From Brotaphodocola catenula (GTDB lineage Bacteria; Bacillota; Clostridia; Lachnospirales; Lachnospiraceae), in contig JAJEPU010000029.1 in NCBI GenBank assembly GCA_020686985.1, forward strand, positions 1 to 41,291: a DNA stretch of 41,291 bases, read 5' to 3'. The notes below the pieces were generated by a model, which was not told where the DNA came from, made no database searches, and worked only from the letters and a program-made list of their open reading frames with translations. The translations under genes and the position numbers were made by a program. The first letter of the stretch is position 1; each line of letters opens with the position of its first letter. Shown here piece by piece: positions 1 through 41,291 of the stretch.

Positions 1-54
1 TCAAATGCTATGATAAAGGCTTTAAAACAACTGGCTTGCCAGCGCGTCTACCAT

Positions 55-702
55 TTATAAAGTTGTAAACTGGTGTAATGTTTTATCAATGTATCCAATT
101 TTTTTTTCGTGATATGCTACTGGCAATAAAATCTGATAATTCTGCCCAATTCGGCTCTCATTTATATGTCTACTTGGCACATACTTAAAAAATATATCTG
201 TTCTCATAATATAGATACCCGGACAAAATACAACATTTTTACTGAATAATAAATCTTCAAAAAAATTATCTTTTTCAGGTTTAATTCTTTGTAAACGCTT
301 TATAACATTTCCACTCTCATCTACATAATCAGCCCAAGACATTGCCAATGGAATATCTGGATGTTGTTCCATGTATTTCACCTTTTCGCTAATATTGTTT
401 CGATACAATTCGTCATCTGAATCTGGCCAAATAAAGTATTTTCCTTGAATATATGGAAAGCCCAAATTCATAGCCTTTGCTTGTCCACCATTCTCCTGCT
501 TTAAATACACAAAACGAATGTTTCTTTCTTCAAATTTCTCCTTATACTTATAGACAATATTTTCAGTTCTATCAGTTGAGCCATCATTAATAAAAATCAC
601 TTCATAATTTTCATAATCCTGTTCCAAAATTGAGATAAAAAATGCATCTAAATATTTTTCAGAATTATATGACGGAGTAATAATACTCACTAACGGTTCC
701 AC
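55..702 (-). CDS. Glycosyltransferase family 2, last visible gene of the polysaccharide operon
   Basis: Probable cytoplasmic GT-A fold glycosyltransferase of 215 residues that adds one sugar to a lipid-linked polysaccharide repeat unit. The N-terminus has the GT2 signature SIITPSYNSEKYL, followed by the nucleotide-binding FINDGSTD and the metal-binding DSDD motif. I chose a GTG start at 702 because GGAGGT lies 7 bases upstream and because this places the gene after the stop of the upstream polymerase gene. A longer reading from 735 would overlap that gene and has no ribosome site. It is short for a GT2, but both catalytic aspartate motifs are present. Donor and acceptor cannot be told. Family assignment is sure; the specific role is inferred from the operon. 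Confidence 0.88.
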   Translation of the reverse strand: MEPLVSIITPSYNSEKYLDAFFISILEQDYENYEVIFINDGSTDRTENIVYKYKEKFEERNIRFVYLKQENGGQAKAMNLGFPYIQGKYFIWPDSDDELYRNNISEKVKYMEQHPDIPLAMSWADYVDESGNVIKRLQRIKPEKDNFFEDLLFSKNVVFCPGIYIMRTDIFFKYVPSRHINESRIGQNYQILLPVAYHEKKIGYIDKTLHQFTTL

Positions 703-722
703 TTTAACACCTCCACTCAAAT

Positions 723-1991
723 CTAAAACTTCCATTTAATAGTTCTTTTACTGACCATATAAGAAGAATCCGCTACTTTTATATTTGAAACCAACAGGAT
801 AATAATAATCAAAACAATTAGCTGGCATGGATAATATAATGTATTTCCAGTAAAACTATAAACTCCAAACAAAATAATCCAATAAATCAAAAGTATATTC
901 CAAAAAACAGGCTTTTCTTTAACTGCAGATATTGTCTTAAACAGCATCAAGATAATAAGTAATGTCATTAATAGAAAACCAACGATTCCAGTTTCTGCCA
1001 AAAGCTGAATGTATACATTGTGTGCCTGATAATTCCAACGTTCTCCATAATATCGAAATCCTCGATAAAAGGCATAATCATTAAACGATAAAAATCCTTT
1101 TCCAAACAATGGGTTTTGCCGAAACATTTCCATTGCATAATTCCAAAACACTTCTCTACCGGAAAGTACGTCTCCTTCACTATTCACAATGCGATTGATG
1201 ATTAAAGACGCACCAGGAACCAGTACATATGCACCTATAATAAATATAGTAATTCCTAAACCAACACCTGCCAATTTTATAAATTTATTGTTTTTGGAAA
1301 AAAGTATAACATAAATTAGCAAAACTGCTATTGGTATAATAAAAAGCGTCCTTTTTCCCGTCATCATTAGCGCTACCATTACAATAAGACTCTGAATAAT
1401 ATATTTATGTGATTTATGACAGATATATTCTGCAAAAATCATCCCTAGTCCTAAATTGCAGATAAATGCCGCATATGCCTTTTCAAAAGCGAGACCTGCG
1501 ATTGCTCCGCCTGATGTAAGCGCACGCATAGTTTCATCTCCGAATGACGCAAATCCAAACAATCTATGAAAAATATCCGGCGATGCCGCTTCTAAAAACA
1601 TAGAAAAAATAAATATCCAAAATAAAGCCCTGAAGATTTTCAATAAATAGCGATAAAATATTTCTGAAAACCTAAAAAGGACAATACTTATGCCCGAAAT
1701 AAAGTATATACTATAATCTATAGATCCATCAGAACTAGAAAACCAAATGCAACCGACAAGTAGAATTGAAACAAATGCAACATATAGACCTATAAACTTA
1801 TTCATTTTTACTGTATAATCTTTTTTTGAAACGAACAACACAAAACACAAAACGATTATGAAGAGCGATAGGTGTTTTGTGTACATCATCAACTTGTTAT
1901 TGGTAGAAAAAATAACCAGATTAATAAGTAAAGCAATTATTATTTCTAATGTTTTAGTACCAGTTAAATTAGAATGACCTTCCATCTTCAT
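723..1991 (-). CDS. O-antigen ligase/polymerase-like membrane protein (Wzy type)
   Basis: Integral membrane protein of 422 residues with about ten hydrophobic segments and one large loop at residues 260-330. The loop carries features of the O-antigen ligase/Wzy_C family, including SGREVFWNYAMEMF, the short motif GKGF, AHNVYIQLLAETG and a following membrane helix. Such proteins polymerise or ligate undecaprenyl-linked repeat units on the outer face of the membrane. It sits among glycosyltransferases and is the only polymerase candidate in the window, so it is probably the polymerase of this polysaccharide. The ATG at 1991 has GAGAGGG about 7 bases upstream and overlaps the end of the preceding gene by 23 bases, which suggests translational coupling. 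Sequence alone cannot separate polymerase from ligase activity. Confidence 0.85.
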   Translation of the reverse strand: MKMEGHSNLTGTKTLEIIIALLINLVIFSTNNKLMMYTKHLSLFIIVLCFVLFVSKKDYTVKMNKFIGLYVAFVSILLVGCIWFSSSDGSIDYSIYFISGISIVLFRFSEIFYRYLLKIFRALFWIFIFSMFLEAASPDIFHRLFGFASFGDETMRALTSGGAIAGLAFEKAYAAFICNLGLGMIFAEYICHKSHKYIIQSLIVMVALMMTGKRTLFIIPIAVLLIYVILFSKNNKFIKLAGVGLGITIFIIGAYVLVPGASLIINRIVNSEGDVLSGREVFWNYAMEMFRQNPLFGKGFLSFNDYAFYRGFRYYGERWNYQAHNVYIQLLAETGIVGFLLMTLLIILMLFKTISAVKEKPVFWNILLIYWIILFGVYSFTGNTLYYPCQLIVLIIIILLVSNIKVADSSYMVSKRTIKWKF

Positions 1992-3075
1992 TCAAAACCC
2001 TCTCAAAATACTGCTTTGTTTTTATATATTGTTTTCTGATCTGATCATCGGCAAAATTAAAATCTCTACTAACATTTAATCTACAATCCTCTAATGTTTT
2101 CACCTTACATTCATCTAACCCTGTTAAACATAACAAAGATTCGACTCTATCATTAGGCTTAAAATCTTTTTGTAATGCTTCCACATAAAAATCTTTATGA
2201 AAAATAACAGAGAAGGCTGTTCCATGGAATGAATTAGTCACAACATAGTCAGCATATTTTATATATCCCAAAAACTCTTCTACTGATGCCGAATACACTC
2301 CTTTTATATCCGGAGTTTTCATTTGATCTACTACATCAAAATTCAACGCCACAATTTTTCTGCCCGTTAATTTAGATAATTTTCTTGCAAAGTCAAAAAT
2401 CAAATTCGATGTATTCAATTTGTAAATTAATATATAATTCTTAAGTTTAGGTTTCTTTGCAAGTTTTTCCCATTCTTCTGCGGTCAATAAAAAGACTGGA
2501 TCCACAGATAATTCCGAATCTTTTCCGGTTAGTTTTTTTACAATCTGTTGTCCTGCATTTTCACGGATAGATAATTCAGAAAAAGTTGATAGCAAACTTT
2601 TATAATCATTTACATAGCTGTCTGGAATCTCCTTCATACCAAACGAAGCAGCATAGGAAAGTTTGTTATCACAATTTTTTACAAATTGTAAAAAATATGT
2701 TTTATCGAAATCTGTACATGCAAAATTGAAAACCTGATCGCTTCCTGTTATAAACTTATCGTAGCGAAGATTCGCCTTATCTATATTAAACTTATCATAA
2801 ACTTCTGTACTTATTCGGACATTTTGATTCAAAAATCTGTAAAATTCTCTTTTTTTCTTATATGTGTTTTTAAAATTCAACATTCCTCTAATAATCTGTT
2901 TTACAGACTTGTCCTTTATTGTGAATGTTTTATAAAAATTTTCCATATGTTCACATCGATAATCTATAACCTCTGCATCATAGTTAGAAACATTTAAAAA
3001 TTTCTGTAATGCATATGTTTGCAAAACTGCCCCATAATTAATTGCTCTGTGAAACGTAATAATTCCTATTCTCAT
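1969..3075 (-). CDS. Polysaccharide pyruvyl transferase family protein
   Basis: Protein of 368 residues in the polysaccharide pyruvyl transferase family (PF04230), which moves pyruvate from phosphoenolpyruvate onto a sugar as a ketal and so gives the polymer negative charge. Visible family marks are the N-terminal IGIITFHRAINYGAVLQTYA, the ITGSDQVFN segment near residue 110, YAASFG, and the C-terminal VTNSFHGTAFS segment with its conserved histidine. I placed the start at ATG 3075 because AGAGGG lies 6 bases upstream; the longer reading from 3096 has no ribosome site and would run into the upstream gene. It lies 17 bases after a GT2 gene and overlaps the polymerase gene. Some relatives act on other substrates, so pyruvylation is the expected role rather than a shown one. 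Confidence 0.88.
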   Translation of the reverse strand: MRIGIITFHRAINYGAVLQTYALQKFLNVSNYDAEVIDYRCEHMENFYKTFTIKDKSVKQIIRGMLNFKNTYKKKREFYRFLNQNVRISTEVYDKFNIDKANLRYDKFITGSDQVFNFACTDFDKTYFLQFVKNCDNKLSYAASFGMKEIPDSYVNDYKSLLSTFSELSIRENAGQQIVKKLTGKDSELSVDPVFLLTAEEWEKLAKKPKLKNYILIYKLNTSNLIFDFARKLSKLTGRKIVALNFDVVDQMKTPDIKGVYSASVEEFLGYIKYADYVVTNSFHGTAFSVIFHKDFYVEALQKDFKPNDRVESLLCLTGLDECKVKTLEDCRLNVSRDFNFADDQIRKQYIKTKQYFERVLNEDGRSF

Positions 3076-3092
3076 AAATATCCCTCTATAAA

Positions 3093-4085
3093 TCAATTTA
3101 TTTTAGATAGTATCTCAAAAACTCGTATCAATTTCCATTTAAGCGAATAATATACAACAATATTTTTCAAATTTGTCGGCTGATATAAGTCAATAACACT
3201 CATTATCTCCTGATCATTCAAAAGTATTCTATAAAAGTCTTTAGCATTTCTCGTTTTAGAAATCTTATTTATATTGAATCTCAAGGTAAAAAAAGTCCGA
3301 TTAATTATTCTTCGTTTCAAATTATAGTCTTTCAAAACATCTCCAAACAGTATGCAAACTTCATTATATAAATTTACAATTTTTTTTAAGACGGATACAT
3401 CAATTCGATGCGTAAACGAAGTGTCATTAACACGGTATAAATATACAGCTTCAGTGCAAAAGGCTATTTTTTTAGCATGTGTCATAAACATCAGCTTAAA
3501 TAACAAATCTTCAGAATAAACATCTCGTTCGGAAAAAAATTGTATACCCTCATTTTCAATTATATCTCTTTTGAAAATGCTATCCCATACCGCAATACAT
3601 CCAGAGTATCCATCTTTCTCTTCGTAAGAAATCATATCAGCCATTGCAGCCTTAATTTCTTTGCAGCCAATTAAAACTTTATCATTTAGTGGATGTTCCT
3701 TTATGATCTTTCCATCATGCATATCAACTATTCTACAAGAAACCATATCTGCATTTGTTTCAATCGCTCTTTGATACAGTTTTTCAAGCATATTCTCCTT
3801 ATACTGATCATCCGAATCTAAGAATGCAATATATTCACCTGTAGATTTTTTTATACCAAAATTTCTTTCTAAACCTTGCCCCACATTTTTATTAGTATAT
3901 AATTGAATCCTATTATCTCTTTTTTTATATTTTTCACATATCAGAAAAGAATTATCTGTTGAACCATCATCGATTAATAATAGTTCAATATCTCGCAACG
4001 TTTGATTCAATACGGACTCAATACATTGCTCCAGATAAAGTTCCGCATTATATATTGGTACAATTACACTAATTTTTGGTCTCAT
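3093..4085 (-). CDS. Glycosyltransferase family 2
   Basis: GT-A fold glycosyltransferase of 330 residues. The N-terminal catalytic domain (about residues 1-220) begins KISVIVPIYNAELYLEQC and holds LLLIDDGSTDNS and the FLDSDDQY metal-binding motif. The C-terminal 100 residues are basic and helical, as in GT2 enzymes of capsule and teichoic-acid type clusters. It probably adds one sugar of the repeat unit on the cytoplasmic face of the membrane. It lies between a PF05704 protein and the pyruvyl transferase in the same transcription unit. Its codon use is AT-rich like its neighbours and unlike the metabolic genes beyond 9 kb. The substrate cannot be predicted. Confidence 0.9.
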   Translation of the reverse strand: MRPKISVIVPIYNAELYLEQCIESVLNQTLRDIELLLIDDGSTDNSFLICEKYKKRDNRIQLYTNKNVGQGLERNFGIKKSTGEYIAFLDSDDQYKENMLEKLYQRAIETNADMVSCRIVDMHDGKIIKEHPLNDKVLIGCKEIKAAMADMISYEEKDGYSGCIAVWDSIFKRDIIENEGIQFFSERDVYSEDLLFKLMFMTHAKKIAFCTEAVYLYRVNDTSFTHRIDVSVLKKIVNLYNEVCILFGDVLKDYNLKRRIINRTFFTLRFNINKISKTRNAKDFYRILLNDQEIMSVIDLYQPTNLKNIVVYYSLKWKLIRVFEILSKIN

Positions 4086-4168
4086 TCATCATTCCTCATA
4101 AACCATCAAAAATTCCAATCTCTTTAAATACAATCGTTTTTTGTTAAATTGTTCTTAGTATCAAATAA

Positions 4169-5110
4169 TTATTTTGTATTTTTTATTTTACTTGATGCAA
4201 TTAAATAATCATAGAAGTTATATCCATGATTGATATTAGCATCCAATTTATATGTCAGCCTATGAATACCTGTAATCTTTTTAATCCAATTCCATTTCTC
4301 TTCTGAATAATCATCAGATAAAACCTTAACAAGATACTCGCTATAATCACTGTTCATATAGGGAATTGCTTTCTCAACTTCCGGATTACTCTTCACCACC
4401 AATGTTATAATCAAATTTGGTAGCAGATACTCAATTACATGTTCGTTTTTGAGCCAATATGAGAAAGCAACATTTCTTATTTCTCGAATAGTCTTATTTC
4501 CCTTTTTTGCATGTAGGAACCAAGCTGGATACAGCACAGGATTGTCAATCAACAACAATGAATTACGCACAGCGAAAAAATCACTGTTTAGGATCGTATC
4601 TGGAAGTGGTTCTGTAAGGTACACAGTTGAATCGATCCACGTTCCACCATAATGCTCCAGTAATGCGAACTCTATTAGATTCGCATATCTCGCTATCGGA
4701 ATCTGCCCAGTATCCTTTTTCTTTTCAATGTAATCTGGCAATCTAATGTAATCTGCAAGATTTTGATCGTTCAGCAAGATGATTTTTTGATTGGAATGTT
4801 TACATACAGATTCATAGCACTTCTGAACAATGATCGGTGCCTGTTCAATACCTTTGTTCCAATAAATCCAGATCGGATTCTCTACATCATTTTGGGGAAA
4901 GCTAAGTCCATAAACATCTGTGTCTTTATACTTTAAATATGGTTTTATCTTGGAAGAAGCATGTTCCTTCCACAATACCTTCCGCACCTCATAATCCTTG
5001 ACAAGATGCAATTTGATAAACATAAATGCCCCTCGTTTGACGGCATTCACAATTCCATATCTTTGAATAAATCCTTTCATGCCAATATTTTGATAGTAGT
5101 CATTCAGCAT
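4169..5110 (-). CDS. Capsular polysaccharide synthesis protein (PF05704 family), divergent copy
   Basis: Protein of 313 residues of the capsular polysaccharide synthesis family PF05704, related to DXD-containing sugar transferases. Family marks are IWIYWNKGIEQAPIIVQKCY near residue 80 and LLEHYGGTWIDSTVYL near residue 155. It is a tandem paralogue of the gene just upstream; both share NSDYSEYLV and a TGIH..LTYKL tail. The usual (S/T)DL(L/M)R acidic patch before the GGTW motif reads ANLIEF here, so an aspartate and an arginine present in the sister copy are missing. The ribosome site GGGAG is 14 bases from the ATG, which is long, so the start is less certain. It may have altered specificity or act as a partner subunit. 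Confidence 0.82.
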   Translation of the reverse strand: MLNDYYQNIGMKGFIQRYGIVNAVKRGAFMFIKLHLVKDYEVRKVLWKEHASSKIKPYLKYKDTDVYGLSFPQNDVENPIWIYWNKGIEQAPIIVQKCYESVCKHSNQKIILLNDQNLADYIRLPDYIEKKKDTGQIPIARYANLIEFALLEHYGGTWIDSTVYLTEPLPDTILNSDFFAVRNSLLLIDNPVLYPAWFLHAKKGNKTIREIRNVAFSYWLKNEHVIEYLLPNLIITLVVKSNPEVEKAIPYMNSDYSEYLVKVLSDDYSEEKWNWIKKITGIHRLTYKLDANINHGYNFYDYLIASSKIKNTK

Positions 5111-5160
5111 AATAATTTAATTGTCTCCCTTTATCTTGCAGAAACTACTATTCAAAAGGC

Positions 5161-6015
5161 TCATAGATTCCGCACCAGATAATGGTAAACTGTTTCCTCC
5201 TTATCAATTGATGGTTCTAATTTATAGGTTAGTTTATGTATCCCGGTAAGCCGCTTAATCCAATTAAATTTTTCCTCTGTAAATTTATCTCCTAATACTC
5301 TAACCAGATATTCGCTGTAGTCACTATTCAAATAAGGCATCATTTTCTCAACCTCTGGTGATGACCTCATTATTTGTGTAATTACAATATTTGAAAACAG
5401 ATATTCTGGTACATGATTATTTCGTTTCCAGTAGGCAAATAGAACATTACGAATCTCACAAATCGTTCTATTATGTTGCTTGGCGTGGATGAACCAGACC
5501 GGATACAATACGGGATTATCAATTTCGCCGAGTGAATTGTGAAACACAAAAAAATCACTATTTAATATTTCCTGTGGAATTTCATCTGTTAGCAGTATTG
5601 TTGCATCCATCCATGTCCCACCATAATGCTCCAATAATGCTACACGCATCAAATCTGTATAAATCGCTAATGGAAGGACTCCGCTTTTTAATTTCTCATT
5701 CAGATAATCCGGCATATTTATATAGTTCTGCACATTGTTTTCTGTAAGCAAAACAACTTGTCTGCCGGCATATTTTTTTACAGATTGATAGCAAGTCCTT
5801 ACTATCTCAGGTGCCTTCTCCAACCCTGTATTCCAGAATAACCAAATGGGTTCATCTACTTTGGTTTCTGGGAACGTCAGCTTTTCAGGAGCGATATCTC
5901 TGAACTTCAGATATTTTTTACAAACCGCTGTGCCACCCCCCGATTGCCAAAGCAGTTTTCTCAGCTCATAATCTTTGACAATATGAAGTGGGTTACGAAG
6001 AAACTTGTTCCGCAT
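5161..6015 (-). CDS. Capsular polysaccharide synthesis protein (PF05704 family)
   Basis: Probable sugar transferase of 284 residues. It contains PIWLFWNTGLEKAPEIV near residue 60, then LPLAIYTDLMRVALLEHYGG and TWMDATILL near residue 130. The TDLMR aspartate/arginine pair and the GGTWMDAT segment fit the DXD-type sugar transferase core, so this copy looks catalytically complete. The ATG at 6015 has GGAG 6 bases upstream and overlaps the end of the preceding GT4 gene by 23 bases, a sign of translational coupling. It is a paralogue of the next gene downstream, probably through local duplication. The transferred sugar is unknown. Confidence 0.85.
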   Translation of the reverse strand: MRNKFLRNPLHIVKDYELRKLLWQSGGGTAVCKKYLKFRDIAPEKLTFPETKVDEPIWLFWNTGLEKAPEIVRTCYQSVKKYAGRQVVLLTENNVQNYINMPDYLNEKLKSGVLPLAIYTDLMRVALLEHYGGTWMDATILLTDEIPQEILNSDFFVFHNSLGEIDNPVLYPVWFIHAKQHNRTICEIRNVLFAYWKRNNHVPEYLFSNIVITQIMRSSPEVEKMMPYLNSDYSEYLVRVLGDKFTEEKFNWIKRLTGIHKLTYKLEPSIDKEETVYHYLVRNL

Positions 6016-7219
6016 TCTTTTCTCCTCGATAAATTTTCATCAGTTTTATATAGTAGCTCTCTGTCGTTTCATAATTCACCTGACTACAATTCTTTGTATA
6101 TCTTTCCAATACATCTTGCGTTTGAAGAACTTTCTTTATCGCCTTCATTAGTTCTTCCACATTTCCTGCTTCAAACAGTTCTCCGGTTTTACCAGGCTCA
6201 ATTAATTCAGGGATACCTCCCATTTTAGATCCAACAACAGGCGTACCCAAAAGTACCGACTCCATAACAGAGTACGGGCAGTTTTCATACCATTCAGACG
6301 GGCAGACACTGATTGCTGCCTCAGCAATAATGCGATAAAGTTCTTCTCCAGTCTTAAATCCCAGATACTTCACATTTGGAATATCCTTCATTTTATCAGC
6401 CGACGGACCATAGCCAATAAACACAAATTCGGTATTGGGCATCTTTTTGGCTACTTCAAGCAAAGTATCCGTTCCTTTGTCTCGCGAAAGATGGCCAAAC
6501 TCTAATACATAACCCTTTTTTTGAATGTTATCCAAGTGCGGCATCTCTTTTTTGAAATTATGCAACCCGATGGTTTTATCACGGAATCTTTTCTGCGTGT
6601 CTAGTTTTGATTTAAGAAAAAAGCTACAGCAAATATAGGCATCTACATATGAGTATGCTTTGCTATATTTCCACATATATCCATCCAACGTTCCAAGGAG
6701 ACTTTTTGCTCTGGAATTTTTCAAACATTTAGTTTGAAGGCAGTGAATATAATGACCATCCAGGCATCGTTCACATGGCTTCATGTTCACATCGAACATT
6801 CCATGGCTGGGGCAAACAAGCTGATAATCATGTGTCGTGTAAACAATCTTACATTCTTTCCTTGTTTCTTTACGCCATTTGTTAGTTTCCAGAATAATAG
6901 AAGGGGTCAGATGATACTGTATATTGTTGAGATGCACTACATCCGGCTGAAAGTCATCTAAAACTGCACGAATTTTTTTGCGTGCTTCTCTTGAATAGAT
7001 AATGCGAAAAGGTGCATTTAAATTTGCCTTTATTCCTTGAGAAAAATCCATATTCGTTACATATGAACCGATTCGATTTCCTACTGTATTTTTTTCATTT
7101 TCAAGACCAAAGTACTGGACTTCATGCCCATGTTCTTCTAACATTTTTCCCACATCGAATGTATACGTTTCCGCTCCACCCTTGGGAAATATAAATTTAT
7201 TTACAAGTAAAATCCGCAT
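5993..7219 (-). CDS. Glycosyltransferase family 4
   Basis: GT-B fold retaining glycosyltransferase of 408 residues. The N-terminal acceptor domain begins MRILLVNKFIFPKGGAETY. It carries a cysteine cluster (CERCLDGHYIHCLQTKC, about residues 150-170) seen in a subgroup of bacterial GT4 enzymes, where it may bind metal. The C-terminal donor domain has FGHLSRDKGTDTLLE, VFIGYGP, and the E-x7-E type region SEWYENCPYSVMESVLLGTP. It uses a nucleotide sugar in the cytoplasm to extend the lipid-linked glycan. The ATG at 7219 follows an AGGAAG/TTAGGA purine stretch. Directly upstream lie 311 bases holding the remnant of a related GT4. The acceptor is unknown. Confidence 0.92.
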   Translation of the reverse strand: MRILLVNKFIFPKGGAETYTFDVGKMLEEHGHEVQYFGLENEKNTVGNRIGSYVTNMDFSQGIKANLNAPFRIIYSREARKKIRAVLDDFQPDVVHLNNIQYHLTPSIILETNKWRKETRKECKIVYTTHDYQLVCPSHGMFDVNMKPCERCLDGHYIHCLQTKCLKNSRAKSLLGTLDGYMWKYSKAYSYVDAYICCSFFLKSKLDTQKRFRDKTIGLHNFKKEMPHLDNIQKKGYVLEFGHLSRDKGTDTLLEVAKKMPNTEFVFIGYGPSADKMKDIPNVKYLGFKTGEELYRIIAEAAISVCPSEWYENCPYSVMESVLLGTPVVGSKMGGIPELIEPGKTGELFEAGNVEELMKAIKKVLQTQDVLERYTKNCSQVNYETTESYYIKLMKIYRGEKNAEQVSS

Positions 7220-7329
7220 ATCCTAACTTCCTTACTTCCTTTTTCGTACTGTGATTTTATTAATTTCACTACCTCTGTTCAGATGAAGCACTTCCAATGT
7301 ATTGTTCATAAACCAGAGTGCTCCATACA

Positions 7330-7495
7330 AACGCAGGTAGTGATACTGAAAGTTCTTATGATAAAATCATCTGCTGTTGCTGAACCTGGGTAGCGAGATA
7401 AAAACCGCTCTCGCAGCTCCACCCATCTCTTAAAAAGTGCCGTAAATACGCCATTTTTCCGGCGTTTTCACTATGTACATCTCACTACCTGCGTT
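7330..7495. repeat. Inverted repeat pair in the intercistronic gap
   Basis: Fourteen-base arms AACGCAGGTAGTGA (7330-7343) and its exact reverse complement (7482-7495) bracket 138 bases. A diverged third copy, TTCACTACCTCTGTTC, starts at about 7265. The right arm lies inside the GT4 remnant, where it encodes the NAGSE motif, so the left arm could be a rearranged fragment of glycosyltransferase sequence. It could equally be the scar of a small mobile element. No transposase is present. Confidence 0.5.
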
Positions 7496-7531
7496 CGGTT
7501 AGAGGAGATTATTAATCATCAATACCCGCAT
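7466..7531 (-). pseudogene. Remnant of a GT4 glycosyltransferase (5' end with in-frame stop)
   Basis: Reading minus strand from 7531, an ATG overlaps the TAA of the upstream GT4 gene (TAATG). It opens MRVLMINNLL, then a TAA stop, then PNAGSEMYIV. This aligns residue by residue with the start of the intact GT4 at 7219 (MRILLVNKFIFPKGGAETYTF), including the P-x-x-G-x-E-x-Y nucleotide-sugar domain motif. The rest of the gene is gone: between here and 7220 no frame gives a GT4 domain. The same gap (7220-7530) holds a 14-base inverted repeat (7330-7343 and 7482-7495) and a short hairpin around 7448-7476, but no complete gene. The start and homology are seen directly; the idea that a whole GT4 once stood here is inference. 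Confidence 0.6.
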
Positions 7532-8664
7532 TACTTTTCTCCCCTATATAACTTCAATGTTTCTTCCACAACCATATCCCAGTCGTATTTCTTACAGATA
7601 AAATCCGCTGCCTGTGCTTTTAATATCATCACCTTTTCCGGATGATCACATGCCTCTTGCAGGCAAGCACACAGATCATTCACATCTGATTTCTTAAAAA
7701 TCAACGCTTTATCTTGCACCACTTCTGCGCACTCCGGAATATCGGATACCAGACAGCAGTTTCCGTAGCTCATTGCCTCCAACAGACTTAACGGCATTCC
7801 CTCTAAATCAGATGGCAGGGTATAAATATAAGCATTGCTGTACAATTCCTCCAACATCTGACCCTGGACAAAACCGGTAAAGAGGATTCGATCATCTTCT
7901 TTTGCCAGTTCTCTCAATTCATTCGTAAAAGAATCGGTATCGCTCGAACCACCGGCAATCACCAGTTTCTTGTCTGTCTCAACCTGCTTAAACGCTTCAA
8001 TCAGATAGCGAAGTCCCTTTTCTGGAACAAGCCGTCCCAAAAACAAAATATAGGAATCTTTGGTAAGACCAAATTTTTTCGTAATCAATTCCGCTTTCTG
8101 AATCTCCGGTCGGCTCACACCATTCGGGATAAAGTGGGTGGATCGTCCATAGGTATTTTTAAAATAATCCTCTACTCCTTTACTTAAAACGATGATCTCA
8201 TCTGCATATTTCACGGCATTTTTTTCACCCTGCCGAATATATTTTGAACCAAAACCGGATTTCCACTTTTCTCTCTGCCAATCAATTCCATGAATCGTGA
8301 CAATCACTCTTTTTCCAAACATCTTAGGAAGCCATGAAAAAAAAGCCGGTCCTTCTGCATGGATATGTACCACATCGTATTTTCCAAAAGCGCTACAAAG
8401 AGCTGCAAAAAATGAAGAACTAACTGCTGCTAAACCCTTCATCTCAATTGTCGGAACAGACTTTTGACGAATTCCTTCATATTCTATTTTTATGCTTCTG
8501 TCATACTCTGCACCGCTCACATGATGCCCCGACCTGTTGTAACAGGTCACTTGATACCCCATCTGTGCCATTCTCGTACAGAGTTCTTTTACGACAATCT
8601 CAATGCCGCCTTCTCTGGTCAGCCTTTTATGACCAAACATAGCAATTGCAAATCTTTTTTTCAT
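7531..8664 (-). CDS. Glycosyltransferase family 4
   Basis: GT-B fold glycosyltransferase of 377 residues. The N-terminal domain has MFGHKRLTREGGIEIVVKEL, VTCYNRSGHH and VHIHAEGPAFFSWLPKM, a pattern typical of GT4 rhamnosyl/glucosyl-type enzymes in polysaccharide clusters. The C-terminal donor domain has LFLGRLVPEKGLRYLIEAF, VIAGGSSDTD and the E-x7-E region PSDLEGMPLSLLEAMSYGN. I chose ATG 8664 over the in-frame GTG at 8676 because GGAG lies 6 bases before it. It starts 41 bases after the LoaP-like gene, so it is the first structural gene of the operon. Base composition is closer to the rest of the genome than that of the genes below 7.2 kb. Confidence 0.92.
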   Translation of the reverse strand: MKKRFAIAMFGHKRLTREGGIEIVVKELCTRMAQMGYQVTCYNRSGHHVSGAEYDRSIKIEYEGIRQKSVPTIEMKGLAAVSSSFFAALCSAFGKYDVVHIHAEGPAFFSWLPKMFGKRVIVTIHGIDWQREKWKSGFGSKYIRQGEKNAVKYADEIIVLSKGVEDYFKNTYGRSTHFIPNGVSRPEIQKAELITKKFGLTKDSYILFLGRLVPEKGLRYLIEAFKQVETDKKLVIAGGSSDTDSFTNELRELAKEDDRILFTGFVQGQMLEELYSNAYIYTLPSDLEGMPLSLLEAMSYGNCCLVSDIPECAEVVQDKALIFKKSDVNDLCACLQEACDHPEKVMILKAQAADFICKKYDWDMVVEETLKLYRGEK

Positions 8665-8705
8665 AATTTTCTCCACTTTTTGCCTCTTTGCATCAACTTC
8701 AATTT

Positions 8706-9230
8706 TTAGCTCTTCTCCGTCACTTCCAGTCCCACCTGCATCTCCATCTCCCGTTGAAGCATCTGCGTTCTTATGATCGCCATGCGTTTATGGCGGTCAA
8801 TCTTCCGAACCATGTCCTCCATTCCCCTGAGTGGTCCGGAAGAAACTTCCAAATGCCCATCACAAATACGCCCCGTCGACATTTCAATTTCATGTCTATG
8901 GTTCATTAATTTATTTAAGAGATGGATTTCATCATTGGAGAGTTCTACTGGTGTGTCCCCAGTACCAAGAATCTCAATTGGCTTCGGGGCTTTCTGAAAA
9001 AGTTTATATAATTGTTCTATCTGATCGGTCACTACAAAGAAGTATTTTGGAAAAAGAAGTTTTTCTTCTTCATGCCAGGCGCCCTGATATCTTTTGTAAT
9101 ATCGAATCCTTGGAAAAAATGCATCTTTCAGAAGATCTTTTCCGAGTGCCTGACAATAATCCAGTATCCTGCCTTCCTGATCCTGCCTGTCTATATGAAT
9201 CGCATACCAGTTCGCGGTGTTTTCCTGCAT
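8706..9230 (-). CDS. loaP: NusG-like transcription antiterminator of LoaP type
   Basis: Protein of 174 residues with a NusG N-terminal domain (about 7-100: NWYAIHIDRQDQEGRI, then FFPRIRYYKRYQGAWH, LLFPKYFFVV, PKPIEILG) and a C-terminal KOW-like domain (about 121-165: GHLEVSSGPLRGMEDMV, KIDRHKRMAII). Specialised NusG paralogues at the head of polysaccharide operons ride with RNA polymerase and suppress termination. In the LoaP subfamily (Firmicutes, known from Bacillus antibiotic clusters) the protein recognises an RNA hairpin in the operon leader. Three ATGs follow GGAGG (9241-9237); I chose the third, 6 bases downstream. It is divergent from an XRE gene and precedes the glycosyltransferases, so it most likely controls them. 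The NusG family is sure; the LoaP subfamily is inferred from size, phylum and context. Confidence 0.82.
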   Translation of the reverse strand: MQENTANWYAIHIDRQDQEGRILDYCQALGKDLLKDAFFPRIRYYKRYQGAWHEEEKLLFPKYFFVVTDQIEQLYKLFQKAPKPIEILGTGDTPVELSNDEIHLLNKLMNHRHEIEMSTGRICDGHLEVSSGPLRGMEDMVRKIDRHKRMAIIRTQMLQREMEMQVGLEVTEKS

Positions 9231-9264
9231 CATCATCCTCCATCGCACTCTCTATAACCTGTAC

Positions 9265-9313
9265 ACACTTTCCTGTCGACATTCTACTACTTTCTTTTTG
9301 GAAAGTAAAGTGT
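9265..9313 (-). promoter_or_regulatory. Leader RNA with alternative hairpins ahead of the loaP-like gene
   Basis: In the minus-strand transcript two pairings compete for the same bases. One is a 7-bp hairpin TACTTTC/GAAAGTA (9301-9307 with 9288-9294), which can be enclosed by ACACTTT/AAAGTGT (9307-9313 with 9265-9271). The other is a long-range pairing ACTTTCC/GGAAAGT (9300-9306 with 9267-9273). It lies 35-80 bases before the start codon. LoaP-type regulators need a leader hairpin, so this is a candidate target or attenuator. No poly-U terminator follows it. Function is inferred. Confidence 0.4.
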
Positions 9314-9391
9314 TTTCTTTTATCGAAGCATTTTCTTTATTTCTAATCTTTTCCACATCTTATTCAATATCACCAACCCATTTCTGTTAAG

Positions 9392-9420
9392 ATTAGACAA
9401 TAAGTGCATCTGTAAGGCAA
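9392..9420 (-). promoter_or_regulatory. Candidate sigma-A promoter of the polysaccharide operon
   Basis: The minus strand reads TTGCCT (9420-9415), 17 bases, TCTAAT (9397-9392). This would start a leader of about 155 bases before the loaP-like gene. The boxes are imperfect, but spacing and position fit. The rest of the gap 9231-9538 holds no gene on either strand; on the plus strand it is the upstream region of the XRE gene, and I found no convincing plus-strand promoter there. Confidence 0.45.
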
Positions 9421-9538
9421 TTTTGGACAAGCATTTAGTTGCTTATCTGACTACTAAAACTTTCCGCAACTTCCATTTACAATATAAACATCTAAAGAAT
9501 CTTGTTTTTCTACAAAATGATGAAACGGAGGGGGTTTT

Positions 9539-9850
9539 ATGGATATTATCGGACGCATTGATGAATTGTGCAGTCAGCGTGGAATCACGAAGTATCGCCT
9601 TTCTCAGATGACAGGAATTTCTCAGTCTGCATTCTCCAAAATGAAACGGGAACAGAATACTTTGTCTGTCGAAACAATCAATCGAATCTGTGAGGCACTC
9701 GGAATCTCTGTCACACAGTTTTTCTCAGAAAGCGGAAATTACCCGGATCTCACCGGCGAACAGAAGCAAATTCTTGACCGCTGGGAGAAACTTGATCCCG
9801 AAAAGAGACAGTTTGCCTTTCTGATGCTTGAGCAGCTTGGCGGATTGTAA
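9539..9850 (+). CDS. XRE/Cro-CI family transcriptional regulator
   Basis: Small DNA-binding protein of 103 residues. A Cro/C1-type helix-turn-helix fills residues 4-62 (RIDELCSQRGITKYRLSQMT, then GISQSAFSKMKR and VETINRICEALGISVTQFF). A short C-terminal helix (SGNYPDLTGEQKQILDRWEK) often mediates dimer contacts in this family. The ATG at 9539 has an excellent GGAGGGGG site 4 bases upstream. It is divergent from the polysaccharide operon and sits 127 bases before the SpoIID-like gene, so it may regulate either one. No inverted-repeat operator is obvious. Family certain, target unknown. Confidence 0.93.
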   Translation: MDIIGRIDELCSQRGITKYRLSQMTGISQSAFSKMKREQNTLSVETINRICEALGISVTQFFSESGNYPDLTGEQKQILDRWEKLDPEKRQFAFLMLEQLGGL

Positions 9851-9977
9851 AACCAAGCAAATACTCGACAAAAAGATACAAAAATATTTTTCAAAAGATC
9901 ACATAATTGCGGAATTTTCAACCATACTTCTTCATATTTTAAAGGGATAAGGAAAATCAAGATTACGGGGATTTTTC

Positions 9978-11315
9978 ATGAACTCATGGAACTTAAATAA
10001 TAGAAGAAAGAAAATGAAACTTAATCGGAAGACACTGACGATACAGGAAACGCCGACGCCCACACAGGTAAACTTGAGTGCTTTTGGCTCGCTTCAGATC
10101 CAGGCGGTTCGCTCGGATAATCGTTTTCCAATCCAGAATGCAACGGTTTCGCTGTCTATACCGGACACACCGGATCAAATTGTGGAACAGACGACGACCG
10201 ATGCTTCCGGTCAGACGGATGCGCTTCGCCTCTCAGCTCCTCCGCTTGAATACAGTCTGACGCCGGGAAGTCCACAGCCCTACGCCAACTACAACATCCG
10301 CATCACCGCTTCCGGTTTTAAGAGTGTAACAATCCATGGATGTGAGGTTCTCCCGGATGCCTTTGCGATTCAACCGGTGCAGATGGAGCCGGAGGATGAT
10401 CCTGCACCTCAGGAGAATCCTGTTGTCATTCCAGACCACACGCTCTATGGCACTTACCCTCCGAAAATTGCAGAGACGGAAATCCAGCCGATCAATGAAA
10501 GTGGCGAGATTGTCTTGAGTCGCGTTGTTGTTCCGCAGACGATCGTTGTCCATGACGGAGCACCGACCGATTCTTCCGCACGCGACTACTATGTTCCCTA
10601 CCGCGATTATATCAAAAATGTGGCTTCGAGTGAGATCTACGCGACCTGGCCACAGGCAGCGATCACCGCCAATGTCCTCGCAATCATGAGCTTTACGCTG
10701 AACCGTGTCTACACCGAGCACTACCGGAATCGCGGGTATGATTTCACAATCACCTCCTCCACCGCATTTGATCACAAATGGATCTATGGCAGAAATATCT
10801 ATGAGAGCATCTCCGTCATCGTTGATGAAATCTTCGACAACTACCTGTCCCGTCCCGGCGTCAAGCAGCCGATTCTGACACAATACTGTGATGGGCGACA
10901 GGTTCAATGTCTTCAGCGCGGTTGGATGACGCAGTGGGGATCGTGTGACCTCGGAGAGCGCGGTTACAACCCGATCCAGATTTTGCGCCGTTTCTATGGA
11001 GACAGCATCTATATTAATACCGCAGAAGAGATCTCTGGAATCCCCGCTTCCTGGCCTGGATACGATCTGACGATCGGATCATCCGGTCAAAAAGTTCAAC
11101 AGCTTCAGGAACAACTCGACGCGATCGCAACCGTATACTCCGCGATTCCGCGCGTGAGCACAGACGGTATCTATGGTCCGGGAACGGCGGAATCCGTCTC
11201 CCGCTTCCAGTCAATCTTCGGTCTCCCACAGACCGGTGTCGTCGATTTTGCAACCTGGTATAAGATTTCCCACATCTATGTCGGGGTGTCCGGAATCGGA
11301 GAACTGTACGGTTAA
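9978..11315 (+). CDS. SpoIID-like protein with peptidoglycan-binding domain
   Basis: Protein of 445 residues in three parts. Residues 36-120 look like a carboxypeptidase regulatory-like beta-sandwich (SLQIQAVRSDNRFPIQNATV). Residues 185-345 resemble the SpoIID/LytB region (VPYRDYIKNVASSEIYATWP, then ANVLAIMSFTLNRVY), the domain that cuts glycan strands during sporulation. Residues 365-432 form a type 1 peptidoglycan-binding repeat (GSSGQKVQQLQEQL, DGIYGPGTAESVSRFQSIFG). Oddly, the N-terminus (MNSWNLNNRRKKMKLNRKTL) has no hydrophobic signal segment although the domains suggest wall contact. A second start at 10014 follows AGAAGAAAG and is nearly as good. Probably acts on peptidoglycan or a spore coat; the enzyme role is not certain because the SpoIID catalytic glutamate cannot be assigned by eye. 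Confidence 0.8.
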   Translation: MNSWNLNNRRKKMKLNRKTLTIQETPTPTQVNLSAFGSLQIQAVRSDNRFPIQNATVSLSIPDTPDQIVEQTTTDASGQTDALRLSAPPLEYSLTPGSPQPYANYNIRITASGFKSVTIHGCEVLPDAFAIQPVQMEPEDDPAPQENPVVIPDHTLYGTYPPKIAETEIQPINESGEIVLSRVVVPQTIVVHDGAPTDSSARDYYVPYRDYIKNVASSEIYATWPQAAITANVLAIMSFTLNRVYTEHYRNRGYDFTITSSTAFDHKWIYGRNIYESISVIVDEIFDNYLSRPGVKQPILTQYCDGRQVQCLQRGWMTQWGSCDLGERGYNPIQILRRFYGDSIYINTAEEISGIPASWPGYDLTIGSSGQKVQQLQEQLDAIATVYSAIPRVSTDGIYGPGTAESVSRFQSIFGLPQTGVVDFATWYKISHIYVGVSGIGELYG

Positions 11316-11346
11316 AGACCAAAAAAACAGAGATTTCTATAAATAC

Positions 11347-11390
11347 AAAAAGACGCTGACTGCCGTTTTTCGCGACATTCAGCGTCTTTT
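11347..11390. terminator. Bidirectional rho-independent terminator
   Basis: A perfect 12-bp stem, AAAAGACGCTGA (11347-11358) and TCAGCGTCTTTT (11379-11390), ends in T-runs on both strands. It lies between the convergent SpoIID-like gene (ends 11315, plus) and the HAD phosphatase gene (ends 11441, minus), so it can serve both. Confidence 0.92.
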
Positions 11391-11440
11391 GTTTAATTTT
11401 GTTTTGTTTAATTATTTTGTTTCGCTTTGTTTACTTCTTT

Positions 11441-12121
11441 TTACTTCGCATTCTCTGGAGAAATCTCCGGAAGAATCTTCTCAATCACCTCACTCGGATG
11501 ATCGATCACATACTGCGGATGGAATGATTCAAGTTCTGCGCGCGGACGGAATCCCCAGCTCACACCGACGGTTGTGAGTCCTGCCCCGAGTCCTGTCTTC
11601 ATATCGGTGTTCGTATCACCAAAATAGAGTCCATGCTCCGGTGTCTCACCAAATATATCGAGAATCCGCAGAACACCCGCCGGGTCTGGCTTTTTCGGAA
11701 CTCCGGGCTGTTCTCCGGCAATATAGTCAAAATAGCCTTTTCCAAACACATGCTCAATATTTTCAACTGTGCGAGCATGCGGTTTATTGGAGAGAACCGC
11801 AATCCGAATCTTTCTCTTTTTCAGTTCTTCAAGAAGTTCCGGGATTCCCTCATACGGCTTGACCTCGTACAGACAATGCTCTGCAAAAAGCTCTGTGTAC
11901 AGAGTAAGGCTCTCCTCATAATGCTCGAGTTTTTCATCTCCACTATAACGCAAAGCCCGCTCCATCTGACACTTGTATCCGTCTCCGACAAACTGACGAA
12001 TCTGCTCCTCACCGACCGGCGGATAGCCAAAATGCTTGAGCACAAGATTTGTCGTGTAATTTAAAGCCTTGAGCGTATTTAAAAGCGTTCCATCCAGATC
12101 AAAAATACAGTACCGAATCAT
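11441..12121 (-). CDS. HAD-superfamily phosphatase (phosphoglycolate phosphatase-like)
   Basis: Cytoplasmic haloacid dehalogenase-type phosphatase of 226 residues. Motif I is YCIFDLDGTLLNTL at the N-terminus, with nucleophile Asp and general acid/base Asp. Motif II is IAVLSNKPH, and the motif III/IV region is KKPDPAGVLRI followed by YFGDTNTDMKTGLGAG. The alpha-helical cap between residues 15 and 85 makes it a subfamily I member like Gph or pyrophosphatase PpaX. I set the start at ATG 12121, 8 bases after GGGAGG; the ATG three bases earlier is equally possible. It follows the NSS transporter gene by 35 bases, likely in one operon with purine nucleoside phosphorylase, so a sugar-phosphate or nucleotide substrate is plausible but unproven. 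Confidence 0.9.
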   Translation of the reverse strand: MIRYCIFDLDGTLLNTLKALNYTTNLVLKHFGYPPVGEEQIRQFVGDGYKCQMERALRYSGDEKLEHYEESLTLYTELFAEHCLYEVKPYEGIPELLEELKKRKIRIAVLSNKPHARTVENIEHVFGKGYFDYIAGEQPGVPKKPDPAGVLRILDIFGETPEHGLYFGDTNTDMKTGLGAGLTTVGVSWGFRPRAELESFHPQYVIDHPSEVIEKILPEISPENAK

Positions 12122-12156
12122 CATCCATTCCTCCCAGACGAAAGTAAAAAAGTAAG

Positions 12157-13515
12157 TTACAGCACTCCCTGCAAGAACAGCAGAACAATCAACAGCGGAA
12201 GCACATATTTTGCATAGGCGCGCATCCACTTCGGTGTCTTCATACCTGCACCCTGGTTCGCCTCTTTCTGGTAATTCTCATATCCCCAGCCGAGTTTCCA
12301 GGTACAGAACAACAGGTAAACCAGTGATCCAAGCGGAAGCAGAAGGTTGCTGACGATGAAATCCTCAAGATCAAGAATCGCAGTACCGGCTCCCATCGGC
12401 TCAATACCGGACAGCAGGTTGTAACCCAGCGCACACGGCAGAGAGAGCACAAACAACAGTACCAGATTCATCAACGAAGATTTCTTTCTGTCCATATGGA
12501 ACAGCTCCATATCACAGGCAATGATATTCTCAAACACTGCGATAACCGTGGAAAAGGCCGCAAACGCCATGAACAGGAAGAACAGGCTCCCCCAGATTCG
12601 ACCACCTGCCATCGATGCAAAAACATTCGGCAGAGTGATAAAGATCAGGCTCGGACCGCTGTCCGGATTTACTCCAAATGCAAAGCAAGCCGGGAAAATG
12701 ATCAGACCTGCCATGATTGCAACAAAGGTGTCAAGAATTCCGACATTGACTGCCTCACCGAGCAAGGTGTTCTTCTTGTCAAGATAACTTCCAAAGATTG
12801 CCATCGCGCCGATACCAAGGCTCAATGTAAAGAAGGACTGGTTCATCGCTGCCACAATCACATTTCCGATTCCAACCTCACCTGCGCGCTTGAAATCCGG
12901 CAGAAGGTAGAATTTCAGGCCCTCTGAACCACCCGGAAGCATCATTCCGTGAACTGCAAGCACAATAATCAGGCAGAGAAGTCCCATCATCATGCATTTT
13001 GTGATTCGTTCTACGCCATTCTGAAGTCCCTGTACGCAGACAAGAATTCCAAGCACAATGACGATTCCCATCCAGAACACATTTTGACCCGGACTTGCGA
13101 GCATTCCACCAAAAACATTCTGAACGCCATCTGCATCCTTACCGGAAAAAGCTCCTATAAGGAACTTATAAAAATAGTTAAACATCCATCCTGCTACGGT
13201 CGTATAGTACATCATCAGCATATAGTTGCCGAAAAGCGCAACATAACCGTGCAGATGCCATTTCTGTCCCGGACGCTCGAGCGCCTGATATGCTTTTACC
13301 GGACTCTTGTGACTTGCACGTCCCACCGAGAACTCCATCGAAAGCACCGGAACTCCCATCAGTGCCAGAAAGATCAGGTAAAACAGTACAAATACACCGC
13401 CCCCGTTCTGTCCGGTCACATACGGAAATCTCCACACGTTTCCGATTCCGATGGCACATCCTGCTGAAAGCAACAGGAAACCAAGTCTTGATCCAAAAGT
13501 TTCTCTCTGTTCCAT
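12157..13515 (-). CDS. Sodium-dependent transporter, neurotransmitter:sodium symporter family
   Basis: Membrane protein of 452 residues with 11-12 helices in the LeuT fold. Helix 1 holds the unwound sodium/substrate site, GCAIGIGNVWRFPYVTGQNG, directly after ETFGSRLGFLLLSA. Helix 6 is within SLGIGAMAIFGSYLDKKN. It would import an amino acid or amine together with Na+; bacterial members include LeuT and Tyt1. I took ATG 13515 because the homologous family start is at MEQRETFGSRLGF; the ribosome site is weak. It stands between purine nucleoside phosphorylase and a HAD phosphatase, a link that does not reveal the substrate. Confidence 0.93.
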   Translation of the reverse strand: MEQRETFGSRLGFLLLSAGCAIGIGNVWRFPYVTGQNGGGVFVLFYLIFLALMGVPVLSMEFSVGRASHKSPVKAYQALERPGQKWHLHGYVALFGNYMLMMYYTTVAGWMFNYFYKFLIGAFSGKDADGVQNVFGGMLASPGQNVFWMGIVIVLGILVCVQGLQNGVERITKCMMMGLLCLIIVLAVHGMMLPGGSEGLKFYLLPDFKRAGEVGIGNVIVAAMNQSFFTLSLGIGAMAIFGSYLDKKNTLLGEAVNVGILDTFVAIMAGLIIFPACFAFGVNPDSGPSLIFITLPNVFASMAGGRIWGSLFFLFMAFAAFSTVIAVFENIIACDMELFHMDRKKSSLMNLVLLFVLSLPCALGYNLLSGIEPMGAGTAILDLEDFIVSNLLLPLGSLVYLLFCTWKLGWGYENYQKEANQGAGMKTPKWMRAYAKYVLPLLIVLLFLQGVL

Positions 13516-13584
13516 TTCTTTTCGTTTTCCTCTTCCATATCCATTTTCTTTTTCATTGAATGTCAGAATAAAATCATTGCTCCC

Positions 13585-13590
13585 TGTCAA
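13585..13590 (-). promoter_or_regulatory. Weak candidate -35 box before the NSS transporter
   Basis: Minus-strand TTGACA at 13590-13585 stands 70 bases before the transporter start, but the best -10 (TATTCT) is at 15-base spacing. It may provide extra transcription of the two downstream genes; readthrough from the punA promoter is the simpler view. Confidence 0.25.
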
Positions 13591-13610
13591 TCAATCAAAT
13601 TCTTGCATTC

Positions 13611-14438
13611 TCACTTTCCCATACGGGTAACCGACTCGGTAATCAGCTGTTTAAACAGCGGAGCTACACGGTCAGCGGTCTCCTTGACTTCCTCATGTGT
13701 GAGTGGCTGGTCGCTCATTCCAGCTCCCATATTGGAAATACAGGAAATTCCGCAGACCTTCATTCCCATATGGTTTGCCGCAATCGCCTCGCACGCCGTG
13801 CTCATTCCAACCGCATCACCGCCGAGAATCCGACACATCTTTACCTCATGCGGGCTCTCAAAATTCGGTCCGGTGAGCTGAATATACGTTCCCTCTTTGA
13901 GATCAATATTCAGATCTTTTGCAGTCTGGCGAATGATCTCACACAGATTCTTGTTATAGATCTCACTCATATCCGGGAAGCGCAGACCAAGCTCCTCAAT
14001 ATTGGGTCCGATGAGCGGAGACGGCACAAAATTCGCAATCTGGTCGGTGATCATCATGAAATCGCCAGCCTTGTAGTCAAAGTTGACTCCACCCGCTGCA
14101 TTCGTCAGGAACAGGATATCCGCGCCCATCATCTTCATCAGACGAGTCGGAAGTACCACATCCTCCATCGAGTATCCCTCGTAGTAATGCACACGACCCT
14201 GCATGATCACAACCGGAACCTCATTGACATAACCGAATACAAAACGTCCCTTGTGTCCGCTCACCGTCGATACCGGGAATCCATCGATCTCATGGTAATC
14301 AAGTGTTGTCTCAATCTTGATTCCATCCGCATAGTCTCCAAGACCAGATCCAAGAATCAGTGCTACCTTCGGGGTAAAATTCACTTTCTTCTTAAAGCAC
14401 TCGTAGCAGTTTAAAAGACGCTCATAAGCCTTTGTCAT
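13611..14438 (-). CDS. punA: Purine nucleoside phosphorylase (trimeric, inosine/guanosine type)
   Basis: Cytosolic enzyme of 275 residues that splits inosine, guanosine and their deoxy forms with phosphate into base and (deoxy)ribose-1-phosphate. The PNP/MTAP family II pattern is clear: ALILGSGLGDYAD (phosphate loop), STVSGHKGRFVFG, MQGRVHYYEGYSMEDV, LTNAAGGVNFDYKAGDFM, and the base-binding GPNFESPHEVKM with VGMSTACEAI. Length is typical of the trimeric family. The ATG follows AGGAGGAGATATTT. A strong promoter lies 120 bases upstream. It begins a likely operon with the NSS transporter and HAD phosphatase. The Bacillus counterpart is called PupG, so the symbol is a convention. Confidence 0.96.
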   Translation of the reverse strand: MTKAYERLLNCYECFKKKVNFTPKVALILGSGLGDYADGIKIETTLDYHEIDGFPVSTVSGHKGRFVFGYVNEVPVVIMQGRVHYYEGYSMEDVVLPTRLMKMMGADILFLTNAAGGVNFDYKAGDFMMITDQIANFVPSPLIGPNIEELGLRFPDMSEIYNKNLCEIIRQTAKDLNIDLKEGTYIQLTGPNFESPHEVKMCRILGGDAVGMSTACEAIAANHMGMKVCGISCISNMGAGMSDQPLTHEEVKETADRVAPLFKQLITESVTRMGK

Positions 14439-14557
14439 AAATATCTCCTCCTTTTCTTATCAATTGCCTGTTTTTGTTTCTTTGACTCTTACCTTTTCTG
14501 ATCCGTGCCACAGAGATTCCTCAGGCGCCCCCTTTATTTCTGTATAGATGCCTATTA

Positions 14558-14586
14558 AGTATACCGTTCCGATGGACATTCGTCAA
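14558..14586 (-). promoter_or_regulatory. Sigma-A promoter of the punA operon
   Basis: Minus strand TTGACG (14586-14581), exactly 17 bases, TATACT (14563-14558). Transcription would start near 14550, leaving an untranslated leader of about 110 bases. I do not recognise a riboswitch in that leader. Confidence 0.75.
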
Positions 14587-14619
14587 GAAGCTTGCCAATT
14601 CTGGCACAGATTCCGACAC

Positions 14620-14655
14620 AAAAAGAAGACCTTGCTAACCACGAGCACAAGGTCT
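14620..14655 (-). terminator. Rho-independent terminator of the PII-like gene
   Basis: Minus-strand stem AGACCTTG (14655-14648) and CAAGGTCT (14634-14627) with a 13-base loop, then TCTTTTTG. It lies about 30 bases after the stop of the PII-like gene and closes the LysR/DUF1538/PII unit. Confidence 0.85.
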
Positions 14656-14684
14656 CCCGAAAATCTTTTAAAGCACCTTATTCC

Positions 14685-15383
14685 CTATGCTTCCTTCTCC
14701 TCTTTTGCATCCTCAATCAGGCGCATACCCGCAGTTGAGGTCACCGGAAGAGAAAATACAATCGTTCCTGCCTTGCTCTTCACGCCGGCGTCTCTCATGA
14801 TCGCCTGCATGATGTCGTTTTTCTGCTCCTTCTTGACAACAATCAGGATGACATCTTTTTCTGCGACGAGCACAACCCCGAGGAAATGCTCCGCGCGCTC
14901 CATTCCTGTTCCCTTTGCGTGAATCACCGTACCACCGGACGCTCCCGCACTGCGCGCCGCATCCATCACCATTTCCGTATAGCCCTGATTGGAGATCGCA
15001 ATCAACAGCTCGTATCTGGTATCCTTCAAGATCGACTCCTCCTCTTTCTCAAAATTCTGATTTTCCGTAAGGAACTGCAACGCCCTCTTTCCTCCGATGC
15101 TTGAAAGAGGAATGATAAATGCCACTCCCATTCCCGGAAGGTCAATTCTCATTTTCGTCTGAAGCCCCATCTTGATCTTCTTCCAGACACTCTTCGTCAC
15201 AAATGACCAGATCAGTGCCTTTTCCGAGCTCTCTAAACCGAGCAGATTCAGCGTCTCATTCCCGGCTGTTCCACGTCCGACTGTTCCAAAGGAGATCGTC
15301 AATCCTTCTTCCTGATAAAAGTTCTGAAATTTCCGGTACATCGACCGATTTGTGATCGTCATCATCATATACAGTTCGCTCAT
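14685..15383 (-). CDS. PII-like regulatory protein with two tandem PII-type domains
   Basis: Soluble protein of 232 residues that appears to be two ferredoxin-like PII domains in one chain. The first (about 1-110) begins SELYMMMTITNRSMYRKFQN and holds ISFGTVGRGTAG. The second (about 120-220) begins YELLIAISNQGYTEMVMDAA with SAGASGGTVIHAKGTG and ends GTIVFSLPVTSTAG. PII proteins are trimeric sensors of adenine nucleotides and other small ligands that gate transporters and enzymes. Pairing with a DUF1538 membrane protein 124 bases upstream suggests it gates that transporter. The T-loop region of the second domain is short and lacks the canonical uridylylation tyrosine, so control would be by ligand rather than modification. 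Start 15383 matches family starts; a GTG at 15413 is the alternative. Ligand unknown. Confidence 0.78.
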   Translation of the reverse strand: MSELYMMMTITNRSMYRKFQNFYQEEGLTISFGTVGRGTAGNETLNLLGLESSEKALIWSFVTKSVWKKIKMGLQTKMRIDLPGMGVAFIIPLSSIGGKRALQFLTENQNFEKEEESILKDTRYELLIAISNQGYTEMVMDAARSAGASGGTVIHAKGTGMERAEHFLGVVLVAEKDVILIVVKKEQKNDIMQAIMRDAGVKSKAGTIVFSLPVTSTAGMRLIEDAKEEKEA

Positions 15384-15506
15384 ATTCGATCTAATCCCAC
15401 CTCTCTCCTGCACATTATTTTCCTCACACGTTAATGCCGTATGCCCATTTCCATTTTATCTTATCTTTCATGTACCTTTTTATTTTCTTAATTTCTACAC
15501 CGTTAT

Positions 15507-17045
15507 TTACAGCTCAATGATTGCATCCTCATCCAGCAAATCCCAGGCTGTTGCGCCTGCCGGAAGCGGTGCTCTTCCCTTTGCCTTCTTGCTCTTGAGC
15601 TGGAAAATCATACCGAGAATCTGAATCGTAATCAGCGGTGTCATCGCAACCATTGCGACCACGCCAAACGCATCCTGCACAATATTTCCGCCAACGGCAC
15701 TGCACGCCCCCTGTGCTAGCGGAAGCAGAAACGTCGCAGTCATCGGACCGGAGGCAACACCACCCGAATCAAATGCGATTGCCGTGAAAATCTTTGGCAC
15801 GAAGAACGAGAGTCCGATCGCAATCCCGTATCCGGGAATCAAAATCCAAAGAATCGGAATTCCCGTGAGCACGCGAAGCATCGCAATTCCAACCGAGCAC
15901 GCCACACCGATCGAGAGACTCGCACCCATCGCACTCGCCGGGATTGCTCCGTCCGTGATCTCCTCCACCTGCTTGTTGAGCACATAGACTGCAGGCTCTG
16001 CCTTTACGATAAAATAACCGATTAACATGCCGATCGGTACGATAATCCAGCGGTACGGAAGGCTTGCAAGCACCTCGCCGAGATACGTTCCCGCCGGCAT
16101 GAAGCCGACATTTGCACCCGTCAGAAACAATACAAGACCCACATAAGTATACACAAGACCAATTCCAATTCTCGTCAATGAGCGTTTGCCAATCTTTAAG
16201 ACAAACACCTGAAAAAGCCCAAAAAATCCAAGGATCGGAAGCAGAGAAACCGCAATCTCCTTTAAATACTCCGGAAGTTCTTCCATAAACATTCCTGCCA
16301 GCTCTACTGAATCCGCAACGGTATGGATCTGAGTGACTGCGTAGGTACTGTTCTCCGGCTGATAGATTTTCACGAGAAGAAGCACTGCAAGAATCGGACC
16401 AACCGAGCACAGAGCAACGAGACCGAAGCTGTCGGAGGCTGCATGGCGGTCACCGCGGACTGCCGAGATACCGGCTCCAAGCGCAAGAATAAACGGCACA
16501 GTCATCGGTCCTGTCGTCACTCCGCCTGAGTCAAATGCAATACCGATAAAATCTTTCGGAATCTGAGATGCCAGAAGAAAGACAAAGGCATAACAGCCAA
16601 CAAGGAGCGGAGGAAGCGCAATGCCAAGAAGCATACGAAGCAGGGCAATCGCAAGAAAAATCCCGACACCAACTGCGACCGCAAGAATTAGCGTCATATT
16701 GGGGATCGATGGCACCTGTCCTGCAAGTACCTGAAGATCCGGCTCTGAGATCGTGATCACAAAACCGAGCGCAAATGTCACTGCCGTCAACACCAGAAGA
16801 CTCCGGCACTTAGACAGACTCGAGCCGACACGCTCTCCCATCGGACTCATCGACATCTCCGCTCCCAGTGTAAAAAACATCATTCCGACAATCAGCAAGA
16901 CCGCTCCACACAGGAAACACAACAAAATTCCCGGTGAGATCGGGGCGACTGTAAAGCAGAGCACCAGCACAATCGCAATGATCGGAAGCACTGCACTGAG
17001 AGCTTCCTGCAATTTTTCATGTAATTTTGTCTTCTCTCTGATCAA
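15507..17045 (-). CDS. DUF1538 polytopic membrane protein, internally duplicated
   Basis: Integral membrane protein of 512 residues with about 12-14 hydrophobic helices. The two halves are repeats: FDSGGVTTGPMT (171-182) in the first matches FDSGGVASGPMT (425-436) in the second. GAEMSMSPMGERVGSSL matches GANVGFMPAGTYLG, and EPDLQVLAGQV matches EPAVYVLNKQVEEIT. Such duplication with conserved Gly/Pro/Asp loops is the pattern of a secondary transporter, and the family (PF07556) is often found next to PII-like proteins. The transported molecule is not known. The start is a TTG at 17045 with a perfect AAGGAGG 6 bases before it, which may lower translation. It shares a unit with the PII-like gene downstream. 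I am sure of the family, not of function. Confidence 0.88.
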   Translation of the reverse strand: MIREKTKLHEKLQEALSAVLPIIAIVLVLCFTVAPISPGILLCFLCGAVLLIVGMMFFTLGAEMSMSPMGERVGSSLSKCRSLLVLTAVTFALGFVITISEPDLQVLAGQVPSIPNMTLILAVAVGVGIFLAIALLRMLLGIALPPLLVGCYAFVFLLASQIPKDFIGIAFDSGGVTTGPMTVPFILALGAGISAVRGDRHAASDSFGLVALCSVGPILAVLLLVKIYQPENSTYAVTQIHTVADSVELAGMFMEELPEYLKEIAVSLLPILGFFGLFQVFVLKIGKRSLTRIGIGLVYTYVGLVLFLTGANVGFMPAGTYLGEVLASLPYRWIIVPIGMLIGYFIVKAEPAVYVLNKQVEEITDGAIPASAMGASLSIGVACSVGIAMLRVLTGIPILWILIPGYGIAIGLSFFVPKIFTAIAFDSGGVASGPMTATFLLPLAQGACSAVGGNIVQDAFGVVAMVAMTPLITIQILGMIFQLKSKKAKGRAPLPAGATAWDLLDEDAIIEL

Positions 17046-17126
17046 CCTCTTCCTCCTTCACTCTTCGCTTTCTATTTTTTGTTTCTGTCCCAACTTAAGC
17101 AAAATCTCATTTTGGTTTGAGACCTT

Positions 17127-17135
17127 ATTGTAACA
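17127..17135 (-). promoter_or_regulatory. Candidate extended -10 promoter of the DUF1538-PII unit
   Basis: Minus strand TGTTACAAT (17135-17127) fits an extended -10 element; no good -35 box is seen at the right distance. It lies downstream of the LysR gene terminator and 82 bases before the DUF1538 start, so it would be the point a LysR regulator acts on. Confidence 0.5.
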
Positions 17136-17178
17136 TAAAATCTGTGAAGATTCTGTGATTGTTAAGAAACTTTAACGG

Positions 17179-17207
17179 AAAAAGGAACTGCTCTCACAGT
17201 CCCTTTT
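17179..17207 (-). terminator. Terminator overlapping the end of the LysR gene
   Basis: Minus-strand stem AAAAGGGACTG/CAGTTCCTTTTT (17207-17197 with 17190-17179, one G-U pair) with a short loop that contains the TGA stop codon of the LysR-type gene (17194-17196). The U-run follows directly. Translation up to the stop would cover half of the hairpin. Confidence 0.75.
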
Positions 17208-18384
17208 CCATCTCCCGCTTCGAGATCTCAAGAAATTTTCTTGCGCTCAGCGGAAGCTCTTCTTCTTTTCGGTATGCCGCCACAAGTTGCCAGAGTGCAT
17301 GCACGCTCCGATCGATCGGGAAATACTCAAGCCCCTCTGTTCCCGAAAACAGAGTCAGATACGAGCGCGGGAGGAAGGTTGCCCCAAGTCCCGCTGCGAC
17401 AAGGCGTTTCGTCGTCTCCATGCTCTTTGAGACATATCTCACATCCGGAATGATTCCCGCGCAATTCAGGATCTGATCCCCGACAAGACGTAGTTTCTGC
17501 CTGCTCTCGACAAGAATAAATGGCTCCTGCGCAAGCAGAGAGATCTGAACCGCCGTCAGAGGTTGATTCTTCTGAAATGGAAATCTGCCGTGCCAGCTCA
17601 TCGGAAGCACCAGATAGAACGGGTCCTCGAGAAACTTTTCATACTGAAGTCCCGGGGACTCCTCCTGAAAATGCATCACACAGAAATCCACCTTTTTCTG
17701 AAACAGCAGACGCTCAAGCTCCATAGAATTATTTTCGCGGAACTTGACCTGAATCCCCGGATAGAGCTCCGAAAACTCCGGAAGCACCGCCGGGAGCACA
17801 TAGGCGGCGAGATTGACCGGAATTCCAACCGTCAAAATTCCTTTTTTCATCTGCTGGTATGCCTCAAGCTCCACGCGCATCTGGCGCGAAAGTGCCTGCA
17901 CCTGCTCAAGCTGATCGAGAATGCTCCCTCCTGCTACTGTCTCCTCGACGCCCTCACTCGTTCTCAAAAACAGCGAGATTCCGAGGCTTTCCTCGATTTG
18001 AATCACCGCCTGACTCAGCGACGGCTGTGCGATGAAAAGCTCATCCGCTGCCCGGGAAATATTTTTCTGCTGGCGAATCTCAATCAGATAGCAGACATCA
18101 CTCTCCGTCCACTCGCGCAAGTAGGAAGTCTCAATATTCCCGAGTGTGCGAATTTTCATAAAGATCTCTCGAATCCTTCTGCCAAATGCCAGAACAACCT
18201 CTCCCTCCGGTGTCGGCACAACGCCACTGTGACTGCGCCGAAATAGAGTCACTCCGAGTTCTTCCCCGACGGACCGGACAACCCGGTTTAAAGTCGAGGC
18301 ATCGCGCTTGAGCAGAGAGGAAGCCTTCTGGATGCTTCCCTGCTCTGCAATCGTCTCAAGGTAACGCAGTTGCCGTTCATTCAT
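17194..18384 (-). CDS. LysR-family regulator with two DNA-binding domains
   Basis: Regulator of 396 residues, about 100 longer than usual LysR proteins. Residues 1-60 are a full LysR winged helix (ERQLRYLETIAEQGSIQKAS, ELGVTLFRRSHSGVVPTPEG). Residues 96-150 are a second one (DVCYLIEIRQQKNISRAADE, LFIAQPSLSQAVIQIEESLG, ISLFLRTSEGV). The periplasmic-binding-like effector domain follows from about 172 (GILTVGIPVNLAAYVLPAVL) to 385. LysR proteins bind as tetramers near the promoter and respond to a small effector. The second helix-turn-helix (IAQPSLSQAV) is closest to the consensus; the first (LKRDASTLNRVV) is more diverged. It lies directly before the DUF1538/PII genes and 42 bases after hydA, so either may be its target. 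The DNA-binding duplication is seen directly; its use is unknown. Confidence 0.9.
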   Translation of the reverse strand: MNERQLRYLETIAEQGSIQKASSLLKRDASTLNRVVRSVGEELGVTLFRRSHSGVVPTPEGEVVLAFGRRIREIFMKIRTLGNIETSYLREWTESDVCYLIEIRQQKNISRAADELFIAQPSLSQAVIQIEESLGISLFLRTSEGVEETVAGGSILDQLEQVQALSRQMRVELEAYQQMKKGILTVGIPVNLAAYVLPAVLPEFSELYPGIQVKFRENNSMELERLLFQKKVDFCVMHFQEESPGLQYEKFLEDPFYLVLPMSWHGRFPFQKNQPLTAVQISLLAQEPFILVESRQKLRLVGDQILNCAGIIPDVRYVSKSMETTKRLVAAGLGATFLPRSYLTLFSGTEGLEYFPIDRSVHALWQLVAAYRKEEELPLSARKFLEISKREMEKGL

Positions 18385-18426
18385 CTTCTCTCTTCCCCTC
18401 TTTCTTTTGTAATAAACTAAAATCTT

Positions 18427-20148
18427 TTATCTCAGCAAATCTCTCCGGCTGTGATACGTTGTGTGAAGCAGTTTGTGGGAGCGCTCACCGAGCGGTTCTC
18501 CAAGATACTCCTCGTAAAGTCTCTGCACATACGGATTCTCATGAGATTTGCGGATCGGCAGGCTTCTATCCTCCTCATAGATTGCGCGTCTTCTCTCTGC
18601 AAGAATCCGGCGAGTCTTCGGCGCATTTCCGCCACCTCCGATACATCCGCCCTCGCACGCCATGACCTCAATGAACTGATATGGGGAGGTTCCCGCCTTG
18701 ACTTCATCGAGTACCTTTCTCGCATTGCTCAGACCATGAACGACTGCGACGCGAACCTTCATTCCATTGAGATCGATCTCCGCTTCACGGATTCCCTCTG
18801 TTCCACGCACCTGGTCAAACTCGAGACGCGGTAAAGTTTCTCCGGTTACAACCTCATAGACCGTGCGCAGAGCTGCCTCCATCACACCGCCGGTCGTTCC
18901 AAAGATCTGACCGGCTCCGCTTCCGAGACCGAACGGGCTGTCAAATTCCTGATCCTCGAGATCGTCAAAATGAATTCCTGCGGTGCGGATCATCTTCGCA
19001 AGCTCCTCAACCGTGATCGAGATGTCGACATCCTGATAACCGCTGTCGCACATCTCCGAGCGCTTGCACTCAAATTTCTTTGCGGTACACGGCATGACGG
19101 AAACACTGCAAATATTCTTCGGATCGATCTCTGCTTTCTTCGCGTAGTAAGTCTTGATCACAGCGCCGAACATCTGCTGTGGGGACTTTGCGCTCGAGAG
19201 ATGAGAGAGCTGTTCGTAACCATAGGTCTCACAGTACTTGACCCACGCCGGACAGCACGAGGTCATCATCGGGAGAGTTCCACCATTTTTCAGGCGATTT
19301 AAGAACTCATTTCCCTCCTCCATGATCGTCAGATCTGCGGTGAAATCCGAGTCGAATACTTTTGAAAATCCGATTTTTCGCATTGCGTGGATGATTTTTC
19401 CTGTCGTCACCGTGCCGGGTGCATAGCCAAGAGACTCCGCGAGCGTGATGCGCACCGACGGCGCTATCTGAGCGACAACGTGTTTTCCCTTTGCGATCTG
19501 ATCGTAAACCTCATCCGTATTGTCACGGATTGAGAGTGCACCGACCGGGCAGACCTGAATACACTGACCGCAGTTGACACAGCAGGTATCGACGAGCTTC
19601 TTGCCATACGGCGGAACCACTGCGGTTCCATATCCACGATTCTCTTTTGCCATAACCGTGATTCCCTGTCCCTTTGTGCACGCCTCGACACAGCGTCCGC
19701 AGAGAATGCACTTGCTCATATCACGGACAATCGACGGTGACGAATCGTCAAACCGACTCTCCCTCACATCGCGCTCATAGCGGTTCGGGCGATTCATATT
19801 TAAGTCGCGCGCCACTTTCTGAAGCTGACATTTTCCATTCTTGGAGCAGACGAGACAGTCCTGTGGATGTCTTGCGAGAATCAGCTCCATGATGTTCTTT
19901 CTTGCCTTGATGACCTTCGGGGATGCCGTCTTGACTACCATTCCCTCCGAGACCGGCATACTGCATGCGGTCGGCAGAAGGCGCTGTCCCTCGACCTCGA
20001 CCACACAGATTCGACAGACTGCCTTGACAGCCTGATCTTCATGATGGCAGAGCGTAGGGATGTGAACGTTGAGCCTTCTGGCTGCCTCCAAGATCGTCGT
20101 TCCCTCCTCTACCGCAATCGCTTCTCCATCTATCGTCAGATTAATCAT
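18427..20148 (-). CDS. hydA: [FeFe]-hydrogenase catalytic subunit, NADH-linked type
   Basis: Iron-only hydrogenase of 573 residues that reduces protons to H2 or oxidises H2. Order of domains: an N-terminal [2Fe-2S] fold (CHHEDQAVKAVCRICVVEVE), a His-ligated [4Fe-4S] site (HPQDCLVCSKNGKC), two [4Fe-4S] clusters (CILCGRCVEAC and CVNCGQCIQVCPVG), then the H-cluster domain. All three H-cluster motifs are intact: TSCCPAW, MPCTAKKFE and EVMACEGGCIGGGG. A small-subunit-like tail ends the protein. It overlaps hydB by four bases (ATGA), so the two are translationally coupled. Length and cluster set match HydA/HndD of multimeric hydrogenases. Maturases HydE, F and G are not in the window and must lie elsewhere. 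Confidence 0.97.
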   Translation of the reverse strand: MINLTIDGEAIAVEEGTTILEAARRLNVHIPTLCHHEDQAVKAVCRICVVEVEGQRLLPTACSMPVSEGMVVKTASPKVIKARKNIMELILARHPQDCLVCSKNGKCQLQKVARDLNMNRPNRYERDVRESRFDDSSPSIVRDMSKCILCGRCVEACTKGQGITVMAKENRGYGTAVVPPYGKKLVDTCCVNCGQCIQVCPVGALSIRDNTDEVYDQIAKGKHVVAQIAPSVRITLAESLGYAPGTVTTGKIIHAMRKIGFSKVFDSDFTADLTIMEEGNEFLNRLKNGGTLPMMTSCCPAWVKYCETYGYEQLSHLSSAKSPQQMFGAVIKTYYAKKAEIDPKNICSVSVMPCTAKKFECKRSEMCDSGYQDVDISITVEELAKMIRTAGIHFDDLEDQEFDSPFGLGSGAGQIFGTTGGVMEAALRTVYEVVTGETLPRLEFDQVRGTEGIREAEIDLNGMKVRVAVVHGLSNARKVLDEVKAGTSPYQFIEVMACEGGCIGGGGNAPKTRRILAERRRAIYEEDRSLPIRKSHENPYVQRLYEEYLGEPLGERSHKLLHTTYHSRRDLLR

Positions 20149-21431
20149 ACTGCATCGTCCTCCTCACTGCACACATGGCAGTATTCCCGGTCAATATGGC
20201 GCAGATAACAAGAATAAAAGTTCTGGATACTGCTCGTCACCGGAACTGCTGTGGAGTGACCAAGTCCACACAGTGCGGTCAGACGCATCGTCTCTGCCAG
20301 ATCCTCAATCGTTTCAATGTCCCGGATGCTTCCGCGTCCCTCCGCGATCTTGCAGATCAGCTGATAGAGTCGCGTACCGCCCTCTCGGCACGGTGTACAT
20401 TTTCCACAGGACTCGTCCTTAAAGAATTCCAGATTGTTTCGCACAATATCAATGATGCAGTTGCGATCATCCATCACAAGGATCGTTCCACATCCGAGAC
20501 GACCGCCCGAGTTTGACACCTGATCGATGTCGAGCGTCATGTCGATCTGGGACGCGTTGATGATTGCACCGGATGCACCACCGGTCTGAACCGCAAGCAG
20601 CTCGCGACCTTCCTCCATGCCACCGCAGACCTCATAGATCAGATCCTTTAAATTGATTCCCATCGGGAACTCAAAAACACCTCGGCGCTTGACATTTCCG
20701 CAGACCGTAAACAGCTTTGTGCCCGGGCTGTTGTCGGTTCCGATTGTGCGGTACCACTCCCAGCCGTTCCGAAAGATCGGTGCAATATTTGCGAGTGTCT
20801 CGACGTTGTTGAGCACCGTTGGCTTTCCGAAAAGACCTGAGATACCCGGAAACGGCGGGCGGAATCTCGGCTCTCCTCGTTTTCCCTCGATCGATTCAAA
20901 GAGTGCGGTCTCCTCACCGCAGACGTAAGCGCCTGCACCGGAGCGGAGCTTGATGTCAAAGTCAAATCCGCTTCCCATGATGTTATTTCCCAGACAATGC
21001 TCCTCTCTCGAGGATTCCAACGCCTGCTCAAGTACCGGAACAAGGTAGGCATACTCGGCGCGCAGATAGATGAAACCGACATGGGCATTGACTGCCTTTG
21101 CGACGATCGCCATTCCCTCAAAGACCGCACACGGATCACAGGAGAGAAGAATACGGTCTTTGTTTGTTCCCGGCTCTCCCTCATCGGCGTTGCAGACGAT
21201 GTATTTCACATCACCCGGAGCGTCATAGGCAAACTGGATTTTGCGGAAGGTCGGGAAACCTGCGCCTCCGCGTCCGCGAAGCCCTGCAAGGCGAAGCTCC
21301 TCGATGATCTCCGCTCCGGTCATTGAGAGTGCCCGCTTGAGCGCCTCATATCCACCGGTCGCGATGTACTCGGATGCCTTTCTCGGATTGATTTTTCCAC
21401 GATTTCTTAAAAGAATCTGTCGCTCTTCCAT
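20145..21431 (-). CDS. hydB: NuoF-like NAD(H)/FMN hydrogenase subunit, short form
   Basis: Flavoprotein subunit of 428 residues that links the hydrogenase to NAD(H). It has the NADH/FMN-binding core (LAGLRGRGGAGFPTFRK, CNADEGEPGTNKDR, GAYVCGEETALFESIEG), the SLBB-like region, and one [4Fe-4S] site, ESCGKCTPCREGG. HydB proteins of electron-bifurcating enzymes are usually near 600 residues, with an N-terminal thioredoxin-like [2Fe-2S] domain and a C-terminal two-cluster ferredoxin domain. Both are absent; the C-terminus stops soon after the core with only a CHVC remnant. This bears on whether the complex can bifurcate to ferredoxin. It starts 3 bases after hydC ends and overlaps hydA. The ATG follows a GGAG-type site. 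Confidence 0.95.
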   Translation of the reverse strand: MEERQILLRNRGKINPRKASEYIATGGYEALKRALSMTGAEIIEELRLAGLRGRGGAGFPTFRKIQFAYDAPGDVKYIVCNADEGEPGTNKDRILLSCDPCAVFEGMAIVAKAVNAHVGFIYLRAEYAYLVPVLEQALESSREEHCLGNNIMGSGFDFDIKLRSGAGAYVCGEETALFESIEGKRGEPRFRPPFPGISGLFGKPTVLNNVETLANIAPIFRNGWEWYRTIGTDNSPGTKLFTVCGNVKRRGVFEFPMGINLKDLIYEVCGGMEEGRELLAVQTGGASGAIINASQIDMTLDIDQVSNSGGRLGCGTILVMDDRNCIIDIVRNNLEFFKDESCGKCTPCREGGTRLYQLICKIAEGRGSIRDIETIEDLAETMRLTALCGLGHSTAVPVTSSIQNFYSCYLRHIDREYCHVCSEEDDAV

Positions 21432-21434
21432 CTC

Positions 21435-21938
21435 CTACACCTCCCCGCGGATATACCGCTTCACGATATCCCGGACACTCTCCGGTGTCAGGTTGACGTA
21501 AGCCTTCTCATTGATCATGATTGCCGGTGACTGCTCGCACACGCCGAGACACGGACAATATTCAAGCGTAAATCTCCGATCCTCCGTCGTCTCACCCATC
21601 TTGATCTGAAGCAGATCTTCCAGTGCCCGGACAATCTCTTTTGCGCCACGCACATGACAAGGAGCACTCTTGCACATGCGGATCACATATTTTCCGCGCG
21701 GTTTTACGGAAAGCATCGCATAGAACGTGACAAAACTGTAAACCTGCGTCTGCGGGATATCCATCTCTCGCGCAATCACCGAGGCAACTGATGCAGAAAA
21801 TGCCGGTTCAATCTTTTGAACCTTTGTAATCACCTTCATCAGCATCTCCGGTCTCCCTTTGTAGTGGGAAGCAATCTCCGCAATCTTCACCAGCTGGGAT
21901 GACGGGGTCTTGTAACTGTAATTCTCCTCTTCTCTCAT
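21435..21938 (-). CDS. hydC: NuoE-like [2Fe-2S] hydrogenase subunit
   Basis: Thioredoxin-fold [2Fe-2S] protein of 167 residues, homologous to the 24-kDa subunit of complex I. Cluster ligands are visible as CKSAPC and CPCLGVC in the C-terminal half, preceded by the helical N-terminal domain (EIASHYKGRPEMLMKVITKV). It would pass electrons between the HydB flavin and HydA. I set the start at ATG 21938 because AAGGAG lies 10 bases upstream; the longer reading from 21995 adds a sequence unlike the family. First gene of the hydrogenase operon, directly followed by hydB and hydA. Confidence 0.95.
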   Translation of the reverse strand: MREEENYSYKTPSSQLVKIAEIASHYKGRPEMLMKVITKVQKIEPAFSASVASVIAREMDIPQTQVYSFVTFYAMLSVKPRGKYVIRMCKSAPCHVRGAKEIVRALEDLLQIKMGETTEDRRFTLEYCPCLGVCEQSPAIMINEKAYVNLTPESVRDIVKRYIRGEV

Positions 21939-22105
21939 CCGGACTCTTCTCCTTTCAAAAACAGGTCTGAAACATAGCCCTTGCTTGTCCAACAAAATCT
22001 CTTATCGAATATTTTCTTAAATATTCTCTCTGACCTGCCCGTTTTTTCTGAAAATAAGTATAGGAGAAGATGCACTTTACGTCTAATATGGAAAATGCGT
22101 GCCAT

Positions 22106-22111
22106 ATTATA
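22106..22111 (-). promoter_or_regulatory. Candidate -10 box of the hydrogenase operon
   Basis: Minus-strand TATAAT at 22111-22106, 168 bases before hydC. The -35 region is A-rich without a clear TTGACA. The leader of about 155 bases has no structure I recognise. Of the non-coding stretch 21939-22451, this is the half belonging to hyd; the other half holds the ABC operon's 3' structures. Confidence 0.45.
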
Positions 22112-22164
22112 GTTTTTTTGCGTTTTTATTTATTTTTTATCATTAACAAGTGCACGAAATCTAT

Positions 22165-22182
22165 GTTTGTTAAAAAACAAAC
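22165..22182. promoter_or_regulatory. Perfect 18-bp palindrome upstream of the hydrogenase promoter
   Basis: GTTTGTT, four A, AACAAAC. It is a candidate operator for the hyd operon, about 55 bases upstream of its -10. The arms contain TTGTT/AACAA as in redox regulator Rex sites, but the register differs from the TTGTTAA-N4-TTAACAA consensus, so Rex is only a guess. Its T-rich half also serves as the tail of the terminator described next. Confidence 0.4.
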
Positions 22183-22231
22183 GACAGTCATCTAAGTGCT
22201 CAGGTAATAATAGTCTCAGCTTAGATAACTG
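22172..22231 (-). terminator. Probable terminator of the ABC exporter operon
   Basis: Minus-strand arms CAGTTATCTAAG (22231-22220) and CTTAGATGACTG (22196-22185) pair over 12 bases with one G-U, with a 23-base loop, followed by a T-rich stretch ending in six T (22177-22172). The T-run starts a few bases late, so it may be a weak terminator. Confidence 0.5.
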
Positions 22232-22273
22232 CCGTATCCGTAAAATATCCGTAAAATAATAAACAATAATAAA

Positions 22274-22410
22274 CGCTCTGCCAGTGAGTAAGTTCCTGCA
22301 AACCCGTGTGAGACGTCGGTGTTTAGACTGCGTATTTTGCAGTCTTATGCACCGTTACGTCGAATCCGGAGTGAAAACGAGTTTGCAGAACTTTGTTCAC
22401 TGTCGGAGCG
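22274..22410. repeat. 137-bp nested palindrome (MITE-like or structured RNA)
   Basis: Outer 30-base arms at 22274-22303 and 22381-22410 are imperfect reverse complements (CGCTCTGCCAGTGAG against CGCTCCGACAGTGAA, and CCTGCAAAC against GTTTGCAGA). Inside lie a second stem, GACGTCGGTG with CACCGTTACGTC (22312-22321, 22350-22361), and an apical hairpin AGACTGC/GCAGTCT (22325-22331, 22339-22345). It starts 41 bases past the stop of the ABC gene, so it is in its 3' untranslated RNA. No coding sense on either strand. It could be a non-autonomous mobile repeat or a folded RNA; only copy number or conservation would tell. Confidence 0.75.
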
Positions 22411-22451
22411 GAACTATCGCCATTATAATCCTCACAACATAAAAGCTCTCA

Positions 22452-24212
22452 TCAATTTGCAAACTGGCTGTTGTACAGCGTTGCATAGAATCCATTCCTT
22501 GCGAGCAAACTCTCATGGTTGCCCTGCTCGATGATATGACCATCCTTCATCACAAGGATCACATCTGCCTCGCGGATCGTCGACAGACGGTGAGCAACGA
22601 TGAAGCTCGTTCTTCCCTGCATCATCGTTGCAAATGCTTTCTGGATTCGAATCTCGGTCATCGTATCGATCGACGAGGTCGCCTCATCGAGAATCAGCAT
22701 CGGAGGCAGGCAGAGCATCACTCGCGCGATACACAGAAGCTGTTTCTGACCCTGAGACAGGTTTCCGCCGTCCTCAGAGATCACCGTATCGTATCCCTGT
22801 GGCATACGCTTGATAAAGCTGTGTGCATGGGCGGATTTTGCTGCATTGATCATCTCCTCCTCGGTTGCATCCGGTTTTCCGTAGCAGATGTTCTCGCGGA
22901 TCGTGCCGGACTTGAGCCAGGTCTCCTGAAGCACCATTCCGTAGCTTGCGCGCAGGCTCTTTCTCGTCGCATAGCGAATATCCGTTCCAGACACCTTGAT
23001 CGAACCGTCATTCACGTCATAGAAGCGCATCAGCAGGTTGATGATCGTCGTCTTTCCACATCCGGTCGGTCCGACAAGTGCAATTCTCTGGCCCGGCTTT
23101 ACGTCAAGGTTCAGATCCTCAATCAGCGGAACTTCCGGCACATAGGAGAATTTTACATGGTCGAGTGTTACACTTCCGTCCACATGGTCGAGTGTCACTG
23201 CGTCTGCATCCTCTGCCTTGAATGCCGGCTCATCGATGAGCTCAAGGACACGGGCTGCACACGCAAGTGCATTCTGAAGCTCAGTCACAACACCAGAGAT
23301 CTCATTGAACGGCTTTGTGTACTGATTTGCATAGCTCAAGAAAATCGAGAGCTGACCGACACTGAGCATTCCGCGGATCGCTGCAAATGCACCGACAACA
23401 CCGACACTCGCATATACCATGCTGTTGACGAAACGCGTTGACGGATTCGTGATCGAGGAGAAGAAAATTGCGCGCAGACTGCATTTCTGAAGACGGGAGT
23501 TGATCTCCTCAAAGCGCTTCTGCGCCTCATCCTCATAGCCAAATGCCTGTACCACCTTCTCATTTCCAATCATCTCATTGACGAGAGAAGTTATCTCACC
23601 TCGGGTCTGAGACTGGAGTTTGAACATCGAAAACGTCTTCTTCGCAATGAAACTTGCCACAAACAGAGAAAGCGGAGTTACCAGTACCACGACAAGAGTG
23701 ATGACCGGATTGACAATCAGCATAAAACCAAGCGTTCCGAGAATCGTCAGCACACCGGTGAACAGCTGGGTAAAGCCCATCAGAAGTCCATCGGAGAACT
23801 GATCAATGTCCGCGATGATTCGGCTGATGATATCACCGTCCTGATGAGAATCCAGATAAGACAGCGGAAGTTCCTCAAGATGATTGAATGCCTTGGTACG
23901 AATATCTTTTACAACCTGGAACGTGATCTTGTTATTGATATGGTTCATCAGCCACTGTGCGCCTGCTGTGATACAGATCACAATTGCAACTTTTCTGAGG
24001 ATTACAAAAAGTCCTGCAAAATCCACCTGATCCTGTCCGACAATCAGATCCACACCGTTACCGATCAGAATCGGAGCATACAGCGTCGTCGCCACAGTCA
24101 CTCCCGCAAGCACAAGAGACAGCAGGACCAGCCATTTGTAAATACCGATGTAATTCAAAATCCGCTTGAGTGTGGATTTGTGTTTTCCAAAATCAATTTT
24201 CTGCTTTGCCAT
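22452..24212 (-). CDS. ABC exporter half-transporter, subunit with the intact ATP site
   Basis: Membrane-fused ABC exporter of 586 residues. Residues 20-310 form the type-1 exporter transmembrane domain with six helices. Residues 340-580 form the ATPase with Walker A GPTGCGKTT, Walker B LILDEATSSID (catalytic glutamate present) and switch histidine IVAHRLST. The signature is LSQGQ instead of LSGGQ. It starts one base after the stop of its partner (TGA-G-ATG) with GAGGAGGTG upstream, so the pair is coupled and most likely forms a heterodimer. Such pairs export drugs, lipids or peptides; the substrate cannot be read from the sequence. Confidence 0.95.
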   Translation of the reverse strand: MAKQKIDFGKHKSTLKRILNYIGIYKWLVLLSLVLAGVTVATTLYAPILIGNGVDLIVGQDQVDFAGLFVILRKVAIVICITAGAQWLMNHINNKITFQVVKDIRTKAFNHLEELPLSYLDSHQDGDIISRIIADIDQFSDGLLMGFTQLFTGVLTILGTLGFMLIVNPVITLVVVLVTPLSLFVASFIAKKTFSMFKLQSQTRGEITSLVNEMIGNEKVVQAFGYEDEAQKRFEEINSRLQKCSLRAIFFSSITNPSTRFVNSMVYASVGVVGAFAAIRGMLSVGQLSIFLSYANQYTKPFNEISGVVTELQNALACAARVLELIDEPAFKAEDADAVTLDHVDGSVTLDHVKFSYVPEVPLIEDLNLDVKPGQRIALVGPTGCGKTTIINLLMRFYDVNDGSIKVSGTDIRYATRKSLRASYGMVLQETWLKSGTIRENICYGKPDATEEEMINAAKSAHAHSFIKRMPQGYDTVISEDGGNLSQGQKQLLCIARVMLCLPPMLILDEATSSIDTMTEIRIQKAFATMMQGRTSFIVAHRLSTIREADVILVMKDGHIIEQGNHESLLARNGFYATLYNSQFAN

Positions 24213-24213
24213 C

Positions 24214-25959
24214 TCACTTCACCTCCTCTTTGGAAAGCTGGGACAGACAGATCTCCTTATAAATCTCACAGGATTCAAGAAGCTCTGCATGAGTGCCACA
24301 GCCTGCCATCTTTCCATCGTCGAGAACAACGATCTGATCGGCATTCTTGATCGTCGTCGCACGCTGAGAGACGATAAAGACCGTCATACCGTCCGTGTTC
24401 TCCCGGATTGCATGGCGAAGCTTTGCATCCGTCGCAAAGTCGAGCGCGGAAGCACTGTCATCCATGATCAGAATCTCCGGATTTCTGACAAGCGCGCGCG
24501 CAATCGTCAGACGCTGGCGCTGACCACCCGAGAGATTGCGTCCGTTCTGCTCAATGAACAGATCCAGGTCCTTGCCCTTTCCGTCGACAAACTCTCTCGC
24601 CTGAGCAATGTCAAGTGCGCGGTAGATCTCCTCATCCGTCGCATCCTTCTTGCCCCATCTCATATTTTCACGGAGTGTTCCCTCAAACAGAACCGCCTTC
24701 TGCGGAACGACACCGATGCGATTGCGCAGATCTTTGAGTGCATACTCGCGCACATCCACGCCATCGATGCTCACACTTCCCTGACGCACATCGTAGAAAC
24801 GCGGAATCAGATTGACAAGTGAAGATTTTCCAGAGCCTGTTCCTCCGATGACGCCGATTGTCTGTCCGCGCTTCACGGTCAGGTTGATGTCGGTGAGGGA
24901 ATCCTCTTTTGCATTTTTATACGCAAAATCCACATGGTTGAAGACAACGGCATCAACAGGATTTGCCTCGGATTTTGCAGAATCTGCTGTCTTTGCATTC
25001 GGCACCTCCTTGATACTGCTTTCCGTATCGAAAACTTTGTTGACACGGTTTGCACACGCGAGTGCCTTGGAAATCGAGACAATCAGGTTTGCCATCTTGA
25101 TCAGCTCAACAAGAATCTGGGACATGTAGTTGACAAGAGCTACGGTCTGACCCTGGGTGATGATACCCTGATTTACCTGTTTTCCGGCAATCCAGACGAT
25201 CACGATCGTCGCACCGTTGATGATCACATAAGTCACCGGGTTCATCATTGCAGAAATCTTTCCTACAAAAATCTGCATATCAACAAGCTGGCTGTTCTCC
25301 TGATCGAAATTCTTGATCTCATCCTCCTGACGGTTAAATGCACGGATGACGCGCACACCGGTCAGGTTCTCTCTCGTCGAACGGGTCACGCTGTCGAGCT
25401 GTCGCTGTACCTTCTTATAAAGTGGCATACTCACAAGCATGATACCGAAGACTACGACACTCAGTGCCGGAATCGCGACAACAAACACAAGTGCTGCCTT
25501 CACATTGACCGTAAAGGCCATAACCATCGCACCGAAGACGATGAACGGGGAACGCAGAAGCAGACGCAGTGCCAGATTCAGTCCGGACTGCACCTGGTTA
25601 ATATCACTCGTCATTCGCGTGATCAGCGTCGCCGTTCCCATCGTATCCTGCTCGCTGTACGACAACATTCCAATATGTTTAAACAGATCTCTTCTCAGTG
25701 CTGTCGAGACTCCTACCGCCGACTTTGCAGCAAAATACTGCGCGGTCAGAGAACAGGTGAGTCCGATCGCAGCGAGAAGCAGTAAAAGTCCGCCCATCTT
25801 TACGATATAGCTTCCGTTCTGATCGCGGATGCCGACATCGATGATCTGTGCCATGACGAGCGGGACAAAGAGTTCAAAGCTGGCTTCCAGCATTTTGAAC
25901 AGCGGTGCAAGAATACTCTCGCGCCGGTACTCCTTTAAGTACTTCAGCAATCGCTTCAT
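24214..25959 (-). CDS. ABC exporter half-transporter, subunit with degenerate ATP site
   Basis: Type-1 ABC exporter of 581 residues, partner of the following gene. Six-helix membrane domain (about 15-320) and ATPase domain with Walker A GGTGSGKSS and canonical signature LSGGQRQRL. Walker B reads LIMDDSASALD, with aspartate in place of the catalytic glutamate, and the switch histidine is replaced by glutamine (IVSQRATT). These two changes, together with LSQGQ in the partner, place all the lost residues in one composite ATP site, the known pattern of asymmetric heterodimeric exporters such as BmrCD or TM287/288. An extended -10 promoter lies 55 bases upstream. No regulator is adjacent. Confidence 0.95.
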   Translation of the reverse strand: MKRLLKYLKEYRRESILAPLFKMLEASFELFVPLVMAQIIDVGIRDQNGSYIVKMGGLLLLLAAIGLTCSLTAQYFAAKSAVGVSTALRRDLFKHIGMLSYSEQDTMGTATLITRMTSDINQVQSGLNLALRLLLRSPFIVFGAMVMAFTVNVKAALVFVVAIPALSVVVFGIMLVSMPLYKKVQRQLDSVTRSTRENLTGVRVIRAFNRQEDEIKNFDQENSQLVDMQIFVGKISAMMNPVTYVIINGATIVIVWIAGKQVNQGIITQGQTVALVNYMSQILVELIKMANLIVSISKALACANRVNKVFDTESSIKEVPNAKTADSAKSEANPVDAVVFNHVDFAYKNAKEDSLTDINLTVKRGQTIGVIGGTGSGKSSLVNLIPRFYDVRQGSVSIDGVDVREYALKDLRNRIGVVPQKAVLFEGTLRENMRWGKKDATDEEIYRALDIAQAREFVDGKGKDLDLFIEQNGRNLSGGQRQRLTIARALVRNPEILIMDDSASALDFATDAKLRHAIRENTDGMTVFIVSQRATTIKNADQIVVLDDGKMAGCGTHAELLESCEIYKEICLSQLSKEEVK

Positions 25960-26013
25960 AACCTACAACCCTCCAGTAAAAATATCGTTACAATTCACCA
26001 ATACAGTGTTATC

Positions 26014-26022
26014 AGTATAGCA
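26014..26022 (-). promoter_or_regulatory. Extended -10 promoter of the ABC exporter operon
   Basis: Minus strand TGCTATACT (26022-26014), an extended -10 without a good -35 box, 55 bases before the first ABC gene. Confidence 0.5.
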
Positions 26023-26081
26023 CCGCATGCATAAAAAATCTAGCTACGATTATTATCTGAGTCTCATTATAAATTCTTTCT

Positions 26082-26216
26082 AGTTACTGTTCACGCATTG
26101 CGCAAACAGCAACGGATTTTGCCGATGCTTCGCATTCCAAATCGGCAAAATCTGCTACCACCACTGTATCATACGGCATTTTCAGTTCAGAAAATGCCTA
26201 CCCGTGTACAGTAACT
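26082..26216. repeat. 135-bp inverted-repeat element (MITE-like)
   Basis: Terminal arms AGTTACTGTTCACG (26082-26095) and CGTGTACAGTAACT (26203-26216) are inverted repeats with one mismatch. Inside are a perfect 12-bp stem GATTTTGCCGAT/ATCGGCAAAATC (26115-26126, 26141-26152) and a perfect 9-bp hairpin GGCATTTTC/GAAAATGCC (26175-26183, 26190-26198). Related pieces occur at about 34.1 and 41.2 kb. No coding capacity. It fills most of the 392-base gap between the divergent ABC and YihY genes. Confidence 0.75.
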
Positions 26217-26253
26217 CTTTCTGTCCGCAATTTGTGGGAATCGATGGGGATTC

Positions 26254-26282
26254 TTGTACTTTTTTTCTTCTCATGATAATAT
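26254..26282 (+). promoter_or_regulatory. Candidate promoter of the YihY/BrkB gene
   Basis: TTGTAC (26254-26259), 17 bases, TAATAT (26277-26282); an overlapping TATAAT at 26280 would have 20-base spacing. It lies 70 bases upstream of the start codon. Confidence 0.5.
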
Positions 26283-26351
26283 AATACTAATAATGTAATA
26301 CACACGGCACATACCCATTCAAGTGCCCGCAATCACCGGAGTAAATTATTT

Positions 26352-27191
26352 ATGATAATCAATCTGATCCTGCTATTTAAACGAGTTTGGAAAATATGGA
26401 AGAAATACACGGAGGATGAAGTCACCGTCTATGCGGCTCAGGCATCCTTTTTTATCGTGATCGCTTTTTTTCCATTTATTATGTTGCTTTTGACAACGCT
26501 TCAGTTCATCCCCAATGTCAACAAGTCTGACCTGCTGACACTCCTTGTGAAAATCATGCCAAACATGCTCGACTCCCTCGTCGTCGGGATTGTCGATGAC
26601 CTCTACATCAAGTCGCCGGCAACCATCCTCTCGCTCTCCGCAGTCTCGACGCTCTGGTCTTCTGCCCGCGGAATGCTCAGCATTGAGCGCGGACTGAATC
26701 GAATCTATGGAATCACAGAAAAGCGCAATTACCTTCTTCGCCGTCTGATCTGCTCATTCTACACGCTGATCCTCATGGCAGTCTGCGTCTTCGCGCTCGT
26801 GCTCCTCGTCCTCGGAAATGCGATCCACGCTCTGGCGGTTCGCCTGTTTCCATTTTTGAATCCCCTGCTCACCAATGTCATCAGTCTGCGAAACTTAAGC
26901 GCTCTCGTCCTGTTTTTTGCGTTCTTTGTGGGGCTCTACTCAGTTGTTCCTACTAAACATCAAAAGCCCCGAAATCAGATTTCCGGGGCTCTGTTTTCCA
27001 CCGTATGCTGGTTGGGATTTTCATACGGATTTTCGTTATACTTTTCAAATTTCAGCAACTTCTCGTACATGTACGGAAGCCTGACGGCGATCGTTCTGCT
27101 GATGCTGTGGCTCTATTTTTGTATCTGTATCCTGTTTATCGGGGCAGAAATCAACTGTTGCACAAGCCAGGACCTTACCAATCACAAATAA
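26352..27191 (+). CDS. YihY/BrkB family inner membrane protein (UPF0761)
   Basis: Membrane protein of 279 residues with six helices. Family marks are the N-terminal VTVYAAQASFFIVIAFFPFI, the central LWSSARGMLSIERGLNRIY, and the C-terminal GALFSTVCWLGFSYGFSLY with NFSYMYGSLTAIVLLMLWLY and GAEIN at the end. The family is widespread and was once mis-named ribonuclease BN; its role is not settled, with transport or envelope maintenance suggested. Transcribed alone, convergent with the bile salt hydrolase gene 43 bases away. A strong hairpin lies inside the coding region at 26965-26990. The ribosome site (GGAG, 12 bases off) is poor. Confidence 0.92.
   Translation: MIINLILLFKRVWKIWKKYTEDEVTVYAAQASFFIVIAFFPFIMLLLTTLQFIPNVNKSDLLTLLVKIMPNMLDSLVVGIVDDLYIKSPATILSLSAVSTLWSSARGMLSIERGLNRIYGITEKRNYLLRRLICSFYTLILMAVCVFALVLLVLGNAIHALAVRLFPFLNPLLTNVISLRNLSALVLFFAFFVGLYSVVPTKHQKPRNQISGALFSTVCWLGFSYGFSLYFSNFSNFSYMYGSLTAIVLLMLWLYFCICILFIGAEINCCTSQDLTNHK
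26965..26990. other. Terminator-like hairpin inside the YihY coding sequence
   Basis: AGCCCCGAAAT and ATTTCCGGGGCT pair over 11 bases with one bulged base and a 3-base loop, followed on the plus strand by CTGTTTT and on the minus strand by TTTTGATG. It encodes ordinary conserved residues (KPRNQISGA), so it may be coincidence. It could also act as an intragenic attenuator, or stop antisense transcription from the convergent gene. Confidence 0.5.
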
Positions 27192-27234
27192 TCTTCCAAT
27201 TTATTAAGATAAGCACAAAACCCATTTACCTGGT

Positions 27235-28227
27235 CTAATTCTGCTCGAGGATCTGCTCCCCCGTGATCAGCGGATAGCGGATCAGATCCTTTCCGTCCAG
27301 ATTTTCGCGGTGCATATGAACTGCCGTGATCTGGTGGTTTTCATACGTTGTATAATAGTAAATCCCCTTGCTCGCATTGCAGCAGGAAGTATAGAGCGTG
27401 ATCTCATATTTCCCATCTGCGACCTCACAGCATCCGCGTTGCTGATCCACCGATCCTAAAATGTGGAAAAACTGGCTGACACTCTCCTTCTCGGAATCTC
27501 CGGAAACAGCATGCATCTTTGTAAACGCGACCCGAACAAATCGGGACATCGACGAGAGATCTCCCGGAAGTCCAAGTGCTCCCATGCCACGGCTGTATGT
27601 GTGCAGAGAAAGCTCATCGGAAAACTGGTTGGTCGGCTGTTTGGGAGAGAGATGCATGTAGTTATTCAGCTGAAACATCTGCTGTTCAAACGGCGGATTG
27701 TTCGTCAGCGCCCCGACCGGATTGTCATAAATATGAAGCCCATCACTCATCGATTCCACGGTGATTGCCCCAGTCTCATCCGCAATGATCCAGTGCAGAG
27801 GAGACGTCGGAAGTCCCTCACTGAATGGCGTCTTCGTCAGATTGATGCGAGAAAGCAAAGTCTTCGCCTCCTCAAGCGTTGCACAATTTCCAAGAATCCA
27901 TGGGATGAACTCAAACTGCGTGATATTGTCTTTTCCTTCTTTTTCCTCCTGGTAAACGGCATTTCCGACGAAATTCAGTCCTGCCATTCCAAGTCCCTTC
28001 TCATTGATCGCATCATAGTAAAGCGGATACGCCCCCGCCACATGTGCCATTCCGATTATGGCATATTTTGTCTGAAACACATTTTCCTGTAAATTTCTGT
28101 GTGGATGACGGAGCACAAATCCATATCCTCTCGGTGTGATCGTCACCTCATCCCCGTAGGAAAACTCATAATCCAAAGTCCGTCCCATATAAAAATCTTT
28201 TGTCTGGTAGGTTACTGCTGTACACAT
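27235..28227 (-). CDS. bsh: Choloylglycine hydrolase family protein, probable bile salt hydrolase
   Basis: Ntn-hydrolase of 330 residues that would cleave the amide bond of glycine- or taurine-conjugated bile salts (penicillin V acylases share the fold). After removal of Met1 the nucleophile is Cys2 (MCTAVTYQTK), with Arg16 and Asp19 in GRTLD, the GLNFVGNAVY segment, and LTNNPPFEQQMFQLNNYM, which matches the substrate-loop asparagine region of bile salt hydrolases. Length equals the known enzymes (about 320-340). Start 28227 is fixed by the need for Cys2 and by AGAGG upstream; an ORF extension to 28299 would bury the cysteine. No signal peptide, so cytoplasmic. Penicillin V acylase activity is the main alternative. 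It supports an intestinal habitat. Confidence 0.9.
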   Translation of the reverse strand: MCTAVTYQTKDFYMGRTLDYEFSYGDEVTITPRGYGFVLRHPHRNLQENVFQTKYAIIGMAHVAGAYPLYYDAINEKGLGMAGLNFVGNAVYQEEKEGKDNITQFEFIPWILGNCATLEEAKTLLSRINLTKTPFSEGLPTSPLHWIIADETGAITVESMSDGLHIYDNPVGALTNNPPFEQQMFQLNNYMHLSPKQPTNQFSDELSLHTYSRGMGALGLPGDLSSMSRFVRVAFTKMHAVSGDSEKESVSQFFHILGSVDQQRGCCEVADGKYEITLYTSCCNASKGIYYYTTYENHQITAVHMHRENLDGKDLIRYPLITGEQILEQN

Positions 28228-28384
28228 CGTTTCTTCTTCCTCTCTTCTTCCTAAATTATTCGGGTGTGAGTTTTTTAATTTTTTATCCACCTGTTTCAAA
28301 GTGATATAACTCAGAGTGGATCTTCTCCTCCTCGCGTCGACTTAAACGTTATCGTGACGCAAGGCGGGTAAGGCAACGCAAACC

Positions 28385-29413
28385 CTACTCACACCCCAAC
28401 GCCTTCCCTATCATCTCAAACTCATCAAGACGAATACAGCTCTTGATTTCCTCTTTCTTCAATTTCTCCCGGCACTCCTGATAATCCATCCACCGAACAC
28501 TCTCGACTTCTTCATTCTGTAGTTTCAGATTTTCGATCTGAACCGGTTCCTGATACAGATAGACTGCGCTGATTTCATGATCTTTAAACGGCTGTCCGTG
28601 AAAAACTGCCTCGCTTTTTGCCTGATGCATGCCGATAAAATGAAGCTGATCGGCTGTCGCCCGAATTCCAAGCTCCTCTCTCAGCTCGCGCACTGCCGTC
28701 GGCAGATACTCCTCCCCCGCCGACAAATGCCCCGCTGATGAGATGTCATAGCACCCCGGATACGAATCTTTCTGCTCACTCCGCTTTTGAAGAAGCACAT
28801 CATATCCGCATCCGCCATTTGCATTCGGGCGAACCACCCAGATATGCGCCGTTCCATGCGGACTTCCGTCCCGATGCGCGACCCCCCGCTCCCTGCGAAC
28901 TCCGGTCTTTTCCCCTGTCTTTTCATCAAGCACATCAAAAAGTTCCATCTCTTTTCCATCGAGCGAAGCAGAAACCAGACCGCCATTTCCATCATAGACA
29001 AGCTTGAGCGAGAAAAAGTCAGATCTCTCATTTAATAATCGGAAAAAGATCTTGTCTCCCTCCCAGATGTTCAGTTTGAGCGCTTCCTCCTTATCGACCC
29101 ACGCAAGCTCGCCCTCGTCGCACGCAATCGGCTCTCCCGTAAATGCATCTGCGGTGAACAGCGACATATACTCTGTCTCACCATCTCCAGAAACAAAGGT
29201 CACAATCGCACGATACTTCCACGAAGTCAGCGTGTATCCAGTCTCCTCCCGGACTTCCCGAAGCACACACTCCTCCGGACTCTCATCCGCCTCAAAATGC
29301 CCTCCAACTCCGATCCATTTATCCTTATTTATATCATTCTTTTTTACGGTTCGGTGCAACATCAAATATTGACCGTCTTTCTCTATATAACACAAGGTGC
29401 TCAACGAGATCAT
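28385..29413 (-). CDS. Double Nudix hydrolase (MutT-like plus IPP-isomerase-like domains)
   Basis: Protein of 342 residues with two complete Nudix boxes. The first, GGHFEADESPEECVLREVRE with ETGYTL (from residue 37), sits in a MutT/8-oxo-dGTPase-like domain (1-140). The second, AGHLSAGEEYLPTAVRELRE with ELGI (from 227), sits in a domain (155-342) that opens MELFDVLDEKTGEKTG and has ERGVAHRDGSPHGTAHIWVV, the pattern of Idi-like Nudix proteins such as YfcD. Both boxes keep the metal-binding glutamates, so both could be active on nucleoside diphosphate derivatives. The two families are normally separate genes; here they are joined. Start 29413 follows AGGAG. It lies 157 bases upstream of the bile salt hydrolase gene on the same strand. 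Confidence 0.9.
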   Translation of the reverse strand: MISLSTLCYIEKDGQYLMLHRTVKKNDINKDKWIGVGGHFEADESPEECVLREVREETGYTLTSWKYRAIVTFVSGDGETEYMSLFTADAFTGEPIACDEGELAWVDKEEALKLNIWEGDKIFFRLLNERSDFFSLKLVYDGNGGLVSASLDGKEMELFDVLDEKTGEKTGVRRERGVAHRDGSPHGTAHIWVVRPNANGGCGYDVLLQKRSEQKDSYPGCYDISSAGHLSAGEEYLPTAVRELREELGIRATADQLHFIGMHQAKSEAVFHGQPFKDHEISAVYLYQEPVQIENLKLQNEEVESVRWMDYQECREKLKKEEIKSCIRLDEFEMIGKALGCE

Positions 29414-29519
29414 TTTTTCTCTATCTCCTCTCCACTGGCAAATTATTTCTTCTTGCCAATCTTGTCTCACCAAAAAGTGAACTACCCCGACTTAAAAAAT
29501 CCGGTTTCTTACATAGCAA

Positions 29520-29557
29520 ACAGCAAAAGGGAGCCGGTTTTCTGACTCCGACTCCCT
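29520..29557 (-). terminator. Terminator of the riboflavin operon
   Basis: Minus-strand 9-bp stem GGGAGTCGG/CCGGCTCCC (29556-29548 with 29537-29529, one U-G pair) followed by CTTTTGC. It is 114 bases after the end of ribH and ahead of the double-Nudix gene. Confidence 0.75.
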
Positions 29558-29670
29558 CCATTATATCACATACTCGCACACTCGTGCTAGCGCACTTATC
29601 GCGCACTTATTGCATATTTATCGCACGTTTATCTGCCCGATCACACAGGCGTGATAACTCTCTCTCCCTC

Positions 29671-30138
29671 TTATTTCTCAATCTCGCGAATCAGATTTAC
29701 CATCTCAATCGCACTCAGTGCACAGTCATATCCCTTATTTCCTGCCTTTGTTCCCGCACGCTCAATCGCCTGCTCAATATTTTCTGTTGTCAGGATACCG
29801 AAGAGAACCGGAATTCCGCTATCCAGAGATACGCTCGCGATTCCCTTTGATACCTCGTTGCACACATAATCGTAATGGCTTGTATTTCCGCGGATCACAG
29901 CACCCACACAGATGACCGCATCGTACTTTCCACTCTTTGCCATCTTCGACGCGATCAGCGGAATCTCAAATGCTCCCGGCACCCACGCAACATCAACCTG
30001 CGCCTCGTCCACGTTGTGACGTTTAAGACCGTCGAGTGCACCACCGACAAGCTTGTTCGTGATAAACTCATTGAAACGGCTTGCTACGATTCCCACACGA
30101 ATTCCCTCTGCTACTACTTTTCCTTCCAGTACTCTCAT
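29671..30138 (-). CDS. ribH: 6,7-dimethyl-8-ribityllumazine synthase
   Basis: Penultimate enzyme of riboflavin synthesis, 155 residues. It joins 5-amino-6-ribitylaminouracil and 3,4-dihydroxy-2-butanone 4-phosphate, forming a pentameric or icosahedral shell in the cytosol. Motifs: [43 protein letters not shown] with the catalytic histidine, VPGAFE-type substrate loop and [23 protein letters not shown] 30138 has GGAGG 8 bases upstream. Last gene of ribD-ribE-ribBA-ribH; 173 bases of A/G-rich spacer separate it from ribBA. Confidence 0.98.
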
Positions 30139-30311
30139 GATTATTTCCTCCATTTTCTTGTTTTCTTCATCTTTTCTTGTTTTCACAATTTTTTATCTCA
30201 TTTTCTATTTGATTACTTTTTTATTACTGTCTGCTTTCTGATTTCTAAGTTTTTTATTTTTTCGAATCTTTGAGTTTCTAAGCAGGTTTACACGAATACT
30301 CTCTCCATGTC

Positions 30312-31526
30312 TTAAATATTTAACAGATGTCCCATTCTCTGCTGTTTGGTCTTCAGGTAAAACCGGTCATAGCGCGTCGCCTGCATCTCGATCGGAACCC
30401 GCTTTGTAATCTTCATTCCAAACTCTTCCAATTGGTAAACCTTATCCGGATTGTTCGTCAGAAGATTCAGGCTCTTTACGCCGAGATCACGAAGAATCTG
30501 CGCTCCGATGTAGTATTCTCTCTCATCTCCACCAAATCCGAGTGCCAGATTTGCCTCAAGCGTATCCATGCCTTTTTCCTGAAGCTCATAGGCTCTGAGC
30601 TTATTGATCAGACCGATTCCACGTCCTTCCTGACGCATATAGAGCAGAATTCCGCGTCCCTCTTTCTCAATCTGCGTCATTGCCGACGCAAACTGCTGTC
30701 CACAGTCACAGCGCAGAGAGCCAAACACATCTCCTGTCAGACATTCCGAGTGAACACGACAAAGCACATCCTTCCCATCTCCGATCTCGCCCTTCACAAG
30801 CGCAACGTGATGCTCTCCATTTAAGCGATTCACATAACCGTAAGCCGTAAATTCGCCGTATTTCGTCGGCATCTTTGTCACAGTCACTCGGTCAATCAGA
30901 CAATCATGGATCTTTCGATATTCCTGAAGATCCTTGATTGTAATAAAGGTGAGATTCCATTTTTTCGCGAGTTCCCGAAGCTCTCCGGTTCGCATCATCG
31001 TACCATCCTCTCTCATGATCTCACAGCAAAGTCCGCAGGCTTTAAGTCCCGCAAGACGACACAGATCCACAGTCGCCTCGGTGTGACCATTTCTCTCAAG
31101 CACACCATTTTTCTTTGCAAGAAGCGGAAACATATGACCCGGTCGTCTGAAATCCTCCGGTTTTGCATTCTCCGCGATGCAACACATCGCTGTCATTGAG
31201 CGCTCCTTTGCCGAAATTCCTGTTGTCGTCGTGATCGCATCGATTGAGACTGTAAACGCTGTTTCATGATTGTCGGTATTGTTAGCAACCATCTGTGGAA
31301 TCTGAAGTTTTCTTACATATTCCTCCGACATCGGCATACAGATCAGTCCTTTTCCGTGTGTCGCCATGAAATTAATGTTCTCTGTCGTCGCAAATTCTCC
31401 TGCACAGATGAAATCTCCCTCATTTTCCCGATCTGGATCATCCGTCACCAGAATAATTTTTCCCGCGCGAAGATCCTCAAGTGCCTGCTCAATCGTATCA
31501 AACTTCTCTGTCTGTTTTATTTCCAT
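30312..31526 (-). CDS. ribBA: Bifunctional DHBP synthase / GTP cyclohydrolase II
   Basis: Fusion enzyme of 404 residues supplying both precursors of riboflavin. Residues 1-200 are 3,4-dihydroxy-2-butanone-4-phosphate synthase ([45 protein letters not shown]). Residues 205-400 are GTP cyclohydrolase II with zinc ligands in [19 protein letters not shown], then [20 protein letters not shown] and LLTNNPDKV. Both active sites look intact. Start 31526 has GGAGG 8 bases upstream. Third gene of the rib operon under the FMN riboswitch. The untranslated stretch ahead of it has tandem GAATTCAAG repeats near 31598-31617. Confidence 0.98.
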
Positions 31527-31631
31527 CGCTGTTTCCTCCACCTTTTTTCTTTATTCAAATTTCTTTATCCAGGTCCAAGCAACGAATTCTCAATAAATCC
31601 TTGAATTCTTGAATTCTTTTAAAAAATCCTT

Positions 31632-32315
31632 TTAAAATCCATATTTTTCAAGAAATTCTCTTGTCAGTCCACCACCATCTGTTCCACCTTTGGCTTCATC
31701 AGCTTGATCGGTCTTACTGGCTCCATTTTCTGTCGTGAGAAGACGCTCCACATATTTTCCAATCAGATCTGTTTCCAGATTGACCAGATCGCCTCTCTTT
31801 CGCTCCCCAAGTGTCGTCACCTGGGCGGTGTGCGGAATGATTGAGACAGAAAAATCTGTCGTTCCAACTTTAGCCACTGTCAGGCTGATTCCATCAATCG
31901 CGATCGACCCTTTTTCCACAATATAGCGCAAAAGTCTGGAACTTGCCTGAATTGTGTACCAGACAGCATTGTCATCTTTCCAAATCTCCTCAATCCGTCC
32001 AGTTCCATCGATATGACCGGAAACCATATGACCACCAAATCGTCCTCCCGCAAGCATCGCCCGCTCCAAATTTACCCGTTTCCCCGGTTTGGCATCTGAT
32101 AATGAAGAGCGGTTCAGTGTCTCATGCATCACATCCGCCGTGAAGCGATTTTTCTGAAACGAGGTTACCGTCAGGCAGACTCCATTGACGGCAATGCTGT
32201 CTCCCAGATGCACATCCTCTAAAATGTGATCTGCACAGATCTCAAGGACTGCGGAGTGTGTGCCTTTTCTGACTGCGATCACACTTCCAACCTCCTCTAT
32301 AATTCCTGTAAACAC
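31632..32315 (-). CDS. ribE: Riboflavin synthase alpha chain
   Basis: Final step of riboflavin synthesis: dismutation of two lumazines into riboflavin. It has 227 residues in two homologous lumazine-binding barrels: FTGIIEEVGSV...GDSIAVNGVCLTVTSF in the first and GGHMVSGHIDGTGRIEEIW...GSIAIDGISLTVAKVG in the second. The C-terminus carries an extra hydrophilic tail (KTDQADEAKGGTDGGGLTRE) before the last helix. I placed the start at a GTG, 32315, because GAGG precedes it by 5 bases and the family begins MFTGIIEE; the reading from 32336 adds residues not found in the family. Twenty-six bases after ribD. Confidence 0.97.
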   Translation of the reverse strand: MFTGIIEEVGSVIAVRKGTHSAVLEICADHILEDVHLGDSIAVNGVCLTVTSFQKNRFTADVMHETLNRSSLSDAKPGKRVNLERAMLAGGRFGGHMVSGHIDGTGRIEEIWKDDNAVWYTIQASSRLLRYIVEKGSIAIDGISLTVAKVGTTDFSVSIIPHTAQVTTLGERKRGDLVNLETDLIGKYVERLLTTENGASKTDQADEAKGGTDGGGLTREFLEKYGF

Positions 32316-32341
32316 GTTTTCCTCATCTCCTCTCATTCACA

Positions 32342-33538
32342 TCATCCACAGTTTGCTCGATCATCTTCATCTGTCCCACTGTCATTATCCTCTCCGTGCT
32401 CGATCTCGCCCTCAATCAGGAAATCCTCTCCAAGTCTTGTCACTGTCATAGTGTCTGCGCGGAGTCTGACTGCCTGTTTTGGTGTTCTCACACCCTCCCC
32501 CTCAATCGGTGTCTTTGCTTTTCTTCCTCCAAAAAGTTTCGGTGCAAGGTAAGCCTGCACATGATTGACAAGTCCGGCATTCAAAACAGACCAGTTGAGC
32601 GTTCCCCCGCCTTCAAGGAGAATACTGTCAATTTTCATTTTTCCAAGTTTTTGCATCAGATCGTTCAGATCAAGATGACCGTCTCGCTCTTCTGTCACCA
32701 GAACCTGGCATCCGCTCTGCTCATACAAGGTTTTGCGCTCCGCATCCTGACAACAGGTGGCAAGAATGACTGGGGCACTCTCTCTGTCCGCCGTCTCCAC
32801 AATCTTGGAAGTGAGCGGTGTTCGAAGATGCGTGTCGCAGACAATGCGAATCGGATTTCGCCCACCCGCGATTCGACAAGTCAACAGCGGATCATCCGCA
32901 AGCACCGTTCCGACTCCCGCCATAATCGCCGTATAGCGGTTTCTTTGCCCTTGTACATGTGCTCTCGCCTGCTCTCCCGTAATCCACTTCGATGCGCCTG
33001 TCGCAGTCGCAATCTTTCCATCGAGTGTCATCGCATATTTCATCACGACATACGGAAGTCCTGTGCGGATATACCAGAAAAATACCCGATTGAGTTCTCT
33101 GCACTCCTGTTCAAGCACATGCTCGGTGACCTGCACGCCGTGATTTCGTAAAATCTCAATCCCCTTTCCGGCGACAAGCGGATTCGGATCTCCGCTTCCA
33201 ACCACGACTCTCGCAATCTTTGCCTCGAGAACCGCCAATGTGCACGGTGGCTGTTTGCCATAATGACAGCACGGTTCAAGTGTCACATAGAGAGTCGCTC
33301 CCTCCGGAGACTCGGTACACGAGGCAAGCGCATTTCGCTCTGCATGCGCTTCGCCGTATCTCTCATGATACCCGCTCCCAATGACCTCTCCATTTTTTAC
33401 AAGAACCGCGCCGACTAACGGATTCGGAGAAACTCGCCCCGTCCCCTTTTTTGCAAGTTCAAGCGCCATCCGCATATATTTCTGATCGATGTTGTTCTGC
33501 TCTATATCATTCTGCTTTGTATCATTTTGATCTGCCAC
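32342..33538 (-). CDS. ribD: Bifunctional riboflavin deaminase/reductase
   Basis: Protein of 398 residues. Residues about 22-145 are the cytidine-deaminase-fold pyrimidine deaminase with the zinc site GEAHAERNAL and EPCCHYGKQPPC. Residues 160-370 are the NADPH-dependent reductase (VVMKYAMTLDGKIAT, GVGTVLADDPLLTCR, LLEGGGTLNWSVL). It carries out the second and third steps after GTP cyclohydrolase II. The start is a GTG at 33538 with GGGAG 6 bases upstream. The first 20 residues (DTKQNDIEQNNIDQK) are a short QND-type repeat absent from most homologues and coincide with a low-complexity DNA stretch. First gene of the operon, 203 bases after the riboswitch terminator. Confidence 0.97.
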   Translation of the reverse strand: MADQNDTKQNDIEQNNIDQKYMRMALELAKKGTGRVSPNPLVGAVLVKNGEVIGSGYHERYGEAHAERNALASCTESPEGATLYVTLEPCCHYGKQPPCTLAVLEAKIARVVVGSGDPNPLVAGKGIEILRNHGVQVTEHVLEQECRELNRVFFWYIRTGLPYVVMKYAMTLDGKIATATGASKWITGEQARAHVQGQRNRYTAIMAGVGTVLADDPLLTCRIAGGRNPIRIVCDTHLRTPLTSKIVETADRESAPVILATCCQDAERKTLYEQSGCQVLVTEERDGHLDLNDLMQKLGKMKIDSILLEGGGTLNWSVLNAGLVNHVQAYLAPKLFGGRKAKTPIEGEGVRTPKQAVRLRADTMTVTRLGEDFLIEGEIEHGEDNDSGTDEDDRANCG

Positions 33539-33740
33539 TTCTCACTCCCTGCCTTTCTTCTTTTCCTTGAATCCAACAGGAGCTCGTCTTAGAACATTTT
33601 CCTCTGTTCAGGACATTTCTGATTTCCATTTCAATCTGTTTTAAGGTTTTAACATCTCGACACACTCAAAATATTCAAATAAACTTTTCTTTTAAATTCT
33701 CGTCTTATTGCTTATCAGCCTCTCATAATCTCATAAATAC

Positions 33741-33770
33741 AAAAAGCTCTGGAATTTTCATTCCAGAGCG
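33741..33770 (-). terminator. Riboswitch-controlled terminator of the rib operon
   Basis: Minus-strand stem GCTCTGGAA/TTCCAGAGC (33769-33761, 33754-33746) followed by five T, about 125 bases after the FMN aptamer. This is the expression platform: FMN binding should favour it. From here to ribD (33539-33740) I see nothing else. Confidence 0.88.
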
Positions 33771-33895
33771 ATGATATTCTGTGACTGATCAATCTTTTGT
33801 CTGATATCGAGTTCATATCTAATCTGATCCTGATACCTAACGGATATCCAAATAGTTCTATCTGTCTATTCTGCGTATGTGCGATTGTGTCATAA

Positions 33896-34006
33896 TCTTC
33901 TTTCATCCAGACTATACTGTCGGCCTCGGAATTTCACCGAATCATGCCTTACGGCTCGTGGGCTATCACCACCGGTGGGGAAACACTCCCCGCCCTGAAG
34001 ACGTTG
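33896..34006 (-). promoter_or_regulatory. FMN riboswitch (RFN element)
   Basis: The minus strand carries the conserved RFN blocks in order: CTTCAGGGCGGGG, CCCCACCGGTGGT, AGCCCACGAGC, TTCGGTGAAATTCCGAGGCC, GACAGTATAGTCTGGATG and AAAGAAGA. It senses FMN and controls the rib operon at transcription, through the terminator at 33741-33770. Position and gene context agree fully. Confidence 0.97.
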
Positions 34007-34023
34007 TTCTGTTGTTGATTTTT

Positions 34024-34052
34024 AATATACTCCCCTCTCCTTCATTTGTCAA
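34024..34052 (-). promoter_or_regulatory. Sigma-A promoter of the riboflavin operon
   Basis: Minus strand TTGACA (34052-34047), 17 bases, TATATT (34029-34024), placing the transcript start about 12 bases before the FMN riboswitch. Confidence 0.88.
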
Positions 34053-34096
34053 TCTATTTTTCAGACTTCTTTTCTCAATAGTCTGACAACATATTA

Positions 34097-34145
34097 TCTT
34101 ACGGCACTTTCGGTTCCAAAAGTGCCTACCTCTGAACAGCAGCGA
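34097..34145. repeat. Degenerate copy of the 26-kb repeat element (3' part)
   Basis: The stretch aligns with 26169-26217: TATCTTACGGCACTTTCGG against TATCATACGGCATTTTCAG, followed by a hairpin GGCACTTT/AAAGTGCC (34103-34110, 34118-34125), then TACCTCTGAACAG against TACCCGTGTACAG. Compensating T/C and A/G changes keep the hairpin. The other half of the element is missing. It lies just past the end of the DUF2812 gene. Confidence 0.55.
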
Positions 34146-34185
34146 ACAACATTACGCTTCATACGGAGTTTTCAGATTGGCAGAA

Positions 34186-35541
34186 TCAATCCACAAAGGC
34201 TTTCACCGCTTCCTCAAGCCCTGCATCATCCGTTCCACCTCCAAAATCAAGAATCACCAGGCGATTTTTATCACTCAGCACCACCTCATCCACAGCAACT
34301 GCCGTCGCCTCCTCTTTTCGGATCGTGTAACGACACCAGATCACCTTCACATTCTCTGGAAGATTCAAAAAGGTCTCCGTCTCAGGAAGTTCCTGTTCGC
34401 TCTGCTCCCACAGATCAGTCATATCCTTGGGATAATTTTTCTTTGTCTGACTGATCACCCATGGAATCGGGCTCTTGAAAATCGTCACTCCAACCGGATT
34501 TCCTGCACCATTCACACGCATATCGCTCGTCTGATAACTTGCAAACACGGTATGCTTCTCGTTTAAGTTGCTTAAATTACTCGGATTGCTCGAGTGATTT
34601 AAATTTGAGTCTATCTCCGTCTGACTTTTTTCTTCCGCCCGCATGAAGTGCCCAACCATCGCATTGCACAGTGGAAATGCGATCATGCTGATCACGACAA
34701 CACCCACAAAATAACCGATCCAGTCTTCCCTGTTGTTTCCACTTCCGTTTTCACGAATCCATCTCTGCATGAACAGAACAATCCCAAACATAAGAAACAT
34801 AGAGACCATACCGCTGATAAAAACCGGCAGAGAAACCGCATACAGTGCTGACAAAATGATGAAAATCAGGAAAATCCACGTTGCCTGCCCGATTTTTCTC
34901 CATTTCAGTCGCCGGTTCACCTCCGTTGCCGTAAGTTTCTCTGGAGATATCGACTGCTTCCCGCTCCTCCTCAGAATCTTATTCTTTCTGTGCACCCACA
35001 ACATAAGTCGAACATAGAGCATGCCCCAGGAAACCATGATCATCGTCGTCACAATCACAGAGAGGAAATTCAAGGGATCTGCAAGCACAACTCCCGGATT
35101 TTGTAAACTCCGATACAAAATCCAGCAATTCAAAACAATCAAAATGGGATACAGAATTCGCGTCGACCAACCCCACACAAGAGATTTCTGGATCTCAAAC
35201 TGCCTTGCCTCGCTCATCTCTTCTGTCCGCTTCACATTCTCATCTGTCGTATAGAAAACCTGCCAGTTTATTCCCCTGCACTGGAACTTCCATCCCGAAT
35301 CTTCACACCGCTCCTGAAACTTCTTTTCCGCCCATGAATCTACTCCCGTCAATGTCGAGCTTCCCGGAACGAGAACAGTTGCATATCTTCGCTTTTCCGG
35401 CTTTCCATAAGAAAACTTGATCCCGAAATTGCCAATTTTCTCCGGAAACCATCCCTGCAATGCCTGATCCTCCAGATACTGTTCAAATAGGTCTGCCTCC
35501 CACGCTGAAAAACTCCACCAAACTCGTTTCTCCTGTCTCAT
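34186..35541 (-). CDS. DUF2812 domain membrane protein
   Basis: Protein of 451 residues. Residues 1-110 are the DUF2812 domain (VWWSFSAWEADLFEQYLEDQ, ALQGWFPEKIG, FGIKFSYGKPEKRRYATVLV, RCEDSGWKFQCRG). Four to five hydrophobic helices follow between 125 and 305, then a hydrophilic C-terminal domain of about 140 residues. DUF2812 proteins usually accompany a PadR-type regulator and are thought to sit in the membrane with a sensing role; no PadR gene is present here, so it stands alone with its own promoter. The ATG follows GGAGGCGGAGCG. The function of the C-terminal domain is unknown to me. Confidence 0.8.
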   Translation of the reverse strand: MRQEKRVWWSFSAWEADLFEQYLEDQALQGWFPEKIGNFGIKFSYGKPEKRRYATVLVPGSSTLTGVDSWAEKKFQERCEDSGWKFQCRGINWQVFYTTDENVKRTEEMSEARQFEIQKSLVWGWSTRILYPILIVLNCWILYRSLQNPGVVLADPLNFLSVIVTTMIMVSWGMLYVRLMLWVHRKNKILRRSGKQSISPEKLTATEVNRRLKWRKIGQATWIFLIFIILSALYAVSLPVFISGMVSMFLMFGIVLFMQRWIRENGSGNNREDWIGYFVGVVVISMIAFPLCNAMVGHFMRAEEKSQTEIDSNLNHSSNPSNLSNLNEKHTVFASYQTSDMRVNGAGNPVGVTIFKSPIPWVISQTKKNYPKDMTDLWEQSEQELPETETFLNLPENVKVIWCRYTIRKEEATAVAVDEVVLSDKNRLVILDFGGGTDDAGLEEAVKAFVD

Positions 35542-35579
35542 CGCTCCGCCTCCCTTCCATTGACCCTTCGTTTGATTTT

Positions 35580-35609
35580 ATTATACAGAATTTGGTTCAG
35601 TCATTACAA
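35580..35609 (-). promoter_or_regulatory. Promoter of the DUF2812 gene
   Basis: Minus strand TTGTAA (35609-35604), 18 bases, TATAAT (35585-35580), 39 bases before the ATG. Confidence 0.65.
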
Positions 35610-35684
35610 GAACGAGGGACTTACTCTTTCCTTACATTTTCGTTACCGGATTTCAGAGATTCTTTTCTTTTGGTGGATTTGACG

Positions 35685-35713
35685 TTGCAGAGAAAAAGAT
35701 TTTGCTGTACAAT
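35685..35713 (+). promoter_or_regulatory. Promoter of the MATE transporter gene
   Basis: TTGCAG (35685-35690), 17 bases, TACAAT (35708-35713), followed by an A/G-rich leader of about 100 bases before the MATE start. Confidence 0.6.
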
Positions 35714-35822
35714 CTGCTGTGCACGAATCAACATAAAAAACAAATCAGAAACTAAGAAACAAAGAAAAAGAAAACAAGAAAATAAAAATGATTTTATATA
35801 CGAAAGGATTTGAATTTTACTT

Positions 35823-37160
35823 ATGAAAGACCTCACAAAGGGATCTCCCGCCAAAAATATGCTGGAATTTGCGCTCCCAGTTGCGCTCGGGAATCTGTTT
35901 CAGCTCTGTTACAGCCTTGCTGACACCCGCGTTGTCGGCAGTACGCTCGGAGAGACCGCGCTTGCCTCTGTCGGTGCAACTACCTCGATCAGCACGCTCT
36001 TCATTGGCTTTCTGTCCGGACTCACAAACGGTTTTGCCATTCTGATCTCTCGGCAGTTTGGTGCAAAAGATGAGCGCGGAGTGCACCGATTCGGAGCCGG
36101 AAGTCTGCTTCTCGGCACTCTGACCTCCATTTTCCTTACTGTTCTCTGTGTTGCCGGACTTCCGACCCTGCTGAGAATCCTCAATGTCCCGGATACCCTG
36201 TTGCCACAGTCCACCTCTTACATTCGAGTGGTACTTCTCGGACTCTCTGCGACGATGCTCTACAATGCCTGCGCTTCAATTCTTCGCTCCGTCGGAGATA
36301 CGACAGCCCCACTCCTGTTTCTAATTTTTTCAGCCGTTTTGAATGTTGGACTGGATCTGTTCTTCATCCTCGTCCTCAAACTCGGCGTCGCCGGAGCTGC
36401 GTGGGCGACGGTTCTCGCCCAGTCGCTCTCCGCGATTCTGAGCCTGATCTACATGTTCCGGCGTTATGAAGTCTTTCATTTTAGTTTGAGCGATTTTCGC
36501 ATCAGTCTTGACGAAGTCCGCGAACTCTATACCTCCGGACTTTCGATGGCAACGATGATGTCCCTCGTATTTTTCGGAACCCTGGCTCTCCAGTGTGCAA
36601 TCAATACGTTCGGACAGGATATCATCGTCTCTCACACCGCAGCCCGCAAAATCACGGAATTTTTCATGCTTCCATTCAGTGTCATGGGTGTCACTATGGC
36701 GACCTACTGCGGACAAAACATGGGAGCGGGAGCCCTTGACCGCATCCGGACCGGTATCCGCCATGCACTGATTCTGACCTGGGTCTGGTCCCTCGGCATG
36801 ATTCTTTTAAGTTACACCGTAGCTCCACGCCTGATCTATCTTGTGACAGGGTCAGAAAATCCGACGATTCTTGCGACTGCCACACGCTACTTGAAATTTG
36901 ACACCCTGTTCTACTTTGCTCCGGCTGGAATCTCTATCTTAAGAAACGGACTTCAGGGCATGGGCGATCATGTCACACCGATCGTCTCAAGCAGTATCGA
37001 GCTTGTCGGAAAAATTGTGGCATCTGTGGTCCTCGCAAGAATCTTCCAGTACTGGGGCATCATCATTGCAGAGCCGATCGTCTGGATTTTCATGGTGATT
37101 CCGCTGATTTGCAGTATGCATAATCTGCTTTCCAAGAGATCGGCTCCTCAACCTCACTGA
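35823..37160 (+). CDS. MATE family multidrug/organic cation efflux protein
   Basis: Polytopic membrane protein of 445 residues with 12 helices in two homologous bundles, exchanging Na+ or H+ for organic cations or metabolites. The MatE pattern is visible in each half: PVALGNLFQLCYSLADTRVV then GFAILISRQFGAKDERGV, and ITEFFMLPFSVMGVTMATYC then GQNMGAGALDRI. The clostridial branch of this family (DinF/NorM-like) has this length. No in-frame alternative start exists because a TGA lies 12 bases upstream; the AAAGGA site is 14 bases from the ATG, so translation may be weak. Convergent with queF 17 bases away and without a visible terminator between them. Confidence 0.93.
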   Translation: MKDLTKGSPAKNMLEFALPVALGNLFQLCYSLADTRVVGSTLGETALASVGATTSISTLFIGFLSGLTNGFAILISRQFGAKDERGVHRFGAGSLLLGTLTSIFLTVLCVAGLPTLLRILNVPDTLLPQSTSYIRVVLLGLSATMLYNACASILRSVGDTTAPLLFLIFSAVLNVGLDLFFILVLKLGVAGAAWATVLAQSLSAILSLIYMFRRYEVFHFSLSDFRISLDEVRELYTSGLSMATMMSLVFFGTLALQCAINTFGQDIIVSHTAARKITEFFMLPFSVMGVTMATYCGQNMGAGALDRIRTGIRHALILTWVWSLGMILLSYTVAPRLIYLVTGSENPTILATATRYLKFDTLFYFAPAGISILRNGLQGMGDHVTPIVSSSIELVGKIVASVVLARIFQYWGIIIAEPIVWIFMVIPLICSMHNLLSKRSAPQPH

Positions 37161-37177
37161 CCAGTAACCCGAACCAA

Positions 37178-37675
37178 TCAGCGATTGTCCACCTTCTCCG
37201 GATACAGATCATGCTGAGACAGTCTCTGCCATGCAACTTTCTCCCAGCACGTTCCCGGCTTTCCATAGTTGCAGTACGGATCAATGGAAATGCCACCGCG
37301 CGGAGTGAATTTGCCCCAGACTTCAATATACTTCGGGTCCATCAGACGAATCAGATCCTTCATGATCACATTCACGCAATCCTCATGGAAATCCCCATGA
37401 TTTCGAAAACTAAACAGATACAGTTTCAGCGACTTGCTCTCAACCATTCTCTCGCCCGGAACATAGGAGATCGTGATCGTCGCAAAATCCGGCTGTCCGG
37501 TGATCGGGCAAAGACTCGTGAACTCCGGACAGTTGAATTTTACAAAATAATCATTTCCCGGATGCTTGTTCAAAAACGTCTCCAAAATCTCCGGTGCATA
37601 CTGATCCGGATACTTCACTTTCTGATTTCCCAACAGGCTGATGCCCTCTTTCTCAAGCTCTGCTTCTCTGCTCAT
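37178..37675 (-). CDS. queF: NADPH-dependent preQ0 reductase
   Basis: Enzyme of 165 residues of the short, unimodular QueF class that reduces the nitrile of preQ0 to the amine of preQ1. The catalytic cysteine is in [19 protein letters not shown], followed by the QueF motif [20 protein letters not shown], which binds NADPH. Both are complete. Homologous to the tunnelling fold GTP cyclohydrolase I. Last gene of queD-queE-folE-queC-queF; 192 bases of A/G-rich spacer precede it. ATG 37675 follows a GGAAGAGAGACG purine stretch. Confidence 0.98.
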
Positions 37676-37867
37676 CGTCTCTCTTCCTCCATATTTTTTT
37701 TGTTGTTTTTTTCTACATTTTTGTATCTTTGTACTCTCGTTATTCTCGTGTTTCTCTATCTTTTCTGTGTTTTTTCGTGGCTTTTTCTGATCTTTTTCGG
37801 ATCTTTTTTATTTTTTCAGCTATCCAAATTTCTTTTTTTAACTTTCAAAGATGTGAATTACCCCAAC

Positions 37868-38578
37868 TTAAAATTTCTTTGTCAGCGCCGGATCTTCCAC
37901 GCCGTTGAGGCGAAAGGCTTCCATTCGATCCACACAGGTTCCGCAGACTCCACACGGGGTTTCCCCGCCCTCATAACAGCTCCATGTCAGCTCATACGGA
38001 ACGTTCAGTTCCAGACCTTTCTTTACGACCTGCGCCTTCGTCCAGTTGACAAACGGTGCCTCAATCCAGAGCTGTTTTCCGCTCCCCTCATAGATTGCCT
38101 TATTCATCGCCTCATGAAAGACACTGCTACAATCCGGATAGGCATTTCCCGCGGAATCATCCGCATGTGCGCCATAATAAATCACACTACATCCCTTTGA
38201 GAGCGCAATGCTTGCCGCTGAGGACAGAAACAGTCCATTTCGGAACGGAACGTAAGTGGATACCGGTGTCCCATTCGTCTCCTCCAGCTGTTTTGCATAG
38301 CTCTCGTGTGGAATCTCTCTGTCCGAATGCTTTAAGAGTGAACAATCGCTGTACTGAAAAATCGGCGCGAGATCCAGATAAAGGTGCTCCACGCCATAAT
38401 ACTCTGCCACTTTTTGAGATGCCTCAATCTCTTTCTGGTGTTTCTGTCCATAGGAGATCGACAGTGCAATCACCTGATCTTTTCCGTACTTCTCCACCGC
38501 AATTCCAAGGCAGGTCGTGGAATCCACGCCACCGCTCGATAATACAAGAGCTTTCTTTTTTGTTCCTACTTCATTCAT
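37868..38578 (-). CDS. queC: 7-cyano-7-deazaguanine (preQ0) synthase
   Basis: ATP-dependent enzyme of 236 residues that turns 7-carboxy-7-deazaguanine into preQ0 with ammonia. The PP-loop is ALVLSSGGVDSTTCLG at residues 10-25. SISYGQKHQKEI, VPFRNGLFLSSAASIAL and GAHADDSAGNAYPDC follow. The C-terminal zinc site has four cysteines in CYEGGETPCGVCGTC. All are intact. Fourth gene of the queuosine operon. ATG 38578 is preceded by a GAAAGGATGGAAAG site. Confidence 0.98.
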   Translation of the reverse strand: MNEVGTKKKALVLSSGGVDSTTCLGIAVEKYGKDQVIALSISYGQKHQKEIEASQKVAEYYGVEHLYLDLAPIFQYSDCSLLKHSDREIPHESYAKQLEETNGTPVSTYVPFRNGLFLSSAASIALSKGCSVIYYGAHADDSAGNAYPDCSSVFHEAMNKAIYEGSGKQLWIEAPFVNWTKAQVVKKGLELNVPYELTWSCYEGGETPCGVCGTCVDRMEAFRLNGVEDPALTKKF

Positions 38579-38786
38579 TTCTTTCCATCCTTTCTCTTCT
38601 CTCGTTTTGTCTGTATTTGGTTTGTTTTCCTGTCTTCCAGTTTTTATTCTTCCAGTCTGTATTTCCCTATGTATTCCCTAAGTGTTTTCCCGATTTTCCT
38701 TTTCTTTGTATATTCCTTTGTATATCCTTAATTCTTTTTGTCCTCTTCGCTGGTGTTTGAAGGGAATTTTTATTTTGACCGGACTT

Positions 38787-39434
38787 TTATCGTGCCTGTC
38801 TCCCCATTTGAAGCTGTTGAAAGAGATTCATCTGCAACATCGGATCAACTTTAAATCGACCGCGAAGTGTCGTCGTTGTCGTCATCGCATTTGTCTTCTT
38901 GATCCCGCGAGCAGTCATACAGCTGTGACATCCCTCAATAATCACAGCAACATCGTGAGAATCTGTCGCAAGCTCCATAATCTCTGCAATGTCACTGCCG
39001 ATCCGCTCCTGAAGCTGGAGTCGCTTTCCTACCATATCCGCGATTCTTGCAATCTTGCTCAATCCAAGCACTTTTCCCTTCGGGAGGTAGGCGACACTGA
39101 CCCTCATGTCATACATCAGTGCAAGGTGATGTTCACAATAGCTGAAAATCTCAATGTCCTTCACAAGCACGAGATCCCTCGAATCCTCTGCGCTCCTCTG
39201 GACAAAATTTTTCCGAAACATCTCGGCAATCTCCTGATTCGAGTAGCACATTCCCTCAAAGACTTCCTCGTACATCCTTGCGACCCGCTCCGGTGTCTCT
39301 TTTACTCCCTCCCGGTCTGGATCATCGCCGAGTGCCTGAAGAATCCCGCGGATGTGCATCTTGATCGCTTCCGTGTCGATCTTTTTTCGATTATTTTCAC
39401 AGTCACATGTTTTGCAATCCTGTTCCTCTCTCAT
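38787..39434 (-). CDS. folE: GTP cyclohydrolase I (FolE, type IA)
   Basis: First step of both folate and queuosine pathways: GTP to 7,8-dihydroneopterin triphosphate. It has 215 residues in the tunnelling fold. Zinc ligands are in FSYCEHHL and [11 protein letters not shown], with [20 protein letters not shown] and [11 protein letters not shown] prefer ATG 39434, which has AAGGA 7 bases upstream, over 39449. The N-terminus carries a small cysteine cluster (CKTCDCENN) that most FolE proteins lack. Being inside the que operon, its product is fed to QueD. No folate genes are next to it. Confidence 0.96.
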
Positions 39435-39630
39435 CTCGTCTTCCTTCATCTCATTATCCCATCTATCTTTTTATCGTTCTCGATTTCTCTATCTGGCTCT
39501 TTCTAATTTTTCTTGTTCTTTCTAGTTTTCTGTTAATTCTTTCTTGTCTTTTCTTAGATTCTTCTTTCCTGTTTTTGTTTTCTTGATCTCTGTCTATTTT
39601 GTTTTGGGGTCTGTCTTTCCGAAATCTAAA

Positions 39631-40320
39631 TTACACACCACGTTTCTGCGGATCCCAGATCATCTTGTGAAGCTGAATCTGAATTTTCACATCATTAAGT
39701 TTCTTTTCCATCAGAAAATCAACCATCTCAACCGGCTCGATTCGTCCAAATACCGGGCTGAAATAGACTGCCGTCCGCTCTCTCAAATCATACTTTTCAA
39801 TGATCTCAAGCGCACGCTCCATATCCGACCGACTGCTTACCACGAATTTCACAGTATCCTCGCTTGAGAGCTTTTCCATGTTTGATAAGCGCATCGCATG
39901 CTCCATCCCGCTGTCGGGCATTTTATAATCCATCGTAAATGACGGTCTTCTCTCAAGCTCACAGTAAGGTGAAAGATCCACACTTCCGTTTGTCTCGATC
40001 TCCACCCGTCTCTGCGGATCGCTTAAAATCGCTGTGATCAGCTCTGCCATTCCCTCTCGAAGAAGCGGTTCTCCTCCGGTCAGAGTCACATTTTTGACTT
40101 TGCTTTCCTCAATGTAGGAAACAATCTCATCGACGGTCATCTCAGTGCTCTCACAATCTGCTTCATTCGCCCAGAGGGTATCGCAGTATGTACAGCGAAG
40201 ATTGCATCCCTTCATGCGGATAAAGACGGCAAGTTCGCCTGCGCGCCGTCCCTCTCCATTGATGCTGACAAATTTTTCCACAACCTGATAAACAGGGGTT
40301 GTCTTTTGGTTTTCCATCAT
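39631..40320 (-). CDS. queE: 7-carboxy-7-deazaguanine synthase (radical SAM)
   Basis: Radical SAM enzyme of 229 residues that contracts 6-carboxy-tetrahydropterin to 7-carboxy-7-deazaguanine. The [4Fe-4S] cysteines are in GCNLRCTYCDTLWA (CX3CX2C), preceded by FVSINGEGRRAGELAVFIRM, which is diagnostic for QueE. SAM-binding VTLTGGEPLL and VEIETNGSVDL follow. The family is a minimal radical SAM fold, consistent with the length. The ATG follows AAAGGA by 10 bases; a second ATG is directly behind it. Second gene of the operon. Confidence 0.98.
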   Translation of the reverse strand: MMENQKTTPVYQVVEKFVSINGEGRRAGELAVFIRMKGCNLRCTYCDTLWANEADCESTEMTVDEIVSYIEESKVKNVTLTGGEPLLREGMAELITAILSDPQRRVEIETNGSVDLSPYCELERRPSFTMDYKMPDSGMEHAMRLSNMEKLSSEDTVKFVVSSRSDMERALEIIEKYDLRERTAVYFSPVFGRIEPVEMVDFLMEKKLNDVKIQIQLHKMIWDPQKRGV

Positions 40321-40386
40321 TTCTTGGTTTTCCTTTACCGATTTTCCTTTTTCTCCACTGAATTTTCTTATTTTTCTTATTTGAGC

Positions 40387-40812
40387 TTACTTATTCTCGC
40401 GATAAACGGCACAGTTGTTTGGTGTCTCATAGACGGTCGCGCTAGATACCGGATACCCGAGTTTGCTCATCTTATCAAAGAAATATTTGGAAAAATTCTC
40501 CGCTGTCGGTCGAAATGTCACTTCTGTCAGGCGAAATCCTTCTTCAAGAAGAGCCTCCACCGTCTTTGCTCTCAGCGTTCCACTCTCATAAATCAGGGTG
40601 TGGTCAAGTTCATCTGCAAGTGCTTTCAAATCTCGTTTCAAATCTCCGAAATCCACCAACATTCCTCGCATCTGACCTTCGCTTTCCAGATGCTCCGCCT
40701 GAATTTCCACCTCCACATGCCATCTGTGACCGTGAATATTTGCACATTTTCCCTGATATCCGGAAAGAAAATGTGCGGAATCAAAATCTGCAACTGTTCT
40801 TAACTGGTACAT
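40387..40812 (-). CDS. queD: 6-carboxy-5,6,7,8-tetrahydropterin synthase
   Basis: Zinc enzyme of 141 residues, PTPS family, that makes 6-carboxy-tetrahydropterin from dihydroneopterin triphosphate. The zinc histidines are in DFDSAHFLSGY and NIHGHRWHVEV, with the catalytic cysteine in GKCANIHGH. MLVDFGDLKRDLKALADELD and PTAENFSKYFFDKM complete the pattern. Start 40812 has GAGGA 9 bases upstream; a longer reading to 40839 adds nine residues not seen in the family. First gene of the que operon, 198 bases after the riboswitch terminator. Confidence 0.97.
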   Translation of the reverse strand: MYQLRTVADFDSAHFLSGYQGKCANIHGHRWHVEVEIQAEHLESEGQMRGMLVDFGDLKRDLKALADELDHTLIYESGTLRAKTVEALLEEGFRLTEVTFRPTAENFSKYFFDKMSKLGYPVSSATVYETPNNCAVYRENK

Positions 40813-41010
40813 GTCCAAACTTCCTCTCTGAATTTGCATTGTTTAATTTGATTTGTTTTGATCTGTTTTGTTTGTAATTTTGTAAATCTGTAAATCTGTA
40901 TTTTTTATAATTTTTTGGGGGAATAAAGCCAGAAAAAAAGAATTTTTTATTCAATCAATTGTCGATTCGATCAAACTGATCCTCACTTGATTTCCTATCA
41001 TATTAAAAAC

Positions 41011-41040
41011 AAAAAAGCAGACCCCCGCCAGAGTCTGCCT
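41011..41040 (-). terminator. Riboswitch-controlled terminator of the que operon
   Basis: Minus-strand 8-bp stem GCAGACTC/GGGTCTGC (one U-G pair) with a TGGCGG loop, followed by six T and then G and five T. It lies 40 bases after the preQ1 aptamer and 198 bases before queD. The span 40813-41010 holds nothing but A/T-rich spacer. Confidence 0.85.
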
Positions 41041-41080
41041 ATTTCTTTCTCAAAATGATTTTCAAATCTTTCATCTTTAG

Positions 41081-41124
41081 CCCTGGTTTTATTTATAGAC
41101 AGGATGGTACAAACGAACTGTCTT
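41081..41124 (-). promoter_or_regulatory. Probable preQ1-I riboswitch
   Basis: The minus strand shows stem P1 AGACAG/CTGTCT (41123-41118 with 41102-41097) closing a 15-base C-containing loop, TTCGTTTGTACCATC. An A-rich tail, ATAAATAAAAC, follows, whose AAAC can pair with loop GTTT to form the H-type pseudoknot of class I preQ1 aptamers. Size, tail and position ahead of queD with an adjacent terminator all fit. Primary sequence was matched by eye only. Confidence 0.72.
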
Positions 41125-41139
41125 TGTTTATTTCATTTT

Positions 41140-41148
41140 TTTGTAACA
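41140..41148 (-). promoter_or_regulatory. Candidate promoter of the que operon
   Basis: Minus strand extended -10 TGTTACAAA (41148-41140), with a weak TTCAGG box 17 bases before TACAAA. Transcription would begin some 9 bases before the preQ1 aptamer. Confidence 0.5.
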
Positions 41149-41171
41149 GAAACATCATTTATCCTGAATTA

Positions 41172-41218
41172 TTCACGGCAACGCCGTGAACGTGGCTGAA
41201 AGCCACATAGTTACTGTA
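41172..41218. repeat. Double-hairpin repeat with AGTTACTGT end
   Basis: Two back-to-back perfect hairpins, TTCACGGC/GCCGTGAA (41172-41179, 41183-41190) and GTGGCT/AGCCAC (41192-41197, 41201-41206), are followed by ATAGTTACTGTA. The AGTTACTGT end and the TTCACG start match the terminal arm of the element at 26082. It sits just upstream of the que promoter. The rest of the window to 41291 shows a small palindrome (41241-41257) and no gene. Confidence 0.6.
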
Positions 41219-41291
41219 TTTTAATTGCATATTGTTTTTTCACTTATTAGGTGAATGAAAAAAGAGCATCCGTTTGTGGTAGAATTAAGGT

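Follow-up and report, generated by a model that had tools for sequence, protein, structure and literature searches.

Genes and features of the locus

The window, i.e. the whole 41,291-nucleotide stretch of DNA that was analysed, contains three adjacent genes on one strand, encoding a LysR regulator, a DUF1538 membrane protein and a tandem PII protein, together with two terminator-like hairpins. The features are as follows.

17194..18384, minus strand: double-HTH LysR regulator with two LysR-type HTH matches and one effector domain; judged to lie outside the module
17178..17210, minus strand: terminator-like hairpin with T run at the LysR/DUF1538 boundary, outside the module (-17.9 kcal/mol, z -5.26, 0 of 200 shuffles as good)
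15507..17045, minus strand: DUF1538 (PF07556) membrane protein, 512 aa, TTG start (Pfam 3e-138, two stretches)
16335..17045, minus strand: DUF1538 half 1, UmpA-like, N terminus predicted inside (K+R, 9 in X loops vs 1 in Y loops)
15510..16334, minus strand: DUF1538 half 2, UmpB-like, inverted, C terminus predicted inside (K+R, 2 in X loops vs 12 in Y loops)
14685..15413, minus strand: tandem PII protein, listed from GTG 15413; likely true start ATG 15383 (MSELY...)
15057..15383, minus strand: N-terminal PII-like domain, with GRGT in the T-loop region and a B-loop-like GMGVAF (hhalign to C half, motifs)
14712..15026, minus strand: C-terminal PII domain (Pfam P-II)
14610..14670, minus strand: terminator-like hairpin with T run after the PII gene (-18.1 kcal/mol, z -2.33, 6 of 200 shuffles as good)

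The first-pass annotation had described an internal duplication in each of the three proteins and had grouped the genes into one set. All three duplications are real, but only the DUF1538 and PII genes form a conserved pair. The regulator has two LysR-type HTH matches, as had been claimed. The membrane protein matches PF07556 in two stretches (458 bits vs a gathering score of 22.6) and carries FDSGGV-x-x-GPMT in both halves. The C half of the PII protein matches PF00543 (47.8 bits vs a cut-off of 25). The N half has no Pfam P-II match of its own and is homologous to PII by profile alignment (hhalign P 2.8e-21 to the C half and 5.2e-21 to single PII proteins); in a predicted single-chain model its strands and helices follow the order of those in the C half, and some relatives encode it as a gene of its own. 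An AGGAGG six bases upstream makes the TTG start at 17045 plausible, and the PII protein likely starts at ATG 15383 rather than GTG 15413 because several homologues start there.

A dedicated terminator and an internal promoter had also been proposed. Folding supports the terminator, as a hairpin with a T run after the PII gene, but a simple terminator scan listed neither hairpin and returned one site on the other strand (shuffles 4.4). The hairpin that separates LysR from DUF1538 is the stronger of the two by z score. The promoter was not recovered: a sigma-70 scan placed none in front of DUF1538, and its three hits overall did not exceed the shuffled mean of 3.4.

Architecture of the two proteins and linkage of their genes

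Each DUF1538 half was taken as a seven-segment domain, and an AlphaFold model of the protein was obtained with a pLDDT of 81.6 and a pTM of 0.82. Across relatives the charge bias was +8.2 for half 1 (positive in 184 of 184) and -8.4 for half 2 (negative in 184 of 184), which indicates, with the fold as predicted, that the two halves are inverted repeats. The bias was +3.7 for separate UmpA-like and -6.9 for UmpB-like proteins, while the value of -0.1 for single-domain forms indicates dual topology. E-P and F-D were invariant in both halves in an alignment of eight proteins. NCBIfam matches were to UmpA (4.4e-50) and UmpB (1.8e-41), both below the equivalog cut-offs (NF041627, 170.2 vs 490; NF041628, 142.2 vs 500).

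The PII domains depart from the classical pattern. The B-loop TGXXGDGKI was not found, with TG..GDGK or GDGK in 0 of 232 cassette PII ORFs (duplicates included); the canonical motif is present in an Amt-PII fusion encoded by a separate gene of the same genome. Gln39 is absent and is not among the four commonest letters at its column in the N, C or single sets. A conserved E-K-E is present, its alignment shifting between these sets. A search of PMC6908673 for ATP-site residues gave no hit. PstA, a PII-like protein that binds c-di-AMP and for which the consulted part of PMC4316997 gives the motif TKLXXXGGFLXXGNTT, likewise lacks Gln39 and the B-loop motif, but the window protein differs from it in matching classical P-II in Pfam.

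Gene neighbourhoods were surveyed in a family set (46 cassettes), a phylum set (84), named contigs (80) and plasmids (seven records fetched of nine matched), mostly from Bacillota and with Halomonas itself left out; all sets pooled gave 228 DUF1538 rows, or 223 after removal of duplicates. In the family set all 46 cassettes had a PII gene directly 3' of DUF1538 and on its strand; in the phylum set the PII gene lay directly downstream on the same strand in 80 of 84, with one clean exception. The same order was seen in 78 of 80 named contigs, the remaining two stopping at a contig edge, and in all seven plasmid records, two of them alphaproteobacterial. A second plasmid search, with Methylocystis UmpB as query, returned no records beyond the same nine. 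Linkage overall was 220/228 (215/223 deduplicated). Two of the 228 rows are artefacts of a single broken locus (L323), one intact locus has no PII (L242) and in another the PII gene sits on the opposite side of DUF1538 (L211). Taking first-start ORFs, the two genes overlapped in 100 of the 220 linked cases and were at most 50 bases apart in 98 more. Among family genomes, a P0001 match was present in 45 of 46 with DUF1538 vs 2 of 104 without it, both weak.

The conserved adjacency of PII and transporter genes that marks PII-gated pairs was therefore found, and the proposed link between PII and the DUF1538 transporter is strongly supported by gene neighbourhood, so that gating of a transporter by PII becomes the leading reading. 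Such near-constant adjacency suggests that the sensor may control the DUF1538 exchanger. PII domain number also tracks the DUF1538 arrangement. Fused DUF1538 proteins had two PII domains in 179 of the 179 cases with any PII, and single-gene DUF1538 proteins of full domain length had one in 9 of 10, a match that rests on few evolutionary changes (two in DUF1538 arrangement, four in PII number).

A candidate antiporter–PII module and competing readings

The solute had been called unknown and the system uncharacterised, and both descriptions are out of date: a DUF1538 pair from Halomonas zhaodongensis, UmpAB, has been published as a Na+(Li+,K+)/H+ antiporter. In that report (PMC5484666), UmpAB is described as a heterodimer whose two subunits are homologous, each with seven predicted segments. 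The window protein shares the DUF1538 family and the two homologous seven-segment units, but it is one fused chain and lies far below the UmpA and UmpB cut-offs, so its ion could differ.

The reading favoured here, with a probability of about 0.64, is that DUF1538 and tandem PII constitute a two-gene module in which a dedicated PII regulator serves a monovalent-cation/proton antiporter of the UmpAB family. We infer its regulation, ligand and ion as follows. The membrane protein would be an inverted-repeat transporter of two DUF1538 domains, on the basis of charge bias and predicted fold, and by comparison with Halomonas UmpAB would exchange Na+, Li+ or K+ for H+. The tandem PII protein would bind the cytosolic face of the transporter and adjust or block transport in a ligand-dependent manner, as the gene linkage, the matching domain numbers and the GlnK-AmtB and SbtB-SbtA cases suggest. 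The pattern of retained and missing residues points to an adenine-type nucleotide as the probable ligand, bound at a site distinct from the classical ATP/2-oxoglutarate site.

Transporters already known to be inhibited by PII proteins are Amt, Nrt, Urt and SbtA (PMC10710835; PMC8352866). GlnK-AmtB resembles the present pair in its PII fold and in a PII gene adjoining a transporter gene, but involves another transporter family, and the window PII is a tandem protein without the TGXXGDGKI B-loop. SbtB-SbtA likewise combines an inverted-repeat transporter with a PII-like protein encoded by the adjacent gene; SbtB is an AMP-binding protein whose T-loop reaches into SbtA (PMC8352866), but SbtB has a single PII domain and is trimeric. 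Foldseek comparison of the DUF1538 model with SbtA showed no relation (E 0.16, TM 0.14). The PII-controlled transporters covered in the consulted sections of PMC10710835 are trimers, and the UmpAB heterodimer counts against the module on this point. In the UmpAB clone active in Escherichia coli, umpB was the last ORF (PMC5484666, in part); a neighbouring PII was thus not needed there, which fits a regulator.

A more specific proposal would have PII control a dimeric dual-topology antiporter rather than a trimer. DUF1538 would have passed from a single domain to an UmpA/UmpB pair to a fused inverted repeat, with PII going from one to two domains alongside, such that the fused form has one PII domain per DUF1538 domain and the nucleotide site is shared by two specialised, partly degenerate PII domains. 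This is speculative and clearly less likely than not. If true, Na+/K+ and pH homeostasis in gut Clostridia would be tied directly to nucleotide state through this system.

The pair might instead be real with a solute other than a monovalent cation, for example an anion or a metal, PII reporting nitrogen or carbon status. The sub-threshold equivalog scores fit this, as do the solutes of known PII-controlled transporters (ammonium, nitrate, urea and bicarbonate, in the available part of PMC10710835); UmpAB also came from a salt-tolerance screen (PMC5484666, in part) that in our judgement is able to catch side activities. We nevertheless consider it unlikely. The only DUF1538 pair measured, in the same part of that report, exchanges Na+, Li+ and K+ for H+, and the E-P and F-D positions are invariant. 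Apart from PII itself, no nitrogen-assimilation genes occur within about 4 kb in five annotated plasmid regions; elsewhere the neighbour survey covered seven window genes. In addition, 2 of the 84 phylum-sample cassettes (L228 and L277) have a c-di-AMP riboswitch immediately upstream of DUF1538, a hint of ion homeostasis that is supporting and not general. A riboswitch model built from 20 copies recovers both, as well as a copy in L212 that follows PII and faces the next gene; it found none in the window, nor in any of 142 further sources from the family, genus, plasmid and named-contig sets, a result that counts against the antiporter module.

Alternatively, PII could help the membrane protein to assemble or stay stable, or be a signal that is sequestered, rather than act as a gate, with the membrane protein recruiting it to the membrane to control other targets. 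Tight gene spacing and matched domain numbers also fit a structural partner, and membrane sequestration of GlnK by AmtB appears in the reference list of PMC10710835, itself seen in part. This seems improbable to us given that UmpAB worked in E. coli without a neighbouring PII (PMC5484666, in part), its folding there being independent of PII.

Cell pH and salt balance are set by monovalent-cation/proton antiporters, and the way in which these antiporters are switched is in many cases not understood. No description of a PII-regulated cation/proton antiporter module was found in the open-access literature searched, preprints excluded. PII or P-II does not appear in the main text of PMC5484666, PMC5996927, PMC6055358, PMC12093952 or PMC10030654; the main text of PMC7221264 has one PII mention, not beside its one DUF1538 passage. 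DUF1538 is entered in a table of pH-related families in the excerpt of PMC13255231, and neither it nor UmpAB is listed in the covered portion of the PII review PMC10710835. A dedicated PII beside nearly every DUF1538 of the Bacillota sample and on two alphaproteobacterial plasmids would add a class to the PII-controlled transporters (Amt, Nrt, Urt and SbtA; PMC10710835). The same review, in the part available, remarks that PII control seems confined to transporters able to form trimers, which the DUF1538–PII pair would put to the test. A DUF family and an orphan PII subfamily would thereby become one testable question.

The LysR neighbour

A single sensor-gate-channel system of LysR, DUF1538 and PII, as first proposed from the adjacency of the three genes on one strand, is highly improbable, and LysR was rejected as a member: it fails the earlier annotation's own neighbour test, with no ORF similar to it (BLAST, E <= 1e-4) in the 1.2 kb preceding DUF1538 in any of the 204 cassettes where at least that much upstream sequence is visible (out of 228 examined), its orthologues lie elsewhere, and a terminator-like hairpin separates it from DUF1538. 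Three full-length double-HTH orthologues (48-50 % identity) were found in 23 other genomes of the genus, all on contigs other than that of DUF1538. One is beside hydA (L313), one near TetR-like and acyl-CoA-ligase-like genes (L314) and one near isocitrate-dehydrogenase-like and MATE-like genes (L315), the names in the last two being a reading of the ORFs; a MATE-type gene of the window was matched at L315 by sequence comparison. In the window the LysR gene follows an [FeFe]-hydrogenase operon, and it most likely belongs to this upstream hydrogenase transcription unit.

At one locus (L239), DUF1538 is directly preceded on its own strand by nuoF- and hydA-like genes (47 % identity), with LysR missing. 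This was the only case of hydrogenase-gene adjacency in the regions scanned and is left as chance or a local link.

The DUF1538-PII gene pair

The window belongs to a 3.3 Mb draft genome. Transcription on the minus strand runs nuoE-like, nuoF-like, hydA, LysR, DUF1538, tandem PII and PNP-type gene, with the first three forming an NADH-dependent [FeFe] hydrogenase cluster.

Features of the window
21435-21995, minus strand: nuoE-like gene, hydrogenase cluster
20145-21431, minus strand: nuoF-like gene, hydrogenase cluster
18427-20148, minus strand: hydA, group A6, hydrogenase cluster
17194-18384, minus strand: LysR regulator
15507-17045, minus strand: DUF1538 membrane protein
14685-15413, minus strand: tandem PII protein
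13611-14438, minus strand: purine-nucleoside-phosphorylase-type gene (Pfam PNP_UDP_1)

An FMN riboswitch lies at 33891-34006, about 350 bases ahead of a minus-strand ORF starting at 33538.

In the family sample, DUF1538 was detected in 46 of 150 genomes and the window's PII protein had a match in 47 of 150, with 45 genomes common to both; G010 had a DUF1538 fragment only, and G011 and G013 weak PII matches only. Regions from 44 of the 46 DUF1538 genomes (leaving out G010 and the window's own genome, G000) had PII next downstream in 46 of 46 cassettes, including L107, whose DUF1538 gene is broken. Among named contigs, the best 80 of at least 576 confirmed relatives and a set leaning to close relatives, PII was present in 78 of 80, and the remaining two (L160 and L165) run off the contig. 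This set extends to Christensenella and to the spirochaete Breznakiella. In the phylum sample, DUF1538 was found in 84 of 249 genomes; 80 regions were obtained from 71 of the 83 other genomes with DUF1538, strongest first among the matches listed, and PII was downstream in 80 of 84 cassettes. The only clean exception was L242 (G367:C36), where the fused DUF1538 gene (two domains in one gene) is intact but lacks a neighbouring PII gene. PII was also missing downstream in L282, at a contig end, in L211, near a contig start and with PII on the upstream side, and in L212, a DUF1538 fragment cut off by an insertion. This insertion of about 2.4 kb (about 645-3078) breaks the umpA-like gene of G186 and carries two large ORFs of about 554 and 253 aa, presumably an IS21-type pair.

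Nine plasmid records matched, with PII in all seven fetched. The order was DUF1538, DUF1538, PII in Methylocystis rosea and short DUF1538 piece, DUF1538, PII in Chelativorans, both PII genes carrying the existing annotation 'P-II family nitrogen regulator'. Within the window's genus, intact DUF1538 with tandem PII was found in seven of ten other genomes with a match. The other three (G414, G415 and G409; regions L323, L324 and L325) hold only decayed DUF1538 remnants, and G414 retains an open reading frame for the C-terminal PII half, which indicates ongoing loss of the module in some members of the genus.

Across all sets, PII was present in 220 of 228 rows, two of which are artefacts of the broken L323 (215 of 223 without duplicates). 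Judged by first-start ORFs, which tend to exaggerate overlap, the reading frames of the two genes overlap in 100 of these 220 rows, and in another 98 they are no more than 50 bases apart. At the level of sequence, DUF1538 and PII form a conserved gene pair, and the association of these two genes made in the first-pass annotation held.

LysR as a neighbour of the pair

That annotation had also included the LysR regulator, as part of a three-gene sensor-gate-channel system, and this proposal failed in the same survey. No ORF similar to the window LysR lay within 1.2 kb upstream in any of the 204 of 228 DUF1538 rows, from all sets, with at least 1.2 kb visible upstream; four regions (L072, L077, L110 and L116) had a LysR-like ORF elsewhere. 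The window protein combines two complete HTH domains with a single effector domain. When used as query against the 150 family genomes (E <= 1e-30, with up to 12 candidates per genome scored), its own match was the only one to cover the first HTH. Among 23 other genomes of the genus, three have a full-length double-HTH orthologue (L313, L314 and L315; 48-50 % identity). The neighbouring genes differ among the three, each lies on a contig other than that of DUF1538, and one (L313) adjoins hydA. The window gene starts 42 bases past hydA, and folding places a hairpin with a T run at its end (-17.9 kcal/mol, z -5.3; absent from the list of a simple terminator scan), so LysR is most likely the last gene of the hydrogenase transcription unit. 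These gene neighbourhoods identify LysR as a neighbour and not a partner of DUF1538-PII. In L239, from a genome of another family, nuoF- and hydA-like genes (3-3201; 47 % identity to those of the window) lie directly upstream of DUF1538-PII, without LysR.

Domain number and topology

By sequence, the PII protein is a tandem of two domains. Fused DUF1538 genes with PII were accompanied by tandem PII (172), two PII genes (7) or one PII (0), and separate pairs (UmpA-like plus UmpB-like genes) by one PII (12), tandem PII (13, including the broken L107 and frameshifted L260) or two genes (5). Single DUF1538 genes of full domain length (n=10) had one PII downstream in nine, the tenth being L211. A midpoint-rooted tree of the C-terminal DUF1538 domain was reconstructed from 88 rows (35 non-fused, the seven fused ones that have two PII genes, 45 from the 172 fused ones that have tandem PII, and the window). 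It unites the fused proteins in a single clade (SH-aLRT 99) and the singles in another (100), which implies just two changes in DUF1538 arrangement and four in PII number. The match in domain number is therefore consistent, but it does not reflect many independent events.

The aligned DUF1538 domain was cut into seven segments by hydropathy, and Lys+Arg were counted on alternate loops. The segments were set after viewing the charge profile of all five sets, none of which is a fully independent check. Charge bias was +8.2 for half 1 (184/184 positive) and -8.4 for half 2 (184/184 negative), +3.65 for UmpA-like proteins (25/26 positive, one zero) and -6.9 for UmpB-like proteins (25/26 negative, one zero). 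Given these opposite patterns, the two halves are predicted by the positive-inside rule to insert in opposite directions. Single-domain proteins (-0.1, range -3 to 2, ten rows including broken L323; -0.11 without it) look like dual-topology proteins. This topology agrees with the seven segments predicted for each of UmpA and UmpB in the available text of PMC5484666.

Ligand site and putative function

PII positions are given in GlnB numbering, and the roles of the B-loop, Gln39 and Lys58 follow the available text of PMC4316997. The classical B-loop motif TGXXGDGKI has been lost from the module PII (0 of 232 PII ORFs of cassettes); the genome's own Amt-PII fusion retains TG..GDGK. In this fusion (L111, G000:C23), a canonical PII (about 7638-7955, minus strand) forms the C terminus of a transporter-like protein, presumably an ammonium transporter, in a frame of 596 aa. 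Gln39 is lost from the module PII domains, residue 90 is mostly Ile in place of Lys, and position 101 is Gly, where Amt-PII has Lys; what counts against a clean loss is that 49 % of C domains retain Arg at position 103. Thr29 is present in 99 % of C domains, 22/22 single PII proteins and 23 % of N domains, Gly35 and Gly37 are kept in 86-100 %, and the B-loop-like glycines occur in 75 and 99 % of N domains and 28 and 42 % of C domains. The decay of the two halves is complementary, and a ligand site may possibly be shared between unlike domains. A 2-oxoglutarate response is probably absent, and the ligand would be a nucleotide of a non-classical kind.

UmpAB, the one characterised DUF1538 pair, is reported in the available text of PMC5484666 to be a heterodimer that exchanges Na+, Li+ and K+ for H+, and it lets E. 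coli KNabc tolerate alkaline pH as well as Na+ and Li+. Four ORFs (ORF1 to ORF4) lay on the cloned 4.2-kb insert and umpB was ORF4, so transport proceeded without the neighbouring PII, but this is not a clean test because E. coli encodes its own PII proteins, as our control found. The window protein belongs to DUF1538 but falls far short of the equivalog cut-offs for UmpA and UmpB, and its ion is thus suggested by analogy. We propose that DUF1538 exchanges a cation for protons and that PII docks on its cytosolic face and regulates it, most likely by inhibition, on the model of GlnK and SbtB. PII control of a DUF1538 antiporter would represent a new pairing and, should the antiporter be dimeric, an exception to the remark in the available text of PMC10710835 that PII control seems confined to transporters able to work as trimers.

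Rfam scans of all 80 phylum regions detected a c-di-AMP riboswitch ahead of DUF1538, on its strand, in two genomes, which represent different families of Bacillota. The window and 142 other sources yielded no such element.

c-di-AMP riboswitches ahead of DUF1538
L228, 4571-4698, DUF1538 strand: ends 18 bases before umpA
L277, 4749-4896, DUF1538 strand: 50 bases before DUF1538

Since these riboswitches occur in 161 of 249 genomes, usually in one to three copies and never in more than nine, far fewer than one chance placement before DUF1538 would be expected in 84 cassettes, by rough estimate. Potassium and osmotic genes are common targets of c-di-AMP riboswitches, and the placement of these elements here is a hint of a role for DUF1538 in ion homeostasis.
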